DNA of 64,000 nucleotides from Candidatus Parabacteroides intestinigallinarum (lineage in GTDB: Bacteria; Bacteroidota; Bacteroidia; Bacteroidales; Tannerellaceae): positions 61,386 through 125,385 of the forward strand of contig DXEN01000054.1 in assembly GCA_019114945.1 (NCBI GenBank), given 5' to 3'. Made by a program: the position numbers and the translations under genes. The notes under the pieces are model-generated. The model did not search any database. It saw only the letters and a list, made by a program, of their open reading frames with translations, and was not told the DNA's origin. How positions within the stretch are numbered: the stretch's first letter is position 1; every line of letters starts with the position of its first letter. Positions 1 through 64,000 of this stretch are shown here, piece after piece.

Positions 1-75
1 CAGCAAGCCAGCGGCAACACAAACAACAACAAAGACGGCAACGTAACAGATGTCGACTTTGAGGAGGTGAAATAA
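1..75 (+). CDS. dnaK: DnaK C-terminal end (partial)
   Basis: The first 75 bases read in frame 1 to a TAA stop. They encode a Gln/Gly/Asn-rich tail ending in VTDVDFEEVK. That acidic ending after a disordered linker is typical of the Bacteroidetes Hsp70 chaperone DnaK, where the EEVD-like tail contacts co-chaperones. Only the last 24 residues are in the window, so the ATPase and substrate-binding domains cannot be checked. A hairpin terminator follows 35 bases later. The call rests on the tail motif alone. Confidence 0.8.
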   Translation, partial: QQASGNTNNNKDGNVTDVDFEEVK

Positions 76-110
76 GTATCGGTAAACAACGATAATTAAC
101 AACAGTAAGA

Positions 111-147
111 TAGGGTGTAGCTCAATGAGTTACGCCCTATTTTTATT
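111..147 (+). terminator. Intrinsic terminator after dnaK
   Basis: TAGGGTGTAGCTC and GAGTTACGCCCTA form a stem of about 12 pairs, with G-U wobble and a small internal mismatch, around a short loop. TTTTTATTT follows at once. It ends the dnaK transcript and touches the stop codon of the convergent gene at 147-797. Confidence 0.8.
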
Positions 148-797
148 TAAGGCAATTGAGCGTCGAGATAAAAGTTCCAGCGCAATTTATTCTTTTTCTC
201 GAAAGAGGATTTGATATTTATCCTTTCCTGTTGTTTAATGGTCAATCTTTTCTCTAACCTAATTTTCTCGCCTGTATCTTCCAAGTATATTTCATGTTCC
301 CGACTATTCCAATGAATGATGGAATCGTGGTCTTCCGCTCGCAATCCCATCGCTTTCAGAATTATGTTGGGACTTCCTTGCCCCGTGCCGATGAGATGAA
401 AATCAGAATCCCAAACGCTTCGTATCAAGAGGCTGGCGGGGACGTTTGAGGCTCCTACGACAATATCGAACCGGGTATAGGTATCGTTTAGGTCCAATGA
501 ACTTAAATAGACTCGGAATCCTTCTTTACACTGGGTTTCGGAATGTACTTTGTATCTCGAATTTTTATAAACGTAATGGCTCCTGTAAAAATCCTGCGCA
601 TCGTCTCCTATGCCTCCATAATAAATCTCTAACATCCTGATGATAAACTTATTACCTCGAACGGAAAGTGTACTTCCAAGCAGATTCCTCGCTAAATCCT
701 CTATTGCATTGATTGCTTCCTCTTTTTCATGAATAGTACCGATGAAACGGCCTTCTCCGTCTATCAGGTTCTTGATAGGATTAAATCGATTATCCAT
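147..797 (-). CDS. Hypothetical protein, second gene of the deiminase operon
   Basis: This 216-residue soluble protein starts at ATG 797. I recognise no family. It has no signal peptide or membrane segment. The middle holds a Gly/Ser-rich stretch (GTGQGSPNIILKAMG), and the C-terminus is strongly basic (KQQERINIKSSFEKKNKLR). It lies 27 bases downstream of the agmatine-deiminase-like gene on the same strand, so the two are probably co-transcribed. Codon use is AT-richer than the flanking housekeeping genes, which suggests an accessory pair. The stop codon abuts the dnaK terminator, which may serve both strands. No function is proposed. Confidence 0.6.
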   Translation of the reverse strand: MDNRFNPIKNLIDGEGRFIGTIHEKEEAINAIEDLARNLLGSTLSVRGNKFIIRMLEIYYGGIGDDAQDFYRSHYVYKNSRYKVHSETQCKEGFRVYLSSLDLNDTYTRFDIVVGASNVPASLLIRSVWDSDFHLIGTGQGSPNIILKAMGLRAEDHDSIIHWNSREHEIYLEDTGEKIRLEKRLTIKQQERINIKSSFEKKNKLRWNFYLDAQLP

Positions 798-824
798 ACA
801 ATTTTTACATTTTAGAATGAATGA

Positions 825-1994
825 TTAGTTCTCACTGATTTGAAAACCATATTGACCGATGCTTTCCAGATATTCCAATATGAGGTCGATGGTTTTGTCG
901 ACATAATGTTGTGGTATGAAATTCCGTTCTTGCGATTTTTCCAGAAGGCGATGCGTACGTTCCTTTAGCTCACCATCGCCAATAATATCTCCGGTAGAGA
1001 AATTCCATACTGTCTCGAAACATTTTGCGATTAATCGATAATCGAATGTCGATAAATAGAAATCTAATCTACCGTATACATAGGCTTCTTGCTCCGCCCT
1101 GTCCGGCCGTTTCAGCGGGAAGCAGTGAAACTTGCTCGTTGTCTCCATCCGGATATTCCATGTTACGCAATTGAGCACACCTCCGTCTATCGCAATCTCG
1201 TTGGAGAGAATAGGAATAATTTCGCAATCTGGGAATAATTCCTGGGTGCGTTTGCAGGCTTCCGCATCTTTCTCTAAATGAAATTGCGGCAATAGGATGA
1301 TATTCCCAATCCGCAAGAAGTTGATGTAAACTCCCTCCGCTGTATAATCCCCATGCTCGTTCTTCCGGATTATCGTTTCCGATGGGAAAAGGTGGATATT
1401 CAGTCCCGTTTTCTCCAACGCACGATCCATCTTGGTGCGCCATGTTTTACTCTCCTTCGAATAATCAGCCACTATCAAGTTTTTGTCATCTATGAACCGT
1501 ACCATGCCATCGGCGTGTCCCGTCATGTCATAGGGTAGTTGGGGTATCACGTAGATTCGCTCTATTCCAAGCGCTTTTTTTAATAAGGATAGGACGGTTG
1601 TCTTTTTTAAGCGGGCATTGTCTTTCCATATCTTATCCGTCAGGATAGCGGAGTTGTCTGATTTCACGATATTGCCTCCATCTATTATCAAATCTGTTTT
1701 CGACAGCTCGAACGTGTAATCCAAGCTCACCTCGGAAGGTATAGTTAATTGGGAAATGTATTTTGGAGAAAGATAGTAATCCGGGAAATAATCGAATTGG
1801 ACGAATTGGCGGATGCCTGTTTGGATTGGCATATAATCCCGGCACCAAATATCATGCGTGTGTTCGATAAATCCATAATGAATCCCCTTTTCCACTAAAA
1901 TGCGTTTTAAGCGTGCCCAGAACGGAGTATATTTTTCTATGCTTTTAATTAATGAGCTAAAGTATATGAAATTTGTTTCTTTGTCTATTATCAT
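825..1994 (-). CDS. Agmatine deiminase / peptidyl-arginine deiminase family protein
   Basis: This 389-residue protein belongs to the PAD_porph/agmatine deiminase family, which hydrolyses a guanidino group (agmatine to N-carbamoylputrescine, or arginine to citrulline) through a covalent Cys adduct. Visible family motifs are DIWCRDYMP near residue 47 (substrate-binding Asp), GHADGMVRF in the middle (catalytic His and Asp), and DGGVLNCVTW with the nucleophilic Cys. No signal peptide is seen, so it is probably cytoplasmic, unlike the secreted P. gingivalis enzyme. About 100 residues follow the catalytic Cys segment, longer than the usual agmatine deiminase end. It heads a two-gene unit with 147-797 and is AT-richer than its neighbours. 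The substrate cannot be told from sequence alone. Confidence 0.82.
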   Translation of the reverse strand: MIIDKETNFIYFSSLIKSIEKYTPFWARLKRILVEKGIHYGFIEHTHDIWCRDYMPIQTGIRQFVQFDYFPDYYLSPKYISQLTIPSEVSLDYTFELSKTDLIIDGGNIVKSDNSAILTDKIWKDNARLKKTTVLSLLKKALGIERIYVIPQLPYDMTGHADGMVRFIDDKNLIVADYSKESKTWRTKMDRALEKTGLNIHLFPSETIIRKNEHGDYTAEGVYINFLRIGNIILLPQFHLEKDAEACKRTQELFPDCEIIPILSNEIAIDGGVLNCVTWNIRMETTSKFHCFPLKRPDRAEQEAYVYGRLDFYLSTFDYRLIAKCFETVWNFSTGDIIGDGELKERTHRLLEKSQERNFIPQHYVDKTIDLILEYLESIGQYGFQISEN

Positions 1995-2065
1995 GCCGGT
2001 TGTTTTTCTATAAAGTAGAGACGCAAAATTTTACGTCTCTACCTATAAATATTATATGAGGTGTT

Positions 2066-2365
2066 TTACCGTACGGCAATCTTCAGCGTTTCGCCGCCAG
2101 CGGTCATGATGTAGATGCCCGCGGGCAGGTTGGCGATAGTAGCGGTGCCGCTTACCGTGGCGTTGTAGTGGCATACGCTCGTCATGCCGTAGACTTGTAC
2201 GGCCGTGGCTTCGGTGGTGGTGATGACGATCGCGCCGTCCGCCGTAAGAGCCTCCTTCCGGACGTCCTGTAGCGACACGGCTGGATAGTCGTCCATTACC
2301 TGTGCCTCGACGCTCATTCCGCAAACGACACTGGCCATTAAAGCCAAAAGGTACTGTTTTCTCAT
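2066..2365 (-). CDS. Minimal secreted protein: signal peptide plus C-terminal sorting-like domain
   Basis: A 99-residue protein with an N-terminal signal peptide (MRKQYLLALMASVVCGMSVEA) and, after about 20 residues, a domain containing ADGAIVITTTEATAVQVYG and LPAGIYIM, ending KIAVR. Both ends closely match the frameshifted gene at 60439-61610, but the roughly 270-residue middle of that gene is absent here. The C-terminal domain resembles the DUF6383/Por-secretion-tail type seen on type IX secretion cargo in Bacteroidales; that assignment is from the pattern G-x-Y-x-V followed by K-V-x-V-R. It may be an internal deletion product or a functional mini-protein. It has its own promoter at 2400-2407. 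Confidence 0.65.
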   Translation of the reverse strand: MRKQYLLALMASVVCGMSVEAQVMDDYPAVSLQDVRKEALTADGAIVITTTEATAVQVYGMTSVCHYNATVSGTATIANLPAGIYIMTAGGETLKIAVR

Positions 2366-2399
2366 GTTATTTACCCCTATTTTTAATTATTGAACGCAG

Positions 2400-2428
2400 C
2401 AAATATAGGGAAATTTCATCTACCTTCG
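2400..2428. promoter_or_regulatory. Divergent -7 boxes
   Basis: On the minus strand TATATTTG (2407-2400) lies 35 bases before the start at 2365. On the plus strand TACCTTCG (2421-2428) lies 41 bases before the MATE start at 2470. Both fit the Bacteroidetes sigma-ABfr -7 consensus TAnnTT(T/C)G. I see no good -33 TTTG for either. Confidence 0.6.
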
Positions 2429-2469
2429 CGGCCGGTTATCGATGTTTTTTAATTCTCAAAACCACGTTT

Positions 2470-3840
2470 ATGGCAAATACGAAAGAGATGACGGAGGGCG
2501 CTATCTTCCCTCTCCTATTTAGTTTCACGTTGCCCCTTTTGTTGGGGAACATCCTTCAGCAGACCTATTCGTTGATCGACGCGGCGATCGTCGGCAAATT
2601 CTTAGGCATAAACTCTTTGGCGGCGGTGGGAGCGAGTACTTCGGTTGTATTCCTTATTTTGGGATTTTGCAACGGTTGCTGCGCGGGGTTCGGCATCCCC
2701 GTGGCGCAGAAATTCGGGGCGAGGGATTACGCCACGATGCGCCGCTACGTGGCGACGGGCTTGCGGCTGGCCATCAGCATGTCGGTAGCGATCGCCGCGA
2801 TCTCCGGCTGGCTGTGCCGCGACATCCTGCGGTGGATGCAGACGCCGGCGAATATCTTCGACGAGGCGTTCGATTATCTGTTCATCACCTTCCTGGGCAT
2901 TCCCTGCACGTTTTTCTACAACCTGCTGGCGAGTTTCATCCGGGCGCTGGGCGATAGCAAGACGCCGTTCTTGTTCCTGCTGCTCTCCACGGTATTAAAT
3001 ATTTTCCTGGATTTGTTCTGCATCCTGACGTTGGGCTGGGGCGTGGCGGGCGCGGCGATCGCGACGCTCGTGGCGCAAGGCGTCTCCGCCGCGCTTTGCT
3101 ACCTGTATATGACGCGGCGCTTCCCCATCCTGCGGGCCGAGTCGCCGGACGACCGCCGGTTCCACGCCGGTCTGGCGCGCGTCTTGCTGTCGATGGGCGT
3201 GCCGATGGGCTTGCAGTTCTCCATCACTGCGATCGGAAGCATCATGTTGCAAAGCGCGAACAACGCGTTGGGCACGGTGTGCGTGGCCGCCTTCACCGCC
3301 GCCATCCGCGTGAAGATGTTCTTCATGTGCGCCTTCGAGAGCCTGGGCATCGCGATGGCCACCTACTGCGGGCAGAACTACGGCGCCGGGAAGCCGGAGC
3401 GCATCCTGCGGGGCATCAAGATAAGCGTGGGGATGATGCTCGCTTACGCCGCCGTCACGTGGGCGATCCTCATGTGGGGCTCCCGCGTGTTCACCCTGTT
3501 GTTCGTCGACCCTTCGGAGACCGACATCCTGGATTACGCGGAGCGGTTCTTGCGTATCTCGTGCAGCTTCTTCCCCACGGTGGGGTTGCTTTGCATCCTG
3601 CGCTACGCCATCCAGGGCGTGGGCTTCAGCAACCTGGCGATGTTCTCGGGCGTCTCGGAGATGATCGCCCGGGTGCTGGTCAGTCTCCTCGTCGTCCCGG
3701 TGTTCGGATTCATGGGCGTATGTTTTGGCGACCCGATGGCGTGGATCGCGGCGGACTTGTTCCTGGTGCCCGCCTTCTGGTACGTGTATCGGAAGATTAA
3801 AAAGGCGCCTCGGAACGAAGCTCGATCCGTTCCCGCGTGA
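2470..3840 (+). CDS. MATE family efflux transporter
   Basis: The ORF track begins at 2302, but ATG 2470 (MANTKEMTEGAIF) is preferred. It follows a -7 box at 2421, and the upstream codons would overlap the divergent gene. The 456-residue product has about twelve hydrophobic segments in two repeats. The first shows LLLGNILQQTYSLIDAAIVGKFLG, shortened here to its hallmark LQQTYSLIDAAIVG, typical of MATE (DinF/NorM) cation-driven multidrug exporters in the inner membrane. Its last 44 bases overlap the convergent pseudouridine synthase gene. The substrate is unknown. Length matches the family. Confidence 0.88.
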   Translation: MANTKEMTEGAIFPLLFSFTLPLLLGNILQQTYSLIDAAIVGKFLGINSLAAVGASTSVVFLILGFCNGCCAGFGIPVAQKFGARDYATMRRYVATGLRLAISMSVAIAAISGWLCRDILRWMQTPANIFDEAFDYLFITFLGIPCTFFYNLLASFIRALGDSKTPFLFLLLSTVLNIFLDLFCILTLGWGVAGAAIATLVAQGVSAALCYLYMTRRFPILRAESPDDRRFHAGLARVLLSMGVPMGLQFSITAIGSIMLQSANNALGTVCVAAFTAAIRVKMFFMCAFESLGIAMATYCGQNYGAGKPERILRGIKISVGMMLAYAAVTWAILMWGSRVFTLLFVDPSETDILDYAERFLRISCSFFPTVGLLCILRYAIQGVGFSNLAMFSGVSEMIARVLVSLLVVPVFGFMGVCFGDPMAWIAADLFLVPAFWYVYRKIKKAPRNEARSVPA

Positions 3841-5428
3841 CGGGATGCGTGAAGGCGAGATATTCCGCGTGCAGGTAAAGCCGCTCCGCCTTCCGCCCAT
3901 ACAACGCGTCGCCAACGATCGGGCAACCCAATCCGAGCGGATGGGCGGCGTGCACGCGCAGTTGGTGGGTGCGCCCGGTACGCGGGAAAAAGGCGACACG
4001 CATTGTCCCGCCGAGGCGCTCCAACACGGCGTATTCCGTGATGGCGGGCTTGCCGTGCTCCTCGCTCACGAGCTGCCGCGGGCGATCCAAGGGGTCGGGG
4101 CATAGCGGCAAGTCGATCGTGCCCGCGTCCCGCGGGACATCCCCGTCCAAAAGGGCGACGTATCTTTTCCCGACGGTCCGATGCTTGAACTGCGCCTGTA
4201 GGTTCTGGTGCGCCTCCTTCGTCTTGGCGGCGAGAAGAATCCCCGACGTATCCATATCCAAACGATGCGCGAGCAGCGGACCGGTCGCCTCCGGATAAAT
4301 CCGGCGCAATTGCCGGTAAACGGAATCGGCGTCGCTTTTCCCCGGCACGGAAAGCATCCCGGCGGGCTTATCGACCGCCACAATGTACGCATCCTCGTAT
4401 AGGATGCGCAGGCTGCCCACCTCTGGGGCGCATGTCTCGGGTGCGGGCGGCGTCTCTAGGCGCAATCCCCGCAACATGTGGCGCAGGATAGGCTCACATT
4501 TTCCCTTGCACGCCGGGTAATAATAGCCGTGGCGACGCACCTCGGCCACGGGCGAGTCGCCCCACCAGAATTCCGCCATCGCGAGCGGCTCCAAGCGTTT
4601 TCGGTAGGCGTATTGCAGCAGCTTCGGCGCCGCACACTCGCCGGCTCCGGCCGGAGGAACGCCGCTGGCGGTATCCGCAAATAACTCGTGCAGGTCTTTC
4701 GCCTCGCCACAGGCGTTCAGCATGCGGAACTGGCCGAAGAGCCAGTCTTGTAACGCCGCCGAGCGTCGTTTACGCTCCTGCCGCATCCGCTCGATGACCA
4801 CATCGAGGCGATCGACCTCCGCCTGCCTCTGTTCGACCTCCGCCCGCATGGCTCGTTCCAATCGTTTGATTTCCGCTTTCTGGTACTGGCTCTCTCGGAT
4901 AAGAGCAGCCGCTTCCGACTCGCTCAGCGGACTTTGGCGGCGGAGGTCGCGTGCCGCTTTTGCGGTTTTATACGCCTCTTTCGCCTCGGAGATCCGTTGC
5001 CGTGCGTAAGCGGTAGCTTCCTCCAGCTTTTTCCGAGCCTCGAAGTAAACGGGTGCGGTTTGTAATCGTCGTATCTCGTCATTCATCGCGGAGATGTTTC
5101 GTTCCTCCTGGCGGAAATAGCACTCCGGTGCGGAGAAATCGAAAACCGGTGGCACGAAAAAGGGTTGTGTGCTCCGTCCTGCCAAGTTGCCGGAGAATGC
5201 GGCCAGGTAACCGAGCGCACCAGCGACGTCACGAACCACCAACACCCCGAACATCTTACCGGCACGCAGTTCTTCCGCCCATTCCTCCTGTTTCGAAAGA
5301 AACTCCTGCGTCTCTTCTGCCGCAATGACGCACAGCGGATGCGGTGTATAATGAAAAGGATTGGTGAAACGCCCCGGTAAGGGGATATCCGCTACCGGGT
5401 GCGTGAACGTATGAAACTTGTCTTCCAT
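3797..5428 (-). CDS. RluA family pseudouridine synthase with N-terminal extension
   Basis: This 543-residue protein starts at ATG 5428 (MEDKFHTFTH). The final third is a pseudouridine synthase domain: DKPAGMLSVPG, then HRLDMDTSGIL with the catalytic Asp, and RTGRTHQLRVH. It isomerises uridine to pseudouridine in rRNA or tRNA. The long N-terminal part carries a charged, probably coiled-coil stretch (about residues 110-215). This architecture is common in Bacteroidales. The start codon overlaps the stop of the upstream GH43 gene (TGATG), which implies translational coupling. The 3' end overlaps the convergent MATE gene by 44 bases. The target RNA is not predictable here. Confidence 0.85.
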   Translation of the reverse strand: MEDKFHTFTHPVADIPLPGRFTNPFHYTPHPLCVIAAEETQEFLSKQEEWAEELRAGKMFGVLVVRDVAGALGYLAAFSGNLAGRSTQPFFVPPVFDFSAPECYFRQEERNISAMNDEIRRLQTAPVYFEARKKLEEATAYARQRISEAKEAYKTAKAARDLRRQSPLSESEAAALIRESQYQKAEIKRLERAMRAEVEQRQAEVDRLDVVIERMRQERKRRSAALQDWLFGQFRMLNACGEAKDLHELFADTASGVPPAGAGECAAPKLLQYAYRKRLEPLAMAEFWWGDSPVAEVRRHGYYYPACKGKCEPILRHMLRGLRLETPPAPETCAPEVGSLRILYEDAYIVAVDKPAGMLSVPGKSDADSVYRQLRRIYPEATGPLLAHRLDMDTSGILLAAKTKEAHQNLQAQFKHRTVGKRYVALLDGDVPRDAGTIDLPLCPDPLDRPRQLVSEEHGKPAITEYAVLERLGGTMRVAFFPRTGRTHQLRVHAAHPLGLGCPIVGDALYGRKAERLYLHAEYLAFTHPVTRERIELRSEAPF

Positions 5429-6978
5429 CAGTGGTTGATTAATCGGGCATACATATAAACGGCCGGCGCCGCGGTCTTCCCCTCGTGGTACAATCCCGGC
5501 CGGGAGACCCGATCCCATTGTACCAACGCACGGGCCTCATCGGCGGAGAGCGTATCGGTAGAGAGTGCGCTCCAGCATTCCCCGTCGCGGCTCCACGCAA
5601 ACGAGACGCACGTGCCTTCCTCCACCTCCATCCGCAAATAGAGCGGAGAGGCAGGCAGCGGAAGGTCCGCCAACATGCGTTCTTTCCCGTCCATAAGGCA
5701 TTTGAGCATCAAGCGGTCGCCTGCACAGCCCAAGGTAATGAGATTACGTGCGTCGCCATACAAGGCGATGCCTTTCCAAGCGTCATTTTGGTTGACCACC
5801 GCCGTCTCGAACGTATAACGCTCGGCGGCGGGTCGCAGGCAAAGCGCCGTGCCGCTGGAAACGCCCTGCTTAGGCATCCCCGCGAGCGTCAGCCTACCGT
5901 TGCGTACACTGGCTTGTATATCCGCGAACGTATAGTTCCAGCTCCAATCATTACGCAGCCGGTCCGCGGAGAAATCGTCATAAAAGTCGGCGAGCGGTCG
6001 TTGCGCCGTCTCGGCGAAGGGAACAGGCTGCGTACGTACGGCATACTCGCCGGTCACGAAGTGAGGCCACCCATCGTCGCCCATTCGTATCTCCTGCAAA
6101 AACGGCTGCCTTCCCTGATAAAATCCATTCCCCGGCAAATAAGCGTGGCATAAGTAATACATTCGTCCGTCCGGTGCGGTGGCGATGGTGCCATGCCCAA
6201 TCGAAAGCACCTCCTTGCTGCCGTGCAGGATGGGATTTCCAGCATACTTCTCGTACGGTCCGTCGATGTTCTTAGAACGGGCCACGGAAACAGCATAATC
6301 GCTACGAGGTCCGCAGCAACCCCCTTCGGAATAAATCAAGTAATAATAGTCGCCGTGCTTAAACCAATGTTGTCCCTCCATACCAACGCGATCGTCGTCG
6401 CGCAGCAGATGGAACGGCTCTCCCTCCAGTCGCAGTCCGTCATCTGATAACTGGCACGCCAACAGCTCTATAGGGCGGTTATCCAATCCATAAGCCTTCC
6501 AGCTAATGTATAATTCGCCCTTGTCCTCCAAGACGAACGCGTCGATCGCCTCCTTGCCGAACTCGACCACCGGTCCGTAGTCCTTGAACTTGCTGGTAGG
6601 CGAGTCCGCCACGGCTACCCCGATACACGAAATGTTGTCCGACCGCTTGCGTGCGGTGTAATACACGTACGTTCTCCCGTCGTGGTGGAACCATTCCGGC
6701 GCCCAGAAGGAAGACAGGGTCCAATCCGGTTTCTGGTCAAATATATGCCCTATTTGCCGCCAATTGACCAGGTCCGTGGAAGTAAAAATCGGATAATGCG
6801 GCGCCCATTCCGAGGAAGTTCCCGTCGCATAGTAAGTTTCTCCTATCCGAAGGATGGAAGGGTCGGGTACATCTCCGTGAATCACCGGATTCGTGAAATA
6901 AGCGTTTTGCTGCGACCAGCCGGCTATCGCGCAGCTCGCATAGAAAAGTAAAGAAAGAAATGTTCGTGTTTGTCTCAT
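5428..6978 (-). CDS. Glycoside hydrolase family 43 protein, secreted
   Basis: ATG 6978 is chosen because it opens a signal peptide (MRQTRTFLSLLFYASCAIAG, then WSQ); the longer ORF start at 7074 does not. The 516-residue product starts with a five-bladed propeller GH43 domain: NPVIHGDVPDPSIL (catalytic base Asp), SSFWAPEW, and EGQHWFKHGDYYYLIYSEGG (acid Glu). A C-terminal beta-sandwich of about 190 residues follows. GH43 enzymes cleave arabinosyl or xylosyl links in plant polysaccharides, probably in the periplasm or on the surface. It is translationally coupled to the RluA-type gene. No SusC/D pair is nearby, so it is not part of an obvious polysaccharide-utilisation locus. Confidence 0.85.
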   Translation of the reverse strand: MRQTRTFLSLLFYASCAIAGWSQQNAYFTNPVIHGDVPDPSILRIGETYYATGTSSEWAPHYPIFTSTDLVNWRQIGHIFDQKPDWTLSSFWAPEWFHHDGRTYVYYTARKRSDNISCIGVAVADSPTSKFKDYGPVVEFGKEAIDAFVLEDKGELYISWKAYGLDNRPIELLACQLSDDGLRLEGEPFHLLRDDDRVGMEGQHWFKHGDYYYLIYSEGGCCGPRSDYAVSVARSKNIDGPYEKYAGNPILHGSKEVLSIGHGTIATAPDGRMYYLCHAYLPGNGFYQGRQPFLQEIRMGDDGWPHFVTGEYAVRTQPVPFAETAQRPLADFYDDFSADRLRNDWSWNYTFADIQASVRNGRLTLAGMPKQGVSSGTALCLRPAAERYTFETAVVNQNDAWKGIALYGDARNLITLGCAGDRLMLKCLMDGKERMLADLPLPASPLYLRMEVEEGTCVSFAWSRDGECWSALSTDTLSADEARALVQWDRVSRPGLYHEGKTAAPAVYMYARLINH

Positions 6979-7124
6979 GTCTGATTGATTTGAAAGTGTA
7001 AAGATATTTATTTCATGGCATATTCGCCGTATGCTCGTGCCTGATAAATCATGAAAAGGCATGTTCGCTGCCAAGATGACAATCGTACATGTCGTATTGG
7101 CGGTCAGGATATTGAAACAAGTTT

Positions 7125-7180
7125 GCGAAAGTTTAAAAGCGATGGGCGTGGATTTAAAATAGTTCGCGCAAGTTTAAAAG
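7125..7180 (+). repeat. Three tandem GCG-N4-TTTAAAA units upstream of hsp20
   Basis: TTTAAAA occurs at 7132, 7153 and 7173, each preceded by GCG (at 7125, 7146 and 7166), giving periods of 21 and 20 bases. The first and third copies share GCGNAAGTTTAAAAG. The spacing of about two helical turns suggests stacked protein sites, or a decayed version of the 22-bp arrays elsewhere in this window. Confidence 0.5.
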
Positions 7181-7182
7181 GG

Positions 7183-7219
7183 GCGTGCCTCGCTGAAAGG
7201 TGGCTGTCAGCGGGCACGC
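7183..7219 (+). promoter_or_regulatory. Long hairpin in the hsp20 upstream region
   Basis: GCGTGCC-T-CGCTGA (7183-7196) pairs with TCAGCGGGCACGC (7207-7219): 13 pairs with one bulged T and a 10-base loop. CTCTTTGC follows, so there is no U-tract and it is a poor terminator. It lies about 95 bases before the Hsp20 start. It could be an operator or a structured 5' leader. Confidence 0.5.
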
Positions 7220-7313
7220 TCTTTGCAGAAGGTAGGGTGAACTCCGGAAATCGAAAGATGGAGGAGCTCAAGAAAAAGATAAAAAGAACAATTAAAGATA
7301 GGAGATTAAAGTT

Positions 7314-7751
7314 ATGATGCCGAGTAGAAAGTATTACAATCAAAATTGGTTACCGAGTTTCTTCAATGATTTCTTTGATAACGACTGGATGACGAAAGCG
7401 AACGCTACAGCTCCGGCTATCAATGTAATAGAAAGCGAGAGCGATTATAAGGTAGAGGTCGCCGCTCCGGGCATGACAAAGGATGATTTCCAAATCCATC
7501 TGAGTGAGGACAACGAGTTGGTGATCTCGATGGAAAAGAAAAACGAGACGAAAGAAGAAGATAAGAAGAACAAGCGTTATCTGCGCCGTGAATTCTCTTA
7601 TGCGAAATTCCAGCAATCGTTGGTATTGCCGGATGACGTAGAAAAAGACAGAATTAGCGCGAACGTCACGGATGGCGTTTTGACGATTGATTTGCCGAAA
7701 CGGACACCGGAGGAAAAAGCTAAGGTCAATAAGGTCATCGAGATCCATTGA
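7314..7751 (+). CDS. Small heat-shock protein Hsp20
   Basis: A 145-residue ATP-independent holdase that keeps unfolding proteins soluble in the cytoplasm. Residues about 35-145 form the alpha-crystallin domain: INVIESESDYKVEVAAPGM, DDFQIHLSEDNELVIS, REFSYAKFQQSLVLP and the closing GVLTIDLPKR. The N-terminal arm has the Bacteroidetes Hsp20 look (NWLPSFFNDFFDNDW). The start is ATG 7314 or 7317, after AGGAG at about 7300. It is monocistronic, with an intrinsic terminator just downstream and unusual repeats and a hairpin upstream that may mediate heat control. Confidence 0.93.
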   Translation: MMPSRKYYNQNWLPSFFNDFFDNDWMTKANATAPAINVIESESDYKVEVAAPGMTKDDFQIHLSEDNELVISMEKKNETKEEDKKNKRYLRREFSYAKFQQSLVLPDDVEKDRISANVTDGVLTIDLPKRTPEEKAKVNKVIEIH

Positions 7752-7772
7752 TCGGATTCATTCGAATTAAAA

Positions 7773-7812
7773 GGGAGAGAGGACGTGTCTGCATGACACG
7801 CCCTCTTTTTTA
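7773..7812 (+). terminator. Intrinsic terminator after hsp20
   Basis: GAGAGGACGTGTC and GACACGCCCTC form a strong stem around TGCAT, followed by TTTTTTAT. The GACACGCCCTC arm resembles other terminators in the window (60396-60407). Confidence 0.85.
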
Positions 7813-7901
7813 TATCTTCACTTACTTTCCGACCGGGAAAGCGCACTGGCTTTCTCGCTCCTATGCGGGAATCGTAAAGGTTGAATCTATAATTGCTACG
7901 A

Positions 7902-8069
7902 TTAATAAATCTTATCAAGGTCAACCGCTTTAACCCTGAAGATATGCCCATTACGAGAGAATACCAGTTCTCCGTCTTCCTTCTTTTTCTGGTTCACCAA
8001 TCGCTGGAAGGCGATATTCGCTCCTTTTACGATATTCTCCTCAAATTCCTTAACCTCTTGTTCATTCAT
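7902..8069 (-). CDS. Small acidic/basic protein, partner of the zeta-type kinase
   Basis: A 55-residue protein read from ATG 8069 (MNEQEVKEFEENIVKG). The ORF-track start at 8120 lies deep inside the kinase gene. The N-terminal half is a charged helix; the C-terminal half looks like short beta strands (GELVFSRNGHIFRVKAVD). The start codon overlaps the last 8 bases of the upstream kinase gene, so the two are surely co-translated. By position it could be an antitoxin, but canonical epsilon antitoxins precede zeta, and I recognise no family. The role is inferred from context only. Confidence 0.55.
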   Translation of the reverse strand: MNEQEVKEFEENIVKGANIAFQRLVNQKKKEDGELVFSRNGHIFRVKAVDLDKIY

Positions 8070-8637
8070 GATGTTCAAGTTTTGTAAAAATGTCCCAATT
8101 AAACACTTCCTTTTTATCATTCTTAAATCCCTTGGCGATCACTTCCATAGGCGACATAGAGTTATCCGTTATCATCCAATAATCGCTGATGGGTAAGTAC
8201 AACTCAAACAAGTTGTGGATACCGGCCTTATATCGGCGCCTGATAGTCGGCTCCGGGATATTGTGGCCTCCGGCGGCGACCCTCATCTTCACACGTTCCA
8301 CCGCTAAATCAGGCGTGTTCAGCCAGAAATAAAGCAGCGTGACATAATAACCTTCCCTCTGTGCTTCCCGTATTAAGTTCGCGACCGAACGGGTTGCCAG
8401 CGTCGTTTCCATTGCGAAAGTCTCACCCGCGCTGATGAGTTCCTTGATTCGCTTATACATAATACGGCTGGCTTCAACGGCTACGGCGATACTATCCGCA
8501 TTAAAAGGGGAAAGCCCCTTGGCTATCTCGTCCGAGTTAACAAACTCCTTGCATTTTAGCATCTCTGGTAAAATGGTAAAGGAGGCTGTCGTTTTCCCAG
8601 CTCCGTTGCAACCTGATATTATATACAAATATGGCAC
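8062..8637 (-). CDS. Zeta-toxin family P-loop kinase
   Basis: This 191-residue protein opens with a Walker A motif, SGCNGAGKTTAS. It also has FVNSDEIAKGLSPFN and ETTLATRS, the pattern of zeta-toxin/AAA-type kinases that phosphorylate UDP-N-acetylglucosamine or other small substrates. VERVKMRVAAGGHNIP is the arginine-rich segment typical of this group. It is cytoplasmic. It precedes and overlaps a 55-residue gene, and together they may be a toxin-antitoxin-like pair in reversed order. The gene is AT-richer than the leucine operon next to it. Chromosomal zeta-like kinases may also be non-toxic, so toxicity is unproven. Confidence 0.75.
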   Translation of the reverse strand: MPYLYIISGCNGAGKTTASFTILPEMLKCKEFVNSDEIAKGLSPFNADSIAVAVEASRIMYKRIKELISAGETFAMETTLATRSVANLIREAQREGYYVTLLYFWLNTPDLAVERVKMRVAAGGHNIPEPTIRRRYKAGIHNLFELYLPISDYWMITDNSMSPMEVIAKGFKNDKKEVFNWDIFTKLEHHE

Positions 8638-8932
8638 TGTTCGCTGTTTTTGATACCGCGAATATATGTAATAGTTTTTTAATACGGTTCGTTTTGTTTC
8701 TCAAAAATCATAAAAATGCGCGGAAAATGTACTTTTAAGCGCTCTGTTTGTATGGGAAAGGGGGTGTTTTCGTTGATTTTGTCCTTCCGTATTGTCGCGG
8801 GAGCGGTCGCAAAGGGCGCATGCCGAGGATTTATCCGCTCTTCCCCGTGGAAATATCTCATAAATCGTAACTCGTTTATCGGTATTTTCTTACATTTTAT
8901 AAGGAATATCGAATAAATAATTACGAATTATA
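8638..8932. other. Non-coding stretch before the leu promoter
   Basis: About 295 bases with no convincing gene. The ORF at 8716-8916 has no recognisable domain and no start context. The stretch is AT-rich and should contain the promoter of the divergent zeta-kinase gene, but I cannot pick a clear -7 box for it. Confidence 0.4.
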
Positions 8933-8963
8933 TTTGCCAGTTTAGGAAAAGAGCGTATCTTTG
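8933..8963 (+). promoter_or_regulatory. leu operon promoter
   Basis: TTTG at 8933-8936, a 19-base spacer, then TATCTTTG at 8956-8963. This is an exact match to the Bacteroidetes vegetative consensus (TTTG, 19-21, TAnnTTTG). It lies 44 bases upstream of the leader-peptide ATG and 245 bases before leuA. Confidence 0.85.
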
Positions 8964-9007
8964 CGGCGTTTTAACGAATACGACAAACAGAAGCAAGACA
9001 TATTACG

Positions 9008-9082
9008 ATGATACGCGATTTATTAAATGGTCTCATTATTTCTCTACACGTGATTCTACTCTGGAAACGGGATAGGAAGTGA
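9008..9082 (+). CDS. Leucine operon leader peptide
   Basis: A 24-codon ORF too short for the ORF track: ATG at 9008, TGA at 9080. The peptide begins MIRDLLNGLIISLHVILLW and ends KRDRK. Six of 24 residues are Leu (TTA TTA, CTC, CTA, CTA CTC) and four are Ile, with one Val, a branched-chain-rich composition expected of an attenuation sensor. Its stop codon lies inside the 5' arm of the antiterminator (9075-9084), so the position of the translating ribosome decides which RNA fold can form. It has no expected function beyond sensing charged leucyl-tRNA. Confidence 0.85.
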   Translation: MIRDLLNGLIISLHVILLWKRDRK

Positions 9083-9151
9083 GATTGTGCGCTTCGCGGC
9101 GTCAGGATATAAGAAAGAGCCTCTCTCACTTCCGGGTGAGCGGGGCTTTTT
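9075..9151 (+). promoter_or_regulatory. leu transcription attenuator (antiterminator/terminator switch)
   Basis: Terminator: AGCCTCTCTCAC (9118-9129) pairs with GTGAGCGGGGCT (9136-9147), 12 positions with one mismatch and a 6-base loop, followed by TTTTT. Antiterminator: GGAAGTGAGA (9075-9084) is exactly complementary to TCTCACTTCC (9124-9133), which would consume the terminator's 5' arm and loop. A ribosome that reaches the leader stop (9080-9082) covers the antiterminator arm, so the terminator forms. A ribosome stalled on Leu codons leaves it free, so transcription continues into leuA. No sequence was run through a folding program. Confidence 0.85.
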
Positions 9152-9208
9152 CCTTATATAATATATGTATAGGAAACAAGATTGTGTTTTAAAAGAAAAA
9201 ATAAGATT

Positions 9209-10708
9209 ATGTCAAACAGATTGTTTATTTTTGACACGACATTGCGTGATGGTGAGCAGGTGCCCGGATGCCAGTTGAATACGGTAGAAAAGATCCAGGT
9301 GGCCAGGGCGTTGGAGCAATTGGGTGTCGATGTGATCGAGGCGGGTTTCCCTGTGTCGAGCCCGGGCGATTTCAAGAGTGTGGTCGAGATATCGAAAGCG
9401 GTCACGTGGCCGGTGATCTGCGCCTTGACGCGTGCGGTGGAGAAAGATATCGACGTGGCCGCCGAAGCGTTGAAGTTCGCGAAGAGAGGGCGGATCCATA
9501 CAGGAATCGGTACTTCGGATTATCATATCCGTTATAAATTCAATTCCAATCAGGAGGAGATATTGGAGCGGGCGATAGCGGCCACCAAATACGCGAGAAA
9601 ATACGTGGAGGACGTGGAGTTCTATTGCGAGGACGCCGGGCGGACGGACAACGAGTATCTGGCGCGAGTCGTCGAGGCCGTGATCAAGGCGGGCGCTACC
9701 GTGGTGAATATCCCGGATACGACCGGTTATTGCTTGCCCGATGAGTACGGGGCGAAGATTAAGTATCTGATGGAGCACGTGGATGGCATCCATAAAGCCG
9801 TTCTCTCGACGCATTGCCACAACGATTTGGGCATGGCCACGGCGAATACCGTGCAGGGCGTGTTGAACGGCGCCCGCCAGGTGGAAGTTACGATCAACGG
9901 CATCGGCGAGCGCGCCGGAAACACCTCGTTGGAGGAGATCGCGATGATCTTCAAGAGCCATAAGGAGTGCGATATCGTGACGAACATCAATACGACGAAG
10001 ATCTACGGCACCAGCCGGATGGTATCGAGCCTGATGAATATGCCGGTCCAGCCGAACAAGGCGATCGTGGGGCGCAATGCGTTCGCCCATTCGTCGGGCA
10101 TCCATCAGGATGGCGTGCTGAAGAACCGGGAGAGCTATGAGATTATCGACCCGAAGGACGTGGGCATCGATGACAACGCGATCGTACTGACCGCCCGGAG
10201 CGGACGCGCCGCCTTGAAGCATCGTCTGCACGTGCTGGGCGTGGAGCTGGATCAGGAGAAGCTGAATAAGGTGTACGAGGAGTTCCTGAAGCTGGCCGAC
10301 CGGAAGAAGGACATCAATGACGACGATATACTGATGCTCGTCGGGAAGGATCGCACCGCCACGCACCGCATCAAGCTGGAGTATTTGCAAGTGACGAGCG
10401 GCGTGGGCGTGCAAGCGGTGGCCAGCATCTGCCTGAACTTGTCGGGCGTGCGGCGTTATGAGGCCGCCGCGGGCAACGGACCGGTCGACGCCGGCATCAA
10501 GGCGGTGAAAAAGGCTATCAGCAACAGCGACATGACCATTCAGGAGTTCCTTATCCAGGCCATCAGCAAAGGCAGCGACGACACGGGCAAGGTGCACATG
10601 CAGGTCGAGTATAAAGGCTCCACGTATTATGGCTTCTCGGCGAATACGGATATCATCGCCGCTTCCGTGGAGGCCTTCGTGGACGCGATTAATAAGTTTA
10701 TCGTATAA
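9209..10708 (+). CDS. leuA: 2-isopropylmalate synthase
   Basis: The first committed enzyme of leucine synthesis: acetyl-CoA plus 2-ketoisovalerate give 2-isopropylmalate. ATG 9209 ([17 protein letters not shown]) is chosen over the upstream codon at 9182. The 499-residue protein has the HMGL-like TIM barrel with [14 protein letters not shown] and the metal-binding [13 protein letters not shown], followed by the C-terminal LeuA dimer domain (about residue 360 on) that binds leucine for feedback inhibition. It is the first structural gene behind the attenuator and is followed by leuC after 18 bases. Confidence 0.96.
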
Positions 10709-10726
10709 ATACAAAACAAACAAGAT

Positions 10727-12124
10727 ATGAGCAAGACGTTATTTGAGAAAATCTGGGACAAGCATATCGTGGATACGTTGCCGGATGGCACCATCCAGTT
10801 GTATATCGACCGCTTGTACTGCCACGAGGTGACGAGCCCCCAAGCGTTCGCCGGGTTGCGGGCGAGAGGGTTGAAGCCTTTCCGGCCGGGGCAGATTACC
10901 TGTATGCCGGATCACAATATCCCTACCCTGCGCCAGGACGAGCCGATAAAGGATCCCGTCTCCAAGAATCAGGTGGACACGCTGGAGAAGAACGCCAAGG
11001 ATTTCGGGCTGACTTGCTACGGCCTGCTGCATCCGAAGAACGGCATCATCCATGTCGTGGGACCGGAAACGGGCCTCACCCAGCCGGGGATGACAATCGT
11101 CTGCGGCGACTCGCACACCTCTACGCACGGCGCCATGGGCGCGCTCGCCTTCGGCATCGGCACGAGCGAGGTGGAGATGGTGCTGGCCACGCAATGCCTG
11201 ATGCAACGGAAGCCCAAGACGATGCGCATTACCATCGATGGCAAGCGGAAGCCCGGCGTCACGGCGAAGGACATCGCGTTGTATATCATCAGCCGGATGA
11301 CGACCAGCGGCGCTACGGGGTATTTCGTGGAATACGCGGGCGAGGCGATCCGGGCCACGACGATGGAGGAGCGCTTGACCATCTGCAACCTCTCTATCGA
11401 GATGGGTGCCCGCGGCGGCATGATCGCTCCGGACGACGTGACGTTCCGTTATTTGAAAGACCGCGAGTTCGCTCCCCGTGGCGAGGAATGGGAGAAGAAA
11501 CTAAAGGAATGGCGTGAGTTGTATAGCGACCCGGACGCCGTGTTCGACAAGGAGGTGCTGTTCCACGCCGAGGACATCGAGCCGATGGTGACGTACGGCA
11601 CGAATCCGGGTATGGGCATGGGCATCCGCTCGTCCATCCCTTCCTTGGAGAGCGTGGACGAGGCGGGGCGTGCCTCTTTCCAGAAGTCGTTGGATTATAT
11701 GGGATTCCAGCCGGGAGAGTCGCTGCTGGGCAAGAAGATCGATTACGTGTTCCTGGGCAGTTGCACGAATGGCCGCATCGAGGACTTCCGGGCGTTCGCC
11801 TCGTTGGTGAAGGGACGGAAGAAGGCCGACGGCGTGACCGTCTGGCTCGTGCCCGGCAGTTGGCAGGTGGAGCGGCAGATCCATGCCGAGGGCATCGACG
11901 CTATACTGAGCGAGGCGGGCTTCGAGCTTCGTCAGCCGGGATGCTCCGCTTGCCTGGCGATGAACGAGGATAAGATTCCCGCCGGGAAATACGCCGTGTC
12001 CACGTCGAACCGGAACTTCGAGGGACGGCAAGGCCCCGGGGCGCGTACGATATTGGCGGGTCCGCTCGTGGCCGCCGCCGCCGCGGTGACCGGCGTGATT
12101 ACCGATCCGAGAGAGTTGATGTGA
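10727..12124 (+). CDS. leuC: 3-isopropylmalate dehydratase large subunit
   Basis: A 465-residue aconitase-family subunit that, with LeuD, isomerises 2-isopropylmalate to 3-isopropylmalate. Visible features are [19 protein letters not shown] and the [4Fe-4S] ligands in [13 protein letters not shown] and [13 protein letters not shown]. Length is normal. It lies 18 bases after leuA and 24 bases before leuD. Confidence 0.97.
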
Positions 12125-12148
12125 TTTATGAATTATGAGTTACGGATT

Positions 12149-12745
12149 ATGAAACAGAAATTCAATATACTGACAAGTACCTGCGTGCCGTTGCCCCTTG
12201 AGAACGTGGACACGGACCAGATTATCCCGGCTCGTTTCCTGAAGGCGACGACCCGCGAGGAGAAATTCTTTGGCGACAACCTGTTCCGCGACTGGCGGTA
12301 CAATCCCGACGGCTCGCCGAACAAGGACTTCGTGTTGAACGACCCCACCTACGGCGGGCAAATCCTGGTGGCGGGCAAGAACTTCGGCTCCGGGTCGAGC
12401 CGCGAGCACGCCGCCTGGGCCATCGCCGGATACGGATTCCGGGTGGTGGTATCCAGCTTCTTCGCCGACATCCATAAGAACAACGAGCTGAACAACTTCG
12501 TGCTGCCCGTCGTGGTGAGCGAGGCGTTCCTGGCGGAGCTGTTCGATTCCATCTACAAGAACCCGAGGACCGAGGTGGAGGTGAACCTGCCCGAGCAGAC
12601 CATCACCAACAAGGCCACGGGCCATAGCGAGCGTTTCGAGATCAACGCCTATAAGAAGCACTGCCTGATGAACGGCCTGGACGACATCGACTACCTGGTG
12701 TCGAATCTGGATAAAGTGGAAAAGTTTGAAATGGCACGCAGATGA
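12149..12745 (+). CDS. leuD: 3-isopropylmalate dehydratase small subunit
   Basis: A 198-residue swivelling-domain subunit that completes the isomerase. ATG 12149 (MKQKFNILTSTCVPL) is preferred over 12128. The seven extra codons there come from a common AT-rich intergenic repeat (ATGAATTATGAGTTACGG). Family motifs: NVDTDQIIPARF and GSGSSREHAAWAI. The last codons (ATG GCA CGC AGA TGA) are formed by the left end of the inverted-repeat element that carries the next gene, so the natural C-terminus has been replaced by a short new tail. The stop overlaps the next start (ATGA). Confidence 0.95.
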   Translation: MKQKFNILTSTCVPLPLENVDTDQIIPARFLKATTREEKFFGDNLFRDWRYNPDGSPNKDFVLNDPTYGGQILVAGKNFGSGSSREHAAWAIAGYGFRVVVSSFFADIHKNNELNNFVLPVVVSEAFLAELFDSIYKNPRTEVEVNLPEQTITNKATGHSERFEINAYKKHCLMNGLDDIDYLVSNLDKVEKFEMARR

Positions 12746-13184
12746 CGCAGACAACGCAGACGGACGCAGACTTTTTATTTAAAGAAGAGACAGACTTGAT
12801 TATAGGAGGCTTTTATAAAGTGTATCGCGCTTTAGGTTATGGCTTCCTTGAGAGGGTCTATCAGAATGCCCTTTATTATGAACTTTTGGATCGGGGCTTG
12901 GATTGCAAGGTCCAACAACCAATAAGAGTTTATTATCAAGGGCATTTGGTGGGAGAGTATATCGCTGATATGTTGATTGAGGATAAAATCATATTGGAGC
13001 TGAAAGCGGTAAAGGATTTAGCCGATGAGCATGAGGCACAATTGATTAATTATTTGAAATCTACCCGTATAGAGGTTGGACTTCTTTTGAATTTCGGGTC
13101 TCGCCCACAAGTAAAGAGAAAGATATTTAGAAATATGAATAAATAGTCTGCGTTCGTCTGCGTGCTCCGCGTAGTCTGCGTTCG
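12734..13184. mobile_element. Inverted-repeat element carrying a GxxExxY gene
   Basis: The left end is built from ACGCAGAC-type octamers (12734-12771) followed by TTTTTATTT. The right end (about 13145-13184), reverse-complemented, gives the same octamers followed by TATTTATT. The ends are imperfect terminal inverted repeats of about 40 bases. The whole interior is the GxxExxY ORF. It sits between leuD and leuA2, adjacent genes in related Bacteroidales leu operons, so it looks inserted. No transposase is encoded, and I see no clear target-site duplication. Confidence 0.6.
12742..13146 (+). CDS. GxxExxY family protein
   Basis: A 134-residue protein of the GxxExxY family (PD-(D/E)XK-like fold by family annotation; function unknown). 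The name motif is visible as GFLERVYQ, and the core reads GEYIADMLIEDKIILELKAV, with Asp/Glu/Lys spaced as in nuclease-fold proteins. The first eight or so codons are translated terminal repeat (TQTTQTDAD), so the functional start may be later. It overlaps leuD by 4 bases and splits the leucine operon. The AT-rich codon use contrasts with leuD and leuA2. It probably travels with the flanking inverted repeats. Confidence 0.85.
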   Translation: MTQTTQTDADFLFKEETDLIIGGFYKVYRALGYGFLERVYQNALYYELLDRGLDCKVQQPIRVYYQGHLVGEYIADMLIEDKIILELKAVKDLADEHEAQLINYLKSTRIEVGLLLNFGSRPQVKRKIFRNMNK

Positions 13185-13204
13185 AATAAGAAAAGAAAGG
13201 ATTT

Positions 13205-14728
13205 ATGATTGAATTAATGGATACGACCCTCCGGGATGGCGAGCAGACTTCGGGTGTCTCCTTCGCCGCCCACGAGAAGCTCAGCATCGCCCAGGTACTG
13301 CTCAAGGAGCTGGGCGTCAACCGGGTGGAGGTGGCCTCGGCGCGCGTCTCGGAAGGCGAGTTCGAGGCCGTCAGGCGCGTGGCGGCATGGGCCGCCCGGA
13401 CAGGGTATTTGGATAAGCTGGAGGTCCTCGGATTCGTGGACGGCACGGTGTCGCTCGACTGGATCGAGTCGGCCGGCTGCCGCGTGGTGAACCTCCTGTG
13501 CAAGGGCTCCTACAAGCACGTCACCGAGCAGCTGCGCAAGACGCCGGAGCGCCACATCGCCGACATACGGGCGGTGGTGGAGGAGGCCGAGCGGCGGCGC
13601 ATCGACGTGAACGTCTACCTGGAGGACTGGAGCAACGGCATACGGCGCTCGCCCGAGTACGTCTTCCAGATGATCGACGCGCTGCGCGAGCTCCCCATCC
13701 GGCGCTTCATGCTGCCCGACACGCTGGGCATCCTCAACCCGTGGAACACCTACGAGTATTGCAAGGCGATGGTGGAACGATACCCGGACCTCCGCTTCGA
13801 CTTCCACGCCCACAACGACTACGACCTGGCCGTGGCCAACGTCTACGCCGCCATACGGGCGGGCGTCAAAGGCATACACACCACCGTCAACGGGCTGGGC
13901 GAGCGCGCCGGCAACGCCCCGCTCAGCAGCGTGCTGGCCGTCATCAAGGACCAACTGGGCGAGGAGACGAGCGCCCGCGAGGAACGCATCAACCGCGTCA
14001 GCCGCCTGGTGGAGACCTACTCCGGCGTGCACATCCCGCCCAACAAGCCCATCATCGGCGAGCACGTCTTCACTCAATGCGCCGGCGTGCACGCCGACGG
14101 GGACAGCAAGAACAACCTCTATTGCAACGACTTGCTGCCCGAGCGCTTCGGGCGGGTGCGCGAGTACGCCCTGGGAAAGACCTCCGGGCGGGCGAACATC
14201 CGCAAGAACCTCGAGGCGCTGGGCATCGACATGGACGAGGCCTCGATGCGCAAAGTGACGGAGCGCATCATCGAGCTGGGCGACAAGAAGGAGATGGTCA
14301 CGCCCGAGGACCTGCCCTACATCATCAGCGACGTGCTCCACCACGACAACCCGCAGGAGGAGCACCGGGTGCGCATCCTCAACTACTCGCTCTCGCTGGC
14401 GCAGGGGCTGAAGCCCGTAGCCACGCTCAAGATAGAGATCAACGGCGAGGCCTACGAGGAATCCGCCTCCGGCGACGGCCAGTACGACGCCTTCGTCCGC
14501 GCCCTGCGCCGCATCTACTCGCGCCTGAACCGCCCCTTCCCGATGCTGACGAACTACTCCGTCTCCATCCCGCCGGGCGGGCGCACCGACGCGTTCGTGC
14601 AAACCGTCATCAGCTGGAACTACGCGGGCGTCGATTTCAAGACGCGCGGCCTCGACGCCGACCAGACCGAGGCGGCCATCAAGGCCACCCTCAAGATGCT
14701 GAATAAGATTGAGGACCAGGGGTTTTGA
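13205..14728 (+). CDS. 2-isopropylmalate/citramalate synthase-like enzyme
   Basis: A 507-residue second member of the IPMS family. The barrel shows [17 protein letters not shown] and FDFHAHNDYDLAVAN (metal ligands), and a LeuA-type regulatory domain is present from about residue 380. It differs clearly from LeuA at 9209. Members in this operon position are annotated as alpha-isopropylmalate or citramalate synthases. A citramalate synthase would condense pyruvate and acetyl-CoA to feed isoleucine synthesis through the same LeuCD-LeuB steps, which fits the operon. Substrate choice cannot be settled by eye. Confidence 0.8.
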   Translation: MIELMDTTLRDGEQTSGVSFAAHEKLSIAQVLLKELGVNRVEVASARVSEGEFEAVRRVAAWAARTGYLDKLEVLGFVDGTVSLDWIESAGCRVVNLLCKGSYKHVTEQLRKTPERHIADIRAVVEEAERRRIDVNVYLEDWSNGIRRSPEYVFQMIDALRELPIRRFMLPDTLGILNPWNTYEYCKAMVERYPDLRFDFHAHNDYDLAVANVYAAIRAGVKGIHTTVNGLGERAGNAPLSSVLAVIKDQLGEETSAREERINRVSRLVETYSGVHIPPNKPIIGEHVFTQCAGVHADGDSKNNLYCNDLLPERFGRVREYALGKTSGRANIRKNLEALGIDMDEASMRKVTERIIELGDKKEMVTPEDLPYIISDVLHHDNPQEEHRVRILNYSLSLAQGLKPVATLKIEINGEAYEESASGDGQYDAFVRALRRIYSRLNRPFPMLTNYSVSIPPGGRTDAFVQTVISWNYAGVDFKTRGLDADQTEAAIKATLKMLNKIEDQGF

Positions 14729-14737
14729 CCCTCCCCT

Positions 14738-14767
14738 CCCCCGCGTGGGCGCGGAAACACGCGGGGG
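14738..14767 (+). repeat. GC-rich hairpin after leuA2
   Basis: CCCCCGCGTG (14738-14747) pairs perfectly with CACGCGGGGG (14758-14767) around a 10-base loop. No U-tract follows directly. It leads into the 22-bp array and could stabilise the 3' end of the upstream message. Confidence 0.6.
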
Positions 14768-14840
14768 CGGTCCGCGCTACACGCGGGTGTAGGTCCGGCT
14801 ACACGCAGGTGTAGTCCGCGCTACACGCAGGTGTTTTTTT
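14755..14840 (+). repeat. 22-bp tandem palindrome array A
   Basis: Units start at 14755, 14777, 14799 and 14821, exactly 22 bases apart. The core is CTACACGCRGGTGTAG: 6-base arms around a 4-base centre, the first unit being degenerate. The last unit ends ACACGCAGGTGT plus TTTTTT, an intrinsic terminator or attenuator in front of leuB. Confidence 0.8.
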
Positions 14841-14882
14841 AGAAGTAAATAGAGTACTAACAAAATAGAAACAGATTAACGT

Positions 14883-15944
14883 ATGAGACTAAACATCGCG
14901 GTCCTTCCCGGCGACGGGATAGGGCCAGAGATTTCCGAGCAGGGCGTGAACGTGATGAACGCCGTCTGCCAGAAGTTCGGCCACGAGGCCCATTACAAGT
15001 ATGCCATTTGCGGGGCGGACGCCATCGACAAGGTGGGCGACCCGTTCCCGGAGGAAACGTTCCGCACGTGCGAGGAGGCCGACGCCGTGCTCTTCTCCGC
15101 CGTGGGCGACCCGCGGTTCGACAACGACCCCACCGCCAAGACGCGCCCCGAGCAGGGCTTGCTGGCGATGCGCAAGAAGCTGGGCCTCTTCGCCAACATC
15201 CGCCCGGTGCAGACCTTCAAGTGCCTGCTGCACAAGTCGCCCCTCCGGGCCGAGCTGGTGGACGGGGCCGACTTCCTCTGCATCCGCGAGCTGACCGGCG
15301 GCATGTACTTCGGCGAGAAATACCAGGATAACGATATGGCGTACGACACGAACAAGTACACCCGCCCGGAGGTGGAGCGCATCCTGCGCGTGGGCTTCGA
15401 GTACGCCATGCGACGCCGCAAGCACCTGACGGTGGTGGACAAGGCGAACGTCCTCGCCTCGTCGCGCCTCTGGCGGCAAATCGCCCAAGAGATGGCGCCC
15501 CGCTACCCGGAGGTGACGACCGATTACATGTACGTCGACAACGCCGCGATGCGCATGATACAGGAGCCCACCTTCTTCGACGTGATGGTGACGGAGAATA
15601 CCTTCGGCGACATCCTGACGGACGAGGGCTCGTGCATCAGCGGCTCGATGGGGCTGCTGCCCTCCGCCTCGACGGGCGAGAGCACGCCGGTGTTCGAGCC
15701 CATCCACGGCTCGTGGCCGCAAGCGAAGGGGCTGAACATCGCCAACCCGCTGGCGCAAATCCTCTCGGTGGCGATGCTTTTCGAGTATTTCGGCTTGAAG
15801 GAGGAGGGCGCCGCGGTGCGCCGGGCGGTCGACGCCTCGCTGGACGCCAACGTCCGCACGCCGGAAATCCAGGTGGAGGGCGGCGCGCGCTACGGCACTC
15901 GCGAGGTCGGCGCCTGGATCGCCGACTATATCCGCGCGCATTAA
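14883..15944 (+). CDS. leuB: 3-isopropylmalate dehydrogenase
   Basis: A 353-residue NAD-dependent decarboxylating dehydrogenase that makes 2-ketoisocaproate, the last specific step before transamination to leucine. Motifs: PGDGIGPEI at the start, [15 protein letters not shown] with the Mg-binding aspartates, and [10 protein letters not shown]. It is separated from leuA2 by 154 bases containing array A and a terminator-like hairpin. It may be partly uncoupled from the rest of the operon or have its own promoter, though I cannot place one confidently. Confidence 0.96.
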
Positions 15945-15988
15945 CGCCGCGGATACGGGCCGATATCGCCATTCTCACAAAGGGAAAA

Positions 15989-16036
15989 GGGTGTACCAAA
16001 TCGCGTGCCTCCACGCGATTTTGGTACACCCTCTTC
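15989..16036. terminator. Bidirectional terminator between leuB and the TonB receptor gene
   Basis: GGGTGTACCAAATCGCGTG (15989-16007) pairs with CACGCGATTTTGGTACACCC (16012-16031) with one bulged base and a 4-base loop, followed by TCTTCTTT. The reverse strand has TTTCCCTTT after the stem. It serves two convergent units. Tandem AAATCAT repeats (about 16055-16080) follow. Confidence 0.8.
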
Positions 16037-16081
16037 TTTATAGGCCTATCATCCGTAAATCATAAATCATAAATCATAAAT

Positions 16082-18388
16082 CTAATAGCTTATCTTGCAG
16101 CCCACGAAATAGCTACGGGGCAGGCCGGGGCCGTAGATGTAGCCGGAGTCGCGGTTCGCGCCCTGGTCGAAATCGTCCTGATAGGCGTTGAAGATATTCT
16201 GCACGCCGGCGTTCACCTGCAGCGTGACGGAGCTATAGATGGGGATGTCGTAGGCCAGCTTCACGTTCATATCGAAGAAATCCGGGGTGGTCTCCTCGCG
16301 GTCCTCCGGGATGTAGCCGGCGAAGTGTTGCACCAGCATGCTACCCGTATACGTGCCGGTGAGCGACACCGTGAGGCGCTTCACGGGCGTGAGCGTGGAG
16401 GTGAAATAGCCGTACAGGTCGGGCGAGCGGAACATCTTCTTCTGCGGCGCGATGTTCGGGTTCTCGCTCCACGTCTCCGCCTCCTTGTAGCGGCTGCGCT
16501 GCACCGTCACGCCCGCCTGCAGCTGCAGCCAGGCGTAGGCCATCTTGCCCTCCAGGTTGGCGCCCATCACGCGGGCGCCCTTGCCGTTGCGCCGCTCCAT
16601 GAGCAGGTTGCCGTCCGCGTCGCGCCCCACCTCGTTCAGGATGAACACGTCCCGCAAGTCGGTGTAGAAGCCCTCGGCCAAGAGGTTCACCTGCACCGGG
16701 CCAAAGCGGTGGTAGAAATCGACGGAGGCGCTCACGCTCCGCGAGTTCTCCTCCTTCAAATCCGGCGAGAGCTGGATGATGGAGGCCTCGCCACCGACGG
16801 CGGTGATGTGCAAATCCTCGTCGAAGGCCTGCGGGGCGCGGAAGCCGCTGGAGTACGAGAGGCGCAGGTTGATGTCCTTGGTCGGGTTGAAGCGGAGGTT
16901 CGCCCGCGGGCTGAAGATGACATGATCCATCAGGTTGTGCTTATCCAGGCGCCCTCCGATGAGGAAGCTCCACTTATCGTTCTTCCACTCGTTCTGGGCG
17001 AACACGCTCCCGATGTGCACCGTCTGCGCGATGATGCGGTTGTAGCCCAGCATCTCGTCCCGCAGGTCGTCGTAGCTATACTCCGCCCCGCCGGTGAACG
17101 TGGCGGGCATGAAGAGGCACTTGTCCCAATCGTACGAGTATTGCGCCCCGCCGATGAAGGTCATGTCGGTCGTATGCCCGTAGGCGTTGGGGTCGTGCCC
17201 GGCGCCGTAGTAGCTGTCGCGCTTCGTGTGCTGCGCCGAGGTATAGACGTTCAAGCGGTGGCGGTAGTCTTTCGAGAAGAGGTCGAACTTCAGCCCGCCG
17301 CCGTTTATCTGGTGGTCGGTCTGCTCCGTGATATCGGTCTCGTGCGGCGGCAGGTCCATCAGGTTACCGCCCCGGCGGAACTCGCCGATGTGGTGGTACT
17401 CGAAGGTGAGCTTGGAGTAGGCGCTCGTCTTCAGGTACGAGCGGAAGCCGAGTGTCTTCGCCTCCAGTTTGCCTAATTCGGAGAATCCGTCGCCGTCGTG
17501 GTCGTACGAGGCGCGGTGGCGGCTCTGCCCGAAGATGTAGATGCCCGCCTTCTGGTCGTCCGTCACGAGCGAGGCGTTCAGCGTCGTGTTATTGTCGGGG
17601 CGGCTGCCGCCGACGAGCGTCAGCGAGTGGGCTATCTGGGCGGAGTTGCGTGTCGGCTCCTTGGTGATGATGTTGATGGTGCCGGCGATGGCGGACGAGC
17701 CGAACAGCGCCGAGCCTCCGCCGCGCATCACCTCTACCCGCTCGATCATGTTCGCCGGGATTTGCTCCAGCCCGTACACGCCTGTCAGCGCGCTGAATAT
17801 CGGGCGGCTATCCATCAATATCTGCGTGTAAGGGCCTTCCAATCCGTTGATGCGCACCTGCTGGAAGCCACAGTTCTGGCAGTTGTTCTCCACGCGCACG
17901 CCCGGCTGGAAGTTCAAGCCGTCGGCCAAGGAGGTGGCGTGCGCCGTCTCGAATACTTTCGCGTCGAGCACGTTCACCAACGAGGGCGCCAGGCGGCGGG
18001 TCGTCTCGTTCCGGTTGGCGGATACCACCACGCCATCGAGCGACACGGCGTCCTCCTCGGCGTCGAAGTTAATCTCCAAGGTCTGTCCCTTCCTCAGCGT
18101 CACCTCGCGTTCGATGGTCTGGTAGCCGATGGATTTCATCACGATGGTGAACGTTCCCTCGGGTAGGTTCTTCAGGAAATAGTGACCCGTATCGTCGGTT
18201 GTCGTCCCGATGGTCGTGCCATGCAAGTATATGTTGATAAAGGCGAGGTGCTCGCCGGTCTTCTTGTCCACTACATGCCCCACGATATTCGCGTCGGAGG
18301 GGTTCAAGGCGTCGTAATTGTCGCCGTCGGCCCACGCTGCCATACAGGCACAGCATAGGCATATGATAAATGTAATTAGTTTATTCAT
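16082..18388 (-). CDS. TonB-dependent outer-membrane receptor
   Basis: A 768-residue receptor. A signal peptide (MNKLITFIICLCCACMAAWA) is followed by a carboxypeptidase-regulatory-like beta-sandwich (about residues 35-115), a plug domain with RINGLEGPYTQILMDSRP and IERVEVMRGGGSALFG, then a 22-strand barrel ending in Tyr (SYFVGCKISY). The plug carries the ENNCQNCGF motif seen in a Bacteroidetes subgroup of siderophore/metal-type receptors. It imports a ligand across the outer membrane using TonB energy. It lies downstream of a His-rich protein gene on the same strand, with a palindromic site over the promoter; together these suggest a metal ligand. Confidence 0.9.
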   Translation of the reverse strand: MNKLITFIICLCCACMAAWADGDNYDALNPSDANIVGHVVDKKTGEHLAFINIYLHGTTIGTTTDDTGHYFLKNLPEGTFTIVMKSIGYQTIEREVTLRKGQTLEINFDAEEDAVSLDGVVVSANRNETTRRLAPSLVNVLDAKVFETAHATSLADGLNFQPGVRVENNCQNCGFQQVRINGLEGPYTQILMDSRPIFSALTGVYGLEQIPANMIERVEVMRGGGSALFGSSAIAGTINIITKEPTRNSAQIAHSLTLVGGSRPDNNTTLNASLVTDDQKAGIYIFGQSRHRASYDHDGDGFSELGKLEAKTLGFRSYLKTSAYSKLTFEYHHIGEFRRGGNLMDLPPHETDITEQTDHQINGGGLKFDLFSKDYRHRLNVYTSAQHTKRDSYYGAGHDPNAYGHTTDMTFIGGAQYSYDWDKCLFMPATFTGGAEYSYDDLRDEMLGYNRIIAQTVHIGSVFAQNEWKNDKWSFLIGGRLDKHNLMDHVIFSPRANLRFNPTKDINLRLSYSSGFRAPQAFDEDLHITAVGGEASIIQLSPDLKEENSRSVSASVDFYHRFGPVQVNLLAEGFYTDLRDVFILNEVGRDADGNLLMERRNGKGARVMGANLEGKMAYAWLQLQAGVTVQRSRYKEAETWSENPNIAPQKKMFRSPDLYGYFTSTLTPVKRLTVSLTGTYTGSMLVQHFAGYIPEDREETTPDFFDMNVKLAYDIPIYSSVTLQVNAGVQNIFNAYQDDFDQGANRDSGYIYGPGLPRSYFVGCKISY

Positions 18389-18485
18389 TCCGTTTGAAAT
18401 ATGATAGATTTAAATAAATAGGGTGACACACGTGCGTACGTCCACACGTGAATCCACAACCCCTCAGTCTCGCCTTTGGCGAGCC

Positions 18486-18512
18486 AGCTCCCCTAAGACA
18501 GGGGAGCTTTTT
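18486..18512 (+). repeat. REP-like double hairpin
   Basis: AGCTCCCC and GGGGAGCT pair around TAAGACA, followed by TTTTTA on the plus strand. Just upstream is TCGCCTTTGGCGA, another small palindrome. No plus-strand gene ends here, so this looks like a dispersed intergenic hairpin rather than a gene's terminator. A similar CCCCTCT/AGAGGGG hairpin is at 28704. Confidence 0.5.
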
Positions 18513-18534
18513 AGAGCCTTTTGGACTCAGAATT

Positions 18535-18597
18535 GTCAATCGTCAATCGTCAATCGTCAATTGTCAATTGTCAATCGTCAATTGTCAATTGTCAATT
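18535..18597 (+). repeat. 7-bp tandem repeat, nine units
   Basis: GTCAATC/GTCAATT is repeated nine times without interruption from 18535 to 18597, differing only in the last base of the unit. The stop codon of the His-rich gene (18578-18580) lies inside it. Confidence 0.9.
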
Positions 18598-18934
18598 GAA
18601 CCGGCGGAGCGCGCAGATAGCGCCGGCCCACGGCTTCCGCGACGTAGCTCGGATACACCGGCTCCTCGGACAGGTCGTGGACACGCGTCGCATAGAATCG
18701 CAAATGCAACGGATGGATGGCCCCGTCCGCCGCGTGGATGGAAGAAAGTATGTGGAATAATTGGATTTCCGCCAGCGAGCCGTGCTGATGGCACGTCCCG
18801 TCGGCGGTTTTCTTGAACGGGTGGGCGTGTACGATGGTCGTCCCCTGCTCCACGTGGACATGGGTAAAGAGCGACACGCTGCCGTAATACGCGATAAACA
18901 GCATCGGCAGCAACCACCTCATATATCTCACCAT
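18578..18934 (-). CDS. His-rich small membrane/secreted protein upstream of the TonB receptor
   Basis: A 118-residue protein read from ATG 18934 (the GTG at 18946 is also possible). One N-terminal hydrophobic segment (RWLLPMLFIAYYGSVSLF) serves as signal or anchor. Histidines cluster right after it: FTHVHVEQG, IVHAHPF, GTCHQHG, and later HPLHLRF. This composition suits transient binding of zinc, copper or another transition metal at the cell envelope. It precedes the TonB receptor gene on the same strand by 189 bases. The C-terminus runs into the 7-bp repeat, so repeat-number changes would alter the last residues. No named family is recognised. Confidence 0.65.
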   Translation of the reverse strand: MVRYMRWLLPMLFIAYYGSVSLFTHVHVEQGTTIVHAHPFKKTADGTCHQHGSLAEIQLFHILSSIHAADGAIHPLHLRFYATRVHDLSEEPVYPSYVAEAVGRRYLRAPPVQLTIDN

Positions 18935-18969
18935 CGCCTCTCTCACCTCTCGGTCTCGTTATCCGGTCG

Positions 18970-19010
18970 CGAAGATACAATAAATACTCGCTCGCCTATT
19001 GGATTAGGCG
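18970..19010 (-). promoter_or_regulatory. Promoter with palindromic operator for the His-rich/TonB operon
   Basis: On the minus strand TATCTTCG (18977-18970) is a good -7 box, 36 bases before the ATG. The palindrome CGCCTA-N6-TAGGCG (18993-19010) is perfect over 6-base arms and covers the expected -33 position. A bound repressor would occlude the promoter. Regulation by a metal-sensing repressor is inferred from the operon's content. Confidence 0.55.
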
Positions 19011-19046
19011 GAAAAAAGGGAGGGTGTGTCACCTGATTTGAAATCC

Positions 19047-19134
19047 CTCCCAATTCCCTTCGAAAGGGATTTCATTTTCTTTCGGAAGAAATTTCATTTT
19101 CCTTCGGAAGAAAATAAATTTTCCCTCGAAGATA
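19047..19134 (+). repeat. 22-bp tandem array E
   Basis: Units start at 19047, 19069, 19091 and 19113. The second and third differ at one base of 22 (core TTTTCYTTCGGAAGAA); the outer two are degenerate but keep the TTCG-centred short palindrome. The period is the same as arrays A to D, although the sequence is unrelated. Confidence 0.65.
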
Positions 19135-19168
19135 TTTTCGGCCTTCTTTCCATAATATTTTATCAAAT

Positions 19169-19228
19169 ATTAAGGATTGACACATTTCGCGTACCGAAAA
19201 AAGCGGCTCAAAAATGTCAATCCTTAAT
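19169..19228. repeat. 14-bp perfect inverted repeat before the DUF4373 gene
   Basis: ATTAAGGATTGACA (19169-19182) and TGTCAATCCTTAAT (19215-19228) are perfect inverse copies 32 bases apart. The T-run needed for a terminator is missing. It could be a protein-binding site or the end of a former mobile element. The short ORF at 19026-19328 crosses it and is not considered real. Confidence 0.6.
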
Positions 19229-19343
19229 TAGACGTAAAACCTTAAAGAAACCGCTTCCTTATTTGGATTTCACCGAAATTTATTGTAAATTTGTTAATAA
19301 AGCAGCAGATTTGAAATCTGAAATCTAAAATTTGAAATGTAAA

Positions 19344-19922
19344 ATGGCACGCCCTATTAAATATGGATTGGATTATTTTCCGCTCGATACGAACGTATGG
19401 AAAAACCGCAAGATACGCCGCTTGAAACGGGCTTTCGGGGCGGAGGGTTGTATGCTGTTTATCGCGCTCTTGTGCGATATTTACCGCGAGGGATATTATA
19501 TCGAGTTCAACGACGATTACGTGTTCGACCTTTCCGAGCTATGCGATCTCGCCGAGAGCCGCATATGCGAAATAGTCGCCTATATGGTGGAGCTCGGCTT
19601 GTTCCATGCCGGACTTTTCGACGAGCGGGGCGTACTGACTTCCGAATCCATCCAACAGCAATATGTAACGATTAAGCGGAAATTGAGTGTCGAACAGTTA
19701 ATTAACGAGGATTTACGTTTGTTTTCGCCTGAAAAACCCTGCGTTTCGGACACGAAAATCCCCCAAAGTAAAGGAAAGGAAAGTAAAGGAAAGGAAAGTA
19801 AAGAAAATATATTATCTAACAAACTAGCCGCGTGCGAGGTTGAAAAAAATGATAGTACGGCACCCGCCACACCCGCGTGGGGCGAATGGGCGGAGCCGAG
19901 GGACAACAACGAGATGCCGCCG
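19344..19922 (+). pseudogene. Truncated DUF4373 (Lin1244/Lin1753-like) protein gene
   Basis: ATG 19344 opens MARPIKYGLDYFPLDT, the signature start of DUF4373 proteins, which are found mainly in phage and other mobile-element replication modules. About 120 residues match (DTNVWKNRKIRRL, EGCMLFIALLCDIYREGYYI), followed by a Lys/Glu-rich linker (SKGKESKGKESKEN). The frame then has no stop until 22622, because it runs antisense through the FAD oxidase gene. The last 900 residues of the 1096-residue ORF are therefore shadow sequence. The gene has lost its natural end, and a truncated relic of a mobile element is the likely explanation. The end given is the oxidase stop, not a real stop codon. Confidence 0.65.
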
Positions 19923-22769
19923 CTACTCCCGCCGGGAGGGAAGCGGCTCGGTACACTCGTCCACCAGATAAGCGATGGAGACGTAGGGCACGCCCGCGTT
20001 CGTCGACAGACCAATCTCGCACGTCCGGCTGTTGGAATAACCGACCACAACGCCGGCGCGCTCGATTTGCGGACGCAGCTTGCGAAGGGCGTAGGCGTTG
20101 ACCTCCGGATGGGTGAAACCACGGTCGCCGGCGAAACCGCAACAACCAATCTCCTCCGGCACGAGTACCGCATCGGAACAGAGCTTCGCCAAGCGGACGA
20201 TGGTGTCGGCCAGCCCCATCTTGCGCATCGAGCAGGTGACGTGCACCGCCACGGGGCGATGGATGGGGTGGAACACCAGCCGCTCGCGCAAGAAGGTGTA
20301 GATGAACTCGGCGGGCTCGTAGAGCTTCATCTTGTGGATGGTTTCGCGCATCCGGAAAAGGCAGGGGCTTTGGTCGCAAAGCACCGGGTAGCGCCCGTGC
20401 TCGCTGGCCTCCCACAAGGCGGCCTCCAGCTCGGCGGATTTCCGGTCGGCGATGTCGGGCATTCCCTTGCTTTCCCAGATGGTACCGCAGCAGAGCTTGT
20501 CCATCTCCTTGGGGAAGATGACCTCGTAGCCCGCCTTCCGCAAGAGGGAGACCATCTTGTCGACCAGCGGCGTGGCGTCGGGGGCGTTTCGGGCCGCTCC
20601 CATCGTCTGGTTGATGCAACTGGGGAAGTAGACGACCTTATCGGCCCCGGCGGCGGCGATTTTCCTCTTCCGCAAAGCGGCGGGGATATGGTAGGCCTTC
20701 GGCATGGCGGGCGTCCAAAGCGGGATGCCCAGCGCGTCGTGCATGCCGCGGCACACGGCGCTCATCGCCCGGCTGCCCAACACGGCGTGGGCGGTGTCGG
20801 CGAGCGTCAATACGGGGCGCAGCGCGCTTTTCACGCCGGCGAAATGCGCCGCCACCCAATCGCCCGCCTTATACCCCGCGCTCCCTTTCGGCAACAGGCT
20901 TTGGCGGATAAAGTGAGTCAGCTCGCCCGTGTTGATATGCATCGGGCAGGAGGTGGCACAAAGGCCGTCGCCCGCGCAGGTCTGGTTCCCCTCATAGCGA
21001 TAGGCCCGCTCCAAGGCGGCCAGCCGCTCCGGCTCCTCGCCGGACTGCTTCAGCCGCATAATCTCGCGGAAGGTCACGATGCGCTGGCGCGACGAGAGCG
21101 AGAAGCCGCACGTCAGGCAGTTCACCTCGCAAAAGCCGCACTCGATGCAACGGTCCACCAACGGGTTCGCGATGGGCAGGGGCTTGAAATGTTTCAGGTG
21201 GCACCGCGGGTCGTCGTTGAAGATGACACCGGGGTTCAAGAGGTTGTCGGGGTCGAACAGGCGCTTCACCTCCCGCATGACGCGGTAAGCCTCGTCGCCC
21301 CACTCGTAGCGGACGAAAGGCGCCATGTTGCGCCCCGTGCCGTGCTCGGCCTTCAGCGAGCCGTCGTACTTATCGACCACCAGCCGCTTCACGTCATCCA
21401 TCAGGCGTTCGTAGCGCTCCACCTCGGCGGGCGAGTGGAACGATTGGTTCAGGATGAAATGGTAATTCCCCTCCAGCGCGTGGCCGTAGATGCAGGCGTC
21501 GTCGTAGCCGTGGCGGGCGATAAGCTCCTGCAAGTCCGCCGTGGCCTCCGGCAGGTCCTCGATGTGGAACGCCACGTCCTCGATGAGGCAGGTCGTGCCG
21601 ATGGGACGGGTGCCGCCCACGGAGGGGAAAATGCCCGAGCGGATGGCCCAATAGCGGGAATATTCCTCCGGCTTGTCGGTGAAATGGACGGGCGTGAAGG
21701 TCTGGAAAGGCTCCAGCGCCCGCTCGATGGCTTGGATATTCGCCCGCAGCTCCTCCGGCGTACGCGCCTTGGTCTCGGTCAGCACCGCCGTCAGGCCCTC
21801 GCCGGTCGTGTCGTTCACGGACGAGAGCGATTTCTTGTCCAGCAGCTCCGCGCCTTTCACGAGCCACTCGCCCTGGTCGCTGGTCAGCTTCTTCATCGCC
21901 ACCACGGCGCGGCACGCCTCGCGGATGTCCTGGAAATAGAGCATGGCGCTCGCCTTGCAGGGATAATCGTACTCGGTACGCATCGTCACCTCCGACAGGA
22001 AAGCGAGCGTGCCCTCCGAGCCGACCATCAGGTGGGCGATGATGTCGAACGGGTCGTCGAAACGGACGAAAGGCAGAAGGTTCAGCCCCGTCACGTTCTT
22101 GATGGAATATTTATACCGGATGCGCTCGCTGAGTTTCGCGTCGGCCCGCACCTCGTCGCGCAACGCCTCTATGCGGCGGATGAAGTCGGGATGGCTCTCG
22201 CGGAACGCCGCGCGGCTCGCCTCGTCGCCCGTGTCGAGGATGGTGCCGTCCGCCAGCACGATACGGGCGGAGATGAGCATCCGGTCGCTGTTCGCGTGCG
22301 TGCCGCAGTTCATGCCGGAGGCATTATTCATCACGATGCCGCCCACCATCGCGCTCCGTACCGAGGCGGGGTCGGGGGCGAACTTCCGCCCGAACGGGCG
22401 CAGCAACTCGTTCACCCGCTGGCCGATAATGCCCGGCTGCAGGCGTATCCGCTCGTGGTCGGGCGAAATCTCGTACTTCTCCCACCGTTTGCCCGCCACC
22501 ACGAGGATGGAGTCGCTGATGGCTTGGCCCGAAAGGCTGGTGCCGGCGGCGCGGAACGTCAGCGGCAGGCGGTATTTCCCCGCCACGCGCAGCAGACGCG
22601 CCACCTCCGCCTCGTCGTCTGAGCGAACGATAACTTGGGGGATGAGCCGATAGAAGCCGGCGTCCGTTCCCCACGCGAGCCGCCGCAGCTCGTCCGTATA
22701 AATCCGCTCCTCGGGGATAAACGCGCGTATCTCCTTCACGAAGGCGGAATAACGTTCTCTTTTGTCCAT
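19923..22769 (-). CDS. FAD-linked oxidase with Fe-S and CCG domains (D-lactate dehydrogenase-like)
   Basis: A 948-residue GlcD/GlcF-type fusion. Residues about 40-260 are the FAD-binding PCMH domain (FRAAGTSLSGQAISDS, ASGMNCGTHANSDRM), followed by the FAD-oxidase C-terminal domain. Then come two 4Fe-4S motifs (CIECGFCEVNC, CAGDGLCATSCP) and two CCG domains (LCCGTIWESKG, GCCGFAGDRGF). Enzymes of this build oxidise D-lactate or another 2-hydroxyacid and pass electrons to the quinone pool at the inner membrane. A TATTTTCG -7 box lies at 22800-22793. The exact substrate is not deducible. Confidence 0.88.
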   Translation of the reverse strand: MDKRERYSAFVKEIRAFIPEERIYTDELRRLAWGTDAGFYRLIPQVIVRSDDEAEVARLLRVAGKYRLPLTFRAAGTSLSGQAISDSILVVAGKRWEKYEISPDHERIRLQPGIIGQRVNELLRPFGRKFAPDPASVRSAMVGGIVMNNASGMNCGTHANSDRMLISARIVLADGTILDTGDEASRAAFRESHPDFIRRIEALRDEVRADAKLSERIRYKYSIKNVTGLNLLPFVRFDDPFDIIAHLMVGSEGTLAFLSEVTMRTEYDYPCKASAMLYFQDIREACRAVVAMKKLTSDQGEWLVKGAELLDKKSLSSVNDTTGEGLTAVLTETKARTPEELRANIQAIERALEPFQTFTPVHFTDKPEEYSRYWAIRSGIFPSVGGTRPIGTTCLIEDVAFHIEDLPEATADLQELIARHGYDDACIYGHALEGNYHFILNQSFHSPAEVERYERLMDDVKRLVVDKYDGSLKAEHGTGRNMAPFVRYEWGDEAYRVMREVKRLFDPDNLLNPGVIFNDDPRCHLKHFKPLPIANPLVDRCIECGFCEVNCLTCGFSLSSRQRIVTFREIMRLKQSGEEPERLAALERAYRYEGNQTCAGDGLCATSCPMHINTGELTHFIRQSLLPKGSAGYKAGDWVAAHFAGVKSALRPVLTLADTAHAVLGSRAMSAVCRGMHDALGIPLWTPAMPKAYHIPAALRKRKIAAAGADKVVYFPSCINQTMGAARNAPDATPLVDKMVSLLRKAGYEVIFPKEMDKLCCGTIWESKGMPDIADRKSAELEAALWEASEHGRYPVLCDQSPCLFRMRETIHKMKLYEPAEFIYTFLRERLVFHPIHRPVAVHVTCSMRKMGLADTIVRLAKLCSDAVLVPEEIGCCGFAGDRGFTHPEVNAYALRKLRPQIERAGVVVGYSNSRTCEIGLSTNAGVPYVSIAYLVDECTEPLPSRRE

Positions 22770-22792
22770 AACGATAGTTATTATTTCCGCCG

Positions 22793-22800
22793 CGAAAATA
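22793..22800 (-). promoter_or_regulatory. -7 box of the FAD oxidase gene
   Basis: TATTTTCG on the minus strand, 24 bases upstream of the ATG at 22769, fits TAnnTT(T/C)G. Confidence 0.5.
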
Positions 22801-22847
22801 CGACAAATCGTATTTGGGTGTCCCTCGCTCCCACCCCAAAAATGAGG

Positions 22848-24251
22848 TCAGACGCTTTTTCCGCCTTCGAACAACCGGACTTCCTCCGGCAGATGGCCGG
22901 AACGGATACGCCACTCCTGCGGATAAAGGTTGTTCGCGCGATTGCCCAAGTTCTTGACGAAGCCGAGAGGAAATCCCCGATAACGAAGGAGCACGTAGCC
23001 GCGCCCGACCGACGGAGGCAGCGTCAGCGCCTCTTTACGGAGGTATCGGATGGCTTCCGCCCAATCCACTTCCGCCGCGGGAAAGGCATCGGGGTTTACG
23101 TCCGCGCTCAGGGCCAGCTCGTGCGAGGGGACGAGGTCTTTCCCTTTTACCTCGCCGAGGCGCGTCCCGACGGAAAGGGCCCGCAACGAACTTCGCAAAA
23201 GTAACGAAAACGCGTCCGAGACCGACCGCGTGTAGGCCCGGAGGCAATTCCCGTCCCACGATAGGACGTACTCCTTTTCCGCCTTGAGGAACCCGAGGGC
23301 TTCCTTGGGGATGGAAGGGACGTTTTTCCCCCGCTCTTTCCGGGCCTTCGCCTCGCGGGGCTCGCGCCACTCGCCCTCCGCTTTCCGCAGCGCCGCGAGG
23401 AAGAAGCCCTCGCCCCGCGCCCGGTGCGGAAAGAAATGATAACAGGGCGCGTCGTAGCGCGTGGCTCCCGCGACACCCCACTCCGGACGCGTGGGAACGG
23501 ACAGGGCCTCCGCGCCGAACGTCTCGATGATGTAGCGGACATTCTCCTCGTCCTCCTCCGGGTTGTAGGTACATGTGCTATAAATAAGGAGACCGCCGGG
23601 GCGCAACGCCTCCCAGATATCGTGGATGATACGACGCTGGCGGGCGGCGCACAGCTGGACGTTCTCCACGCTCCATTCCCGGACGCTGTCCGGGTCTTTC
23701 CGGAACATTCCCTCGCCGGAGCAGGGCACGTCCGCCACGATCACGTCGAAGAAATGGGGCAAAGCCCGCCCGATTTCCTCCGGGTCGTTGTTGAGCACGA
23801 CCGTATCGCCGCGGCCCCATTTCGCCACGTTCTCGGCCAGCACATAGGCGCGCGAACGGATGACCTCGTTGCAAACCAAGACGCTTCCCTCCGGCAAGAG
23901 AGCCGCGAGGTGCGTGGACTTACCGCCCGGCGCCGCGCAAAGGTCGAGGCAGCGCACGGGGCCGCTCGCGTAGCTCCTCACCGCCTGCTCCAGGAACATG
24001 GACGAGGCCTCCTGCACGTAGTAGGCCCCGGCGTGCAACAAGGGATCGAACGTGAAGGCGGGGCGCTCCGGCAGGTAGAAGCCGCTGTCGCACCAAGCGA
24101 CGGGCTCGCCGCCGCGCGGCGCCGCGGCGCCTTTCTGGCGGTTGATACGGATACTGGTGGGCGCTTCCGCGCGGAGGGAAGCCTCGAAGGCCTCGTAATC
24201 GCCACCCAGCGCCGCACGCGTCCGTTGGATAAAATCGATAGGAAGTTCCAT
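22848..24251 (-). CDS. RsmF/NOL1-NOP2-Sun type RNA (cytosine-C5) methyltransferase
   Basis: ATG 24251 (MELPIDFIQRTRAAL) is the real start; the 125 extra codons in the ORF track run across the divergent promoter and into the neighbouring gene. The 467-residue product has the SAM-binding LDLCAAPGGKSTHLAALL, the catalytic-Cys motifs DVPCSGEGMFRKD and YSTCTYNPEEDEENV, and a C-terminal PUA-like tail. It methylates cytosine in rRNA, probably 16S. The Bacteroidales members are annotated RsmF-like. It is divergent from 24307, with adjacent -7 boxes. Confidence 0.9.
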   Translation of the reverse strand: MELPIDFIQRTRAALGGDYEAFEASLRAEAPTSIRINRQKGAAAPRGGEPVAWCDSGFYLPERPAFTFDPLLHAGAYYVQEASSMFLEQAVRSYASGPVRCLDLCAAPGGKSTHLAALLPEGSVLVCNEVIRSRAYVLAENVAKWGRGDTVVLNNDPEEIGRALPHFFDVIVADVPCSGEGMFRKDPDSVREWSVENVQLCAARQRRIIHDIWEALRPGGLLIYSTCTYNPEEDEENVRYIIETFGAEALSVPTRPEWGVAGATRYDAPCYHFFPHRARGEGFFLAALRKAEGEWREPREAKARKERGKNVPSIPKEALGFLKAEKEYVLSWDGNCLRAYTRSVSDAFSLLLRSSLRALSVGTRLGEVKGKDLVPSHELALSADVNPDAFPAAEVDWAEAIRYLRKEALTLPPSVGRGYVLLRYRGFPLGFVKNLGNRANNLYPQEWRIRSGHLPEEVRLFEGGKSV

Positions 24252-24272
24252 AAATCTTCGGTTTGTTTCCGG

Positions 24273-24289
24273 CAAAAGTACTACATTCG
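24273..24289. promoter_or_regulatory. Back-to-back -7 boxes
   Basis: Minus strand TACTTTTG (24280-24273) serves the RsmF-like gene; plus strand TACATTCG (24282-24289) serves the RsmI-like gene. The two boxes are separated by one base, so the polymerases would compete. Confidence 0.6.
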
Positions 24290-24306
24290 CGGAAAACAAC
24301 AGAACA

Positions 24307-25011
24307 ATGCGAGCATCTCTTTTCCTGATACCGGTGCCTTTGGGCGATACGGAAACGCGCCACGTGCTGCCGGAATACAATCGCGACGTGATTCTTTCCA
24401 TCCGGCATTTCGTGGTGGAAAACGTACGGACGGCCCGGCGCTTCCTGAAGAAAGTGGAACCCTCGATCGTAATAGACGAGCTTTCCTTCCGCGAACTGAA
24501 CAAACATACGTCGCCCGCCGAGGTGTCCGATTTCCTGCGGCCCTTGGCCGAGGGCCATTCGGTAGGCGTCATCTCGGAAGCGGGATGCCCCGCCATCGCC
24601 GACCCCGGCGCCGACGTGGTAGCCATCGCCCAGCGGAAAGGCTATCCGGTGGTGCCGCTCGTAGGGCCGTCGTCCATCTTGCTCTCGCTGATGGCGTCGG
24701 GCTTCAACGGGCAGAGCTTCGCCTTCCACGGCTACCTGCCCATCGACGCGGCGGAGCGCGTGGCGATGATCAAGAAGATGGAGAGCCGCGTCTACGGGGA
24801 AAGCCAGACGCAACTTTTCATCGAGACGCCTTACCGCAACCAGCGGCTGGTGGAGGAGCTGATACGCGTGTGCCGCCCGTCCACGAAGCTGTGCGTGGCC
24901 GCCGATATCACCTGCGCCGACGAATACATCCGTACGCGCCCGGTGAAGGAATGGGCGGGCAAGCTGCCGGACCTGAGCAAGCGGCCGACGATTTTCTTAC
25001 TTTATAAATAA
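24307..25011 (+). CDS. SAM-dependent methyltransferase, RsmI/tetrapyrrole-methylase type
   Basis: A 234-residue protein: LFLIPVPLGDTETRHVLPEY at the start, GVISEAGCPAIADPGADVV (SAM loop) and VPLVGPSSILLSLMASGFNGQ are RsmI-family signatures. RsmI 2'-O-methylates C1402 of 16S rRNA. This is a shorter, diverged Bacteroidetes type, and the methylated target is not certain. It is followed by the acetyltransferase gene after 24 bases on the same strand. Confidence 0.85.
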   Translation: MRASLFLIPVPLGDTETRHVLPEYNRDVILSIRHFVVENVRTARRFLKKVEPSIVIDELSFRELNKHTSPAEVSDFLRPLAEGHSVGVISEAGCPAIADPGADVVAIAQRKGYPVVPLVGPSSILLSLMASGFNGQSFAFHGYLPIDAAERVAMIKKMESRVYGESQTQLFIETPYRNQRLVEELIRVCRPSTKLCVAADITCADEYIRTRPVKEWAGKLPDLSKRPTIFLLYK

Positions 25012-25035
25012 CACACCGCATAAAAACAATCCAAG

Positions 25036-25608
25036 ATGAGTTATCAAGCGCATGAGACGGCGGTCATCGACACCGGGTGCCACATCGGCGACGGGACGCG
25101 CGTCTGGCATTTCTCGCATATCATGGCCGGCTGCCGGATTGGCAAGGCGTGCAACATCGGGCAGAACGTGGTGGTCTCGCCCGGCGTCACGCTGGGCGAC
25201 AACGTGAAGGTGCAGAACAACGTCTCCATCTACACGGGCGTCGTCTGCGAGGACGACGTGTTCCTTGGGCCGAGCTGCGTCTTCACGAACGTCATCAATC
25301 CCCGAAGCCACGTGCCCCGCAAGGACCAGTTCCGGCCCACACGCGTGGAAAAAGGCGCCTCCATCGGCGCGAACGCCACCATCGTTTGCGGGCACACCAT
25401 CGGACGCTACGCTATGATAGGCGCCGGGGCGGTGGTGACGAAAGACGTCCCACCGTACGCCTTGGTGATGGGAAATCCCGCCCGGCAGGTCGGCTGGGTG
25501 AGCGAGTACGGCCACCGGCTGGAGTTCGACGGCGAGGGCGTCGCCGCCTGCCCGGAGACGGGCCAGCGCTACCGCCTGCGCGACGGGCGATTGCACGAGG
25601 AGAAATAG
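25036..25608 (+). CDS. Left-handed beta-helix sugar N-acetyltransferase (WbpD/WlbB-like)
   Basis: A 190-residue hexapeptide-repeat enzyme. Repeats of the [LIV]-G-x4 type run through about residues 8-150 ([43 protein letters not shown]). [14 protein letters not shown] is characteristic of UDP-2,3-diamino-glucuronate N-acetyltransferases, which make modified sugars for LPS O-antigen or capsule. The C-terminus ([18 protein letters not shown]) is the usual short tail. No other polysaccharide gene is adjacent, so it acts with enzymes encoded elsewhere. Confidence 0.85.
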
Positions 25609-25650
25609 GAATCATTCATTCATAAATTAATCATTACACACAAAAGAATC

Positions 25651-27933
25651 ATGAACACACTACGCATGAGATGCGGCTTGCTGGCCTTGGCGCTGGCGGG
25701 CTGCCTGCAAAGCCGGGCGGTAGAGAGCCCGGTGGACTACGTTAGTACGCTGGTGGGGACGCAATCGAAGTACGAGCTTTCCACCGGCAACACCTACCCC
25801 GCCACGGCGATGCCCTGGGGCATGAACTTCTGGACGCCGCAGACGGGACCGATGGGGAACGGATGGACGTACCGCTACGACGCCGACAAGATACGCGGCT
25901 TCAAGCAGACACACCAACCGAGCCCCTGGATGAACGACTACGGGCAGTTCTCCATCATGCCCGTGACGGAAGGGCTGGTGTTCGACGAGGACAAGCGCGC
26001 CAGCTGGTTCTCCCACAAGTCAGAGGTGGCAACGCCCTATTACTACCGCGTCTACCTGGCCGACCACGACGTGACGACCGAGCTGACGCCCACCGAGCGC
26101 GCCGCCAAGTTCCGCTTCACCTTCCCGGAGACCGACAAGGCCTACATCGTGGTCGACGCATTCGACCGCGGCTCGTACGTGAAGGTCATCCCCGAGGAGC
26201 GCAAGATTATCGGCTACACGACGCGCAACTCCGGCGGCGTGCCGCGTAATTTCAAGAACTATTTCGTCGTACGCTTCGATAAAGACTTCACCTTCTCCTC
26301 GTCCGTGAAGAACGGGGCCATCCGTCTCGACGAGCTGGAGGTGAAGGCCAACCACGCGGGCGCCATCATCGGCTTCGCCACGCGGGCCGGCGAGGTGGTG
26401 CATGCCGACGTGGCCTCGTCGTTCATCAGCCCCGAGCAGGCCGAGCTGAACCTGCGCGAATTAGGCGACAAGAGCTTCGACCAGCTGAAGGCCGACGGCA
26501 AGGCGACGTGGAACCGCGTGATGGGACGCGTAGAGGTGGACGACCCGAACATCGACAACCTCCGCACGTTCTACTCCTGCCTCTACCGCTCGCTCCTTTT
26601 CCCCCGGGCCTTCTACGAGATCGACGCCGACGGGAAAGTGATGCACTACAGCCCCTACAACGGCGAGGTGCTGCCGGGCTATATGTTCACCGACACGGGC
26701 TTCTGGGACACGTTCCGCTGCCTTTTCCCCTTCCTCAACCTGATGTATCCCGAGATGAACCAGCGGATGCAGGAGGGATTGGTGAACGCCTACAAGGAGA
26801 GCGGCTTCCTGCCCGAATGGGCCAGCCCGGGACACCGCGACTGCATGGTGGGCAACAACTCGGCCTCCGTCGTGGCGGACGCTTACGCGAAAGGCTTGCG
26901 CGGCTACGATATCGAGACGCTCTGGGAGGCGCTGAAGCACGGCGCGAACGCCCAGCTGCCCCGCACGGCCTCCGGACGCGTGGCCTTCGAGGAATACAAC
27001 CGCCTGGGATACGTGCCCAATAACATCGGCGTAGGCCAGAACGTGGCCCGCACGCTGGAATACGCCTACAACGACTGGACCATCTACACGCTGGGCAAAC
27101 TGCTGGGCAAGCCGGCCAGCGAGACCGACATCTACAAGCAGCGCGCCTTGAACTACCGCAACGTCTACGACCCGACGCGCAAGCTGATGGTGGGCCGCGC
27201 CGACGACGGCACGTTCAACCCCGACTTCGAGGGCACGGACTGGAGCCGCGACTTCTGCGAGGGCAACAGCTGGCACTGGAGCTTCTGCGTCTTCCACGAC
27301 CCGCAAGGGCTTATCGACCTGATGGGCGGCGAGGCCGCGTTCAACCACATGATGGACTCCGTCTTCAAGATGCCCAGCCGATTAGGCATGGAGAGCCGCG
27401 GCATGATACACGAGATGCGCGAGATGCAGGTGATGAACATGGGCCAATACGCCCACGGCAACCAGCCCATCCAGCACATGGTGTACCTCTATAACTATTC
27501 CGGCCAGCCCTGGAAGGCCCAATTCCACGTGCGCGACATCATGCGCAAGCTGTACAGCGCGCAGGCCGACGGCTATTGCGGCGACGAGGACAACGGGCAG
27601 ACATCCGCTTGGTACGTCTTCTCCGCCCTCGGGTTCTACACCGTGTGCCCCGGAACGGACCAGTACGTGCTCGGCACGCCGCTCTTCCGCTCCGTGAAGC
27701 TCCATCTGGAGAACGGCAAGCAGATTACCATCCAGGCCGACAAGGCCGACTGGGAGCATCCGTACATCCAGGCCATGAAGCTGAACGGCAAGAATTACAC
27801 ACGCAACTACCTGACGCACGAGCAGCTGACAAAGGGAGCGAGCATCCGGTTCCAGATGAGCGACACGCCCAACACGGGCCGCGGCACCGCTGACGCCGAC
27901 CGCCCCTACTCCTTCTCGCTCGCCAACGACTGA
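25651..27933 (+). CDS. GH92 family alpha-mannosidase
   Basis: A 760-residue secreted exo-alpha-mannosidase. The signal region is MNTLRMRCGLLALALAGCLQ, where LAGC makes lipidation possible. The N-terminal beta-sandwich (VDYVSTLVGTQSKYELSTGN) is followed by an (alpha/alpha)6 barrel with FTDTGFWDTFRCLFP, the NNSASVVADAYAKG region, and GNQPIQHMVYLYNY and GYCGDEDNGQTSAW, which carry the catalytic acid/base residues of the calcium-dependent GH92 mechanism. It trims mannose from host or yeast glycans in the periplasm. No SusCD pair is close by. Confidence 0.93.
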   Translation: MNTLRMRCGLLALALAGCLQSRAVESPVDYVSTLVGTQSKYELSTGNTYPATAMPWGMNFWTPQTGPMGNGWTYRYDADKIRGFKQTHQPSPWMNDYGQFSIMPVTEGLVFDEDKRASWFSHKSEVATPYYYRVYLADHDVTTELTPTERAAKFRFTFPETDKAYIVVDAFDRGSYVKVIPEERKIIGYTTRNSGGVPRNFKNYFVVRFDKDFTFSSSVKNGAIRLDELEVKANHAGAIIGFATRAGEVVHADVASSFISPEQAELNLRELGDKSFDQLKADGKATWNRVMGRVEVDDPNIDNLRTFYSCLYRSLLFPRAFYEIDADGKVMHYSPYNGEVLPGYMFTDTGFWDTFRCLFPFLNLMYPEMNQRMQEGLVNAYKESGFLPEWASPGHRDCMVGNNSASVVADAYAKGLRGYDIETLWEALKHGANAQLPRTASGRVAFEEYNRLGYVPNNIGVGQNVARTLEYAYNDWTIYTLGKLLGKPASETDIYKQRALNYRNVYDPTRKLMVGRADDGTFNPDFEGTDWSRDFCEGNSWHWSFCVFHDPQGLIDLMGGEAAFNHMMDSVFKMPSRLGMESRGMIHEMREMQVMNMGQYAHGNQPIQHMVYLYNYSGQPWKAQFHVRDIMRKLYSAQADGYCGDEDNGQTSAWYVFSALGFYTVCPGTDQYVLGTPLFRSVKLHLENGKQITIQADKADWEHPYIQAMKLNGKNYTRNYLTHEQLTKGASIRFQMSDTPNTGRGTADADRPYSFSLAND

Positions 27934-27943
27934 TAACGAGCGC

Positions 27944-27980
27944 GGCCACCCGGCTCCCGGACAAGCTCCGGCGGGTGGCC
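27944..27980 (+). terminator. Hairpin after the GH92 gene
   Basis: GGCCACCCG (27944-27952) and CGGGTGGCC (27972-27980) pair perfectly and enclose a nested GC-rich stem. No direct U-tract follows; array B, which ends in a U-tract, comes next. Confidence 0.6.
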
Positions 27981-27984
27981 AAAC

Positions 27985-28028
27985 CCACACAACCGTGTAG
28001 CCGCGACTACACAGTTGTGTTTTTTTCG
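27985..28028 (+). repeat. 22-bp array B, two units with terminator
   Basis: ACACAACCGTGT at 27987 and ACACAGTTGTGT at 28009 are exactly 22 bases apart. Each is a 4-base-arm palindrome around 4 variable bases, with AGCCGCGACT between. The second is followed by TTTTTT, making an intrinsic terminator for GH92 and, at the same place, ending the convergent engB unit. The layout is the same as array A. Confidence 0.7.
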
Positions 28029-28046
28029 CGGCCCGCGATTCGCCGT

Positions 28047-28643
28047 TTACAAACTCTTATTGACCGACTCGATGAAGCCAAGAATCTCCTCGCGGCCCTC
28101 CTTCTTCTCGGACGAGGAAGTGAGGATGGGCGGCAGCTCCTCCCACGTCTCCATCAGTTTCTCTTGATAGACCTTTATGTTCTCCGCCAGCCGGCCCTTG
28201 CTAATCTTGTCTATCTTCGTGAAGATGATGGCGAAGGGAATACCGTTCTCGCCCAGCCACTCCATGAACTCGAGGTCGATCTTCTGCGGGGCGTGCCGGC
28301 AGTCGAGCAAGACGAACAGGCAGGTCAGCTGCTCGCGGTAGAGGGCGTAGCTCTCGATAATCCGCCGCAACCGCTCGCGCGCCTCCTGGCCCCGCTGCGC
28401 GTAGCCGTAGCCGGGCAGGTCGACAAGGTACCACTCGTCGTTGATAAGGAAGTGATTGATAAGCAACGTCTTTCCCGGCGTTTGCGAGGTCATCGCCAAT
28501 CCTTTCTGGTTGGTGAGCATATTGATGAGGGACGATTTCCCCACGTTACTCCGTCCGATGAAAGCGTACTCGGGCAAATCGCCCTCCGGACATTTCCGTA
28601 CGTCCGTGTTGCTGATAACGAATCTTGCGCTTTTGATTTCCAT
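28047..28643 (-). CDS. engB: Ribosome biogenesis GTPase YsxC/EngB
   Basis: A 198-residue TRAFAC GTPase needed for large ribosomal subunit assembly. G1 is [13 protein letters not shown]3 is DLPGYG, G4 is TKID ([13 protein letters not shown]) and G5 is TSSEKKEG. Length is standard. The preceding 126 bases up to the symporter gene hold AT-rich repeats and a CCCCTCT/AGAGGGG hairpin, so it is probably a separate transcript. Confidence 0.95.
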
Positions 28644-28703
28644 TTCTATCTAATTTATTTATGATTTATAATTTGTGATTTATGATTTATGGGAGTATCC
28701 ATT

Positions 28704-28719
28704 CCCCTCTTGAGAGGGG
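28704..28719. repeat. CCCCTCT/AGAGGGG hairpin
   Basis: A perfect 7-base-arm palindrome followed by GGCAGGGGGTGTG, flanked by tandem ATTTATG repeats (about 28655-28690). It lies between the symporter gene and engB. It resembles the dispersed hairpin at 18486. Confidence 0.5.
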
Positions 28720-28770
28720 GCAGGGGGTGTGTTATGAATCAATTGACAATGGATAATCATAAATCTAAAA

Positions 28771-30216
28771 TTAACTCTTTCGCTCGCTCAACAGGTAAAG
28801 GCCGCCGAAGGTGAGGCCGCCGTTCACCATCAGCATCTCGTAGCCGAAGGTGTAGCCCGCGTAGCGTTGGGACAGATAGTCCAGCGTGAAGCAGACGAGC
28901 GGCGAGAGCACGCAGATGTACGGCACGTACCGGTCGATGGGCTTCCGCCGCGTGAACAGGCCGAAGACGAACAGGCCTAATAGCGGGCCGTAGGTGTACG
29001 AGGCGATCATGTAGATGGCGTCGATGACGCTCCGGTTGTTCACCGCCTTGAAGGCCAGGATGATGAGCACGAACAGCACGGAGATGAGCAAGTGCACCTT
29101 CAGGCGGGTCCGCTTCGCCTTTCCCGCCTCTTCCCGCTCGATGCCCAGGATGTCCACGCAAAAGGAGGTGGTGAGGGCGGTCAGCGCCGAGTCCGCGCTG
29201 CTGAACGCCGCCGCGATGATGCCGACGGTAAAGAAAATCAGGATGCTATCGCCCAGGATGCCCGACGTGCAGAACATCGGCAGTATGTCGTCGCTCAGCG
29301 CGGGCAGCGGGATGCTCTCCCGCTCCGCCAGCGTAAGCAGGAGCACGCCTAATGAGAGGAACAGGAAGTTGACCGGCGTGAAGGCGAAGCCGTAGGTGTA
29401 CATATTCTTCTGCGCGTCGCGCAAGCTCTTGCAGGAAAGGTTCTTCTGCATCATGTCCTGATCCAGGCCCGTCATGACGATGGTGATGAAGATGCCGCTG
29501 AGGAACTGCTTCGCGAAGTGCTGCGTGCTGTGCCAGTCGCTGAACTCGAAGATACGGAACCGCGGGCTCTCGCCGATGGTCCGTGCCATGCCCACGAAGT
29601 CCAACTCCATCCGGTCCTTCACCTGCCAGATAATCACCACCAGCATCGCCACGAGGCAAATGGCCTGCAGCGTGTCGGTCCAGATAATCGTCCGCACGCC
29701 GCTCCGGAACGTGTAGAGCCACACGAGGAAGATGCTCAGGATAGCCGTCACGACGAAGGGGACGTGCCAGGCGTCGAACACGTACGTCTGCAGGATGAGC
29801 ACCACGAGGTACAGCCGTGCCGCCGCCCCGACAATCTTCGACAGCAGGAAGAACGACGCGCCCGTCTTATAGCCCCGCCGCCCGATGCGTGTGTCCAGAT
29901 AGGCGTAGATGGAGGTCAGCCGCAGCTTGTAGTAAAGCGGCAGCAGGACGTGCGCGATGAGGACGTAGCCGACGAAGAAGCCCAGCACCGTCTGCATATA
30001 GGTCATATCGATGCTCCGCACCATGCCGGGCACGGAGACGAACGTCACGCCCGACAGCGACGTGCCGATCATGCCGATGGAGACGATGTACCACGGCGAC
30101 TTCCGTTCGCCCAGGAAGAACGCCTCGTTGCTATCGCTGCGCCCCGTGATCCACGCGACACCCAACAGGATCGCGAAGTAGACGGCGATGATAATCAGGA
30201 TCGTGTAACTACTCAT
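28771..30216 (-). CDS. Sodium:solute symporter (SSS family)
   Basis: ATG 30216 (MSSYTILIIIAVYFAILLG) is chosen. The 205 upstream codons of the ORF-track entry overlap the 5'-nucleotidase gene in another frame. The 481-residue product has about 13 membrane spans, including GERKSPWYIVSIGMIGTSLSGVTF, quoted here as GMIGTSLSGVTF, the conserved TM region of SSS carriers, and SSADSALTALTTSF with the sodium-site serines. It takes up a solute with Na+. It lies 11 bases downstream of the 5'-nucleotidase gene, so it might import a nucleoside or sugar product, but that is inference. Confidence 0.87.
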   Translation of the reverse strand: MSSYTILIIIAVYFAILLGVAWITGRSDSNEAFFLGERKSPWYIVSIGMIGTSLSGVTFVSVPGMVRSIDMTYMQTVLGFFVGYVLIAHVLLPLYYKLRLTSIYAYLDTRIGRRGYKTGASFFLLSKIVGAAARLYLVVLILQTYVFDAWHVPFVVTAILSIFLVWLYTFRSGVRTIIWTDTLQAICLVAMLVVIIWQVKDRMELDFVGMARTIGESPRFRIFEFSDWHSTQHFAKQFLSGIFITIVMTGLDQDMMQKNLSCKSLRDAQKNMYTYGFAFTPVNFLFLSLGVLLLTLAERESIPLPALSDDILPMFCTSGILGDSILIFFTVGIIAAAFSSADSALTALTTSFCVDILGIEREEAGKAKRTRLKVHLLISVLFVLIILAFKAVNNRSVIDAIYMIASYTYGPLLGLFVFGLFTRRKPIDRYVPYICVLSPLVCFTLDYLSQRYAGYTFGYEMLMVNGGLTFGGLYLLSERKS

Positions 30217-30227
30217 ATCGTAATGGC

Positions 30228-31886
30228 TCAATGCTTTTTCTCGCCCGCGAAGATACGGTTTTCCACCGAAATAACCGGCATACGGGTGGATTCCGTCGTG
30301 ACGGGCTCCCGCAGGGCGCGTAAATAGTCGAAGAACGCGTCGGTGGTGACGATACCTAAACGGTTGAACGCCTCGATCCCGTAGCCGGTGAACAGCGAGG
30401 CGTCGTAGCCATCGCCCCCGTTCGTGATAAAGGCGTCGAGCACCACCACGCACGGCGTGTCGTCGGCGATCTCCATCGCTTGCCCGCCACCGGTGTACAC
30501 CATCTTCCGGATGCGTTCGCCCTCGAAGGTCAGCGTCAGGTCGGAGGATTGCAGATAGCCGTACGCGGGACGACGCCCTTCCTCCAGGAGCTGCCTCAAC
30601 CGCTTGCCATCGAAGCGATACGCCACCACCGGCGAGCCGAAGGGCAACACGTTGCCCGCCCGCAACCGCGTGATCGGCCCTTGGGGCAACGAGGCCCGGA
30701 TGCCGCCGAAGTGGTTCACGCCGACGACCGGGACATCGGCATAGGCCGGCATCCGCTCGCGGAAGCAGTGGACGTAAGCGCTGGTTACCAAGGCGCCGAC
30801 AGGCGTGAAGTCGAGGCTGTTCACGTCCCAATCGTGCGTCAAGGTCTCGCCGGCAGTGGCGAGCACCTCGCTCAGTCCATATCTATCCATGATGCGTCCC
30901 ACCGCCTGGCGGATAGCGGGATGCCCGCTCCCGGCGACACGTATCGTATCGCCGCCCATATAATCGACGCGGCGTATGCCGGCGGAATCGCGTATCAGGA
31001 AAAGCAACTTGCCCACGTGGCTCCCGTTAACGCCCGCCTGCACGATGGGAACATCGTTGACCCGGCGAAGCACCACCTCGTGCGTGTGGCCCGAGATAAT
31101 CGCGTCCACACCCTCGATAAAGGGCAAGTCGCGGGCATCGTCCTCCACGAAGCCTCGCGGGTCCCGCATATCCGTGCCGATATGCGCCAATACGACGATT
31201 AAGTCCACCCGCTCCTCCTGCCTCAACCGGGCGATCGTCCGCTCGCAGGCCCGCGACGGATTGACAAAGCGCAAGCCGTTCACATAGGCCCGAGTCGTCT
31301 TCAGGGGCGTCTCGGTCGTGGTCAGCCCCACGAAAGCCACCCGCAGGAGCGAGCCATCCCGCAAGCGTCGCTCCACGATTCGATAAGGAGCGAGCCAATC
31401 GGGCGAGCGACCGTCGCTCTCCCGCGTGATATTCGCCGCCACATAAGGCATCCGCCGCGCGGCGGTGTCCCGCAAATAAGCGAGTCCCCAATCGAACTCA
31501 TGATTGCCGATGGCGGACATCTCCACGCCCATCGTCCGGCTCATCTCGTCGAAAGGCTCGCCCTTGGTCATCTTGGAGAAATAGCTCCCGCTGAGATTGT
31601 CCCCGCCGGCCACCACGATCGCCCGCGGATAACGCCGCCGCTCGTCGAGGACGGTCCGTGTCAGGCACGCGGCACCCGGAATCGCCTCGTCCGCCGCGAA
31701 CGCCCCGTGGAAATCGTTGAAGGAGAGAATCGCCAACGTATCCGTAAACACCCGTGCCGCCTCCTCATCGGCCGCGAGCTTCCTCTGCCCCGCGCAAGCG
31801 GCGCAAATCAATCCGATAAGGAAAGGGATGCAGAATGGCCACGCCCGCGTGCCCTTCCTTGCCCGGTATTTCGTCGCCCCGCTCAT
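30228..31886 (-). CDS. Periplasmic bifunctional metallophosphatase / 5'-nucleotidase
   Basis: A 552-residue UshA-type enzyme. A hydrophobic leader (PFCIPFLIGLICAACAG) gives export and possibly lipidation. The calcineurin-like domain has SFNDFHGAF, VVAGGDNLSGS, AIGNHEFDWG and SGHTHEVV, the metal-ligand motifs. The C-terminal nucleotidase domain ends with LDAFITNGGDGY. It dephosphorylates nucleotides in the periplasm. It overlaps ppk1 by 4 bases (ATGA) and is followed by the symporter gene, forming a ppk1 - nucleotidase - symporter unit linked to phosphate metabolism. Confidence 0.9.
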   Translation of the reverse strand: MSGATKYRARKGTRAWPFCIPFLIGLICAACAGQRKLAADEEAARVFTDTLAILSFNDFHGAFAADEAIPGAACLTRTVLDERRRYPRAIVVAGGDNLSGSYFSKMTKGEPFDEMSRTMGVEMSAIGNHEFDWGLAYLRDTAARRMPYVAANITRESDGRSPDWLAPYRIVERRLRDGSLLRVAFVGLTTTETPLKTTRAYVNGLRFVNPSRACERTIARLRQEERVDLIVVLAHIGTDMRDPRGFVEDDARDLPFIEGVDAIISGHTHEVVLRRVNDVPIVQAGVNGSHVGKLLFLIRDSAGIRRVDYMGGDTIRVAGSGHPAIRQAVGRIMDRYGLSEVLATAGETLTHDWDVNSLDFTPVGALVTSAYVHCFRERMPAYADVPVVGVNHFGGIRASLPQGPITRLRAGNVLPFGSPVVAYRFDGKRLRQLLEEGRRPAYGYLQSSDLTLTFEGERIRKMVYTGGGQAMEIADDTPCVVVLDAFITNGGDGYDASLFTGYGIEAFNRLGIVTTDAFFDYLRALREPVTTESTRMPVISVENRIFAGEKKH

Positions 31887-33967
31887 CGCCGCTCCTTCCT
31901 ATTCCGCAAATAATTATAAATCTCCAACTGCGAGCGCACTTTCCGCGGATTATCGTCCCACTTAAACTGGTTGCGCAAGCGGTCGTCCAAACGGCACGCT
32001 TTCACGTTATCGCTCAACTGGATGCGCAGGATGTCGATAATCTCCCGCTTGATATCCGGGTCGAGAATCGGGAACGCCGTCTCGATGCGGCGGCTCAAGT
32101 TGCGCTTCATCCAGTCCGCCGAGGTCAGATACACATCCTCCTGCCCGTCGTTGTAGAAATACCAGATCCGCGCGTGCTCCAAGAACATATCCACGATGCG
32201 CGTCACCCGGATCCGGGCGCTATACGGCTGGTCGGGCACCAAGCAGCAGATGCCGCGCACGATCAAGTCGATCTCCACGCCCGCCTCGCTGGCCCGATAC
32301 AGCTCATCTATCATGCGCGTATCGTGCAGCCCGTTCATCTTCAGGACGATCCGGCCCTTCCGTCCTGCCCGCGCGTGCTCGATCTCCCGCTGGATCATCC
32401 GCGTCAGCTCGGGCACCATATTAAACCGTGCCACCAACAGATGCCGGAATGTCGGCTCCCTCAAACGTCCCTCCAAGACGGCGAACACCTTGTTGATATC
32501 CGTGATAATCTCGGCGTTCGAGGTCAGCAACGCCATATCCGAATAAATCTTGGCGGTCTTCTCGTTGAAGTTGCCTGTGCTCAGGTAAGCGAAATCCCGT
32601 CGCTTGCTCCCATCCGAGGCGTCTTTCCGCAAGATCACGGCCACCTTCGCGTGCACCTTCAATCCGGGGATACTGTAAATAATACGGATGCCCGCCTGCT
32701 CCATCCGCTCCGCCGTGCGCATATTGTTCTCCTCGTCGAAGCGCGCCTTCAGCTCCACGAACACGGTCACCCGCTTCCCGTTCCGGGCGGCGCTGATCAG
32801 CGTATTGATCACGGCCGAGTTCTCCGCCACCCGGTATTGCGTAATCTTGATCTCGTCCACCTTCGGGTCGAACGCCGCCTCCATCAGGAAACGAATCAGG
32901 TAATCGAACGACTCATACGGGAAATGCAGCAACACGTCGCGCCGCTTCACCGCCTTGAACACCGAGCCCATCTCATCCAAAAAAGGCACACGCATCGGCA
33001 CGGGCGGATGCCACTCCAAGCGGTCGCCCACGGGGTTGGGCAGCTTGCTCAAATCCTGCAAGTTGTGATAACGCCCGCCCTGCACCAGGTCGTCCGTCCG
33101 GATGCCAAACGCATCGCACAGGAACGCGAGGAAATCGTCGGGCATCGCCCTATCGTACATAAACCGGCTCAAAGCCCCTATCTTACGGCGCTGCACGTTC
33201 TTCCGGATATTCTCCACCAGATTGCCCCGGCTCTCATCGCCGATATAAATATCCGCGTCGCGCGAGATCTTGATGCTATAACAACTATCGATCTCATAAC
33301 CCGGGAAGACACTCGGCAAGTTCGCCCGGATAATATCGTCGACAAACATGATATAATACTTGCCGTCACGCGGAGGCAACTCGATGAAACGTGGGACCTT
33401 CGAATACGGGATTTTCATCAACGCGTAGGAATAAGGCGGCCTCTCGCCCGCGGCGTCATCGGGGCGCTTGCGTCGCTTGCGCATCCGGATGACGAGGTAC
33501 AACCGCCGGTCGCGGATAAACGTCCGGATATCGCCCGCCTGGATCATCACGGGCGCGAGGAACGGAAAGACCTCCTCGTTGAAATACTCCCGGACGAACG
33601 CCTCGTGGAAAGGCTCCGAGCGCTCATTGGGATATAAATAAATGTGTTGGCGATTCAATTCGGGCAGTATCATCTCCGAGAAGACACGGTAATATTCCCG
33701 CTGCTGGCGATTCACCTCACGCGTGATGGCGGCCAGCGTCTCCTCCGCCTCCTCCGCGCTCTCGTCGGCATAATTCTTCCGCATGATCACCGCCCGATGC
33801 TCGGCGACCCGGATCTCATAAAATTCCTCCAAATTCGAGGAATAGATCGAGAGGAACTTAATCCGCTCATAAACAGGGAGCGTGTCGTCCTCCGCCTCCA
33901 ACAAGACCCGGTAGTTGAACGAGAGCCAACTAAGATCTCGTTTGAAATATTGGTATGTATTTTCCAT
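31883..33967 (-). CDS. ppk1: Polyphosphate kinase 1
   Basis: A 694-residue enzyme that reversibly polymerises the gamma-phosphate of ATP into polyphosphate at the inner membrane. The N-terminal domain is FKRDLSWLSFNYRVL with FLSIYSSNLEEFYEIRV. The catalytic-His motif is GLKVHAKVAVI, and a second HKD-like segment appears as LTSADWMKRNL. Length is typical. It heads the unit with the 5'-nucleotidase and symporter genes. An AT-rich segment with TATATTTA (about 33990) may hold the promoter. Confidence 0.95.
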   Translation of the reverse strand: MENTYQYFKRDLSWLSFNYRVLLEAEDDTLPVYERIKFLSIYSSNLEEFYEIRVAEHRAVIMRKNYADESAEEAEETLAAITREVNRQQREYYRVFSEMILPELNRQHIYLYPNERSEPFHEAFVREYFNEEVFPFLAPVMIQAGDIRTFIRDRRLYLVIRMRKRRKRPDDAAGERPPYSYALMKIPYSKVPRFIELPPRDGKYYIMFVDDIIRANLPSVFPGYEIDSCYSIKISRDADIYIGDESRGNLVENIRKNVQRRKIGALSRFMYDRAMPDDFLAFLCDAFGIRTDDLVQGGRYHNLQDLSKLPNPVGDRLEWHPPVPMRVPFLDEMGSVFKAVKRRDVLLHFPYESFDYLIRFLMEAAFDPKVDEIKITQYRVAENSAVINTLISAARNGKRVTVFVELKARFDEENNMRTAERMEQAGIRIIYSIPGLKVHAKVAVILRKDASDGSKRRDFAYLSTGNFNEKTAKIYSDMALLTSNAEIITDINKVFAVLEGRLREPTFRHLLVARFNMVPELTRMIQREIEHARAGRKGRIVLKMNGLHDTRMIDELYRASEAGVEIDLIVRGICCLVPDQPYSARIRVTRIVDMFLEHARIWYFYNDGQEDVYLTSADWMKRNLSRRIETAFPILDPDIKREIIDILRIQLSDNVKACRLDDRLRNQFKWDDNPRKVRSQLEIYNYLRNRKERR

Positions 33968-34028
33968 AATATGCTTATCTTCGGCGCGTAAATATAAAGA
34001 CTTTTAAGCAATAAATAAAGGAAGATCC

Positions 34029-34517
34029 ATGATTAAAATCGGTTTGCTCTCCGACACGCACGCCCATTGGGACGATAGATACGCCACCTATTTCGCGGAC
34101 CGCGACGAGATTTGGCACGCGGGCGACATCGGCTCCGAGGCATTGGCCGACCGGCTGGCGGCGTTGAAGCCCTTGCGGGCCGTGTACGGGAATATCGACG
34201 GGCAAGAGCTCCGCGCGCGCTTCCCGAAAGTAGCCTGTTTCCAAGTAGAGGAGACGCGGGTGATGATGACGCACATCGGCGGCTATCCGGGTCGCTATGC
34301 GCCGGAGATCCGTCCCCGGCTCTACGCCTTCCGTCCCGGCCTGTTCATCTCCGGCCATTCGCACATCCTGAAGGTGATGTTCGACAAGCGACTGGGCTGC
34401 CTGCACATCAACCCGGGCGCCGCCGGGCTCAGCGGCTTCCAGCGTGTCCGCACACTGGTACGCTTCACCATCGACGGACCGGCCATCAAGGATTTGGAGG
34501 TGGTGGAAATGCGGTAG
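34029..34517 (+). CDS. YfcE-type metallophosphodiesterase
   Basis: A 162-residue calcineurin-like protein: GLLSDTHAHWD, HAGDIGSEALADRL, YGNID, THIGGYPGRY, SGHSHILKV and HINPGAAG, all expected metal-binding motifs of the YfcE/MJ0936 phosphodiesterase group. It is cytoplasmic. Its natural substrate is not established for the family. The last 32 bases overlap the convergent membrane-protein gene. Confidence 0.9.
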   Translation: MIKIGLLSDTHAHWDDRYATYFADRDEIWHAGDIGSEALADRLAALKPLRAVYGNIDGQELRARFPKVACFQVEETRVMMTHIGGYPGRYAPEIRPRLYAFRPGLFISGHSHILKVMFDKRLGCLHINPGAAGLSGFQRVRTLVRFTIDGPAIKDLEVVEMR

Positions 34518-35607
34518 CCAGCACCGTGTTCCTCAGCAAGGGGAACTCTTGCACGAAGTATTCGCTGAAGATGCCGGAGGAGAGGTTCTCCTCGATTTGC
34601 TTGGGCGTCCATAGCTTGCCATCCCGGCGCTCGCAGCGCGCGAGCTGCTCTTCCGTGCGCAGGCGGATAATATAGAGGGAGACGAAATGCTTCACCTTCT
34701 CGTTCTCGAAGGTATAACGGATCAAGAGGCGCAACGGCAGCGACTTATCGCGCGCCAAGCTCCCGACCGTCTCTTTCAACGTGCTCGCCACGCTGTGCCG
34801 AAACAACACGTAGCTATGCATCGGATGGTCGATCGTGTCCGGGGAGACATATTCCTCCCTCGGGCGGCGCGCCAAATAAATCATCCCATTGAAAACCACC
34901 GCCACCCGCACGATGGGATGGCAATATTTCTTCGGCAGCGAGCGGCTCACCGAACGGGCGATGCAACCGATCACCTTCCCTTGATCGCCCAGCACCGGAA
35001 GCCACATCTCTTTCTGCAAATTCCCGTTCATCAACCACAAGCGAACCTGCTCATAAAAGAACACCAATACCCCGATCATCCATCCCAACTCCCAATTCAG
35101 GAAACGCTCCACGCGCATCGACCGCGCCGACTCGGGCAGGATGGCATAAAACAAGATCGCGAACAAATGAAGCGTATAAAGCCCCTGAAGGAGCTGCGCC
35201 AGGAAATAAGACTCGTTCAAGGCGGAGCGCACCGCGATCCGCCGATAGACGGGCCACTTGGAATCGCGGGCCCAGCGCAGGGCCGAATGCCTCGTGAAGC
35301 CACACAACGTCAGCATCACCACGAACAAGAGCTCGGCCACCAAGGGGGAATAGAGGAACAGCGTCGGCTCCACCTTGAGGAACAGGAAAATAGAATACAA
35401 CACGAACGTAGCCGCCACGGGAAGCAACAGGAACTGATAGACCCCTTTCTCCCGCAGCAGCCGGAACAAGGCGAAACAGCCGACGCAACACGACGCGCCG
35501 ACAACAAACGAAAGCAAATAAGAGAAGTAGTTGTTCAAGAACAAGAACAACAGCAAAGGCAATACGCCTATGGCTTGATTATCCAACTGTTTCCTGACAA
35601 CATTCAT
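34486..35607 (-). CDS. Membrane protein with C-terminal NUDIX-like domain
   Basis: A 373-residue protein with five or six hydrophobic spans in the first 190 residues (LLLFLFLNNYFSYLLSFVVG, LLLPVAATFVLYSIFLFL) and a soluble C-terminal half. That half begins KVIGCIARSVSRS and continues VRVAVVFNGMIYLARRP, which resembles the start of a NUDIX fold. The diagnostic GX5EX7REUXEE box is absent (HSVASTLKETVGSL at that place). It is therefore either a degenerate, non-hydrolytic NUDIX or something else. It follows lipA by 67 bases on the same strand. It ends in proline-rich FPPPPNP. Confidence 0.55.
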   Translation of the reverse strand: MNVVRKQLDNQAIGVLPLLLFLFLNNYFSYLLSFVVGASCCVGCFALFRLLREKGVYQFLLLPVAATFVLYSIFLFLKVEPTLFLYSPLVAELLFVVMLTLCGFTRHSALRWARDSKWPVYRRIAVRSALNESYFLAQLLQGLYTLHLFAILFYAILPESARSMRVERFLNWELGWMIGVLVFFYEQVRLWLMNGNLQKEMWLPVLGDQGKVIGCIARSVSRSLPKKYCHPIVRVAVVFNGMIYLARRPREEYVSPDTIDHPMHSYVLFRHSVASTLKETVGSLARDKSLPLRLLIRYTFENEKVKHFVSLYIIRLRTEEQLARCERRDGKLWTPKQIEENLSSGIFSEYFVQEFPLLRNTVLATAFPPPPNP

Positions 35608-35674
35608 AACTCCGTTCCTTTAACGTTCCGCTGTTTATTATAAGAACAAACGCGGAAAGAGAAAGGTTCGGACC

Positions 35675-36520
35675 TCAAACATGCTTTTCGGCATGATACG
35701 ACGAACGCACGAGCGGCGCGCTCTCCACATGGCGGAAGCCCTTCGCCAGCGCCATTCGTTTATAAGCCTCGAAGCGCTCGGGCGTCACATACTCCACCAC
35801 CGGGATGTTCTTCCGCGAGGGACGCAGATACTGCCCGATGGTCAACACGCTGACGCCAACGGCCCGGGTGTCGTCCATCAGCTCCAGCACCTCCGCCTCG
35901 GTCTCGCCCAGGCCTACCATGATTCCCGTTTTCGCCACCACGCCCCGCTCCGCGACGCGCCGCAACACCGAGAGGCTTACCTCGTACCTCGCCGCGCTAC
36001 GCACCGACGGGCTGACGCGACGCACCGTCTCCATATTGTGGGAGATAATCTCCGGACCAGCGTCCACCACGGCATCCACCAGCTCCAGGCGCCCCTGGAA
36101 GTCGGGTATCAGCACCTCCACCGTCGTCCGCGGGTTCCGCTCCTTAATCGCCCGGATGGTACGCGCCCAATGCGCCGCCCCCAGGTCCGGCAAATCATCC
36201 CGGTCCACCGAGGTGATCACCGCGTGCCTCAACCCCATCAGGCGGATACTCTCCGCCACGTTCTCGGGCTCGTCCGGGTCCAAGGGCAGCGGCTTGCCCG
36301 TCAAGGTATTGCAAAAGCGGCACGAGCGTGTGCATATCTCGCCGCCAATCATGAAAGTCGCCGTCCCCCGGCTCCAGCACTCGCCCTGGTTCGGGCATTT
36401 CCCGCTCACGCAAATCGTATGCAGGCAACGCGACTCCACGATCCGTCTCGTCTCCGCGAAACGCTCGTTCCCGCCCAGGCGGATCTTCAGCCAATCCGGC
36501 TTCCGTACATGTTCCCCCAT
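35675..36520 (-). CDS. lipA: Lipoyl synthase
   Basis: A 281-residue radical-SAM enzyme that inserts two sulfurs into protein-bound octanoyl groups, maturing the lipoyl domains of 2-oxoacid dehydrogenases and the glycine cleavage H protein. The auxiliary cluster motif is CVSGKCPNQGEC and the radical-SAM cluster is CTRSCRFCNT. The ending RSSYHAEKH carries the conserved RSSYHA. It starts 3 bases after the DPP-IV stop, so the two genes are coupled. It supports GcvP's complex, encoded 21 kb away. Confidence 0.96.
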   Translation of the reverse strand: MGEHVRKPDWLKIRLGGNERFAETRRIVESRCLHTICVSGKCPNQGECWSRGTATFMIGGEICTRSCRFCNTLTGKPLPLDPDEPENVAESIRLMGLRHAVITSVDRDDLPDLGAAHWARTIRAIKERNPRTTVEVLIPDFQGRLELVDAVVDAGPEIISHNMETVRRVSPSVRSAARYEVSLSVLRRVAERGVVAKTGIMVGLGETEAEVLELMDDTRAVGVSVLTIGQYLRPSRKNIPVVEYVTPERFEAYKRMALAKGFRHVESAPLVRSSYHAEKHV

Positions 36521-36523
36521 CGC

Positions 36524-38698
36524 CTACAAGTTCTTGAACAGGTAATTCGACAATTTCGTATAGAGGTGATAACGGGTGTTGCCGCCCGCGATGCTATGGT
36601 TCCGGTCCTTATAGACGTGCATATCGAAATCCTTGTTGGCCTGCACCAGCGCCTCGGCGTACTCCATCGTTTGCATGAAATGCACGTTATCGTCCGCCGT
36701 GCCATGCACCAACAGCAACTTGCCCCGCAACTCCTTGGCCCTGCGGAGCGGCGAGGTGGCGTCGTAGCCCTCGAAGTTCTCTTGCGGCGTACGCATGAAA
36801 CGCTCCGTATAAACCGTATCGTAGTAGCGCCAGTCCGTCGGCGGAGCCACGGCGATGCCCACCTTGAAGGTGCCCTCGCCCACGGTCAGCGCCATCAGCG
36901 TATTATACCCGCCGAAGCTCCAGCCCCAGATGGCGATACGCTCCTTGTCGATATAAGGCAGCTCGCCCAAGGCCCGCGCCGCCTCCACCTGGTCTCTCGA
37001 CTCCAGCTCGCCCATCCGGAGGTACGTGCATTTGCGGAACGCCTCGCCGCGCGCGCCCGTGCCGCGGCCATCCACGCACACCACGATAATGCCGTTGGCC
37101 ACCAAATATTGCTCCCAATCGAACTCATATTGATCCAGCACCTCTTGCGAGTTGGGCCCGCTGTATTGCGTCATCAGCACCGGGTATTTCTTCGAGGGGT
37201 CGAAATCCACCGGTTTCATGATCCAGGCGTTCAGCTCGTAGTCCGAGGCGGTATGAATCGTGGTAAACTCCTTCCGCGCGACCGCGTACTCGCCCAGGCG
37301 GCTCCGCAAGGCGGCGTTGTCTTGCAGGACGCGTAGCTCTTTCCGGCTCCTCGTCTCGTTCACCGTGATCCGCATCGGCGTGCTGGCGTTGGTATAATAA
37401 TTCGTATAGTAAGCGAAATTGGCGCTGAACACGGCGTGATTCATTCCCGTGGCGGTAGACAACCTCGTCTTCACGCCCTTCGCGTCCACCTTATACACCG
37501 AGCGGCGTATCGGGCTCTCCTCGGCGGACTCGTAATAGAAGCTGTTCGTCTTCTCGTCCACGCCCAGGAAGGCGGTCACGTCCCAGTTGCCCTTCGTCAC
37601 CTGCCGCCTCAGCACGCCTGTCGGCGAGTAAAGGTAGATATGCGCGTAGCCATCCTGCTCGCTCACGTAGGTGAAGCCGTCGTCCAGGAAATGGATCGAG
37701 CTAAGCCATTCCGAATCCACGTAACACTTGTTCTCGTCGCGCAAGATGAGGCGGAACACGCCGCTCTTCGGGTTGGCGTAATACATATTGAGCACGTTCT
37801 GCTGGCGGTTCAGCACCATCACCGCCAACTGGCTCGCGTCGCGGGTGAAGGCGATACGGGGGATGTACAAATCGCCCTCCAAGGGCACCCGCAACGCCTT
37901 GGTATCGCGCGTCTCCACGCGATACGCGTGTACCGATACCTTCGAGTTCCTCTCGCCCGCCTTCGGATACTTATAAGTATAGAGACCCGGATAATAACCG
38001 TCGCCATACATCTGCATCGCGTACTCCGGCACCTCCGACTCGTCCGAGCGCACGAACGCCAGGTACTCGCTATCCGGCGACCACGCCATCAGGTTCGTCA
38101 CGGCGAACTCCTCCTCGTACACCCAGTCCGTGATGCCGTTCAGTATCTTATTCACCTCGCCATCCTTCGTCACCTGCACCTCGGTATCGTAGTCGAACTT
38201 CCGGATCCAGATATTATTGTCGCGCACATAGGCGCACATCCTGCCATCCGGCGAGAAGGTAGGTATCATCTGCTTGCCCGGCGCGTCCGAGATAGGCTTC
38301 ACGTAATTGCGACGCACGTCGTAATCGTACACCTTCGCCCGGAACGAGCGTCGATAGATAGGCTCCTTCTCCCGCCAAATCAGGATGTGATGCCCCGTGC
38401 TACTGATGGTGTAGCCCTCGAAATCCGTAAAGGGGCACTCGCGGGCCTTACGGGCGTCGAACAACGTATCCACGGGATTGCCCGTCCGGTACGCGTATTT
38501 GATAATCATGCTTCTATCCTCACTCATCGCCGTGTAATGCTCGCCATCCGGCAAGGAACGCATCTCCCCCACCGCCGTCACCTGACGGAATTTTCCATCC
38601 GTAATCTCTTTCAGTTCCACACGCTTGCCCCCATTCTGGGCGCCCGCGCTACCCAGCATCACCGCCGCGAGCAACACGCTCCATCCTAATCGCTTCAT
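36524..38698 (-). CDS. S9 family dipeptidyl peptidase IV-like protein
   Basis: A 724-residue secreted serine peptidase. The signal peptide is MKRLGWSVLLAAVMLGSAGA. An eight-bladed propeller (about residues 60-480) precedes an alpha/beta-hydrolase domain with the nucleophile motif GWSFGGYNTL, Asp in HGTADDNVHF and His in DRNHSIAGG. VYEEEF is the propeller double-Glu motif that binds the substrate N-terminus in DPP-IV. It removes X-Pro dipeptides in the periplasm, serving protein catabolism. A TATCTTCG -7 box lies at 38749-38742. Confidence 0.93.
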   Translation of the reverse strand: MKRLGWSVLLAAVMLGSAGAQNGGKRVELKEITDGKFRQVTAVGEMRSLPDGEHYTAMSEDRSMIIKYAYRTGNPVDTLFDARKARECPFTDFEGYTISSTGHHILIWREKEPIYRRSFRAKVYDYDVRRNYVKPISDAPGKQMIPTFSPDGRMCAYVRDNNIWIRKFDYDTEVQVTKDGEVNKILNGITDWVYEEEFAVTNLMAWSPDSEYLAFVRSDESEVPEYAMQMYGDGYYPGLYTYKYPKAGERNSKVSVHAYRVETRDTKALRVPLEGDLYIPRIAFTRDASQLAVMVLNRQQNVLNMYYANPKSGVFRLILRDENKCYVDSEWLSSIHFLDDGFTYVSEQDGYAHIYLYSPTGVLRRQVTKGNWDVTAFLGVDEKTNSFYYESAEESPIRRSVYKVDAKGVKTRLSTATGMNHAVFSANFAYYTNYYTNASTPMRITVNETRSRKELRVLQDNAALRSRLGEYAVARKEFTTIHTASDYELNAWIMKPVDFDPSKKYPVLMTQYSGPNSQEVLDQYEFDWEQYLVANGIIVVCVDGRGTGARGEAFRKCTYLRMGELESRDQVEAARALGELPYIDKERIAIWGWSFGGYNTLMALTVGEGTFKVGIAVAPPTDWRYYDTVYTERFMRTPQENFEGYDATSPLRRAKELRGKLLLVHGTADDNVHFMQTMEYAEALVQANKDFDMHVYKDRNHSIAGGNTRYHLYTKLSNYLFKNL

Positions 38699-38741
38699 AT
38701 CGCTATATCGTTTTTACACTATTATTTCACTCTTCGTCTCG

Positions 38742-38749
38742 CGAAGATA
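38742..38749 (-). promoter_or_regulatory. -7 box of the DPP-IV/lipA unit
   Basis: TATCTTCG on the minus strand, 43 bases before ATG 38698. Beyond it is a degenerate tandem AATTACGAGTTA repeat (38753-38788). Confidence 0.55.
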
Positions 38750-38816
38750 CACAATTACGAGTTATGAATTACGAGTTACCAATTACGATTTTTAGTCTTA
38801 GCCACTTTAACGGGAA

Positions 38817-38882
38817 AGACACATACGTGCGCGGGCAATTTAACATACGTGCGTGGGCAAAGACACGTACGTGCGTTGACCG
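38817..38882 (+). repeat. 22-bp array C
   Basis: Three units exactly 22 bases apart, core CACATACGTGCG / AACATACGTGCG / CACGTACGTGCG at 38820, 38842 and 38864, each followed by a GGGCAA-like spacer (the last is degenerate). It matches array D in inverted orientation. Confidence 0.75.
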
Positions 38883-38946
38883 GAGAAGATAGGTGCCTAT
38901 AACCAACCCTATTTGTGTCATAGCTTCAATATTTAAAATGATATAC

Positions 38947-39059
38947 CTATCAGACCCGTGGCTTGCGCCTGCCTTGATGAGGCATGATAATAAAAAGTGC
39001 TCGGTTCGCGGGATTGGTGATGAAAATCGCTCTATATTTGTAGAATAACCGGAAAAAGG
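38947..39059 (+). repeat. 113-bp promoter cassette, copy 1
   Basis: This 113-base segment recurs in reverse complement at 55097-55209 with 6 substitutions and no gaps. It starts CTATCAGACCC, contains the small hairpin TGCCTTGATGAGGCA and a -7 box TATATTTG (39033-39040), and ends CGGAAAAAGG. It drives the phosphatase gene. The sequences just outside the two copies are unrelated. Confidence 0.85.
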
Positions 39060-39074
39060 GCTTTTTTATTATTT

Positions 39075-39563
39075 ATGAGAGGTATGGAAAGGAAGTATCA
39101 AATTTGTTTCGTGTGCTCGGGCAACGCCTGCCGCTCGCCGTTCGCCGAGTGCGTGATGCGTGCGTTGCTGTCGCGGGCGGGCTTGATGGGAATTGAGGTT
39201 AGTTCGGCGGGTACGATTGAGTGGGGCAGGAATCCAAGGGATCCGATGATGACGAGGATTGCCAAGGAGATGGGTTACGAGTTGACGGGCGAGACGACTT
39301 GCGTGACCCGCGAATCGCTTTGGGAGGCTGATAGCATAGTCGTTTTCAGCCGGCACCACCGGGATGCCGTCACTCGTGTGTTGGATTATGCCCATTGGAA
39401 TCGGATTATTTTGTTTAGCCAGCTCGCTTTCGGCACCGACGAGGAGATAGAGGACCCGAATTACCAGACCGAGGCTGTCTATCGCCGCGTCGCCTCGCGG
39501 ATTGAGGACGGTTGCCGGTGGCTTGTCGATTGTTGGAGGCGATGCCCGCCTCCTATCCGATGA
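39075..39563 (+). CDS. Low-molecular-weight protein-tyrosine phosphatase
   Basis: A 162-residue phosphatase starting at ATG 39075 or, judging by the duplicated leader, at ATG 39084 (MERKYQICFVCSG). The active-site loop CSGNACRS follows the C-X5-R pattern near the N-terminus, and EDPNYQ supplies the general-acid Asp (usually DP in this family). LMW-PTPs dephosphorylate protein Tyr or Arg and often control polysaccharide export kinases, but no kinase lies nearby. The gene is isolated between inverted 22-bp arrays C and D and uses the duplicated 113-bp promoter, so it may be a transposable cassette. Confidence 0.88.
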   Translation: MRGMERKYQICFVCSGNACRSPFAECVMRALLSRAGLMGIEVSSAGTIEWGRNPRDPMMTRIAKEMGYELTGETTCVTRESLWEADSIVVFSRHHRDAVTRVLDYAHWNRIILFSQLAFGTDEEIEDPNYQTEAVYRRVASRIEDGCRWLVDCWRRCPPPIR

Positions 39564-39582
39564 TTAGGGGAATAGGAGGGGG

Positions 39583-39670
39583 GCACCTATGTTCTCCGGA
39601 TCGCGCACGTAGGTGAAATCGCTAACGCACCTATGTGAGTTTGCCAACGCACCTATGTGTCTTTAATAGT
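39583..39670 (-). repeat. 22-bp array D, inverted relative to C
   Basis: GCACCTATGTT, GCACGTAGGTG, GCACCTATGTG and GCACCTATGTG start at 39583, 39605, 39627 and 39649: four units with an exact 22-base period. Reverse-complemented, the third unit reads GGCAAACTCACATAGGTGCG, aligning with array C's GGCAAAGACACGTACGTGCG. Confidence 0.8.
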
Positions 39671-40025
39671 ACACATAATAGTCGACCTTGATATCGTTCT
39701 CCACGAAGAAATGGGAAATGGCGAAGTCGGCGACGTATTTGTCCTTTCGGAAGCGTCTGTACATTTTGTAGATCAGCTCCTTTCCGCTTCTCGCTTTCAT
39801 AAGTGTCATCAGTTTTTGGGTATTTGCCTCGTCGAGGTCCCAATTCATTTCCACACGACCGTCTCGCGATCGCTCGAAATCCTCCTCGGCGCCCCAATTG
39901 ATTTTTTGCATATCCAATTTCTTGTGGCGATAAGAGAGTATGATGAGGGTTCCCACTTTTTTGGGAGGATCCTCCGCCGCGTCGTTCCAAAGCAACGCTT
40001 GGTAAATCATCTTGTCTTTGTCCAT
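39663..40025 (-). CDS. Hypothetical protein, 120 residues
   Basis: A soluble protein starting MDKDKMIYQALLWNDAAEDP and ending DIKVDYYVYY. No domain is recognised. It is rich in Lys, Asp and Tyr, with a charged middle (MNWDLDEANTQKLMTLMKAR). The stop lies within the last unit of array D. The 41 bases upstream separate it from the lipoprotein gene on the same strand, so it may end a three-gene operon (41808 to 39663) that is AT-richer than its surroundings. No function is proposed. Confidence 0.6.
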   Translation of the reverse strand: MDKDKMIYQALLWNDAAEDPPKKVGTLIILSYRHKKLDMQKINWGAEEDFERSRDGRVEMNWDLDEANTQKLMTLMKARSGKELIYKMYRRFRKDKYVADFAISHFFVENDIKVDYYVYY

Positions 40026-40066
40026 GGCTGATGTGTTATGTACGTATTCGATTTTGTTTTCATCAA

Positions 40067-40639
40067 CTATTTGATTTCAAATTCCGCGTTCAGTTCTATG
40101 TCCTCTCTTCCCGTATGAAACGATTTACGTATCCGGTATTTCCCTTGGGGCAGATAATAATCCCTGCCGACAGGGAAACGAAAACAGTAAAGCAAGGGCG
40201 CCTTTTCCTTCGCGAAAGCGTCATCTTGCCAAGAAATGTCACCTTTTGTTTTCGCCATCGCCCATTCTGCCCCGTTCCATTGTTCCAATACCCAACCTCT
40301 TCCATACATGAGGAAATCGGACGTAGGGTTCGTCACGAATACATTGATGGTTTGTGCATTCTCCCAATAAGCGGTCCGCTCAGTCCACATCGAGACAGGT
40401 TTGTCCTTATACTCGTCCGGCAAGTTTTGGACATACCAAAGGTAGCATTCTGGTGTGTCATAGACGATGGTGTCTTCTTTATCAGCCGATGAAACCCGGA
40501 TGCTTGTGACCGTATCGCCTCCACCGATGATGGCCAATCCCTTGTCCGGTGTCGCTTCCGGTTGGAACAGTTGCCGCTTGCGGGTGCAACTGAGGCAAAT
40601 GATGCTTGATAGTGTCACGAATAAGATAATCGTTTTCAT
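40067..40639 (-). CDS. Lipoprotein with Ig-like (Big_14-type) domain
   Basis: A 190-residue protein with signal peptide and lipobox MKTIILFVTLSSIICLSC. The second half (TINVFVTNPTSDFLMYGRGWVLEQWNGAEW, here cut to YGRGWVLEQWNGAEW, then PQGKYRIRKSFH) fits the bacterial Ig-like domain PF20251 pattern, in which a Tyr/Gly-rich strand precedes a description of a wound-on weight. The assignment is by pattern only. It probably sits on the outer membrane facing the periplasm. The start overlaps the stop of the upstream gene by 4 bases (ATGA). Confidence 0.65.
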   Translation of the reverse strand: MKTIILFVTLSSIICLSCTRKRQLFQPEATPDKGLAIIGGGDTVTSIRVSSADKEDTIVYDTPECYLWYVQNLPDEYKDKPVSMWTERTAYWENAQTINVFVTNPTSDFLMYGRGWVLEQWNGAEWAMAKTKGDISWQDDAFAKEKAPLLYCFRFPVGRDYYLPQGKYRIRKSFHTGREDIELNAEFEIK

Positions 40640-41808
40640 TGTATGTTTTCTCCTTTTCTAAAAATGATAGGTATAGTCCATACGGATTCCCGGTATTCTC
40701 CTTTTCCGTAATAATTGATGGTCGGAGTCCAGCGGGGCATTTCTCGGATGATTTCCAATACTTGGTTATCCCAATCCTCGATACCGCAGCTTCGCAGGAC
40801 TTTGGTTTCATATACTTCTCCATACGAGTTAATCCGCACCGTATAGATGCCTCTCGCCTGCTGCTTGTTTCCCAGCGGTGCCGGGTCGTACACTAGCCGT
40901 TGGGTGATATATTCTTGCGCAGACCATGGTTTCCCTTCTTGAAAATAAGAGATTGCTTCCCATTCAACGAAGCACTGTTTCAATTCTTCTTCCGCGATGC
41001 TGTCCGCCTTCACCCTGTCCCTGTAATGTTGAGGTAAGAAAGGTACATATACCGTATAGAAACATTCCATCCGCTTGCCGTCCTTGTCCCTGCATGGTAA
41101 GCAATGCGGCAATTCCCTTGTCAGTCGGACAACTTCTTTGTCGAAATCTTTATGAAAGGAGGTCAAAATGTTGATGTCGCATGGCAACCCTAATGTGTCG
41201 ATAGAGAACATCGCTATGGAGTATCCGGCTTGGTTCTTCTTCAACTGTTGTTCGGGATATATCATTTGGGAAGTGAAATACTTTTCCAAATCATAATTCC
41301 ATATTGCCCATCGGGGCGGCTCTATGGCAGACAGGTCTTTAAATGGCTTTCCTGACCTGTCCAAAACACCCAAGTTCCAAATGTTATCTGCACGCCAAAT
41401 GCTATCCAAACGTTTTTCATTCTTCCGTTGTCCTTGTAAGCTATTATCTGTTATACATCTGACAAGGCCGACACCGACAGTCAACGTGTCGGGCAGATAT
41501 TGAAAGACCAATGTGTTGTCGGTCAGCTCTTTGATAATGTGATTTCCCCTTGATTCAAAAACTTTGATAGTATCATCGCATAGAGAATAAGAATGAAAAG
41601 TTTCTGTTCTTTTACCATCATACAAAAAGACGCTTCTCCATCCTGCGTCGCGAAATTCCATTTCCATAGTATATTGCTTGTCTTGGGGTAATTGCACTTT
41701 CCATACCTTGTTTTCCAGCAATGCGGACATATCTGCATAGTTGCCATTTTGGGCGGAAAGTCCGCCTATAACAACCCATAAGAGCAATATGTACAGAAAC
41801 TTTCTCAT
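40636..41808 (-). CDS. Secreted protein with two TonB-C-terminal-like domains
   Basis: A 390-residue protein with signal peptide (MRKFLYILLLWVVIGGLSAQ). After an N-terminal beta-rich part of about 130 residues come two repeats that look like the energy-transducing TonB C-terminal fold. Repeat one holds YSIAMFSIDTLGLPCDI with VVRLTRELPHCLPCRDKDG. Repeat two holds GIYTVRINSYGEVYETKVL with VLEIIREMPRWTPTINYYG. There is no membrane-spanning Pro-rich TonB stem, so it is not a classical TonB. It is the first gene of the AT-rich cluster. The function is unknown; a periplasmic binding role is a guess. Confidence 0.65.
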   Translation of the reverse strand: MRKFLYILLLWVVIGGLSAQNGNYADMSALLENKVWKVQLPQDKQYTMEMEFRDAGWRSVFLYDGKRTETFHSYSLCDDTIKVFESRGNHIIKELTDNTLVFQYLPDTLTVGVGLVRCITDNSLQGQRKNEKRLDSIWRADNIWNLGVLDRSGKPFKDLSAIEPPRWAIWNYDLEKYFTSQMIYPEQQLKKNQAGYSIAMFSIDTLGLPCDINILTSFHKDFDKEVVRLTRELPHCLPCRDKDGKRMECFYTVYVPFLPQHYRDRVKADSIAEEELKQCFVEWEAISYFQEGKPWSAQEYITQRLVYDPAPLGNKQQARGIYTVRINSYGEVYETKVLRSCGIEDWDNQVLEIIREMPRWTPTINYYGKGEYRESVWTIPIIFRKGENIQ

Positions 41809-41986
41809 CCTATTATCTTAATAGCATTCAAAGATAACGAAAAGAATGGTTAAGACGGACTTGTTGGCGAGATTAATAGATATTTATTGTTGGAGAACGG
41901 GCGGATAGAGGAAGAATACACGCCCAATAATCGTTAATGCGCTGTATATTTTCTTGTGGAAACTTTTCTCGTTGGATTTAATAATT

Positions 41987-41994
41987 TACTTTTG
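41987..41994 (+). promoter_or_regulatory. -7 box before the CoA-disulfide-reductase-like gene
   Basis: TACTTTTG fits TAnnTTTG. TTTT (41964-41967) stands at the -33 position with a 19-base spacer. The ATG is at 42044. Confidence 0.55.
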
Positions 41995-42043
41995 CGAAAG
42001 TTTCTAATGGAAAATAATAGTAACAAGGAAAAAGAATAGTCGT

Positions 42044-44509
42044 ATGAAAATCATTATTGTAGGAGGAGTGGCCGGCGGAGCTACGGCGGCGGCACGTATC
42101 CGTCGTAATACAGAGAGCGCGGAAATCATCTTGTTCGAGAAGGGAGCGCATATCTCGTATGCCAATTGTGGATTACCTTATTATATAGGTGGTGTTATCA
42201 AGGAGCGCAACCGCCTGTTCGTGCAGACGCCCAAAGCGTTCGGGAAGCGTTTTAACATTGATGTGCGCACGCTTTCGGAGGTGACCGCTATCGACCGGGA
42301 ACGGAAAGAAGTGACCGTGCGTACCGCCGACGGGAAGATGTACACGGAAAGTTATGATAAATTGCTGCTCTCGCCGGGCGCCTCGCCCGTACGTCCCCCG
42401 CTGAAGGGCATCGACTCGGAAGGCATCTTTACGCTTCGTAACGTAGCCGATACCGACCGTATCAAACAATACCTGAATGAGAAGCCGGTGAAACGTGCCG
42501 TGATTGTCGGCGGAGGTTTTATTGGGCTGGAGATGGCGGAGAACTTGGTTCATGCCGGCGTGGAGGTGTCGGTGGTGGAGATGGCGGATCAGGTGATGGG
42601 GCCTATCGACTATTCCATGGCCTCGTTCGTGCACGAACATCTGACGCGGAAAGGCGTGCGGCTTTATTTAAGCCAAGCGGTGGAATCGTTCGAGCGGACG
42701 GACGCCGGATTGAGCGTGGCTTTCAAATCGGGTATTCATCTGCGAGTGGATATGGTGATTCTTTCCATCGGCGTGCGTGCCGAGACTCGTTTGGCTTCTG
42801 ACGCCGGACTGCGATTGGGCGAGATGAAAGGCATCTATGTGGATGAGTACCTGCGGACATCGGATGAGAATATCTATGCCGTGGGCGACGCCATCGAATT
42901 CCCGCATCCCATCACGGGCAAGCCGTGGCTGAATTTCCTGGCGGGTCCCGCGAACCGGCAGGCGCGTATCGTGGCGGATAACATTGTCTTTGGCGATCGG
43001 GTGAAGTACGAGGGCTCCATCGGCACGTCGATCGCCAAGGTGTTCGACCTCACGGTGGCCTCTACCGGTCTTCCCGCCAAGCGCCTGAAGCAGATGGGGA
43101 TCGACTATCTTTCCTCCACCACGCACTCGGCTTCCCACGCCGGTTATTATCCGGGTGCCTTACAGATGTCTATCAAGATCACCTACTCGCCGAAGGACGG
43201 ACGGCTTTATGGAGCGCAAATCGTGGGCCGCGACGGAGTGGACAAACGGATAGACGAGTTCGCGCTGGTTATCAAGCAGGGTGGGACGGTGTACGACCTG
43301 ACCCACTTGGAGCATGCCTACGCGCCTCCGTTTTCCTCGGCCAAGGATCCGGTGGCTATCGCCGGTTATGTGGCAGGTAATATATTAAGCGGAAAGATGA
43401 CGCCTCTTTATTGGCGTGAGTTGAAAAACGCCGACCTGAGCCAGGTGTCTTTCGTGGATGTGCGCACGAAGGATGAGTATGAATTGGGAAATATTCCGGG
43501 TGCCATTAATCTGCCGCTCGACGAATTACGGGAGCACTTGGATGAGATTCCTCGCGACAAGCCCGTGTGGCTGTATTGCGGCGTGGGCTTGCGCGGCTAT
43601 TTGGCAAGTAATATTTTAAAGGATAATGGGTTCAAGGAGGTGCGCAACCTGATAGGTGGCATCAAGACCTATAAGGCGGCTACCGCGCCGGTGTGCCTGC
43701 CCGCGGATAGCGGGACGTGCGCGTCCGATCCGAAAGACGGGGCGAGGCGTGCCTGCGTGTCGGCGGAGGAAACGGCGGCCGAGGTGATAAAGGTGAACGC
43801 TTGCGGCGTGCAATGCCCCGGTCCTATCTTGAAACTGAAGAAAGGGATGGAGTCGCTGCGGCCCGGTCAATGCCTGGAGGTGAGCGCCACCGACGCCGGC
43901 TTCCCGCGTGACGCGGAAGCGTGGTGTCGCACGACGGGGAATCGTTTCCTCTCGACGACAGAGGAGAAAGGGGTGTATCGGGTGCGGATCGCCAAGGAAG
44001 AGGCGGCTCCCCGGCCGGCAACCGCTATGGCGAGCGGAGGAAAAGGCAAGACATTTATCCTTTTCAGTGACGATCTTGATAAGGCGTTGGCGACTTTTGT
44101 CCTCGCCAACGGCGCGGCGGCTACGGGCGAGAAGGTGACGATTTTCTTTACGTTCTGGGGTTTGAACGCGATCAAGAAGGAGCGAAAGCCGGCGGTGAAG
44201 AAAGACCTGTTCGGCAAGATGTTCGGGATGATGCTCCCGTCCAATTCCACGAAACTGAAGCTCTCGAAGATGAATATGGGCGGTATTGGGGCGAAGATGA
44301 TGCGCCACCTGATGGGGCAAAAAGGCGTGGATTCGTTGGAGTCGCTCCGCCGGCAAGCGTTGGATAACGGCGTGGAGTTTATCGCTTGCCAGATGTCGAT
44401 GGACGTGATGGGCGTGAAGCGCGAGGAATTGCTGGATGAGGTAAGCGTCGGTGGTGTCGCTACGTATATGAGTCGTGCCGATGAGGCGAACGTGAACTTG
44501 TTTATCTGA
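42044..44509 (+). CDS. CoA-disulfide reductase-like protein fused to rhodanese, TusA and DsrE domains
   Basis: An 821-residue four-domain protein. Residues 1-440: FAD/NAD(P)H pyridine-nucleotide-disulfide reductase (IIVGGVAGGATAAARIRR; active-site Cys in SYANCGLPYYIGG). Residues about 465-550: rhodanese domain, Cys in WLYCGVGLRGY. Residues about 585-660: TusA-like sulfur carrier with NACGVQCPGPILKLKKG. Residues about 665-821: DsrE/F-like domain (FILFSDDLDKALATFVLANG). The set suggests stepwise persulfide reduction and transfer between Cys residues in the cytoplasm. It is followed 4 bases later by a MarR regulator gene. Confidence 0.87.
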   Translation: MKIIIVGGVAGGATAAARIRRNTESAEIILFEKGAHISYANCGLPYYIGGVIKERNRLFVQTPKAFGKRFNIDVRTLSEVTAIDRERKEVTVRTADGKMYTESYDKLLLSPGASPVRPPLKGIDSEGIFTLRNVADTDRIKQYLNEKPVKRAVIVGGGFIGLEMAENLVHAGVEVSVVEMADQVMGPIDYSMASFVHEHLTRKGVRLYLSQAVESFERTDAGLSVAFKSGIHLRVDMVILSIGVRAETRLASDAGLRLGEMKGIYVDEYLRTSDENIYAVGDAIEFPHPITGKPWLNFLAGPANRQARIVADNIVFGDRVKYEGSIGTSIAKVFDLTVASTGLPAKRLKQMGIDYLSSTTHSASHAGYYPGALQMSIKITYSPKDGRLYGAQIVGRDGVDKRIDEFALVIKQGGTVYDLTHLEHAYAPPFSSAKDPVAIAGYVAGNILSGKMTPLYWRELKNADLSQVSFVDVRTKDEYELGNIPGAINLPLDELREHLDEIPRDKPVWLYCGVGLRGYLASNILKDNGFKEVRNLIGGIKTYKAATAPVCLPADSGTCASDPKDGARRACVSAEETAAEVIKVNACGVQCPGPILKLKKGMESLRPGQCLEVSATDAGFPRDAEAWCRTTGNRFLSTTEEKGVYRVRIAKEEAAPRPATAMASGGKGKTFILFSDDLDKALATFVLANGAAATGEKVTIFFTFWGLNAIKKERKPAVKKDLFGKMFGMMLPSNSTKLKLSKMNMGGIGAKMMRHLMGQKGVDSLESLRRQALDNGVEFIACQMSMDVMGVKREELLDEVSVGGVATYMSRADEANVNLFI

Positions 44510-44513
44510 CGCG

Positions 44514-44888
44514 ATGGAGAAGATTCAATGCATTTGTCGGATGAGAGACCTGATAAGGGCTCTCTCCGAATTGGAGACCCGGTTGGAGGAAACCTATGGC
44601 ATCACGCTCAACGAGGCGATGGTGTTGTGCGCCGTGGGCAAAGAGATCGTGTCGGCCGGCGACGTCACTTCCCGCACGGGCATGACTTCCTCGCACGCCT
44701 CGAAAACCATCCGCTCCGTGGAGGATAAGGGCCTGCTCTCGCGCCAGCTGGGCAAGCAAGACAGGCGACAGATGTATTTCGCGCTGACCCGGAAAGGGAG
44801 GAGCCGCCTGGAGCGTATCAAGGAGCGGGGGATTGATGTACCCGAGTGGTTGGCGCCGTTGTTCGCCGTGCGGGAGGCCGCGGAATAA
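44514..44888 (+). CDS. MarR-type winged-helix regulator
   Basis: A 124-residue protein. Residues about 38-100 form the winged helix (NEAMVLCAVGKEIVSAGDVTS, here ALCAVGK-like; recognition helix MTSSHASKTIRSVEDKGL; wing LGKQDRRQMYFALTRKG). It has Cys6 and Cys8 near the N-terminus (KIQCICRM), which could sense sulfur or redox state. It is 4 bases downstream of the sulfur-transfer fusion gene, which it probably regulates together with itself. The motif comparison is by eye. Confidence 0.82.
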   Translation: MEKIQCICRMRDLIRALSELETRLEETYGITLNEAMVLCAVGKEIVSAGDVTSRTGMTSSHASKTIRSVEDKGLLSRQLGKQDRRQMYFALTRKGRSRLERIKERGIDVPEWLAPLFAVREAAE

Positions 44889-44937
44889 GAAATGGAGATG
44901 TTTCGCGTGAATGGGATGTGGAATCCGCGAGTTTCAT

Positions 44938-44945
44938 TACCTTTG
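44938..44945 (+). promoter_or_regulatory. -7 box of the second GH43 gene
   Basis: TACCTTTG, 23 bases before ATG 44969; a good match to TAnnTTTG. Confidence 0.6.
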
Positions 44946-44968
44946 TAGAAACATTATAAAGGAGCGTT

Positions 44969-46030
44969 ATGAAAGGATTGAATTATATCTTATTGGCAAG
45001 CGTGTTGGGCGGCGTGGTGGCATGCGGCCCTAAAAGCGCACGTGAGGCGGAGGCTTCCTCCGCGTCCGCGGATTCTATCGAGGTGAAAGCGACGTACCGG
45101 AATCCCGTGATACGTATCTCCGCGCCGGATCCGACGGCGATCCGCTTGGCGGACGGGACGTATTATCTTTACGCGACGGAGGACATCCGCAACTTACCGA
45201 TCTTCAAGTCAAGGAACTTGGTGGATTGGGAAGAGGTCGGCACGGCGTTTACCGACGCGACCCGTCCGGACTTCGTGGATAACAATCCGGAGGGAAAGAA
45301 GGCAGCTTTGTGGGCGCCCGATATCCATTTTGTTAAAGAAAAATATCTGCTGACGTACTCGCTGGCGGAGTGGGGAAACCATTGGATCAGCACGATCGGC
45401 TATGCGGTGGCGGATTCCCCGGAAGGGCCTTTCACACCGAAAGGGAAGATCTTCAATAGTCGCGATGTGGACGTGGAGAACTCGATCGACCAGTTCGTGT
45501 ACGAGGAGGCAGGTCGGTATTATATCCTGTGGGGAAGTTTCTTTGGTATTTATATCATGGAATTGGAGATTGCCGATGATTTGACGATCACGCCTAAGTT
45601 CGATACCAAGCGACAGATTGCCGGGAACGCCTACGAGGGCATCAACCTGTGGAAACGGGATGGCTATTATTACTTGTTCGGCTCGATCGGCTCGTGTTGC
45701 GAGGGCGAGAAGAGCACCTATACGACGGTGGTGGGCCGTAGCCGCGATTTGTGGGGACCGTATGTGAATAAAGCGGGCGAGCGGATGCTGGACAACGCGC
45801 ACGAGGTGGTGGTGCATAAGGACGACCGCTTCGTAGGCACCGGGCATAATGCCTTGTTGCAGTTGGACGATGCCGGGCAGACGTGGATGTTGTATCACGC
45901 GTTCGAGTTGTCGAATTTGGGGGCGCAACGGCAAGTCCTTTTGGACCGCGTCTTATGGGACGACGCGGGATGGCCCGTGATAAATGGCCAACAGCCCTCG
46001 CATGAGGCGGAGGCTCCGGAGATCCGATAG
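44969..46030 (+). CDS. Glycoside hydrolase family 43 lipoprotein
   Basis: A 353-residue lipoprotein with lipobox VVACG after MKGLNYILLASVLGG. A single GH43 propeller starts with RNPVIRISAPDPTAIRL (catalytic Asp in APDP), then KAALWAPDIHFVKEKYLLTY and EGINLWKRDGYYYLFGSIGSC (acid Glu). It lacks the C-terminal sandwich of the other GH43 (5428-6978). It is likely an arabinanase- or xylosidase-type enzyme on the outer membrane. It is followed 37 bases later by an MBL-fold lipoprotein gene, probably co-transcribed. Confidence 0.87.
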   Translation: MKGLNYILLASVLGGVVACGPKSAREAEASSASADSIEVKATYRNPVIRISAPDPTAIRLADGTYYLYATEDIRNLPIFKSRNLVDWEEVGTAFTDATRPDFVDNNPEGKKAALWAPDIHFVKEKYLLTYSLAEWGNHWISTIGYAVADSPEGPFTPKGKIFNSRDVDVENSIDQFVYEEAGRYYILWGSFFGIYIMELEIADDLTITPKFDTKRQIAGNAYEGINLWKRDGYYYLFGSIGSCCEGEKSTYTTVVGRSRDLWGPYVNKAGERMLDNAHEVVVHKDDRFVGTGHNALLQLDDAGQTWMLYHAFELSNLGAQRQVLLDRVLWDDAGWPVINGQQPSHEAEAPEIR

Positions 46031-46067
46031 AAAAGGAAGGCATGAATCGTTTTAAATAAGGAAGTAT

Positions 46068-46970
46068 ATGAGAAGAAGAGAATGGTTACGTAGTGTTGCG
46101 AGCGCGGCCGTGCTGTTGGCGGCCACCGGATGCGCGAACGGAAGTAAGAAATCGGGAGCGGATGTCGCTTCGGATGCCGCCGAAGGTACGGGAACGTCGG
46201 GCGACGTTCGGGCCGCGTTGCCCGATGGCGTGGTCAGTCGGCGATTCGGTTCCGCCAAGATCACTTGGATCCGCGATAATGAGGAAGGACAGATGCGGGC
46301 GAATCAGATGTTTGTCGGTGCCGATAGCACGCGAATCGCCCAGTGGGCTCCGGAAGGAGGCGTTCCCACGGCGATCGCCGCTTATCTCGTGGAGGTGGAC
46401 GGGAAACGTATCCTGATCGATACGGCCAACGGCAAGCCGGACAGCCGCCTCTTGCCCGGTCTCGCCGCGTTGGGCATCCAGCCCGAGGCGATCGATTATA
46501 TTTATATCACCCATTTCCATGGCGACCATCTCGGAGGCATGATGAAAGAGGGCGCTCCGGTCTTCGCGAACGCCCAGGTCTATGTCTCGGCGCCCGAGTA
46601 TGACGCGTGGATGACGAGCCCCGCGCTCGCGGGGCGGCGTGCGCAAGCCGAGGCCACGATGAGAGCCTACGAGGCGCGGTTGCGTAAGTTCGCTTTTGGC
46701 GACACCCTGCCCGGCGGCATCCTCGCGATGGACGCGGTGGGACATACGCCCGGTCATGCGGCATTCGTGGTCGACAAATGCTTGATCGGGGGCGATTTCG
46801 TGCACGGCGCGGCTCTCCAATTAGCTCATCCGGAGTTGTGCGCCCGCTTTGATATGGACGTGCCGAAGTCCGTCGAGACCCGCAAGCGCCTCATGGCTTA
46901 TGCGAAAGAGAACGGCATGACTTTGGCGGGTATGCATCTGCCCGCTCCCGGCTTCATCGAGCGGTGGTAA
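46068..46970 (+). CDS. Exported MBL-fold metallo-hydrolase
   Basis: A 300-residue metallo-beta-lactamase-fold hydrolase. The N-terminus MRRREWLRSVASAAVLLAATGC combines twin arginines with a lipobox, so Tat or Sec export with lipid anchoring is likely. The zinc motif is YITHFHGDHLGG, followed by GHTPGH and GGDFVHGA. It belongs to the broad lactonase/hydrolase group, and the substrate is unknown. It follows GH43 on the same strand. The GCANGSKKSGADVASDAAEG linker is low complexity. Confidence 0.85.
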   Translation: MRRREWLRSVASAAVLLAATGCANGSKKSGADVASDAAEGTGTSGDVRAALPDGVVSRRFGSAKITWIRDNEEGQMRANQMFVGADSTRIAQWAPEGGVPTAIAAYLVEVDGKRILIDTANGKPDSRLLPGLAALGIQPEAIDYIYITHFHGDHLGGMMKEGAPVFANAQVYVSAPEYDAWMTSPALAGRRAQAEATMRAYEARLRKFAFGDTLPGGILAMDAVGHTPGHAAFVVDKCLIGGDFVHGAALQLAHPELCARFDMDVPKSVETRKRLMAYAKENGMTLAGMHLPAPGFIERW

Positions 46971-47002
46971 AACGTTGGGAAGATGTGTCAAATCGAGGAA
47001 AA

Positions 47003-47102
47003 GCACGCGGATGACGCGGATTAAGCGGATGAACGCAGATCGTTTTTATTGATTTATAATTAAATAAATCTGCGCAAATCCGCTTAATCTGCGTCTGCGT
47101 GC
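47003..47102. mobile_element. MITE-like inverted-repeat element without ORF
   Basis: The left arm GCACGCGGATGACGCGGATT (continuing AAGCGGAT) at 47003-47040 is inverse to the right arm at 47063-47102, which ends TCTGCGTCTGCGTGC. A 22-base AT-rich centre separates them. The octamer design matches the ends of the GxxExxY element at 12734-13184. It lies between the MBL gene and the convergent fbp gene. Confidence 0.7.
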
Positions 47103-47121
47103 CAATATCAAATTTCGACAT

Positions 47122-49110
47122 TCACTCCTTCTCTTTGATGAGGCCGTGCCGATAGGCGAAGAGCAGTTTCTCCAGGTCCTTGATCTGGTTTCGCAACTCG
47201 GCTCCTTTATCGGTGTCCTTCACCATCTGCCGGTGCGAGCTTAGCTCTACCACGATGGTCGTGGACTTGATGTCTAATCCTTCCGCGATCGCCTTGGCGC
47301 GCGATTCGAACGGCTCGTGTTGCACCAGCTGGAAACCGCGGGAGTGATAAACCAGCGTATAACCGGCGATGCCCGTTTCCAGGTGATAGGGGCGGGAGAA
47401 GCCGCCATCGATCACCAGCATCTTCCCGTTCGCCTTGATGGGGTTCTCGCCCATGTTGGAGCGCACCGGCACATGGCCGTTGATAATATGGCGATGCGGA
47501 CCCGTCACCCCGAACTCGTCCAATATCTTGTCGCAGATATCCTCGCGCTCGCGCAAGGCGTAATAAGCCCCTTTCTCCTCCTTGTGTGTCTCCGGATCCT
47601 CGATGAAAGCCCGCTCGAAGGTCGCCATCTTGCTCTTGTCGAACAGGGGCGAGTCCTTGCCTCCCCACAAATACCAGATATAATCGCTCGCGTACTCGAC
47701 TTCCTCCTGGTCGCCGGTCTTGAAATAAGCGGTACGGATCAGTTGGTCCACTCGGTCCAGCAACGCCCGTCCTTTGTAGGTCTTTCCTAAGATGGACACT
47801 TCCTTGAACGTGCCGTCCGGGTTCATGGGGACCGAGGCGTGGAACAATAGGTTCGAGTTGCACACCTGGTACATGCTCCCGTGCCGGAAGAAGCAGCGCA
47901 TGTGTTTCTTCAGCTTCTCGCTGCTCTCGAACGAATGCCATATCTTATGGATCAGGTCCTCCTCCTCGATCGACAGGCGGTACGGGTCCTTGGGGTCCAA
48001 GGTTGGCCAGTTCGTGTCCCTCAGCGCGTATTCTTTCCCGTTCACGCGTACGGTGCCCCGCTTCAGGTCGATGAGGTGCAACAGCATCCGGTCGTCCATG
48101 TCGAACTCCGGCCGTCGCCGGATGATCTCGCCTTCCAGTTTGAATTGGATGATCGTGATCGCCTTGTGCATCTGGGCGATCAGGCGGATGGTCTTCTCGT
48201 CCGGCTCGATGTCGGCGTATTTGGTCTTGGGGATGAACAAGGCGCAGGGATCGTCGCCGTACGCCTCCATCGCGAAGGTGGCGAGGGGCAGCAGGTTGAT
48301 GCCGTAGCCATCCTCCAGCGTCGCCATATTCCCGAAGCGGAGACACATGCGGATTACGTTCGCGATGCTGACCAGGTTGCCCGAGGCGGCGCCCATCCAC
48401 AGTACGTCATGGTTGCCCCATTGGATATCGAAGTTGTGGTAATCGCACAGGATATCCATGATCAGGTGCGCGCCCGGGCCGCGGTCGTAAATATCCCCGA
48501 TGATGTGCAGCAGGTCGATCGTCAGTCGCTGGATCAGGTTGCAGAGCGCGATGATGAAATCGTCGGCGCGCCCGGTCGAGACGATCGTGCGGATGATTTG
48601 GTCCACGTACGCCGATTTGTTCGGCTCCACCGACGACTCGTGCAACAACTCCTGGATGATGTAGGAGAACTCCTTGGGCAGGGCCTTCCGTACCTTCGAG
48701 CGCGTATATTTGGACGACACGTTGCGGCAGACGCGTACCAATTGGTTCAACGTCACCGGGTACCAATCCTCCAAGTCCTGTTCCCGGCTCTTGATCAGCT
48801 CCAGTTTCTCCTCGGGATAATAAATCAAGGTGCACAATTCCTTCTTCTCCGACTCCCGGAGCGTGTTGCTGAATATCTCGTTCACCTTGCGTTTCACGGC
48901 GCCGGAGGCGTTCCGCAGCACGTGGTCGAACGCCTGGTCCTCCCCGTGCAGGTCGCTCAGGAAATGTTCCGTGCCTTTCGGCAGGTTCAGGATCGCCTCC
49001 AGGTTTATGATCTCCGTGCTCGCGTCGGCGATTGTCGGGAAGCTCCGTGCCAGGAGGCGCAAGTAACGCAAATCGCCCTCTACGGACGCTGCCATCATAT
49101 CTGTTGTCAT
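47122..49110 (-). CDS. fbp: Fructose-1,6-bisphosphatase class III
   Basis: A 662-residue gluconeogenic enzyme of the Firmicutes/Bacteroidetes class III (FBPase_2) type. Metallophosphatase motifs are LSDLHGEDQAF, IIGDIYDRGPGAH, WGNHDVLWMG and GHVPVRSNMGENPIK. It hydrolyses fructose-1,6-bisphosphate in the cytoplasm. Length is normal. A -7 box (TATCTTCG, 49137-49130) 20 bases before the ATG gives it a promoter separate from the upstream PD40 gene. Confidence 0.96.
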   Translation of the reverse strand: MTTDMMAASVEGDLRYLRLLARSFPTIADASTEIINLEAILNLPKGTEHFLSDLHGEDQAFDHVLRNASGAVKRKVNEIFSNTLRESEKKELCTLIYYPEEKLELIKSREQDLEDWYPVTLNQLVRVCRNVSSKYTRSKVRKALPKEFSYIIQELLHESSVEPNKSAYVDQIIRTIVSTGRADDFIIALCNLIQRLTIDLLHIIGDIYDRGPGAHLIMDILCDYHNFDIQWGNHDVLWMGAASGNLVSIANVIRMCLRFGNMATLEDGYGINLLPLATFAMEAYGDDPCALFIPKTKYADIEPDEKTIRLIAQMHKAITIIQFKLEGEIIRRRPEFDMDDRMLLHLIDLKRGTVRVNGKEYALRDTNWPTLDPKDPYRLSIEEEDLIHKIWHSFESSEKLKKHMRCFFRHGSMYQVCNSNLLFHASVPMNPDGTFKEVSILGKTYKGRALLDRVDQLIRTAYFKTGDQEEVEYASDYIWYLWGGKDSPLFDKSKMATFERAFIEDPETHKEEKGAYYALREREDICDKILDEFGVTGPHRHIINGHVPVRSNMGENPIKANGKMLVIDGGFSRPYHLETGIAGYTLVYHSRGFQLVQHEPFESRAKAIAEGLDIKSTTIVVELSSHRQMVKDTDKGAELRNQIKDLEKLLFAYRHGLIKEKE

Positions 49111-49129
49111 AGCTTATCTATTTTATACG

Positions 49130-49137
49130 CGAAGATA
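49130..49137 (-). promoter_or_regulatory. -7 box of fbp
   Basis: Minus-strand TATCTTCG, 20 bases before ATG 49110, inside the 40-base gap after the PD40 stop. Confidence 0.55.
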
Positions 49138-49150
49138 AGCGGATTTCCGC

Positions 49151-50647
49151 TTATTTGAACCGTACCTGCTCCGCTTTATTCTTCCGCGCCGCCTCTTGGA
49201 TCGCGTAGGGGCTGACCGTCACTTCCCCGCGTACCAGCTCCGGTATATTGTAGGAATAGAGCAGATAGTCGTATTCGTCCGGATCCTCTCGCGGCACGAG
49301 AAACGGCTTGGCGGGTTGGCCGGCCTCGTCGATCGCGCAAATGTAAGGCAACGTGTATAAACCATTGTCGCGCCGGGTACTGAACACCACCCAATCGCTC
49401 CCGCTACTCCACGAGTGGTAGCTCTCCGTGTCCGAGCTGTTCAATGCTGTCATATCCACTTGCGTGCGGGTACGCAGGTCCAGCATCCGGATCTCCGCGT
49501 CGGTGTGCCAAATGGGGAACTGCCCGTATGCCGTTTCCGTGTACATCAGGAAGCGGCCGTCGGGCGAGACGCGCGGGAAGGTGTAGCTTAGGCTGTCCGC
49601 CCGCGCCAGCGTGTCGGCGGGGAAACGGATCTCGCCCCGTTCCGCGTCGAAAGGCACCCGGCAAATGCTATATCGTATCCGGTCGTAGTTTTCGGGCATC
49701 TTCTGGGCCGGCGCCGTGCAGTAATAGAGCCATTCGCCATCGGGCGAGAAGGCGGGAAACGTCTCGAAATCGGATTTCGAGAGAAACGAGGCTTTCGATA
49801 GGATCTCCCGGCCGCGCGTATCGTAGACCACTACGTCCGATTCCAGGTCGTACACCTCCATCTTCCGTTCTTTTACGGCGTGGAAGAATTGCCGGATCTC
49901 GTTCACCGAGGTCACGATATAGCGTCCGGAAGGATGCCAGTAAGGATAGGTCAGGTGGCTGATCGTCTCGTCGGTTTTCGTGTTCAGTTTACTGATTCGC
50001 CCTTCCTGGACGATGTAGGTGCCCCCATACGCCGCCCGCATGTGGAACATCATTTGCTCCGGGTCGTTCATGCGGAAGGAGTGGCAATTGATGCAGTTGT
50101 AGCCGGTCATGTCGTTGCGGATGATCGGTTTCTCCTCGAACGATTCCAGGTCGCGCTGGTAAAGCCCGACGATGTGCCATTTCTCGTAACCCGGCTCGAT
50201 CAGGCGATACACCAAACGCGAGTCGATAGGGCGCTCGCTCACGTAGATCGGGAACGAGGTCCAGCGCGTCCATGCGTCCCCGTGCCGCGTCATTATCTCT
50301 ACCGGGATGGAGTCGCCCCGATGCGCGCGGGTCAGGCGCGCCCAGTCTTTGGGCTTGATACGGATGGTGGCGCCGCCGGTGTATGTCCGGTCGCCTATCC
50401 GCACGTGATACTCGTCGGCGGGAATATCGACGCGGAAATTCAGCGGGGCGATATTCGCGGGCACTGTCACGCCCGTATAATCCGGGAATATGGCGGGTCG
50501 CTCCGCGCGTGCGTCTGTCGCCACCGGGGCGCTTTCCCCCGAGCAGCCCGATAACGACGCTCCCGCCAAGGCTATCGTTTGCGCGATGATATATCCGATT
50601 ACGAGGCGCCGGGTGATCTGTCGTTTCATCTCATTCCTCATGGTCAT
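49151..50647 (-). CDS. PD40/TolB-like beta-propeller lipoprotein with a CxxCH motif
   Basis: A 498-residue envelope protein. The leader is IIAQTIALAGASLSGCSG with lipobox LSGC; ATG 50647, 50641 or 50629 could start it. The middle has GYNCINCHSF, a CxxCH heme-c motif. The C-terminal half repeats PD40-like strands (YPYWHPSGRYIVTS, FPAFSPDGEWLYYC, FPRVSPDGRFLMYT). The family is common in Bacteroidetes and its function is unknown. Only 1 base separates its start from the stop of the DUF6057-like gene. Confidence 0.7.
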   Translation of the reverse strand: MTMRNEMKRQITRRLVIGYIIAQTIALAGASLSGCSGESAPVATDARAERPAIFPDYTGVTVPANIAPLNFRVDIPADEYHVRIGDRTYTGGATIRIKPKDWARLTRAHRGDSIPVEIMTRHGDAWTRWTSFPIYVSERPIDSRLVYRLIEPGYEKWHIVGLYQRDLESFEEKPIIRNDMTGYNCINCHSFRMNDPEQMMFHMRAAYGGTYIVQEGRISKLNTKTDETISHLTYPYWHPSGRYIVTSVNEIRQFFHAVKERKMEVYDLESDVVVYDTRGREILSKASFLSKSDFETFPAFSPDGEWLYYCTAPAQKMPENYDRIRYSICRVPFDAERGEIRFPADTLARADSLSYTFPRVSPDGRFLMYTETAYGQFPIWHTDAEIRMLDLRTRTQVDMTALNSSDTESYHSWSSGSDWVVFSTRRDNGLYTLPYICAIDEAGQPAKPFLVPREDPDEYDYLLYSYNIPELVRGEVTVSPYAIQEAARKNKAEQVRFK

Positions 50648-50648
50648 T

Positions 50649-52406
50649 TTATTTAGGCCCCGGTACGAATTGGGCGTAATAATAATAGGTATCGCCGAAT
50701 TGCTCCTTCAGCACGGCCGGAGGCATCGAGCGGGCTACCTTCAGGAAACGCAAGAGGCGCTCGTGTACCGCTTTGTCGACCTTGTAGCTACGGTATTCCT
50801 CCGGGTCGGGCCGTACCGACGAGAAGAAGAGGCAGATCGCCTCTTGGTAAAGCCTCGGGAAAGCCTCGCCGCGATCCCGCCTCTGCCGCATGTAGTGCAT
50901 AAAGGTCGTTAGGTCCTTGCGCAGCAGCAAGTAGCCCATCGCGTACTCGAAGGCAGGGCGGTTGTCCGGATGGTCGTCCACCAAGTAAGCCAAGGCGCTC
51001 GGGAAGGCCTTTGTCAGGTCGAACGGGTTGTCCGTTATCGGGAGCGTCGCCCGCTTCGCCGCTACCCAATCCGTCCGCGCGCACACGGCGGAGTCCAATA
51101 AGGGGCGTTGGGCGGAGGCCCATGCCCGGTAGCGCGGTGTCGATTCCAATAGCTTGATGTACTTCTCGGCGGCCCGGTACTCGCCCGTCACCAGGTAGGT
51201 CTCCACCAGCCGTTTCATCAAGCGGGGTTGCACGAGGCGCTGCGCGCTCAGCACGCCGACGAAGGCGAACCGCTGCGCGGCGTTCACCTGCCCGACTTGC
51301 CACGCCACCTCGCTCGCCTCGATCAGTCCCAGCCTGCTCCGCGGGTCGTGGGGGATGAATCCCTCCTCGCCAATCTGCGGGAAGCGCGTCAACTCGTCGG
51401 TGAAGCGGTCCGTGCGCGATAAGGCCAGGTTCAGGTAAATCAGCGCGTCCTTGTCGCGCACGCCGTGCGCGCGGGCGTGGTCGGCTATCGCCTCCCATTG
51501 GCCTTGCCGGGCGTAATAGTCGTATCGGTAGGCTTGTGCCAGCGGGTCTTCCCGGTACAGGAGCCCGTATGCCATGGCGAGCGACACGATGGCGTATGGA
51601 CCGATCGCCCGCCACGCGGCTTTCCGTGTCGGCGTACGGCGCTCCTTCAGGCAAGCGAGCGCCAAGGCGATCGCGGGGAAAGAGAGGCCCAATACCCAGA
51701 GGGACGGGGGCACCGGATATTCCGGGTGGCACATGTATTTGCTGAAATACGCCTCGCGCGTGGGCAGGATGTAGACCGTGCGCAGGGCGATCAGGGGCAG
51801 GAGCGTAGCCCAGGCGAGCGAGAGCGCCGCCACGGCCCAACGAGCCTTGCCCTTGCCCGCGCGCGCCTCGTAGATGGCGATGAGCGCCGCGAGCAGCAGG
51901 TTCGCCGGGGCGGATAGGAAATAAGTGGCCGTCAGCGCGAGGAACCCCGCCGCGTAGCGAACCCACGTAGCGCGGATCGCCGTATAAAGCAGCGCGGTGA
52001 GCAAGCCGAGAAGAATGGCCGTGAGCGGGGCGATCGACTCTTGCGGGTAGAGCCAGAATAAATAGGCCGGCACCCAGGCGAGCCACATCGTCGCCCGGAG
52101 GCGGCACGCCCTCAGGTACGCGTAGAAGCAGGCGGAGATGCCTCCCAGCAGCGAGGCGATCACCATGGCCGCCCCATACGGGCGCGTGAAGAGGAGGCTC
52201 AGCGCCTCCGTCACGTACTCGTTCATCCCGCCCGGCTCCGCCCATCGCGCGTGGAGGTAGCCGGGAGTGGTCTGGAACATCATGTATTGCTCCAGGAAGC
52301 AATAATAATATCCATAGTTCCTGCCGAAAAACAGGACGCTACCGGCCACGAACAGGACCCATATCACGATCGTATGGTTTACGACCCACGGCTCGCTTCT
52401 TCCCAT
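50649..52406 (-). CDS. DUF6057-like polytopic membrane protein
   Basis: A 585-residue protein with about ten hydrophobic spans in the first 290 residues (WVLFVAGSVLFFGRNYGYYY, LLGLLTALLYTAI, LPLIALRTVYILP) and a soluble C-terminal half of helical-hairpin, TPR-like character (DALIYLNLALSRTDRF, LMKRLVETYLVTGEYRAAEK). I think of it as DUF6057, an uncharacterised Bacteroidetes family, with moderate certainty. It is packed between the C1 peptidase (9-base gap) and the PD40/CxxCH lipoprotein (1-base gap), so the three products probably work at the envelope together. Confidence 0.6.
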   Translation of the reverse strand: MGRSEPWVVNHTIVIWVLFVAGSVLFFGRNYGYYYCFLEQYMMFQTTPGYLHARWAEPGGMNEYVTEALSLLFTRPYGAAMVIASLLGGISACFYAYLRACRLRATMWLAWVPAYLFWLYPQESIAPLTAILLGLLTALLYTAIRATWVRYAAGFLALTATYFLSAPANLLLAALIAIYEARAGKGKARWAVAALSLAWATLLPLIALRTVYILPTREAYFSKYMCHPEYPVPPSLWVLGLSFPAIALALACLKERRTPTRKAAWRAIGPYAIVSLAMAYGLLYREDPLAQAYRYDYYARQGQWEAIADHARAHGVRDKDALIYLNLALSRTDRFTDELTRFPQIGEEGFIPHDPRSRLGLIEASEVAWQVGQVNAAQRFAFVGVLSAQRLVQPRLMKRLVETYLVTGEYRAAEKYIKLLESTPRYRAWASAQRPLLDSAVCARTDWVAAKRATLPITDNPFDLTKAFPSALAYLVDDHPDNRPAFEYAMGYLLLRKDLTTFMHYMRQRRDRGEAFPRLYQEAICLFFSSVRPDPEEYRSYKVDKAVHERLLRFLKVARSMPPAVLKEQFGDTYYYYAQFVPGPK

Positions 52407-52415
52407 CCTCGCTTG

Positions 52416-53609
52416 TTAAATGCCCAGTTTCGCCCGGATGGCCGCGGGAATCGCGTCCTTATGCACGATAATGTTCAGTGTCTTGTAAGCCACGAACGCT
52501 TCCGAGGCGTACCACGTGCCCTTGTATTTGCTATCCGTTCCCCACGAGTTCTTCACCATGTAGTACTTCTTCCCGGTCTGGTCCTTGGCGATGCCGTAGA
52601 TTTGCATGCCATGGTCGTCGGTCGTCTGGTAATTATCGTACCCCTCCTGGCGCATCTCCTGCGTGATGGTCAGCTCCTCGCAAGGGCTCTGTATCAGCTT
52701 CTTGATTTCCTCGTTCTTCTCCTTCTGGCTCAAGCCCAGCCAGCGATCCTGGTCGGAGCCGCTCCGCTCCATCGACTCCACGTCCGGTACCACGGCGATG
52801 CCGTCGCGCGTGAAGCCCGTCTCGCTCACGTCCGAGCCCCAGGCGATGGAATAGCCCGTGTTGATCGCGTTGTCGAACACTTGCATAAACTCGTCCAGCG
52901 GCAGGTTGTACGAGTCGGACCAGCGCCAGTTGTCCTGCACCTCGATGGGGAAGGCCGTGTAGAACGGGTGGTGCGTGAACGACGTCAGCGATACGTAATC
53001 GTCCGGGTTCAAGCCCAGCTCGGCGGCGAAGCTCTTCGGGGTGTATTCTTTCCCTTTATAGGTGAAAGTCGTGGGCAGCTCGCCCAGGTACGCGTCGATA
53101 ATCCCGTCGAAGCCTTTCTTCCATGCCGTGGTGAGCTTCCGGTTCGGGTTCTTCACGATGGCCTGCACATACGCCAGGGCGGCTTGCTCCATCTCGCCGT
53201 GCACGTGCATGTTCTCGCCGTACCGCAAGCCGGTCATCACCTCCTCCGGCACGATGCCGTAGTGCTTCCACGCGTAGAGCACGTCGTAGAACGAGCCCCC
53301 TTGCGCGAAGTTCAGGTAGCCATGCAGGCGCACGTATTTCTCCGCCTTGTCTTTATACGAGTGGTTTACGATGAACATCTCCGAGAGGTCGTATTCCCCT
53401 TTCCCCATGCGTAGCAATTCCGACTCCAGGAATCCCATCGTGGAGAAGCACCAGCACGTGCCGGTGCGATTCTGGTTCTTTACCGGCGATATTTTCACCT
53501 CTTTCACGGGCGTGAACACATACCCGTCTCTTTTCTCTTCTTGCGCGCCCGCCGTTGTCGTGAACGCGTAGGCGAGCAATACGCTCGCGGCGATTACAGT
53601 CTTTTTCAT
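52416..53609 (-). CDS. C1-family (bleomycin hydrolase-like) aminopeptidase, secreted
   Basis: ATG 53609 (MKKTVIAASVLLAYAFTTTAGAQ, signal peptide) is chosen; the upstream ORF-track start at 53633 breaks the signal. A 397-residue papain-clan peptidase: NQNRTGTCWCFSTMGFLE carries the nucleophile Cys, DDHGMQIYG the His and MVKNSWG the Asn. The C-terminus resembles bleomycin hydrolase/PepC. It hydrolyses peptides in the periplasm. It is the first gene of the unit with the DUF6057-like and PD40 genes, and a -7 box stands at 53661-53654. Confidence 0.9.
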   Translation of the reverse strand: MKKTVIAASVLLAYAFTTTAGAQEEKRDGYVFTPVKEVKISPVKNQNRTGTCWCFSTMGFLESELLRMGKGEYDLSEMFIVNHSYKDKAEKYVRLHGYLNFAQGGSFYDVLYAWKHYGIVPEEVMTGLRYGENMHVHGEMEQAALAYVQAIVKNPNRKLTTAWKKGFDGIIDAYLGELPTTFTYKGKEYTPKSFAAELGLNPDDYVSLTSFTHHPFYTAFPIEVQDNWRWSDSYNLPLDEFMQVFDNAINTGYSIAWGSDVSETGFTRDGIAVVPDVESMERSGSDQDRWLGLSQKEKNEEIKKLIQSPCEELTITQEMRQEGYDNYQTTDDHGMQIYGIAKDQTGKKYYMVKNSWGTDSKYKGTWYASEAFVAYKTLNIIVHKDAIPAAIRAKLGI

Positions 53610-53633
53610 GTTATTTTTTTTAGATGACTCCAT

Positions 53634-53951
53634 TTAATTTATGTTACTTCCCGCGAATGTAGCTTTTTATTTTGAGTTTCGCACGAATTCGGCGGGGGAA
53701 TCGTCGCCTGTTCCTCGCTCGGGTGCACAAAAGAAAACACTTCCTTCGTCCCCTTTATGGGATACCTTCAATTTCTTTTTCGATGTTGCCATAATTAATT
53801 TTATTAATATAATGCAGTGAATCAGGGTCGTAAGATAGTTATAGGCTGTGTATTCTCGTAATCCCCCAAATCCTCTGGCAATCCCACGGGAAAATATCTT
53901 TACATAGTCGGACTCACCCGACAGTATTCGCGGCAAGGGAAGTGTTACCTC
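53634..53951. other. Intergenic stretch before the C1 peptidase gene
   Basis: It holds the -7 box TACATTCG (minus, 53661-53654) and otherwise AT-rich sequence. A 41-codon minus-strand ORF (53792-53667) begins MATSKKKLKVSHKG but has no family match, so it is not called. Confidence 0.45.
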
Positions 53952-54497
53952 TCATAAATAATAAAAGTGACTATAATTAAAATCGGTCAACGGCGTACGG
54001 GCATCGTCCAACGCCTGGAGCCGCCCCGGTATCTCGCGCAACGGCACCCCCTCGTCCAGCAATGCGCGGAGGCGACGGAACAAGCGGTCGTTCTCGCGCG
54101 CCAATTCCTCGCCGGTGGTAGGCACCTCGTACAATAGCGCCTCCGACAGCTCGGTGATAATCATCCCCGAGAAAAGCCCGTGCAGCCCCTCCGCCCGGCC
54201 GAATAAGTCGGCGTGGCACCATATCGCCACGATATTCCCCGGATGCTTCCGCAGGTAAAAAGCGTGCGAATGGTTCACGATCAGGCGATCGAAATCGCGC
54301 CCGTCCGCCTCGCGGGAGAGCAGGCCCTTGTCCGAGCCATGCCCCAACAACAGGATACGCTCGCAAGCCGACACCCGGTTCAGCGCCTCCCGGATCCGCT
54401 TATTGCTACTGTCCTGATCCAGCCGATGGGCGTCCTGCCCTTCGTAAAGGACGGAAAGCATCGCCGTCGTCTTATCTCTCGGATGTATCACCAGCAT
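53952..54497 (-). CDS. Uncharacterised protein with GHG...WC dyad, partner of NADAR
   Basis: A 181-residue soluble protein. RILLLGHGSDKGLL is followed about 45 residues later by NIVAIWCHADLFG and then GLFSGMIITELSEA. The His in a hydrophobic-strand HG and the Cys at the end of the next strand resemble the catalytic dyad of clan CD peptidases such as CHAT and caspases. The remainder is helical and acidic. The similarity is only in spacing and strand context. It lies 28 bases downstream of the NADAR gene on the same strand, so one operon is likely. No family is recognised. Confidence 0.6.
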   Translation of the reverse strand: MLVIHPRDKTTAMLSVLYEGQDAHRLDQDSSNKRIREALNRVSACERILLLGHGSDKGLLSREADGRDFDRLIVNHSHAFYLRKHPGNIVAIWCHADLFGRAEGLHGLFSGMIITELSEALLYEVPTTGEELARENDRLFRRLRALLDEGVPLREIPGRLQALDDARTPLTDFNYSHFYYL

Positions 54498-54525
54498 AAC
54501 CTATCGTCTCTACTCCCACGCATTA

Positions 54526-55077
54526 TTACCCCGCGGACTCCCCATTCAACAAATCCCGCACCTCCATCAAGGCGAATCCCAGCAGGTTCTCTCCTTCCCA
54601 AAGCCGTGGAAAACAGACGTCCTTATCGTCCTTGCTCATTCCAATCCCCCAAATCGTATCATAAGGGCTCGCCTCTACGAGGACCTTATCGCCCGTCCGG
54701 CAAAGATAGCTCGACAAATGCGGATTCTGCGAGAACTTAGCGTAATTCCCCTCCACCACGATCTGGAATTTATGCCGTCCCCAAGTCGCGTCGTCATAGC
54801 CTTGTATCAAACGGCCGATCTTCTTCATCTTCATCGGATCCGTCGTTTCCAAGATTTGGCGATAAGCCTCCCTATCCCCGAAAAGCAACGCCTTGCGAGC
54901 CATCATGTACTGCTCGGCGCAACAATAAGAAACCCCATCCACGAAAAAATAACACGTATACCACTGGCTGAGACAAGCGTCGGACACGTTTCCGCCTTTC
55001 TCCGTATGCCCCCAAAAGAAAAGAAACCGGGGAGCATACATCCGCATTACGCTATCAATCGTATATTTCCGTTCCAT
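54526..55077 (-). CDS. NADAR domain protein (YbiA-like)
   Basis: A 183-residue NADAR (DUF1768) protein. FFWGH is the opening motif, CAEQYMMARKALLFGD the central one and ASPYDTIWGIGM the C-terminal one, all typical of the YbiA/NADAR fold. The family acts on N-glycosidic bonds to ribose in nucleotide-like molecules; some members reverse guanine ADP-ribosylation of DNA. It is transcribed from a copy of the 113-bp cassette and starts MERKY like the phosphatase gene. It is the first gene of a pair with the GHG/WC protein. Confidence 0.87.
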   Translation of the reverse strand: MERKYTIDSVMRMYAPRFLFFWGHTEKGGNVSDACLSQWYTCYFFVDGVSYCCAEQYMMARKALLFGDREAYRQILETTDPMKMKKIGRLIQGYDDATWGRHKFQIVVEGNYAKFSQNPHLSSYLCRTGDKVLVEASPYDTIWGIGMSKDDKDVCFPRLWEGENLLGFALMEVRDLLNGESAG

Positions 55078-55096
55078 AAGAAACCTTTCTAAAAAT

Positions 55097-55209
55097 CCTT
55101 TTTCCGATTATTCCACAAATATAGAGCGATTTTCATCACCAATCCCGCGATCTGAGCACTTTTTATCATCATGCCTCATCAAGGCAGGCGCAAGCCGCGG
55201 GTCTGATAG
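55097..55209 (-). repeat. 113-bp promoter cassette, copy 2
   Basis: Reverse complement of 38947-39059 with 6 substitutions in 113 positions and no gaps. Its -7 box TATATTTG is at 55123-55116, 39 bases before the NADAR ATG. Sequence beyond either end does not match copy 1. Confidence 0.85.
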
Positions 55210-55348
55210 TAGTGGGAGCGTCCCGATAAAATATATCGCCGGGAAGCCACCGGGACAACCACCCGCCCCTAAAGTTTAAAGCGAAAGATAAGGGAATCTA
55301 ATAGAATTATGGTACATTCGCGTAGAAATATAGTAAACACTGGTTCGT

Positions 55349-56200
55349 ATGAAAACGTATCTGCGCGAAAGCACGCTGGCCTGCCTGCTGCTCGGCCTCA
55401 TAGCCACGGGCTGCGACATGGGGACGAAAAAGGCCGCCGAGAATGACATCCGGTTCGATTCCATCACGGTGGAGAAAATCTACCACCTGCTGGACAACCC
55501 CGACAATCCCAACTGCGATTTAGAGATTAAGTTCGTGTATCCCCAGGCGTACGCGGACGAGGCCATCCTGGAGAAACTGAGGAAGCAATTCGTCGTCTCC
55601 TACTTCGGGGAGGACTACGAGGACCTCAGCCCCGAGGAAGCCACGCGGCGTTATACGGACGACTACCTATCCGCCTACAAGGACCTGGAGGAGGATTACA
55701 AGGACGACCTCGCCAACGCGGACAAACGACCCGTGGGCGCCTGGTACTCCTATTACGAGATGTCGTCCAACACGATCGCCTTCAACCAAGCCGACATCAT
55801 CAGCTACACCGTGAGCTTCGAGAACTATACGGGCGGAGCGCACGGGGCGCACGCGTACAACAACCATGCGCTGAACCTGCGAACGGGCCGGCCCATCACC
55901 GAGGAGGAAATATTCGTGGAGGACTACCAGGACAGCCTCGCGCGGATATTGGTGGACCGCATCGCACGGCAAAACAACCTCACCGACATCAAGGAGCTGG
56001 AGGACATCGGTTTCTTTAGCGTCGACGAGATCTACCCGAACGGTAACTTCCTCGTGGACGAGGAGGGCATCACCTACTCGTTCAACGAGTACGAGATAGC
56101 CGCCTACGTGGTAGGCGTCACGAACGTGCGCCTGCCCTACCAGGACATCCGCCATTTATTGAAAGATGAGAGCCCCATTGCGCACCTGATAGACAAATGA
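55349..56200 (+). CDS. DUF3298-type lipoprotein
   Basis: A 283-residue lipoprotein with lipobox IATGC after STLACLLLGL. The C-terminal half has FENYTGGAHGAHAYN, the usual DUF3298 motif (RsiV-like), preceded by a DUF4163-like beta region. RsiV-type domains bind lysozyme in other bacteria; here the role is unknown, though envelope localisation is likely. The stop overlaps the rsmG start by 4 bases (ATGA). Confidence 0.75.
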   Translation: MKTYLRESTLACLLLGLIATGCDMGTKKAAENDIRFDSITVEKIYHLLDNPDNPNCDLEIKFVYPQAYADEAILEKLRKQFVVSYFGEDYEDLSPEEATRRYTDDYLSAYKDLEEDYKDDLANADKRPVGAWYSYYEMSSNTIAFNQADIISYTVSFENYTGGAHGAHAYNNHALNLRTGRPITEEEIFVEDYQDSLARILVDRIARQNNLTDIKELEDIGFFSVDEIYPNGNFLVDEEGITYSFNEYEIAAYVVGVTNVRLPYQDIRHLLKDESPIAHLIDK

Positions 56201-56826
56201 ACGACATGGAACTGATCAAGACATATTTCCCCGACCTGGACGAGCGGCAGACCGAGCGATTCGCCGCCCTTTACGACCTGTACACGGATTGGAACGCGAA
56301 GATCAACGTCATCTCGCGCAAGGACATCGAGAACCTTTACCCGCATCACGTGCTCCATTCCCTGGGCATCGCCAAGATGTTACGCTTCAAGACGGACTCG
56401 TCGGTCATGGACTTAGGCACGGGAGGCGGTTTCCCGGGAATCCCGCTGGCGATTCTCTTCCCGGACTCCCACTTCCATTTGGTGGATAGCATCGGCAAGA
56501 AAATCAAGGTGGCGCAAGCCGTGGCCGAGGCGATCGGGCTGGAGAACGTAACCTTCAGCCACGCCCGCGGCGAGGAGGAGAAGGGCTTGTTCGATTTCGT
56601 GGTCAGCCGGGCGGTGATGCCCTTGGCGGACTTGGCGCGCATCGTCCGCAAGAACATCCGGAAGCAACAGATCAACGCCCTGCCCAACGGGCTGATTTGC
56701 CTGAAGGGAGGCGAGCTGGAGCGCGAGATCGCCCCGTTCCGCAAGCAGGCGATCAGCATCGAGCTGAAAGATTATTTCAAGGAACCCTATTTCGAGACTA
56801 AAAAAGTAGTATACGTACCATTATGA
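56197..56826 (+). CDS. rsmG: 16S rRNA (guanine527-N7)-methyltransferase
   Basis: A 209-residue GidB-family enzyme that makes m7G527 in 16S rRNA. Motifs are YDLYTDWNAKINVIS, HSLGIAKML, DLGTGGGFPGIPLAI for SAM binding, and VVSRAVMPLADL. Length is standard. Start ATG 56197 overlaps the lipoprotein stop; ATG 56206 is an alternative. It overlaps the next gene by 4 bases, so three genes are tightly coupled. Confidence 0.95.
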   Translation: MNDMELIKTYFPDLDERQTERFAALYDLYTDWNAKINVISRKDIENLYPHHVLHSLGIAKMLRFKTDSSVMDLGTGGGFPGIPLAILFPDSHFHLVDSIGKKIKVAQAVAEAIGLENVTFSHARGEEEKGLFDFVVSRAVMPLADLARIVRKNIRKQQINALPNGLICLKGGELEREIAPFRKQAISIELKDYFKEPYFETKKVVYVPL

Positions 56827-57461
56827 TTACGATCCAACCGTTCGAGGTGAATTACTTCTCCGAGAACACTTACGTATTATACGACGAGACCAAGGAGGCG
56901 GTCTTGATCGACTGCGGGTGCCTGTTCCCGCAAGAGCAGAAGGCGCTGAGCGACTTCATCGCCCAAAAAGGATTGACCCTCAAGCGACTGCTCTGCACGC
57001 ACCTCCATCTGGACCACATCTTCGGATGCGAGTTCGTCTACAACACCTATGGGCTTAGCCCCGAGGCGCACAAGATGGACGTGGACAACCTACCGTCCGC
57101 CGGCGAGCAGGCGAAACGATTCGGCTTCCCGATGAAAGTAACGGACATCCCGGTGAAGCACTACCTGGTGAACGGCGAGACCGTGACCTTCGGCGAATCC
57201 GAGCTGACCGTACTCACCGTGCCGGGGCACTCGCCGGGCGGATTGGCGTTCTACAACAAGAAGAACGGCTTCGTGATGGTAGGCGACTCGCTGTTCGCCG
57301 GGAGCATCGGGCGCACCGACCTCTGGGGCGGCAACCAGGAGGTACTGATCGCCTCCATCAACGACAAGCTGCTCGCGCTGCCCGACGAGACCATCGTATA
57401 TCCCGGGCACGGGCCGGAGACACGCGTCATCGACGAGAAATTAAATAATCCCTATTTATAA
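56823..57461 (+). CDS. MBL-fold hydrolase, glyoxalase II-like
   Basis: A 212-residue cytoplasmic hydrolase with zinc motif THLHLDHIFGCEF, VPGHSPGGLAF, VGDSLFAGSIGRTD and YPGHGPETRV. This is the glyoxalase II/YcbL-like group that hydrolyses thioesters such as S-lactoylglutathione or related compounds. The start overlaps rsmG. The gcvP gene follows after 27 bases and may continue the operon. The true substrate is unknown, since Bacteroidales generally use thiols other than glutathione. Confidence 0.9.
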   Translation: MITIQPFEVNYFSENTYVLYDETKEAVLIDCGCLFPQEQKALSDFIAQKGLTLKRLLCTHLHLDHIFGCEFVYNTYGLSPEAHKMDVDNLPSAGEQAKRFGFPMKVTDIPVKHYLVNGETVTFGESELTVLTVPGHSPGGLAFYNKKNGFVMVGDSLFAGSIGRTDLWGGNQEVLIASINDKLLALPDETIVYPGHGPETRVIDEKLNNPYL

Positions 57462-57488
57462 AACACAAGCTATTTAAATACAATCATT

Positions 57489-60332
57489 ATGGACACGAAC
57501 AAGTTTGTAAATCGCCACGTGGGAATATCCGAGGAAGATATCCCCGCCATGTTGAAGACGATTGGCGTACGGTCGATAGATGAACTGATCGACCAGACGA
57601 TCCCCTCGAACATCCGCCTCAAGGAGCCATTGGACCTGCCCGAGGCGATGACGGAACGCGAGTTCGCCGAGCATATCGCCGAGCTGGCCTCGAAGAATGA
57701 GGTATTCACCTCTTACATCGGCATGGGTTGGTACGACACGGTCTGCCCGGCGCCCATCCAGCGCAACGTGTTCGAGAACCCCGTGTGGTACACCTCATAC
57801 ACCCCTTACCAAGCGGAAGTGTCGCAAGGACGGCTGGAGGCGTTGCTGAACTTCCAGACCGTGATCTGCGAGCTGACCGGCCTGCCCTTGGCCAACTGCT
57901 CGCTGCTGGACGAGGCGACCGCCGCGGCCGAGGCGGTCACGATGTTCCATGGCGCCCGCAGCCGCGCCCAAGTGAAGGCGGAAGCCAACACGGTGTTCGT
58001 AGACGAGAACGTTTTCGCTTCCACGCAGGCCGTAATCCACACCCGCATGATCCCGCAAGGCATCCGGATCGTGACGGGCGATTATAAACAATTCGAGTTC
58101 ACGCCGGACGTGTTCGCCGCCATCGTGCAGTTCCCAAACGGCGACGGACAGATAGAGGACTACAAGGAATTCATCGACCGTGCGCACGCCGCCGGAGCGA
58201 AAGTAGGCGTGGCCGCCGACCTGATGAGCCTCGTGCTGCTGACGCCTCCGGGCGAATGGGGCGCCGACGTGGTGTTCGGCAGCAGCCAGCGCTTCGGTAT
58301 CCCGATGTTCTACGGCGGACCCTCGGCCGCTTACTTCGCCGTCAAGGACGAATACAAGCGCGCCATACCGGGACGCATCATCGGCATCTCGAAAGACGCC
58401 TACGGCCATCCGGCCTTCCGCCTCGCCCTGCAAACCCGCGAGCAACATATCAAACGCGAGAAGGCGACCTCCAACATCTGCACCGCCCAGGCGCTGCTGG
58501 CGACGATGGCGGGATTCTATGCCGTATACCACGGCCCGGAGGGCTTGCGCGACATCGCCGGACGTATCCACGCCTACGCCGGGTTCCTGGCCGGCGAGCT
58601 GGAGAAATTAGGCTACACGCAGCTGAACCGCGATTATTTCGACACACTGAAGATACAGTTGCCACCGCACGTATCGATCAACGCCCTGCGCGAGATCGCC
58701 TTGGAGTGCAAGGTGAACCTGCGCTATTTCGAGGGCGGACAAGTGGGTGTCAGCATCGACGAGACCACGCAACCCACCGACATCGGCGTGCTGCTCTACA
58801 TCTTCGCCGGAGCCGCCGGACAGGATTATATGCTGAACGAGAGCATCCCCACACGGCGCTACTTCGACGAGAAATTCGCCCGCGTGTCCGACTTCCTGCG
58901 GCAAGAGGTCTTCCAGAAATACCATACGGAGACGGAACTGATGCGCTACATCACCCGCTTGGGACGCAAGGACGTATCCCTCGCGCAATCGATGATATCG
59001 CTCGGCTCGTGCACGATGAAACTGAACCCCGCCTCCTCCATGCTGCCGCTGAGCCGGCCGGAATTCATGAACATACACCCCTACGCCCCCGAGGAGCAAG
59101 TGGAGGGCTACAAGGAGCTAATCGAGAACCTCTCCTCCTACCTGTGCGTCATCACGGGCTTCAAGGGATGCACGCTGCAGCCTAACTCCGGCGCCGCCGG
59201 CGAGTACACGGGCTTGCGCGTCATCCGCGCTTACCTGGAGAGCATCGGGCAGGGACATCGCGACATCGTGCTGCTGCCCGCCTCGGCCCACGGCACCAAC
59301 CCCGCCTCGGCGGTACAGTGCGGCTTCAAGACCGTCACCGTGAAATGCGATGCTAACGGCGACATCGACCTCGCCGACTTCCGCGCCAAGGCGGAGGAGA
59401 ACAAGGACCGCCTGGCCGCCAGCATGATTACCTATCCCTCCACGCACGGTATCTTCGAACCGGACATCAAGGAGATGTGTGACATCGTGCACGCTTGCGG
59501 CGGACAGCTCTACATGGACGGCGCCAACATGAACGCGCAAGTAGGGCTGACGAACCCGGGCACCATCGGCGCCGACGTGTGCCACCTGAACCTGCACAAG
59601 ACATTCGCGTCGCCTCACGGCGGCGGCGGACCGGGCGTGGGCCCCATCTGCGTGGCCGAGCACCTCGTCCCCTTCCTGCCGCAGCACCCCGTGCTGTGGG
59701 GAAGCGACCTCAACACCGTGGCCGCCGCGCCGTACGGTAGCGCGGGCATCCTGCCCATCACCTACGCCTACATCCGCATGCTGGGCACGGAGGGGCTGAC
59801 GCGGGCCACCCAAATCGCCATCCTCAACGCCAACTACCTGGCAGCGCGCCTCAAGGATACCTACGGCATCGTCTACACCGGCACGACCGGCCGCGTGGGC
59901 CACGAGCTGATATTGGAATGCCGCGGCGTGAAGGAGCGTTCCGGCATCGACGAGAGCGATATCGCCAAGCGGCTGATGGATTTCGGCTATCACGCCCCCA
60001 CACTCTCCTTCCCCGTGCACGGCACGCTGATGGTGGAGCCCACCGAGAGCGAGAGCAAGGCCGAGCTGGATCGTTTCGTGGAGGTAATGGAGTGCATCTG
60101 GAGCGAGATCAAGGAGGTGGAGGAAGGCACCGCGTCGAAGGACGACAACGTGCTGCGCAACGCCCCGCACCCGGAGTACGAGGTGACCGCCGACGAATGG
60201 CGCCACGCCTACCCGCGTAGCAAGGCCGCCTTCCCGCTCGACTGGCTGCACGACGGCAAGTTCTGGGTCAACGTCGCACGCGTCGACAACGCCTTCGGCG
60301 ACCGCAACCTGATAGCCACCTTGGAGGAATAA
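57489..60332 (+). CDS. gcvP: Glycine dehydrogenase (decarboxylating), P protein
   Basis: A 947-residue single-chain PLP enzyme of the glycine cleavage system: it decarboxylates glycine and passes aminomethyl to the H-protein lipoyl arm. FVNRHVGISEEDI at the start, YTPYQAEVSQGRLEALLNFQ, shortened to TPYQAEVSQGRLEALLNFQ, and the PLP lysine region HLNLHKTFASPHGGGGPG are present. The fused form is usual in Bacteroidetes. gcvT and gcvH are not in the window. It ends at a strong terminator. LipA (35675) matures the partner H protein. Confidence 0.97.
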   Translation: MDTNKFVNRHVGISEEDIPAMLKTIGVRSIDELIDQTIPSNIRLKEPLDLPEAMTEREFAEHIAELASKNEVFTSYIGMGWYDTVCPAPIQRNVFENPVWYTSYTPYQAEVSQGRLEALLNFQTVICELTGLPLANCSLLDEATAAAEAVTMFHGARSRAQVKAEANTVFVDENVFASTQAVIHTRMIPQGIRIVTGDYKQFEFTPDVFAAIVQFPNGDGQIEDYKEFIDRAHAAGAKVGVAADLMSLVLLTPPGEWGADVVFGSSQRFGIPMFYGGPSAAYFAVKDEYKRAIPGRIIGISKDAYGHPAFRLALQTREQHIKREKATSNICTAQALLATMAGFYAVYHGPEGLRDIAGRIHAYAGFLAGELEKLGYTQLNRDYFDTLKIQLPPHVSINALREIALECKVNLRYFEGGQVGVSIDETTQPTDIGVLLYIFAGAAGQDYMLNESIPTRRYFDEKFARVSDFLRQEVFQKYHTETELMRYITRLGRKDVSLAQSMISLGSCTMKLNPASSMLPLSRPEFMNIHPYAPEEQVEGYKELIENLSSYLCVITGFKGCTLQPNSGAAGEYTGLRVIRAYLESIGQGHRDIVLLPASAHGTNPASAVQCGFKTVTVKCDANGDIDLADFRAKAEENKDRLAASMITYPSTHGIFEPDIKEMCDIVHACGGQLYMDGANMNAQVGLTNPGTIGADVCHLNLHKTFASPHGGGGPGVGPICVAEHLVPFLPQHPVLWGSDLNTVAAAPYGSAGILPITYAYIRMLGTEGLTRATQIAILNANYLAARLKDTYGIVYTGTTGRVGHELILECRGVKERSGIDESDIAKRLMDFGYHAPTLSFPVHGTLMVEPTESESKAELDRFVEVMECIWSEIKEVEEGTASKDDNVLRNAPHPEYEVTADEWRHAYPRSKAAFPLDWLHDGKFWVNVARVDNAFGDRNLIATLEE

Positions 60333-60376
60333 TCCCGGTTCAGCCACGAATGGCGACTGGAGGCAAAATCAAGAAA

Positions 60377-60407
60377 GAGGGTGTGTCGTAATGAGCGACA
60401 CACCCTC
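60377..60407. terminator. Bidirectional terminator after gcvP
   Basis: GAGGGTGTGTCG and CGACACACCCTC form a perfect 12-base stem with a 7-base loop. TTCCTTTAAT follows on the plus strand and TTTCTTGATTTT on the minus. It separates gcvP from the convergent secreted-protein gene. Confidence 0.85.
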
Positions 60408-60438
60408 TTCCTTTAATACCACTAATATGTAGGCGAAC

Positions 60439-61610
60439 TTATCGCACGCTCACCTTCACCGTCTCGTCCCCGGACGCGATCACGTAGATGCCGGCCGGCA
60501 GGTTGGCGATCGTCACGCGGCCGCTGACCGTCGCGCTATAGTAACAAGCGCCCGCGATGCCATATACTTGGACGGCCCGCGCATCCGTCGTGGTAATCAC
60601 GAGGGAACCATCCGCGGCGTAAGCCTTAAAAGCAGGCTCGGCGTTGTCGGCGACGCGCTCGTTGGCGACAGTGGTCGAATAATAGTAAGTATCCGTGCAG
60701 CTATCCGTCACTACCCAATCCGCGTCCTCGGATTTCTTCTCGGCGCTCACGAACGTTCTCGGGTTGTCGCCGGTCCACTCAAATTTGCTGGCCCAATAGG
60801 TCGACACGCCATTTTCCGTCGTCACTTGCTCCATTATATAACTATCATCCGTGTCGTCCAAATAAGTATAAGTAGCGTCAGTCGTGGTCGTGGCCACGCC
60901 CTCGCTATCCATCCACGTTAAATGCTCGGCTACCTTCCGGTTCAGGGAATCGTACTCTACACCCCGCAGTCCCTTCATATACCATACCGTCGTATCGCCA
61001 AGCCACTCGTCGAAGCCCAAGTACTCATATTTGACAACGTTGCCCGCCTCGTCAAGCGTGCGCGTCTCGCGGGAAGGCGTGCCGGGCACACAAACGCCAT
61101 CCGTATAAGTGGTATCGATGGAGCTGAAATGGCAGACGCTGTCCCCCTCGTAAGAATAAGTATCCATCATACGCAGGTCGTCAGCGACGAAATACGTGGA
61201 GGTCAAGCGGCCCTGGTCGTCATACGTGTTGGTCGTCGTCCCGGCGCTGATCGTGCCATCGTCCAAGACATCCTCGCGGACCGAGCGGGTCAGCCGGCCA
61301 TTCTCGTCGTACGTATAGGCTTCCGAATAAGTCTTCTCGCCCGCCCAGCTCGCGGCGTCCGCGTCCCAGCGGATCGCGGTCATGAGGGAAAGCGCGCCCT
61401 CGTCCGTGTACGCGTAAACGAACTTCAGATAATTCTCGCCGTCTATCACCCGGATCATACTGTCGGGCAAGTCTTCGCGTCGTCGCTACGCAGCAGCGAA
61501 ACGGGTTTCCCCGGAGCCGCGGGAGCCTTCTCGCCCACCGGCACGAGCGCCTCGACGCTCATTCCACACAACACACTGGCCGCTAAAGCCAAAAAGTAAC
61601 GTTTTCTCAT
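60439..61610 (-). pseudogene. Secreted protein with C-terminal sorting-like domain, frameshifted
   Basis: The ORF track's 343-residue entry starts at TTG 61470. The true N-terminus is upstream in another frame: ATG 61610 encodes a signal peptide (MRKRYFLALAASVLCGMSVEA) closely matching the small gene at 2066-2365, then runs 51 codons to TGA. The two frames join near 61475-61485 if one base is restored. The body is a Tyr/Asp/Thr-rich beta-repeat protein (RLTRSVREDV, TYDDQGRLTSTYFV) like YD-type repeats, ending in a sorting-like domain (LPAGIYVIASGDETVKVSVR). Type IX secretion cargo is likely. It could be a true pseudogene, a sequencing error or a frameshift-expressed gene. Confidence 0.7.
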
Positions 61611-61748
61611 GCTAATTCCTCCTTTTACATTTAATTATACGGGGAAAATATACGCATTATTTCAATTATCCATCGGCGCTTTCCCGCGATTTGATACAAT
61701 TCCGCACTTTTTTTATTCCCTCGCGAAAGTTTTATATACGATTTCGCG

Positions 61749-61756
61749 TATATTTG
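61749..61756 (+). promoter_or_regulatory. -7 box of the barrel-protein gene
   Basis: TATATTTG, 44 bases before ATG 61800, a perfect TAnnTTTG match. Upstream, TTTTATATAC occupies the -33 zone. Confidence 0.6.
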
Positions 61757-61799
61757 TCGCTCTTTCGGTTAAATTTTGAATCTTATACGTTTTAGACAA

Positions 61800-63032
61800 A
61801 TGAGACGGTTCCTGTGGCCGCTCGCGGCCCTTCTCGCGAGCACGATGGCGATGGCGCAAAAGCCCGACTTCTCGTACACCTTCTACGGCTTCGTGCGAGG
61901 CGACCTTTTTTACAACACGAGGGCCAACCAAGCGCCCATCGACGGTAACTTCTACCTCTATCCCCTCGACCGCGAGCCCGACGCCGATGGCAACGACCTC
62001 AACGCCACGCCCAACGGGAGTTTCTATACCTTCACCACACGGCTCGGCCTCGACATCGCCGGGCCGCGCGTCGGGAAGGCCTCATCGTCCGCCAAGATAG
62101 AGGTGGATTTCGGCGGGTTCACGGGGAACCATTATCTGCTGCGTATCCGGCAAGCCTACGCCGCCCTCGACTGGGCGGGACGGCACGAGGTGCTGGCCGG
62201 CGTGACGTGGCACCCGCTCTTCGGCGACGTGGTGCCCGACGTACTGAATCTTTCCACCGGCGCGCCTTTCCAGCCTTTCAACCGAAGCCCGCAAATACGC
62301 TATCGCTTCCGGCCCGCGCCCGCGCTCCGGCTGACGGCCGCAGCCGTGTGGCAGCTTCAATACCTGTCGAACGGGCCCGAGGGGGCGAGCGAGGATTACA
62401 TCAAGAACAGCCTCGTGCCGGAGTTCTACCTCGGGGCGGAGGTAGCGCCCGCCGAGGGACTGACGTACGGCGCTGACGCGCATCTCATCTCGCTGAAGCC
62501 CCGCGTGGAGGCGACCGCGGATGGCGTCACGCGGCGCGTCGACGAGCGGATGACGACCTACACCCTCGGCGCGCACGCCCGCCTGAAGCGGGGCGAATGG
62601 ATGGTGGCGGCGAAAACGTTCCTCGCCTCCGGGCTCGACCATTTGGCCATGCTTGGCGGCTTCGGCGCGCGAAGCGAGGACGCCGCGACGGGCCGACGCG
62701 ACTATACGCCCTTCCGTCATTCCACCTCGTGGCTGAACGTGACCTACGGGACGCGGTGGAAAACGGCGCTCTTCCTGGGTTACAGCAAGAATCTCGGGAC
62801 GGACGACGCCCTCATCGACCGCGAGCAGGTGTATGGCATGGGGCTGGACATCGACCAGCTCATCACGTGCAACGTGAACATCTCGTACAACCTGCCGCAC
62901 TGGCAACTCGGCGTGGAGTATTGCCCGTCGACCGCCTTCTATGGCACGACGGAGCTCGCCACCGGCCGCGCGCGCCACACGCGCGCCGTGACGAACCATC
63001 GCGTCCTCGCGCTCCTGATGTATTACTTCTGA
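61800..63032 (+). CDS. Outer-membrane beta-barrel protein (porin-like)
   Basis: ATG 61800 (MRRFLWPLAALLASTMAMAQ, signal peptide) is preferred to the upstream TTG at 61776. The 410-residue product is built from alternating amphipathic strands rich in Tyr/Arg/Leu (FYGFVRGDLFYNTR, RIRQAYAALDWAGRHEVLAG) and ends in Phe (ALLMYYF), the usual outer-membrane insertion signal. It resembles DcaP/porin-like Bacteroidetes barrels of unknown substrate. Its stop lies 2 bases from the convergent DUF6261-like stop. Confidence 0.72.
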   Translation: MRRFLWPLAALLASTMAMAQKPDFSYTFYGFVRGDLFYNTRANQAPIDGNFYLYPLDREPDADGNDLNATPNGSFYTFTTRLGLDIAGPRVGKASSSAKIEVDFGGFTGNHYLLRIRQAYAALDWAGRHEVLAGVTWHPLFGDVVPDVLNLSTGAPFQPFNRSPQIRYRFRPAPALRLTAAAVWQLQYLSNGPEGASEDYIKNSLVPEFYLGAEVAPAEGLTYGADAHLISLKPRVEATADGVTRRVDERMTTYTLGAHARLKRGEWMVAAKTFLASGLDHLAMLGGFGARSEDAATGRRDYTPFRHSTSWLNVTYGTRWKTALFLGYSKNLGTDDALIDREQVYGMGLDIDQLITCNVNISYNLPHWQLGVEYCPSTAFYGTTELATGRARHTRAVTNHRVLALLMYYF

Positions 63033-63034
63033 CG

Positions 63035-63874
63035 CTATATCTCGGAGGGAGAGTCCACCTCCTCGCCGCCCTCCTCGCCCGGCTCCGGCTCCGTCGGCTC
63101 CGAGGGGGGGGTGGGATCCGTCGGGTCGGTCGGCTCCGAGGGGTCGGCGGGCGTGTCCGCGGAGGAAGCGCCCGAAACGCCTTGTCCCAATACCTCTTGC
63201 TTGTAACGCTTGATTTGCGCGTTCATCGCGTCGATAAACGCCTGGTAATCCGCCGCGCCCTCGATAACGGCGTAGGCGTTCACCTTCCTTACCAGCGATT
63301 GATAAGCCGAGTCTGTCGCGCGCCGGGCCGTCTTCGTGGCGCCCACCTCGCGGGGGGCCAGCTCCGTATCCCGCTCCTTCAGCAGCTCGCGCACCTTATC
63401 GTTCGCCTCCTTCATCTGCTCGCGAAATACCGTCAGCCCCAGCGCCTCTACCTGCGTGCCGAATTTCGTCTCCAAGTCGGCGATAAAATTCGTCATCATA
63501 CCCGTCTGGCGGTCCAGCTGCATCTTCGGGTCGATCGAGTAATCAATGATGTGCTGCCACAGCGCCTTCGCGGCCGTCCGCATATCGCCCGTCGGCAATT
63601 TCAAGAATCCGCTCACGGCGGACTTGTAGCCGATGTAGAAATCATCGCGGCTCTCGTCCCACTCCGCGATGCTGTCGGTCAGCGAGCTTTTCCGCGATAC
63701 CTTCAGGTTCGCGTCCTCCACCGCCAGCGCGGTTTTCAATGCCGCCAACTCAGCGGCTACCTTCGTTTTGATCGTCTCGTCCGCCTCTACCCGATCGATA
63801 GTCGCATGTATGAAATTGTAATGCGCGCCGTTGCTCATCGCGGTCAATCGAATTGTTTGAATCTCTGTGCTCAT
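63035..63874 (-). CDS. DUF6261-like protein with Pro/Thr/Glu-rich tail
   Basis: ATG 63874 (MSTEIQTIRLTAMSNGAHYN) is chosen; the track start at 63931 overlaps the next gene. A 279-residue, largely helical protein, with the pattern GAHYNFIHATIDRVEADETI typical, in my recollection, of DUF6261, common in Bacteroidales and of unknown function. The C-terminal 45 residues are repeats of PSEPTDPTDPTPPSEPTEPE, a linker-like tail. No signal peptide. It may be co-transcribed with the partial gene upstream, whose stop is 10 bases away. Confidence 0.7.
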   Translation of the reverse strand: MSTEIQTIRLTAMSNGAHYNFIHATIDRVEADETIKTKVAAELAALKTALAVEDANLKVSRKSSLTDSIAEWDESRDDFYIGYKSAVSGFLKLPTGDMRTAAKALWQHIIDYSIDPKMQLDRQTGMMTNFIADLETKFGTQVEALGLTVFREQMKEANDKVRELLKERDTELAPREVGATKTARRATDSAYQSLVRKVNAYAVIEGAADYQAFIDAMNAQIKRYKQEVLGQGVSGASSADTPADPSEPTDPTDPTPPSEPTEPEPGEEGGEEVDSPSEI

Positions 63875-63884
63875 ACTATTATCT

Positions 63885-64000
63885 TTATTTGTTAAACATT
63901 CTTCCCGCCAATCCGTTAGGATAAGAAACACCCGCGGATTCCTTCACGCCGAGCCGCTGGATGGGCATGATGGGGAACAATTGGTCAACGGCCCACGAGA
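63885..64000 (-). CDS. Partial gene, C-terminal end only
   Basis: An open frame enters at the window edge and stops at TAA (63887-63885). It encodes at least 38 residues, including FPIMPIQRLGVKESAGVSYP, then NGLAGRMFNK. No family is recognised from this fragment. It is upstream of the DUF6261-like gene on the same strand with a 10-base gap, so it is probably the first gene of the pair. Confidence 0.55.
   Translation of the reverse strand, partial: SWAVDQLFPIMPIQRLGVKESAGVSYPNGLAGRMFNK

Follow-up and report, generated by a model that had tools for sequence, protein, structure and literature searches.

The window, meaning throughout the whole stretch of 64,000 nucleotides that was analysed, holds two copies of a promoter-like segment placed in inverted orientation and 16 kb apart (Table 1). 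Copy A stands before the gene of an LMW phosphotyrosine phosphatase; copy B stands before that of a NADAR domain protein, which is followed in the same operon by ORF2. No NADAR homologue was found in 38 congeners, and congener phosphatases are only 27-35% identical to that of the window. ORF2 gave no Pfam, NCBIfam or PHROGs match. Downstream of the phosphatase lies a 120-aa ORF, a relative of which occurs ~2.4 kb upstream of an ORF2 relative in the fecal contig MT837816, and which may belong to the island of ORF2 relatives. The unit made up of copy A and the phosphatase sits between two inverted copies of a dispersed intergenic repeat (~22-nt units, ACACATACGTGCGTNGGCAAAG...) that has 49 matches in the genome and none in the fetched congener loci.

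Table 1. Features of the locus, with positions counted from the first nucleotide of the window.
Feature	Position	Strand	Basis or remark
Dispersed 22-nt-unit repeat, copy left of unit A	38812..38897	+	independent family
Putative promoter segment, copy A, 119 bp, precedes LMW phosphatase	38947..39065	+	inverted-repeat arm, 93% to copy B
TATATTTG, putative -7 box, copy A	39033..39040	+	sequence; Bacteroidota-type TAnnTTTG, consensus from PMC7366714
Scar, 21 nt equal to ORF2 3' end (FYYL-stop, then GAGGT), directly before phosphatase start	39064..39084	+	
Segment presumably inverted (phosphatase to C1 peptidase), bounded by the repeats	39075..53945	.	best-likelihood skew-reversed block 39075-53633
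LMW phosphotyrosine phosphatase (PF01451), MERKYQICFVCSGNACR	39084..39563	+	~60% to ORF2-linked phosphatases, ~32% to the genome's other copy
Dispersed 22-nt-unit repeat, inverted copy right of unit A	39582..39664	-	
120-aa ORF downstream of phosphatase	39663..40025	-	
ORF2 3' end, source of the scar, right-hand edge of shared unit	53946..53966	-	
ORF2, 181 aa, family of unknown function, C-terminus FNYxNFYYL, second gene of NADAR operon	53952..54497	-	
NADAR domain protein (PF08719; TIGR02464)	54526..55077	-	
Putative promoter segment, copy B, 119 bp, precedes NADAR	55091..55209	-	
TATATTTG, putative -7 box, copy B	55116..55123	-	sequence

Results

Between 38947-39059 and the reverse complement of 55097-55209 there are six substitutions and no gap, as a preliminary description of this DNA had reported. 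The ungapped match reaches 119 nt (38947-39065 paired with the opposite strand of 55091-55209, 93% identity), with eight substitutions at 38959, 38989, 39003, 39005, 39042, 39049, 39060 and 39061. It had also been stated that similarity is lost just outside 113 bp. The contiguous match does end, beyond 119 nt, but one item had been overlooked: 39064-39084 matches 53946-53966 (minus strand) exactly over 21 nt. BLAST against the whole genome (2.98 Mb) returned exactly two copies of the segment (E = 8e-46 for the second). The segment was absent from all 38 congeners searched, phage and plasmid collections gave zero DNA matches to it, and its exact 42-nt core pattern had no match in viral contigs. 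The copies are not random with respect to placement, and a copied promoter-like segment does now head two different genes, as had been suggested; the accompanying suggestion that it is mobile loses its footing with only two copies and no third location in the genome or among the relatives.

The overlooked match, TTTTATTATTTATGAGAGGTA, leads from copy A to the phosphatase and is identical to the window's own ORF2 3' end, stop codon included. It occupies the position of a gene end, 5 nt before the phosphatase ATG, and FNYxNFYYL-stop is the usual C-terminal signature of the ORF2 family. The chance expectation of such a 21-nt match in the whole genome is 1e-3 by BLAST and 1.4e-6 under an order-3 Markov model of the contig. 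Both copies have identical outer edges, CTATCAGACC ... GAGGTA. In copy B, which consists of promoter, NADAR and ORF2, these edges span 1264 bp, from the promoter through the end of ORF2, and the unit stops at GAGGTA, the point where the phosphatase would be expected to start. Copy A keeps 119 bp of the left end and 21 nt of the right end of the shared unit, joined at a T-run, and reads promoter, last ORF2 codons, phosphatase. The unit contains only promoter, NADAR and ORF2, with no transposase or integrase gene.

When GTDB genomes were scanned with ORF2 as the query, 28 Bacteroidales loci emerged. The phosphatase start meets the ORF2 stop in three of them (L048, with a 6-nt gap; L053, where the frames overlap and the start lies at the stop; L066, with TAATG), and in L050 and L051 the phosphatase lies one gene beyond ORF2. 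Identity to the window phosphatase is ~60% for those of L045, L048, L050, L051 and L053. Given such phosphatases next to ORF2 in Bacteroidales loci, the phosphatase and ORF2 appear, on the evidence of gene neighbourhood, to be natural partners. The placement of the scar mirrors that of the relatives in which the ORF2 stop adjoins the phosphatase start. Since copy A carries the ORF2-end scar and relatives link ORF2 with a phosphatase, the ancestral order was probably promoter-NADAR-ORF2-phosphatase, with NADAR heading the operon. The preliminary description spoke of unrelated genes; with ORF2 directly before such a phosphatase in other Bacteroidales, the phosphatase, ORF2 and NADAR most likely share an origin in one operon. 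The unsplit order was not found in any genome compared, and no NADAR of the window type adjoining ORF2 was seen outside the window.

Many ORF2 loci form islands in which macro/DUF1810, NUDIX-NrtR, ADP-ribosylglycohydrolase, PP2C, VWA, AAA and gp30.3-like genes occur. ORF2 represents an uncharacterised Bacteroidales family (loci L043-L070 and L204), the islands of which abound in phosphatases and NAD/ADP-ribose genes. In the L067 MAG the ORF2 frame is broken and the phosphatase is internally deleted, as though the pair decays jointly. A plasmid or phage origin was considered and rejected: there was no DNA match, a pattern scan of viral contigs gave no confirmed relative of ORF2 or the phosphatase, and the sole match to ORF2 was an unannotated fecal contig labelled phage.

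The sequence TATATTTG is present in both copies, as previously described, at 35-39 nt from the listed ORF starts; for copy A this distance refers to an alternative ATG at 39075, the MERKY ATG being 9 nt downstream. It fits TAnnTTTG, the Bacteroidota -7 consensus (PMC7366714), near a gene start in both copies, in the manner of a housekeeping promoter. Intergenic DNA makes up 10% of the window, yet 8 of its 21 TAnnTTTG sites are intergenic, and five of these eight fall 21-50 nt upstream of an ORF start. Because TATATTTG fits this consensus and such sites cluster in intergenic DNA before ORF starts, 38947-39065 and copy B are likely to act as promoters. The copied segment also holds a hairpin (TGCCT-TGATG-AGGCA) and a substitution-free core at 39006-39041. 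Two other readings of the segment were rejected. For a structured RNA, Rfam gave no match at gathering thresholds, no tRNA was found in the window, and the single-strand fold of the segment is ordinary (z = -1.7). For a coding remnant, one reading frame is open across the segment (SDPWLAPALMRHD...SIFVE-stop); none of the fetched loci contains a relative, and of the 5 differences that separate the two copies in this frame, 3 alter a residue.

Both downstream proteins begin MERKY, as had been pointed out, and from this it had been suggested that the start was copied along with the promoter. That suggestion does not hold, as the DNA from promoter to ATG differs between the copies and the N-termini of the two families explain K-Y: relatives of the NADAR protein begin MKYTI, MKYTT or MKYNI, and those of the phosphatase MxxxYKICFVC (also written M-x-x-Y-K-I-C-F-V-C). 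Both families have K-Y of their own and share only E-R beyond it, so that a copied start-codon region is unneeded and the common MERKY is a coincidence.

AT skew at four-fold degenerate sites was computed over the 125-kb contig. In the block 39075-53633 the plus-strand skew is zero or negative for all 12 genes, whichever strand encodes them; pooled by coding strand it is -0.36 and -0.20, and the near flanks give +0.27 and +0.35. Of 84 twelve-gene blocks, this one has the lowest skew (permutation p = 1e-5), a value that should be read with some caution, as a description of the effect and no blind test, since the scan was post hoc; the weight lies on the agreement of the edges with the two copies. 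Within 19.9-61.5 kb the best-likelihood reversed block is exactly 39075-53633 (gain 43.1). The gain falls to 39.8 when ORF2 is added and to 37.9 with ORF2 and NADAR, both of which lie outside the block. Three foreign-looking genes supply few four-fold A/T sites to this test. Weak or reversed four-fold AT skew, partly with low GC3, was also seen in window positions 1-18388 and ~1.8 kb leftward in the contig; this stretch is perhaps another rearranged or foreign region.

In the congener G036 a C1 peptidase gene (minus strand) lies 5.3 kb from DPP4 and lipA (both plus strand), head to head, and un-inverting the block would set the C1 peptidase beside DPP4 in the same head-to-head arrangement. G018 and G024 also have a C1 peptidase near DPP4, but it is more distantly related (60%) and lies in the opposite orientation. 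Since neither site has a stable gene order within the genus, the direction of the inversion is given by a single congener. Precise empty sites were not recovered in the congeners, where intergenic DNA is too diverged and homology stops at the promoter of DPP4 or PdaC, and at the C1 peptidase/DPP4 break, where a second duplication was looked for, similarity did not exceed chance.

Discussion

Our results make it quite probable that the two copies are an inverted duplication left by a ~15-kb chromosomal inversion that split a NADAR-ORF2-phosphatase operon. The 119-bp arms and the 21-nt ORF2 end occur at both ends of the block, inverted, and the skew is reversed over exactly this block, the order being supported in G036. 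According to this reconstruction the ancestor would have had promoter-NADAR-ORF2-phosphatase as a single operon. Behind it would have come the block now enclosed by the copies, and at the far end of that block the C1 peptidase would have adjoined DPP4. One break would have hit the operon, the second would have separated C1 peptidase from DPP4, and the block from phosphatase to C1 peptidase would have been rejoined in reverse. We infer that the breaks were staggered and that fill-in duplicated the DNA at the operon break (1264 bp, promoter to ORF2 end) in inverted form at both ends. Copy B would have remained whole, from the promoter through NADAR and ORF2 up to GAGGTA, the former phosphatase start. 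For copy A the simplest reading is an internal deletion at the T-run, which would have taken NADAR and ORF2 and spared the promoter, the last ORF2 codons and the phosphatase. Each half of the operon would thereby have retained the same promoter.

The chief variant of the inversion model, in which repair copied nothing but the promoter, as a templated patch, is conceivable, though we rate it as less likely. With similar reserve it could be proposed that duplication at inversion breakpoints is a way for an operon to become two co-controlled units, and that the segment here, with its hairpin and invariant core, is a regulated promoter/operator retained twice because phosphatase, ORF2 and NADAR need co-expression.

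Two events without any inversion could also account for the scar and for where the shared unit ends: promoter-NADAR-ORF2 (1264 bp) would have been copied in inverted form to a site 16 kb away, and the donor would then have lost NADAR and ORF2. Such a history leaves unexplained why a skew-reversed block should end exactly at both copies, and likewise the C1 peptidase-DPP4 neighbourhood in G036, and we regard it as unlikely.

The preliminary description favored a mobile or copied promoter-plus-start module that places unrelated genes under one control, a reading suggested by near-identical copies ahead of two genes, each with TATATTTG and MERKY. That reading now appears highly improbable. The 2.98 Mb of the genome contain just two copies, the congeners, phages, plasmids and viral contigs (42-nt core) have none, the genes were in all likelihood originally operon partners, the scar implies that more than a promoter took part, and the N-terminus of each family accounts for MERKY. 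We give equally little credence to the idea that the inverted copies are older and that homologous recombination between them flipped the block later: 119-bp inverted repeats at 93% could in principle recombine, but NADAR and ORF2 lie between the arms and would flip too, whereas the likelihood scan excludes them (43.1 vs 37.9), and the ORF2 scar would be unexplained.

Under the inversion with breakpoint duplication, the matching promoters are most likely what a single rearrangement left behind as a scar, rather than a promoter module that travels. The locus would then provide a sequence-level case of a rearrangement that breaks an operon without orphaning the distal gene, insofar as the break itself provides the second promoter. 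It also calls for caution, in that "shared promoter cassettes" may be rearrangement scars. A gene-end scar combined with reversal of strand skew offers a cheap search route to more such cases. Furthermore, the locus brings both the uncharacterised Bacteroidales family of ORF2 and a dedicated LMW phosphatase into connection with NADAR and with further NAD/ADP-ribose genes.

Several known systems resemble parts of this arrangement. NADAR and ADP-ribose neighbourhoods (PMC9503650; PMC11543638) share with it a NADAR protein and, through the relatives of ORF2, islands of NAD/ADP-ribose genes; they differ in that the window NADAR has no adjoining DarT-like partner, its partners presumably being the LMW phosphatase and ORF2. 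The invertible promoters of Bacteroidales (e.g. PMC8748976) likewise tie a TAnnTTTG promoter to inverted repeats, in the same order, and are short segments flipped between those repeats. Unlike these, the window promoters sit within the repeat arms and both point inward, and a flip would not change transcription; a phase-variable invertible promoter was rejected on the same arrangement, the promoter being inside the arms and not between short inverted repeats.

When an inversion arises through staggered breaks, the stretch between the nicks is found inverted at both ends (PMC3355041). In inversion 2h of Drosophila mojavensis one duplicate stayed intact and the other lost pieces, as we propose here; unlike the present case, 2h is eukaryotic, kilobases long and involves no operon (PMC3355041). 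The closest bacterial counterpart among those compared would be DNA duplication associated with inversion, described by Furuta et al. 2011 for Helicobacter pylori (with PMC8963470 and PMC4671568 as the citing papers), reported in Thermus (PMC8963470) and proposed for hpn/hpn-2 (PMC4671568). As far as the cited passages describe that process, it has in common with our locus that DNA of one breakpoint, single-copy beforehand in that process and presumably in the window too, comes to lie inverted at both ends of the block, and it differs in that the unit in the window holds a putative operon promoter, the break probably fell within an operon, and one copy has lost its genes.
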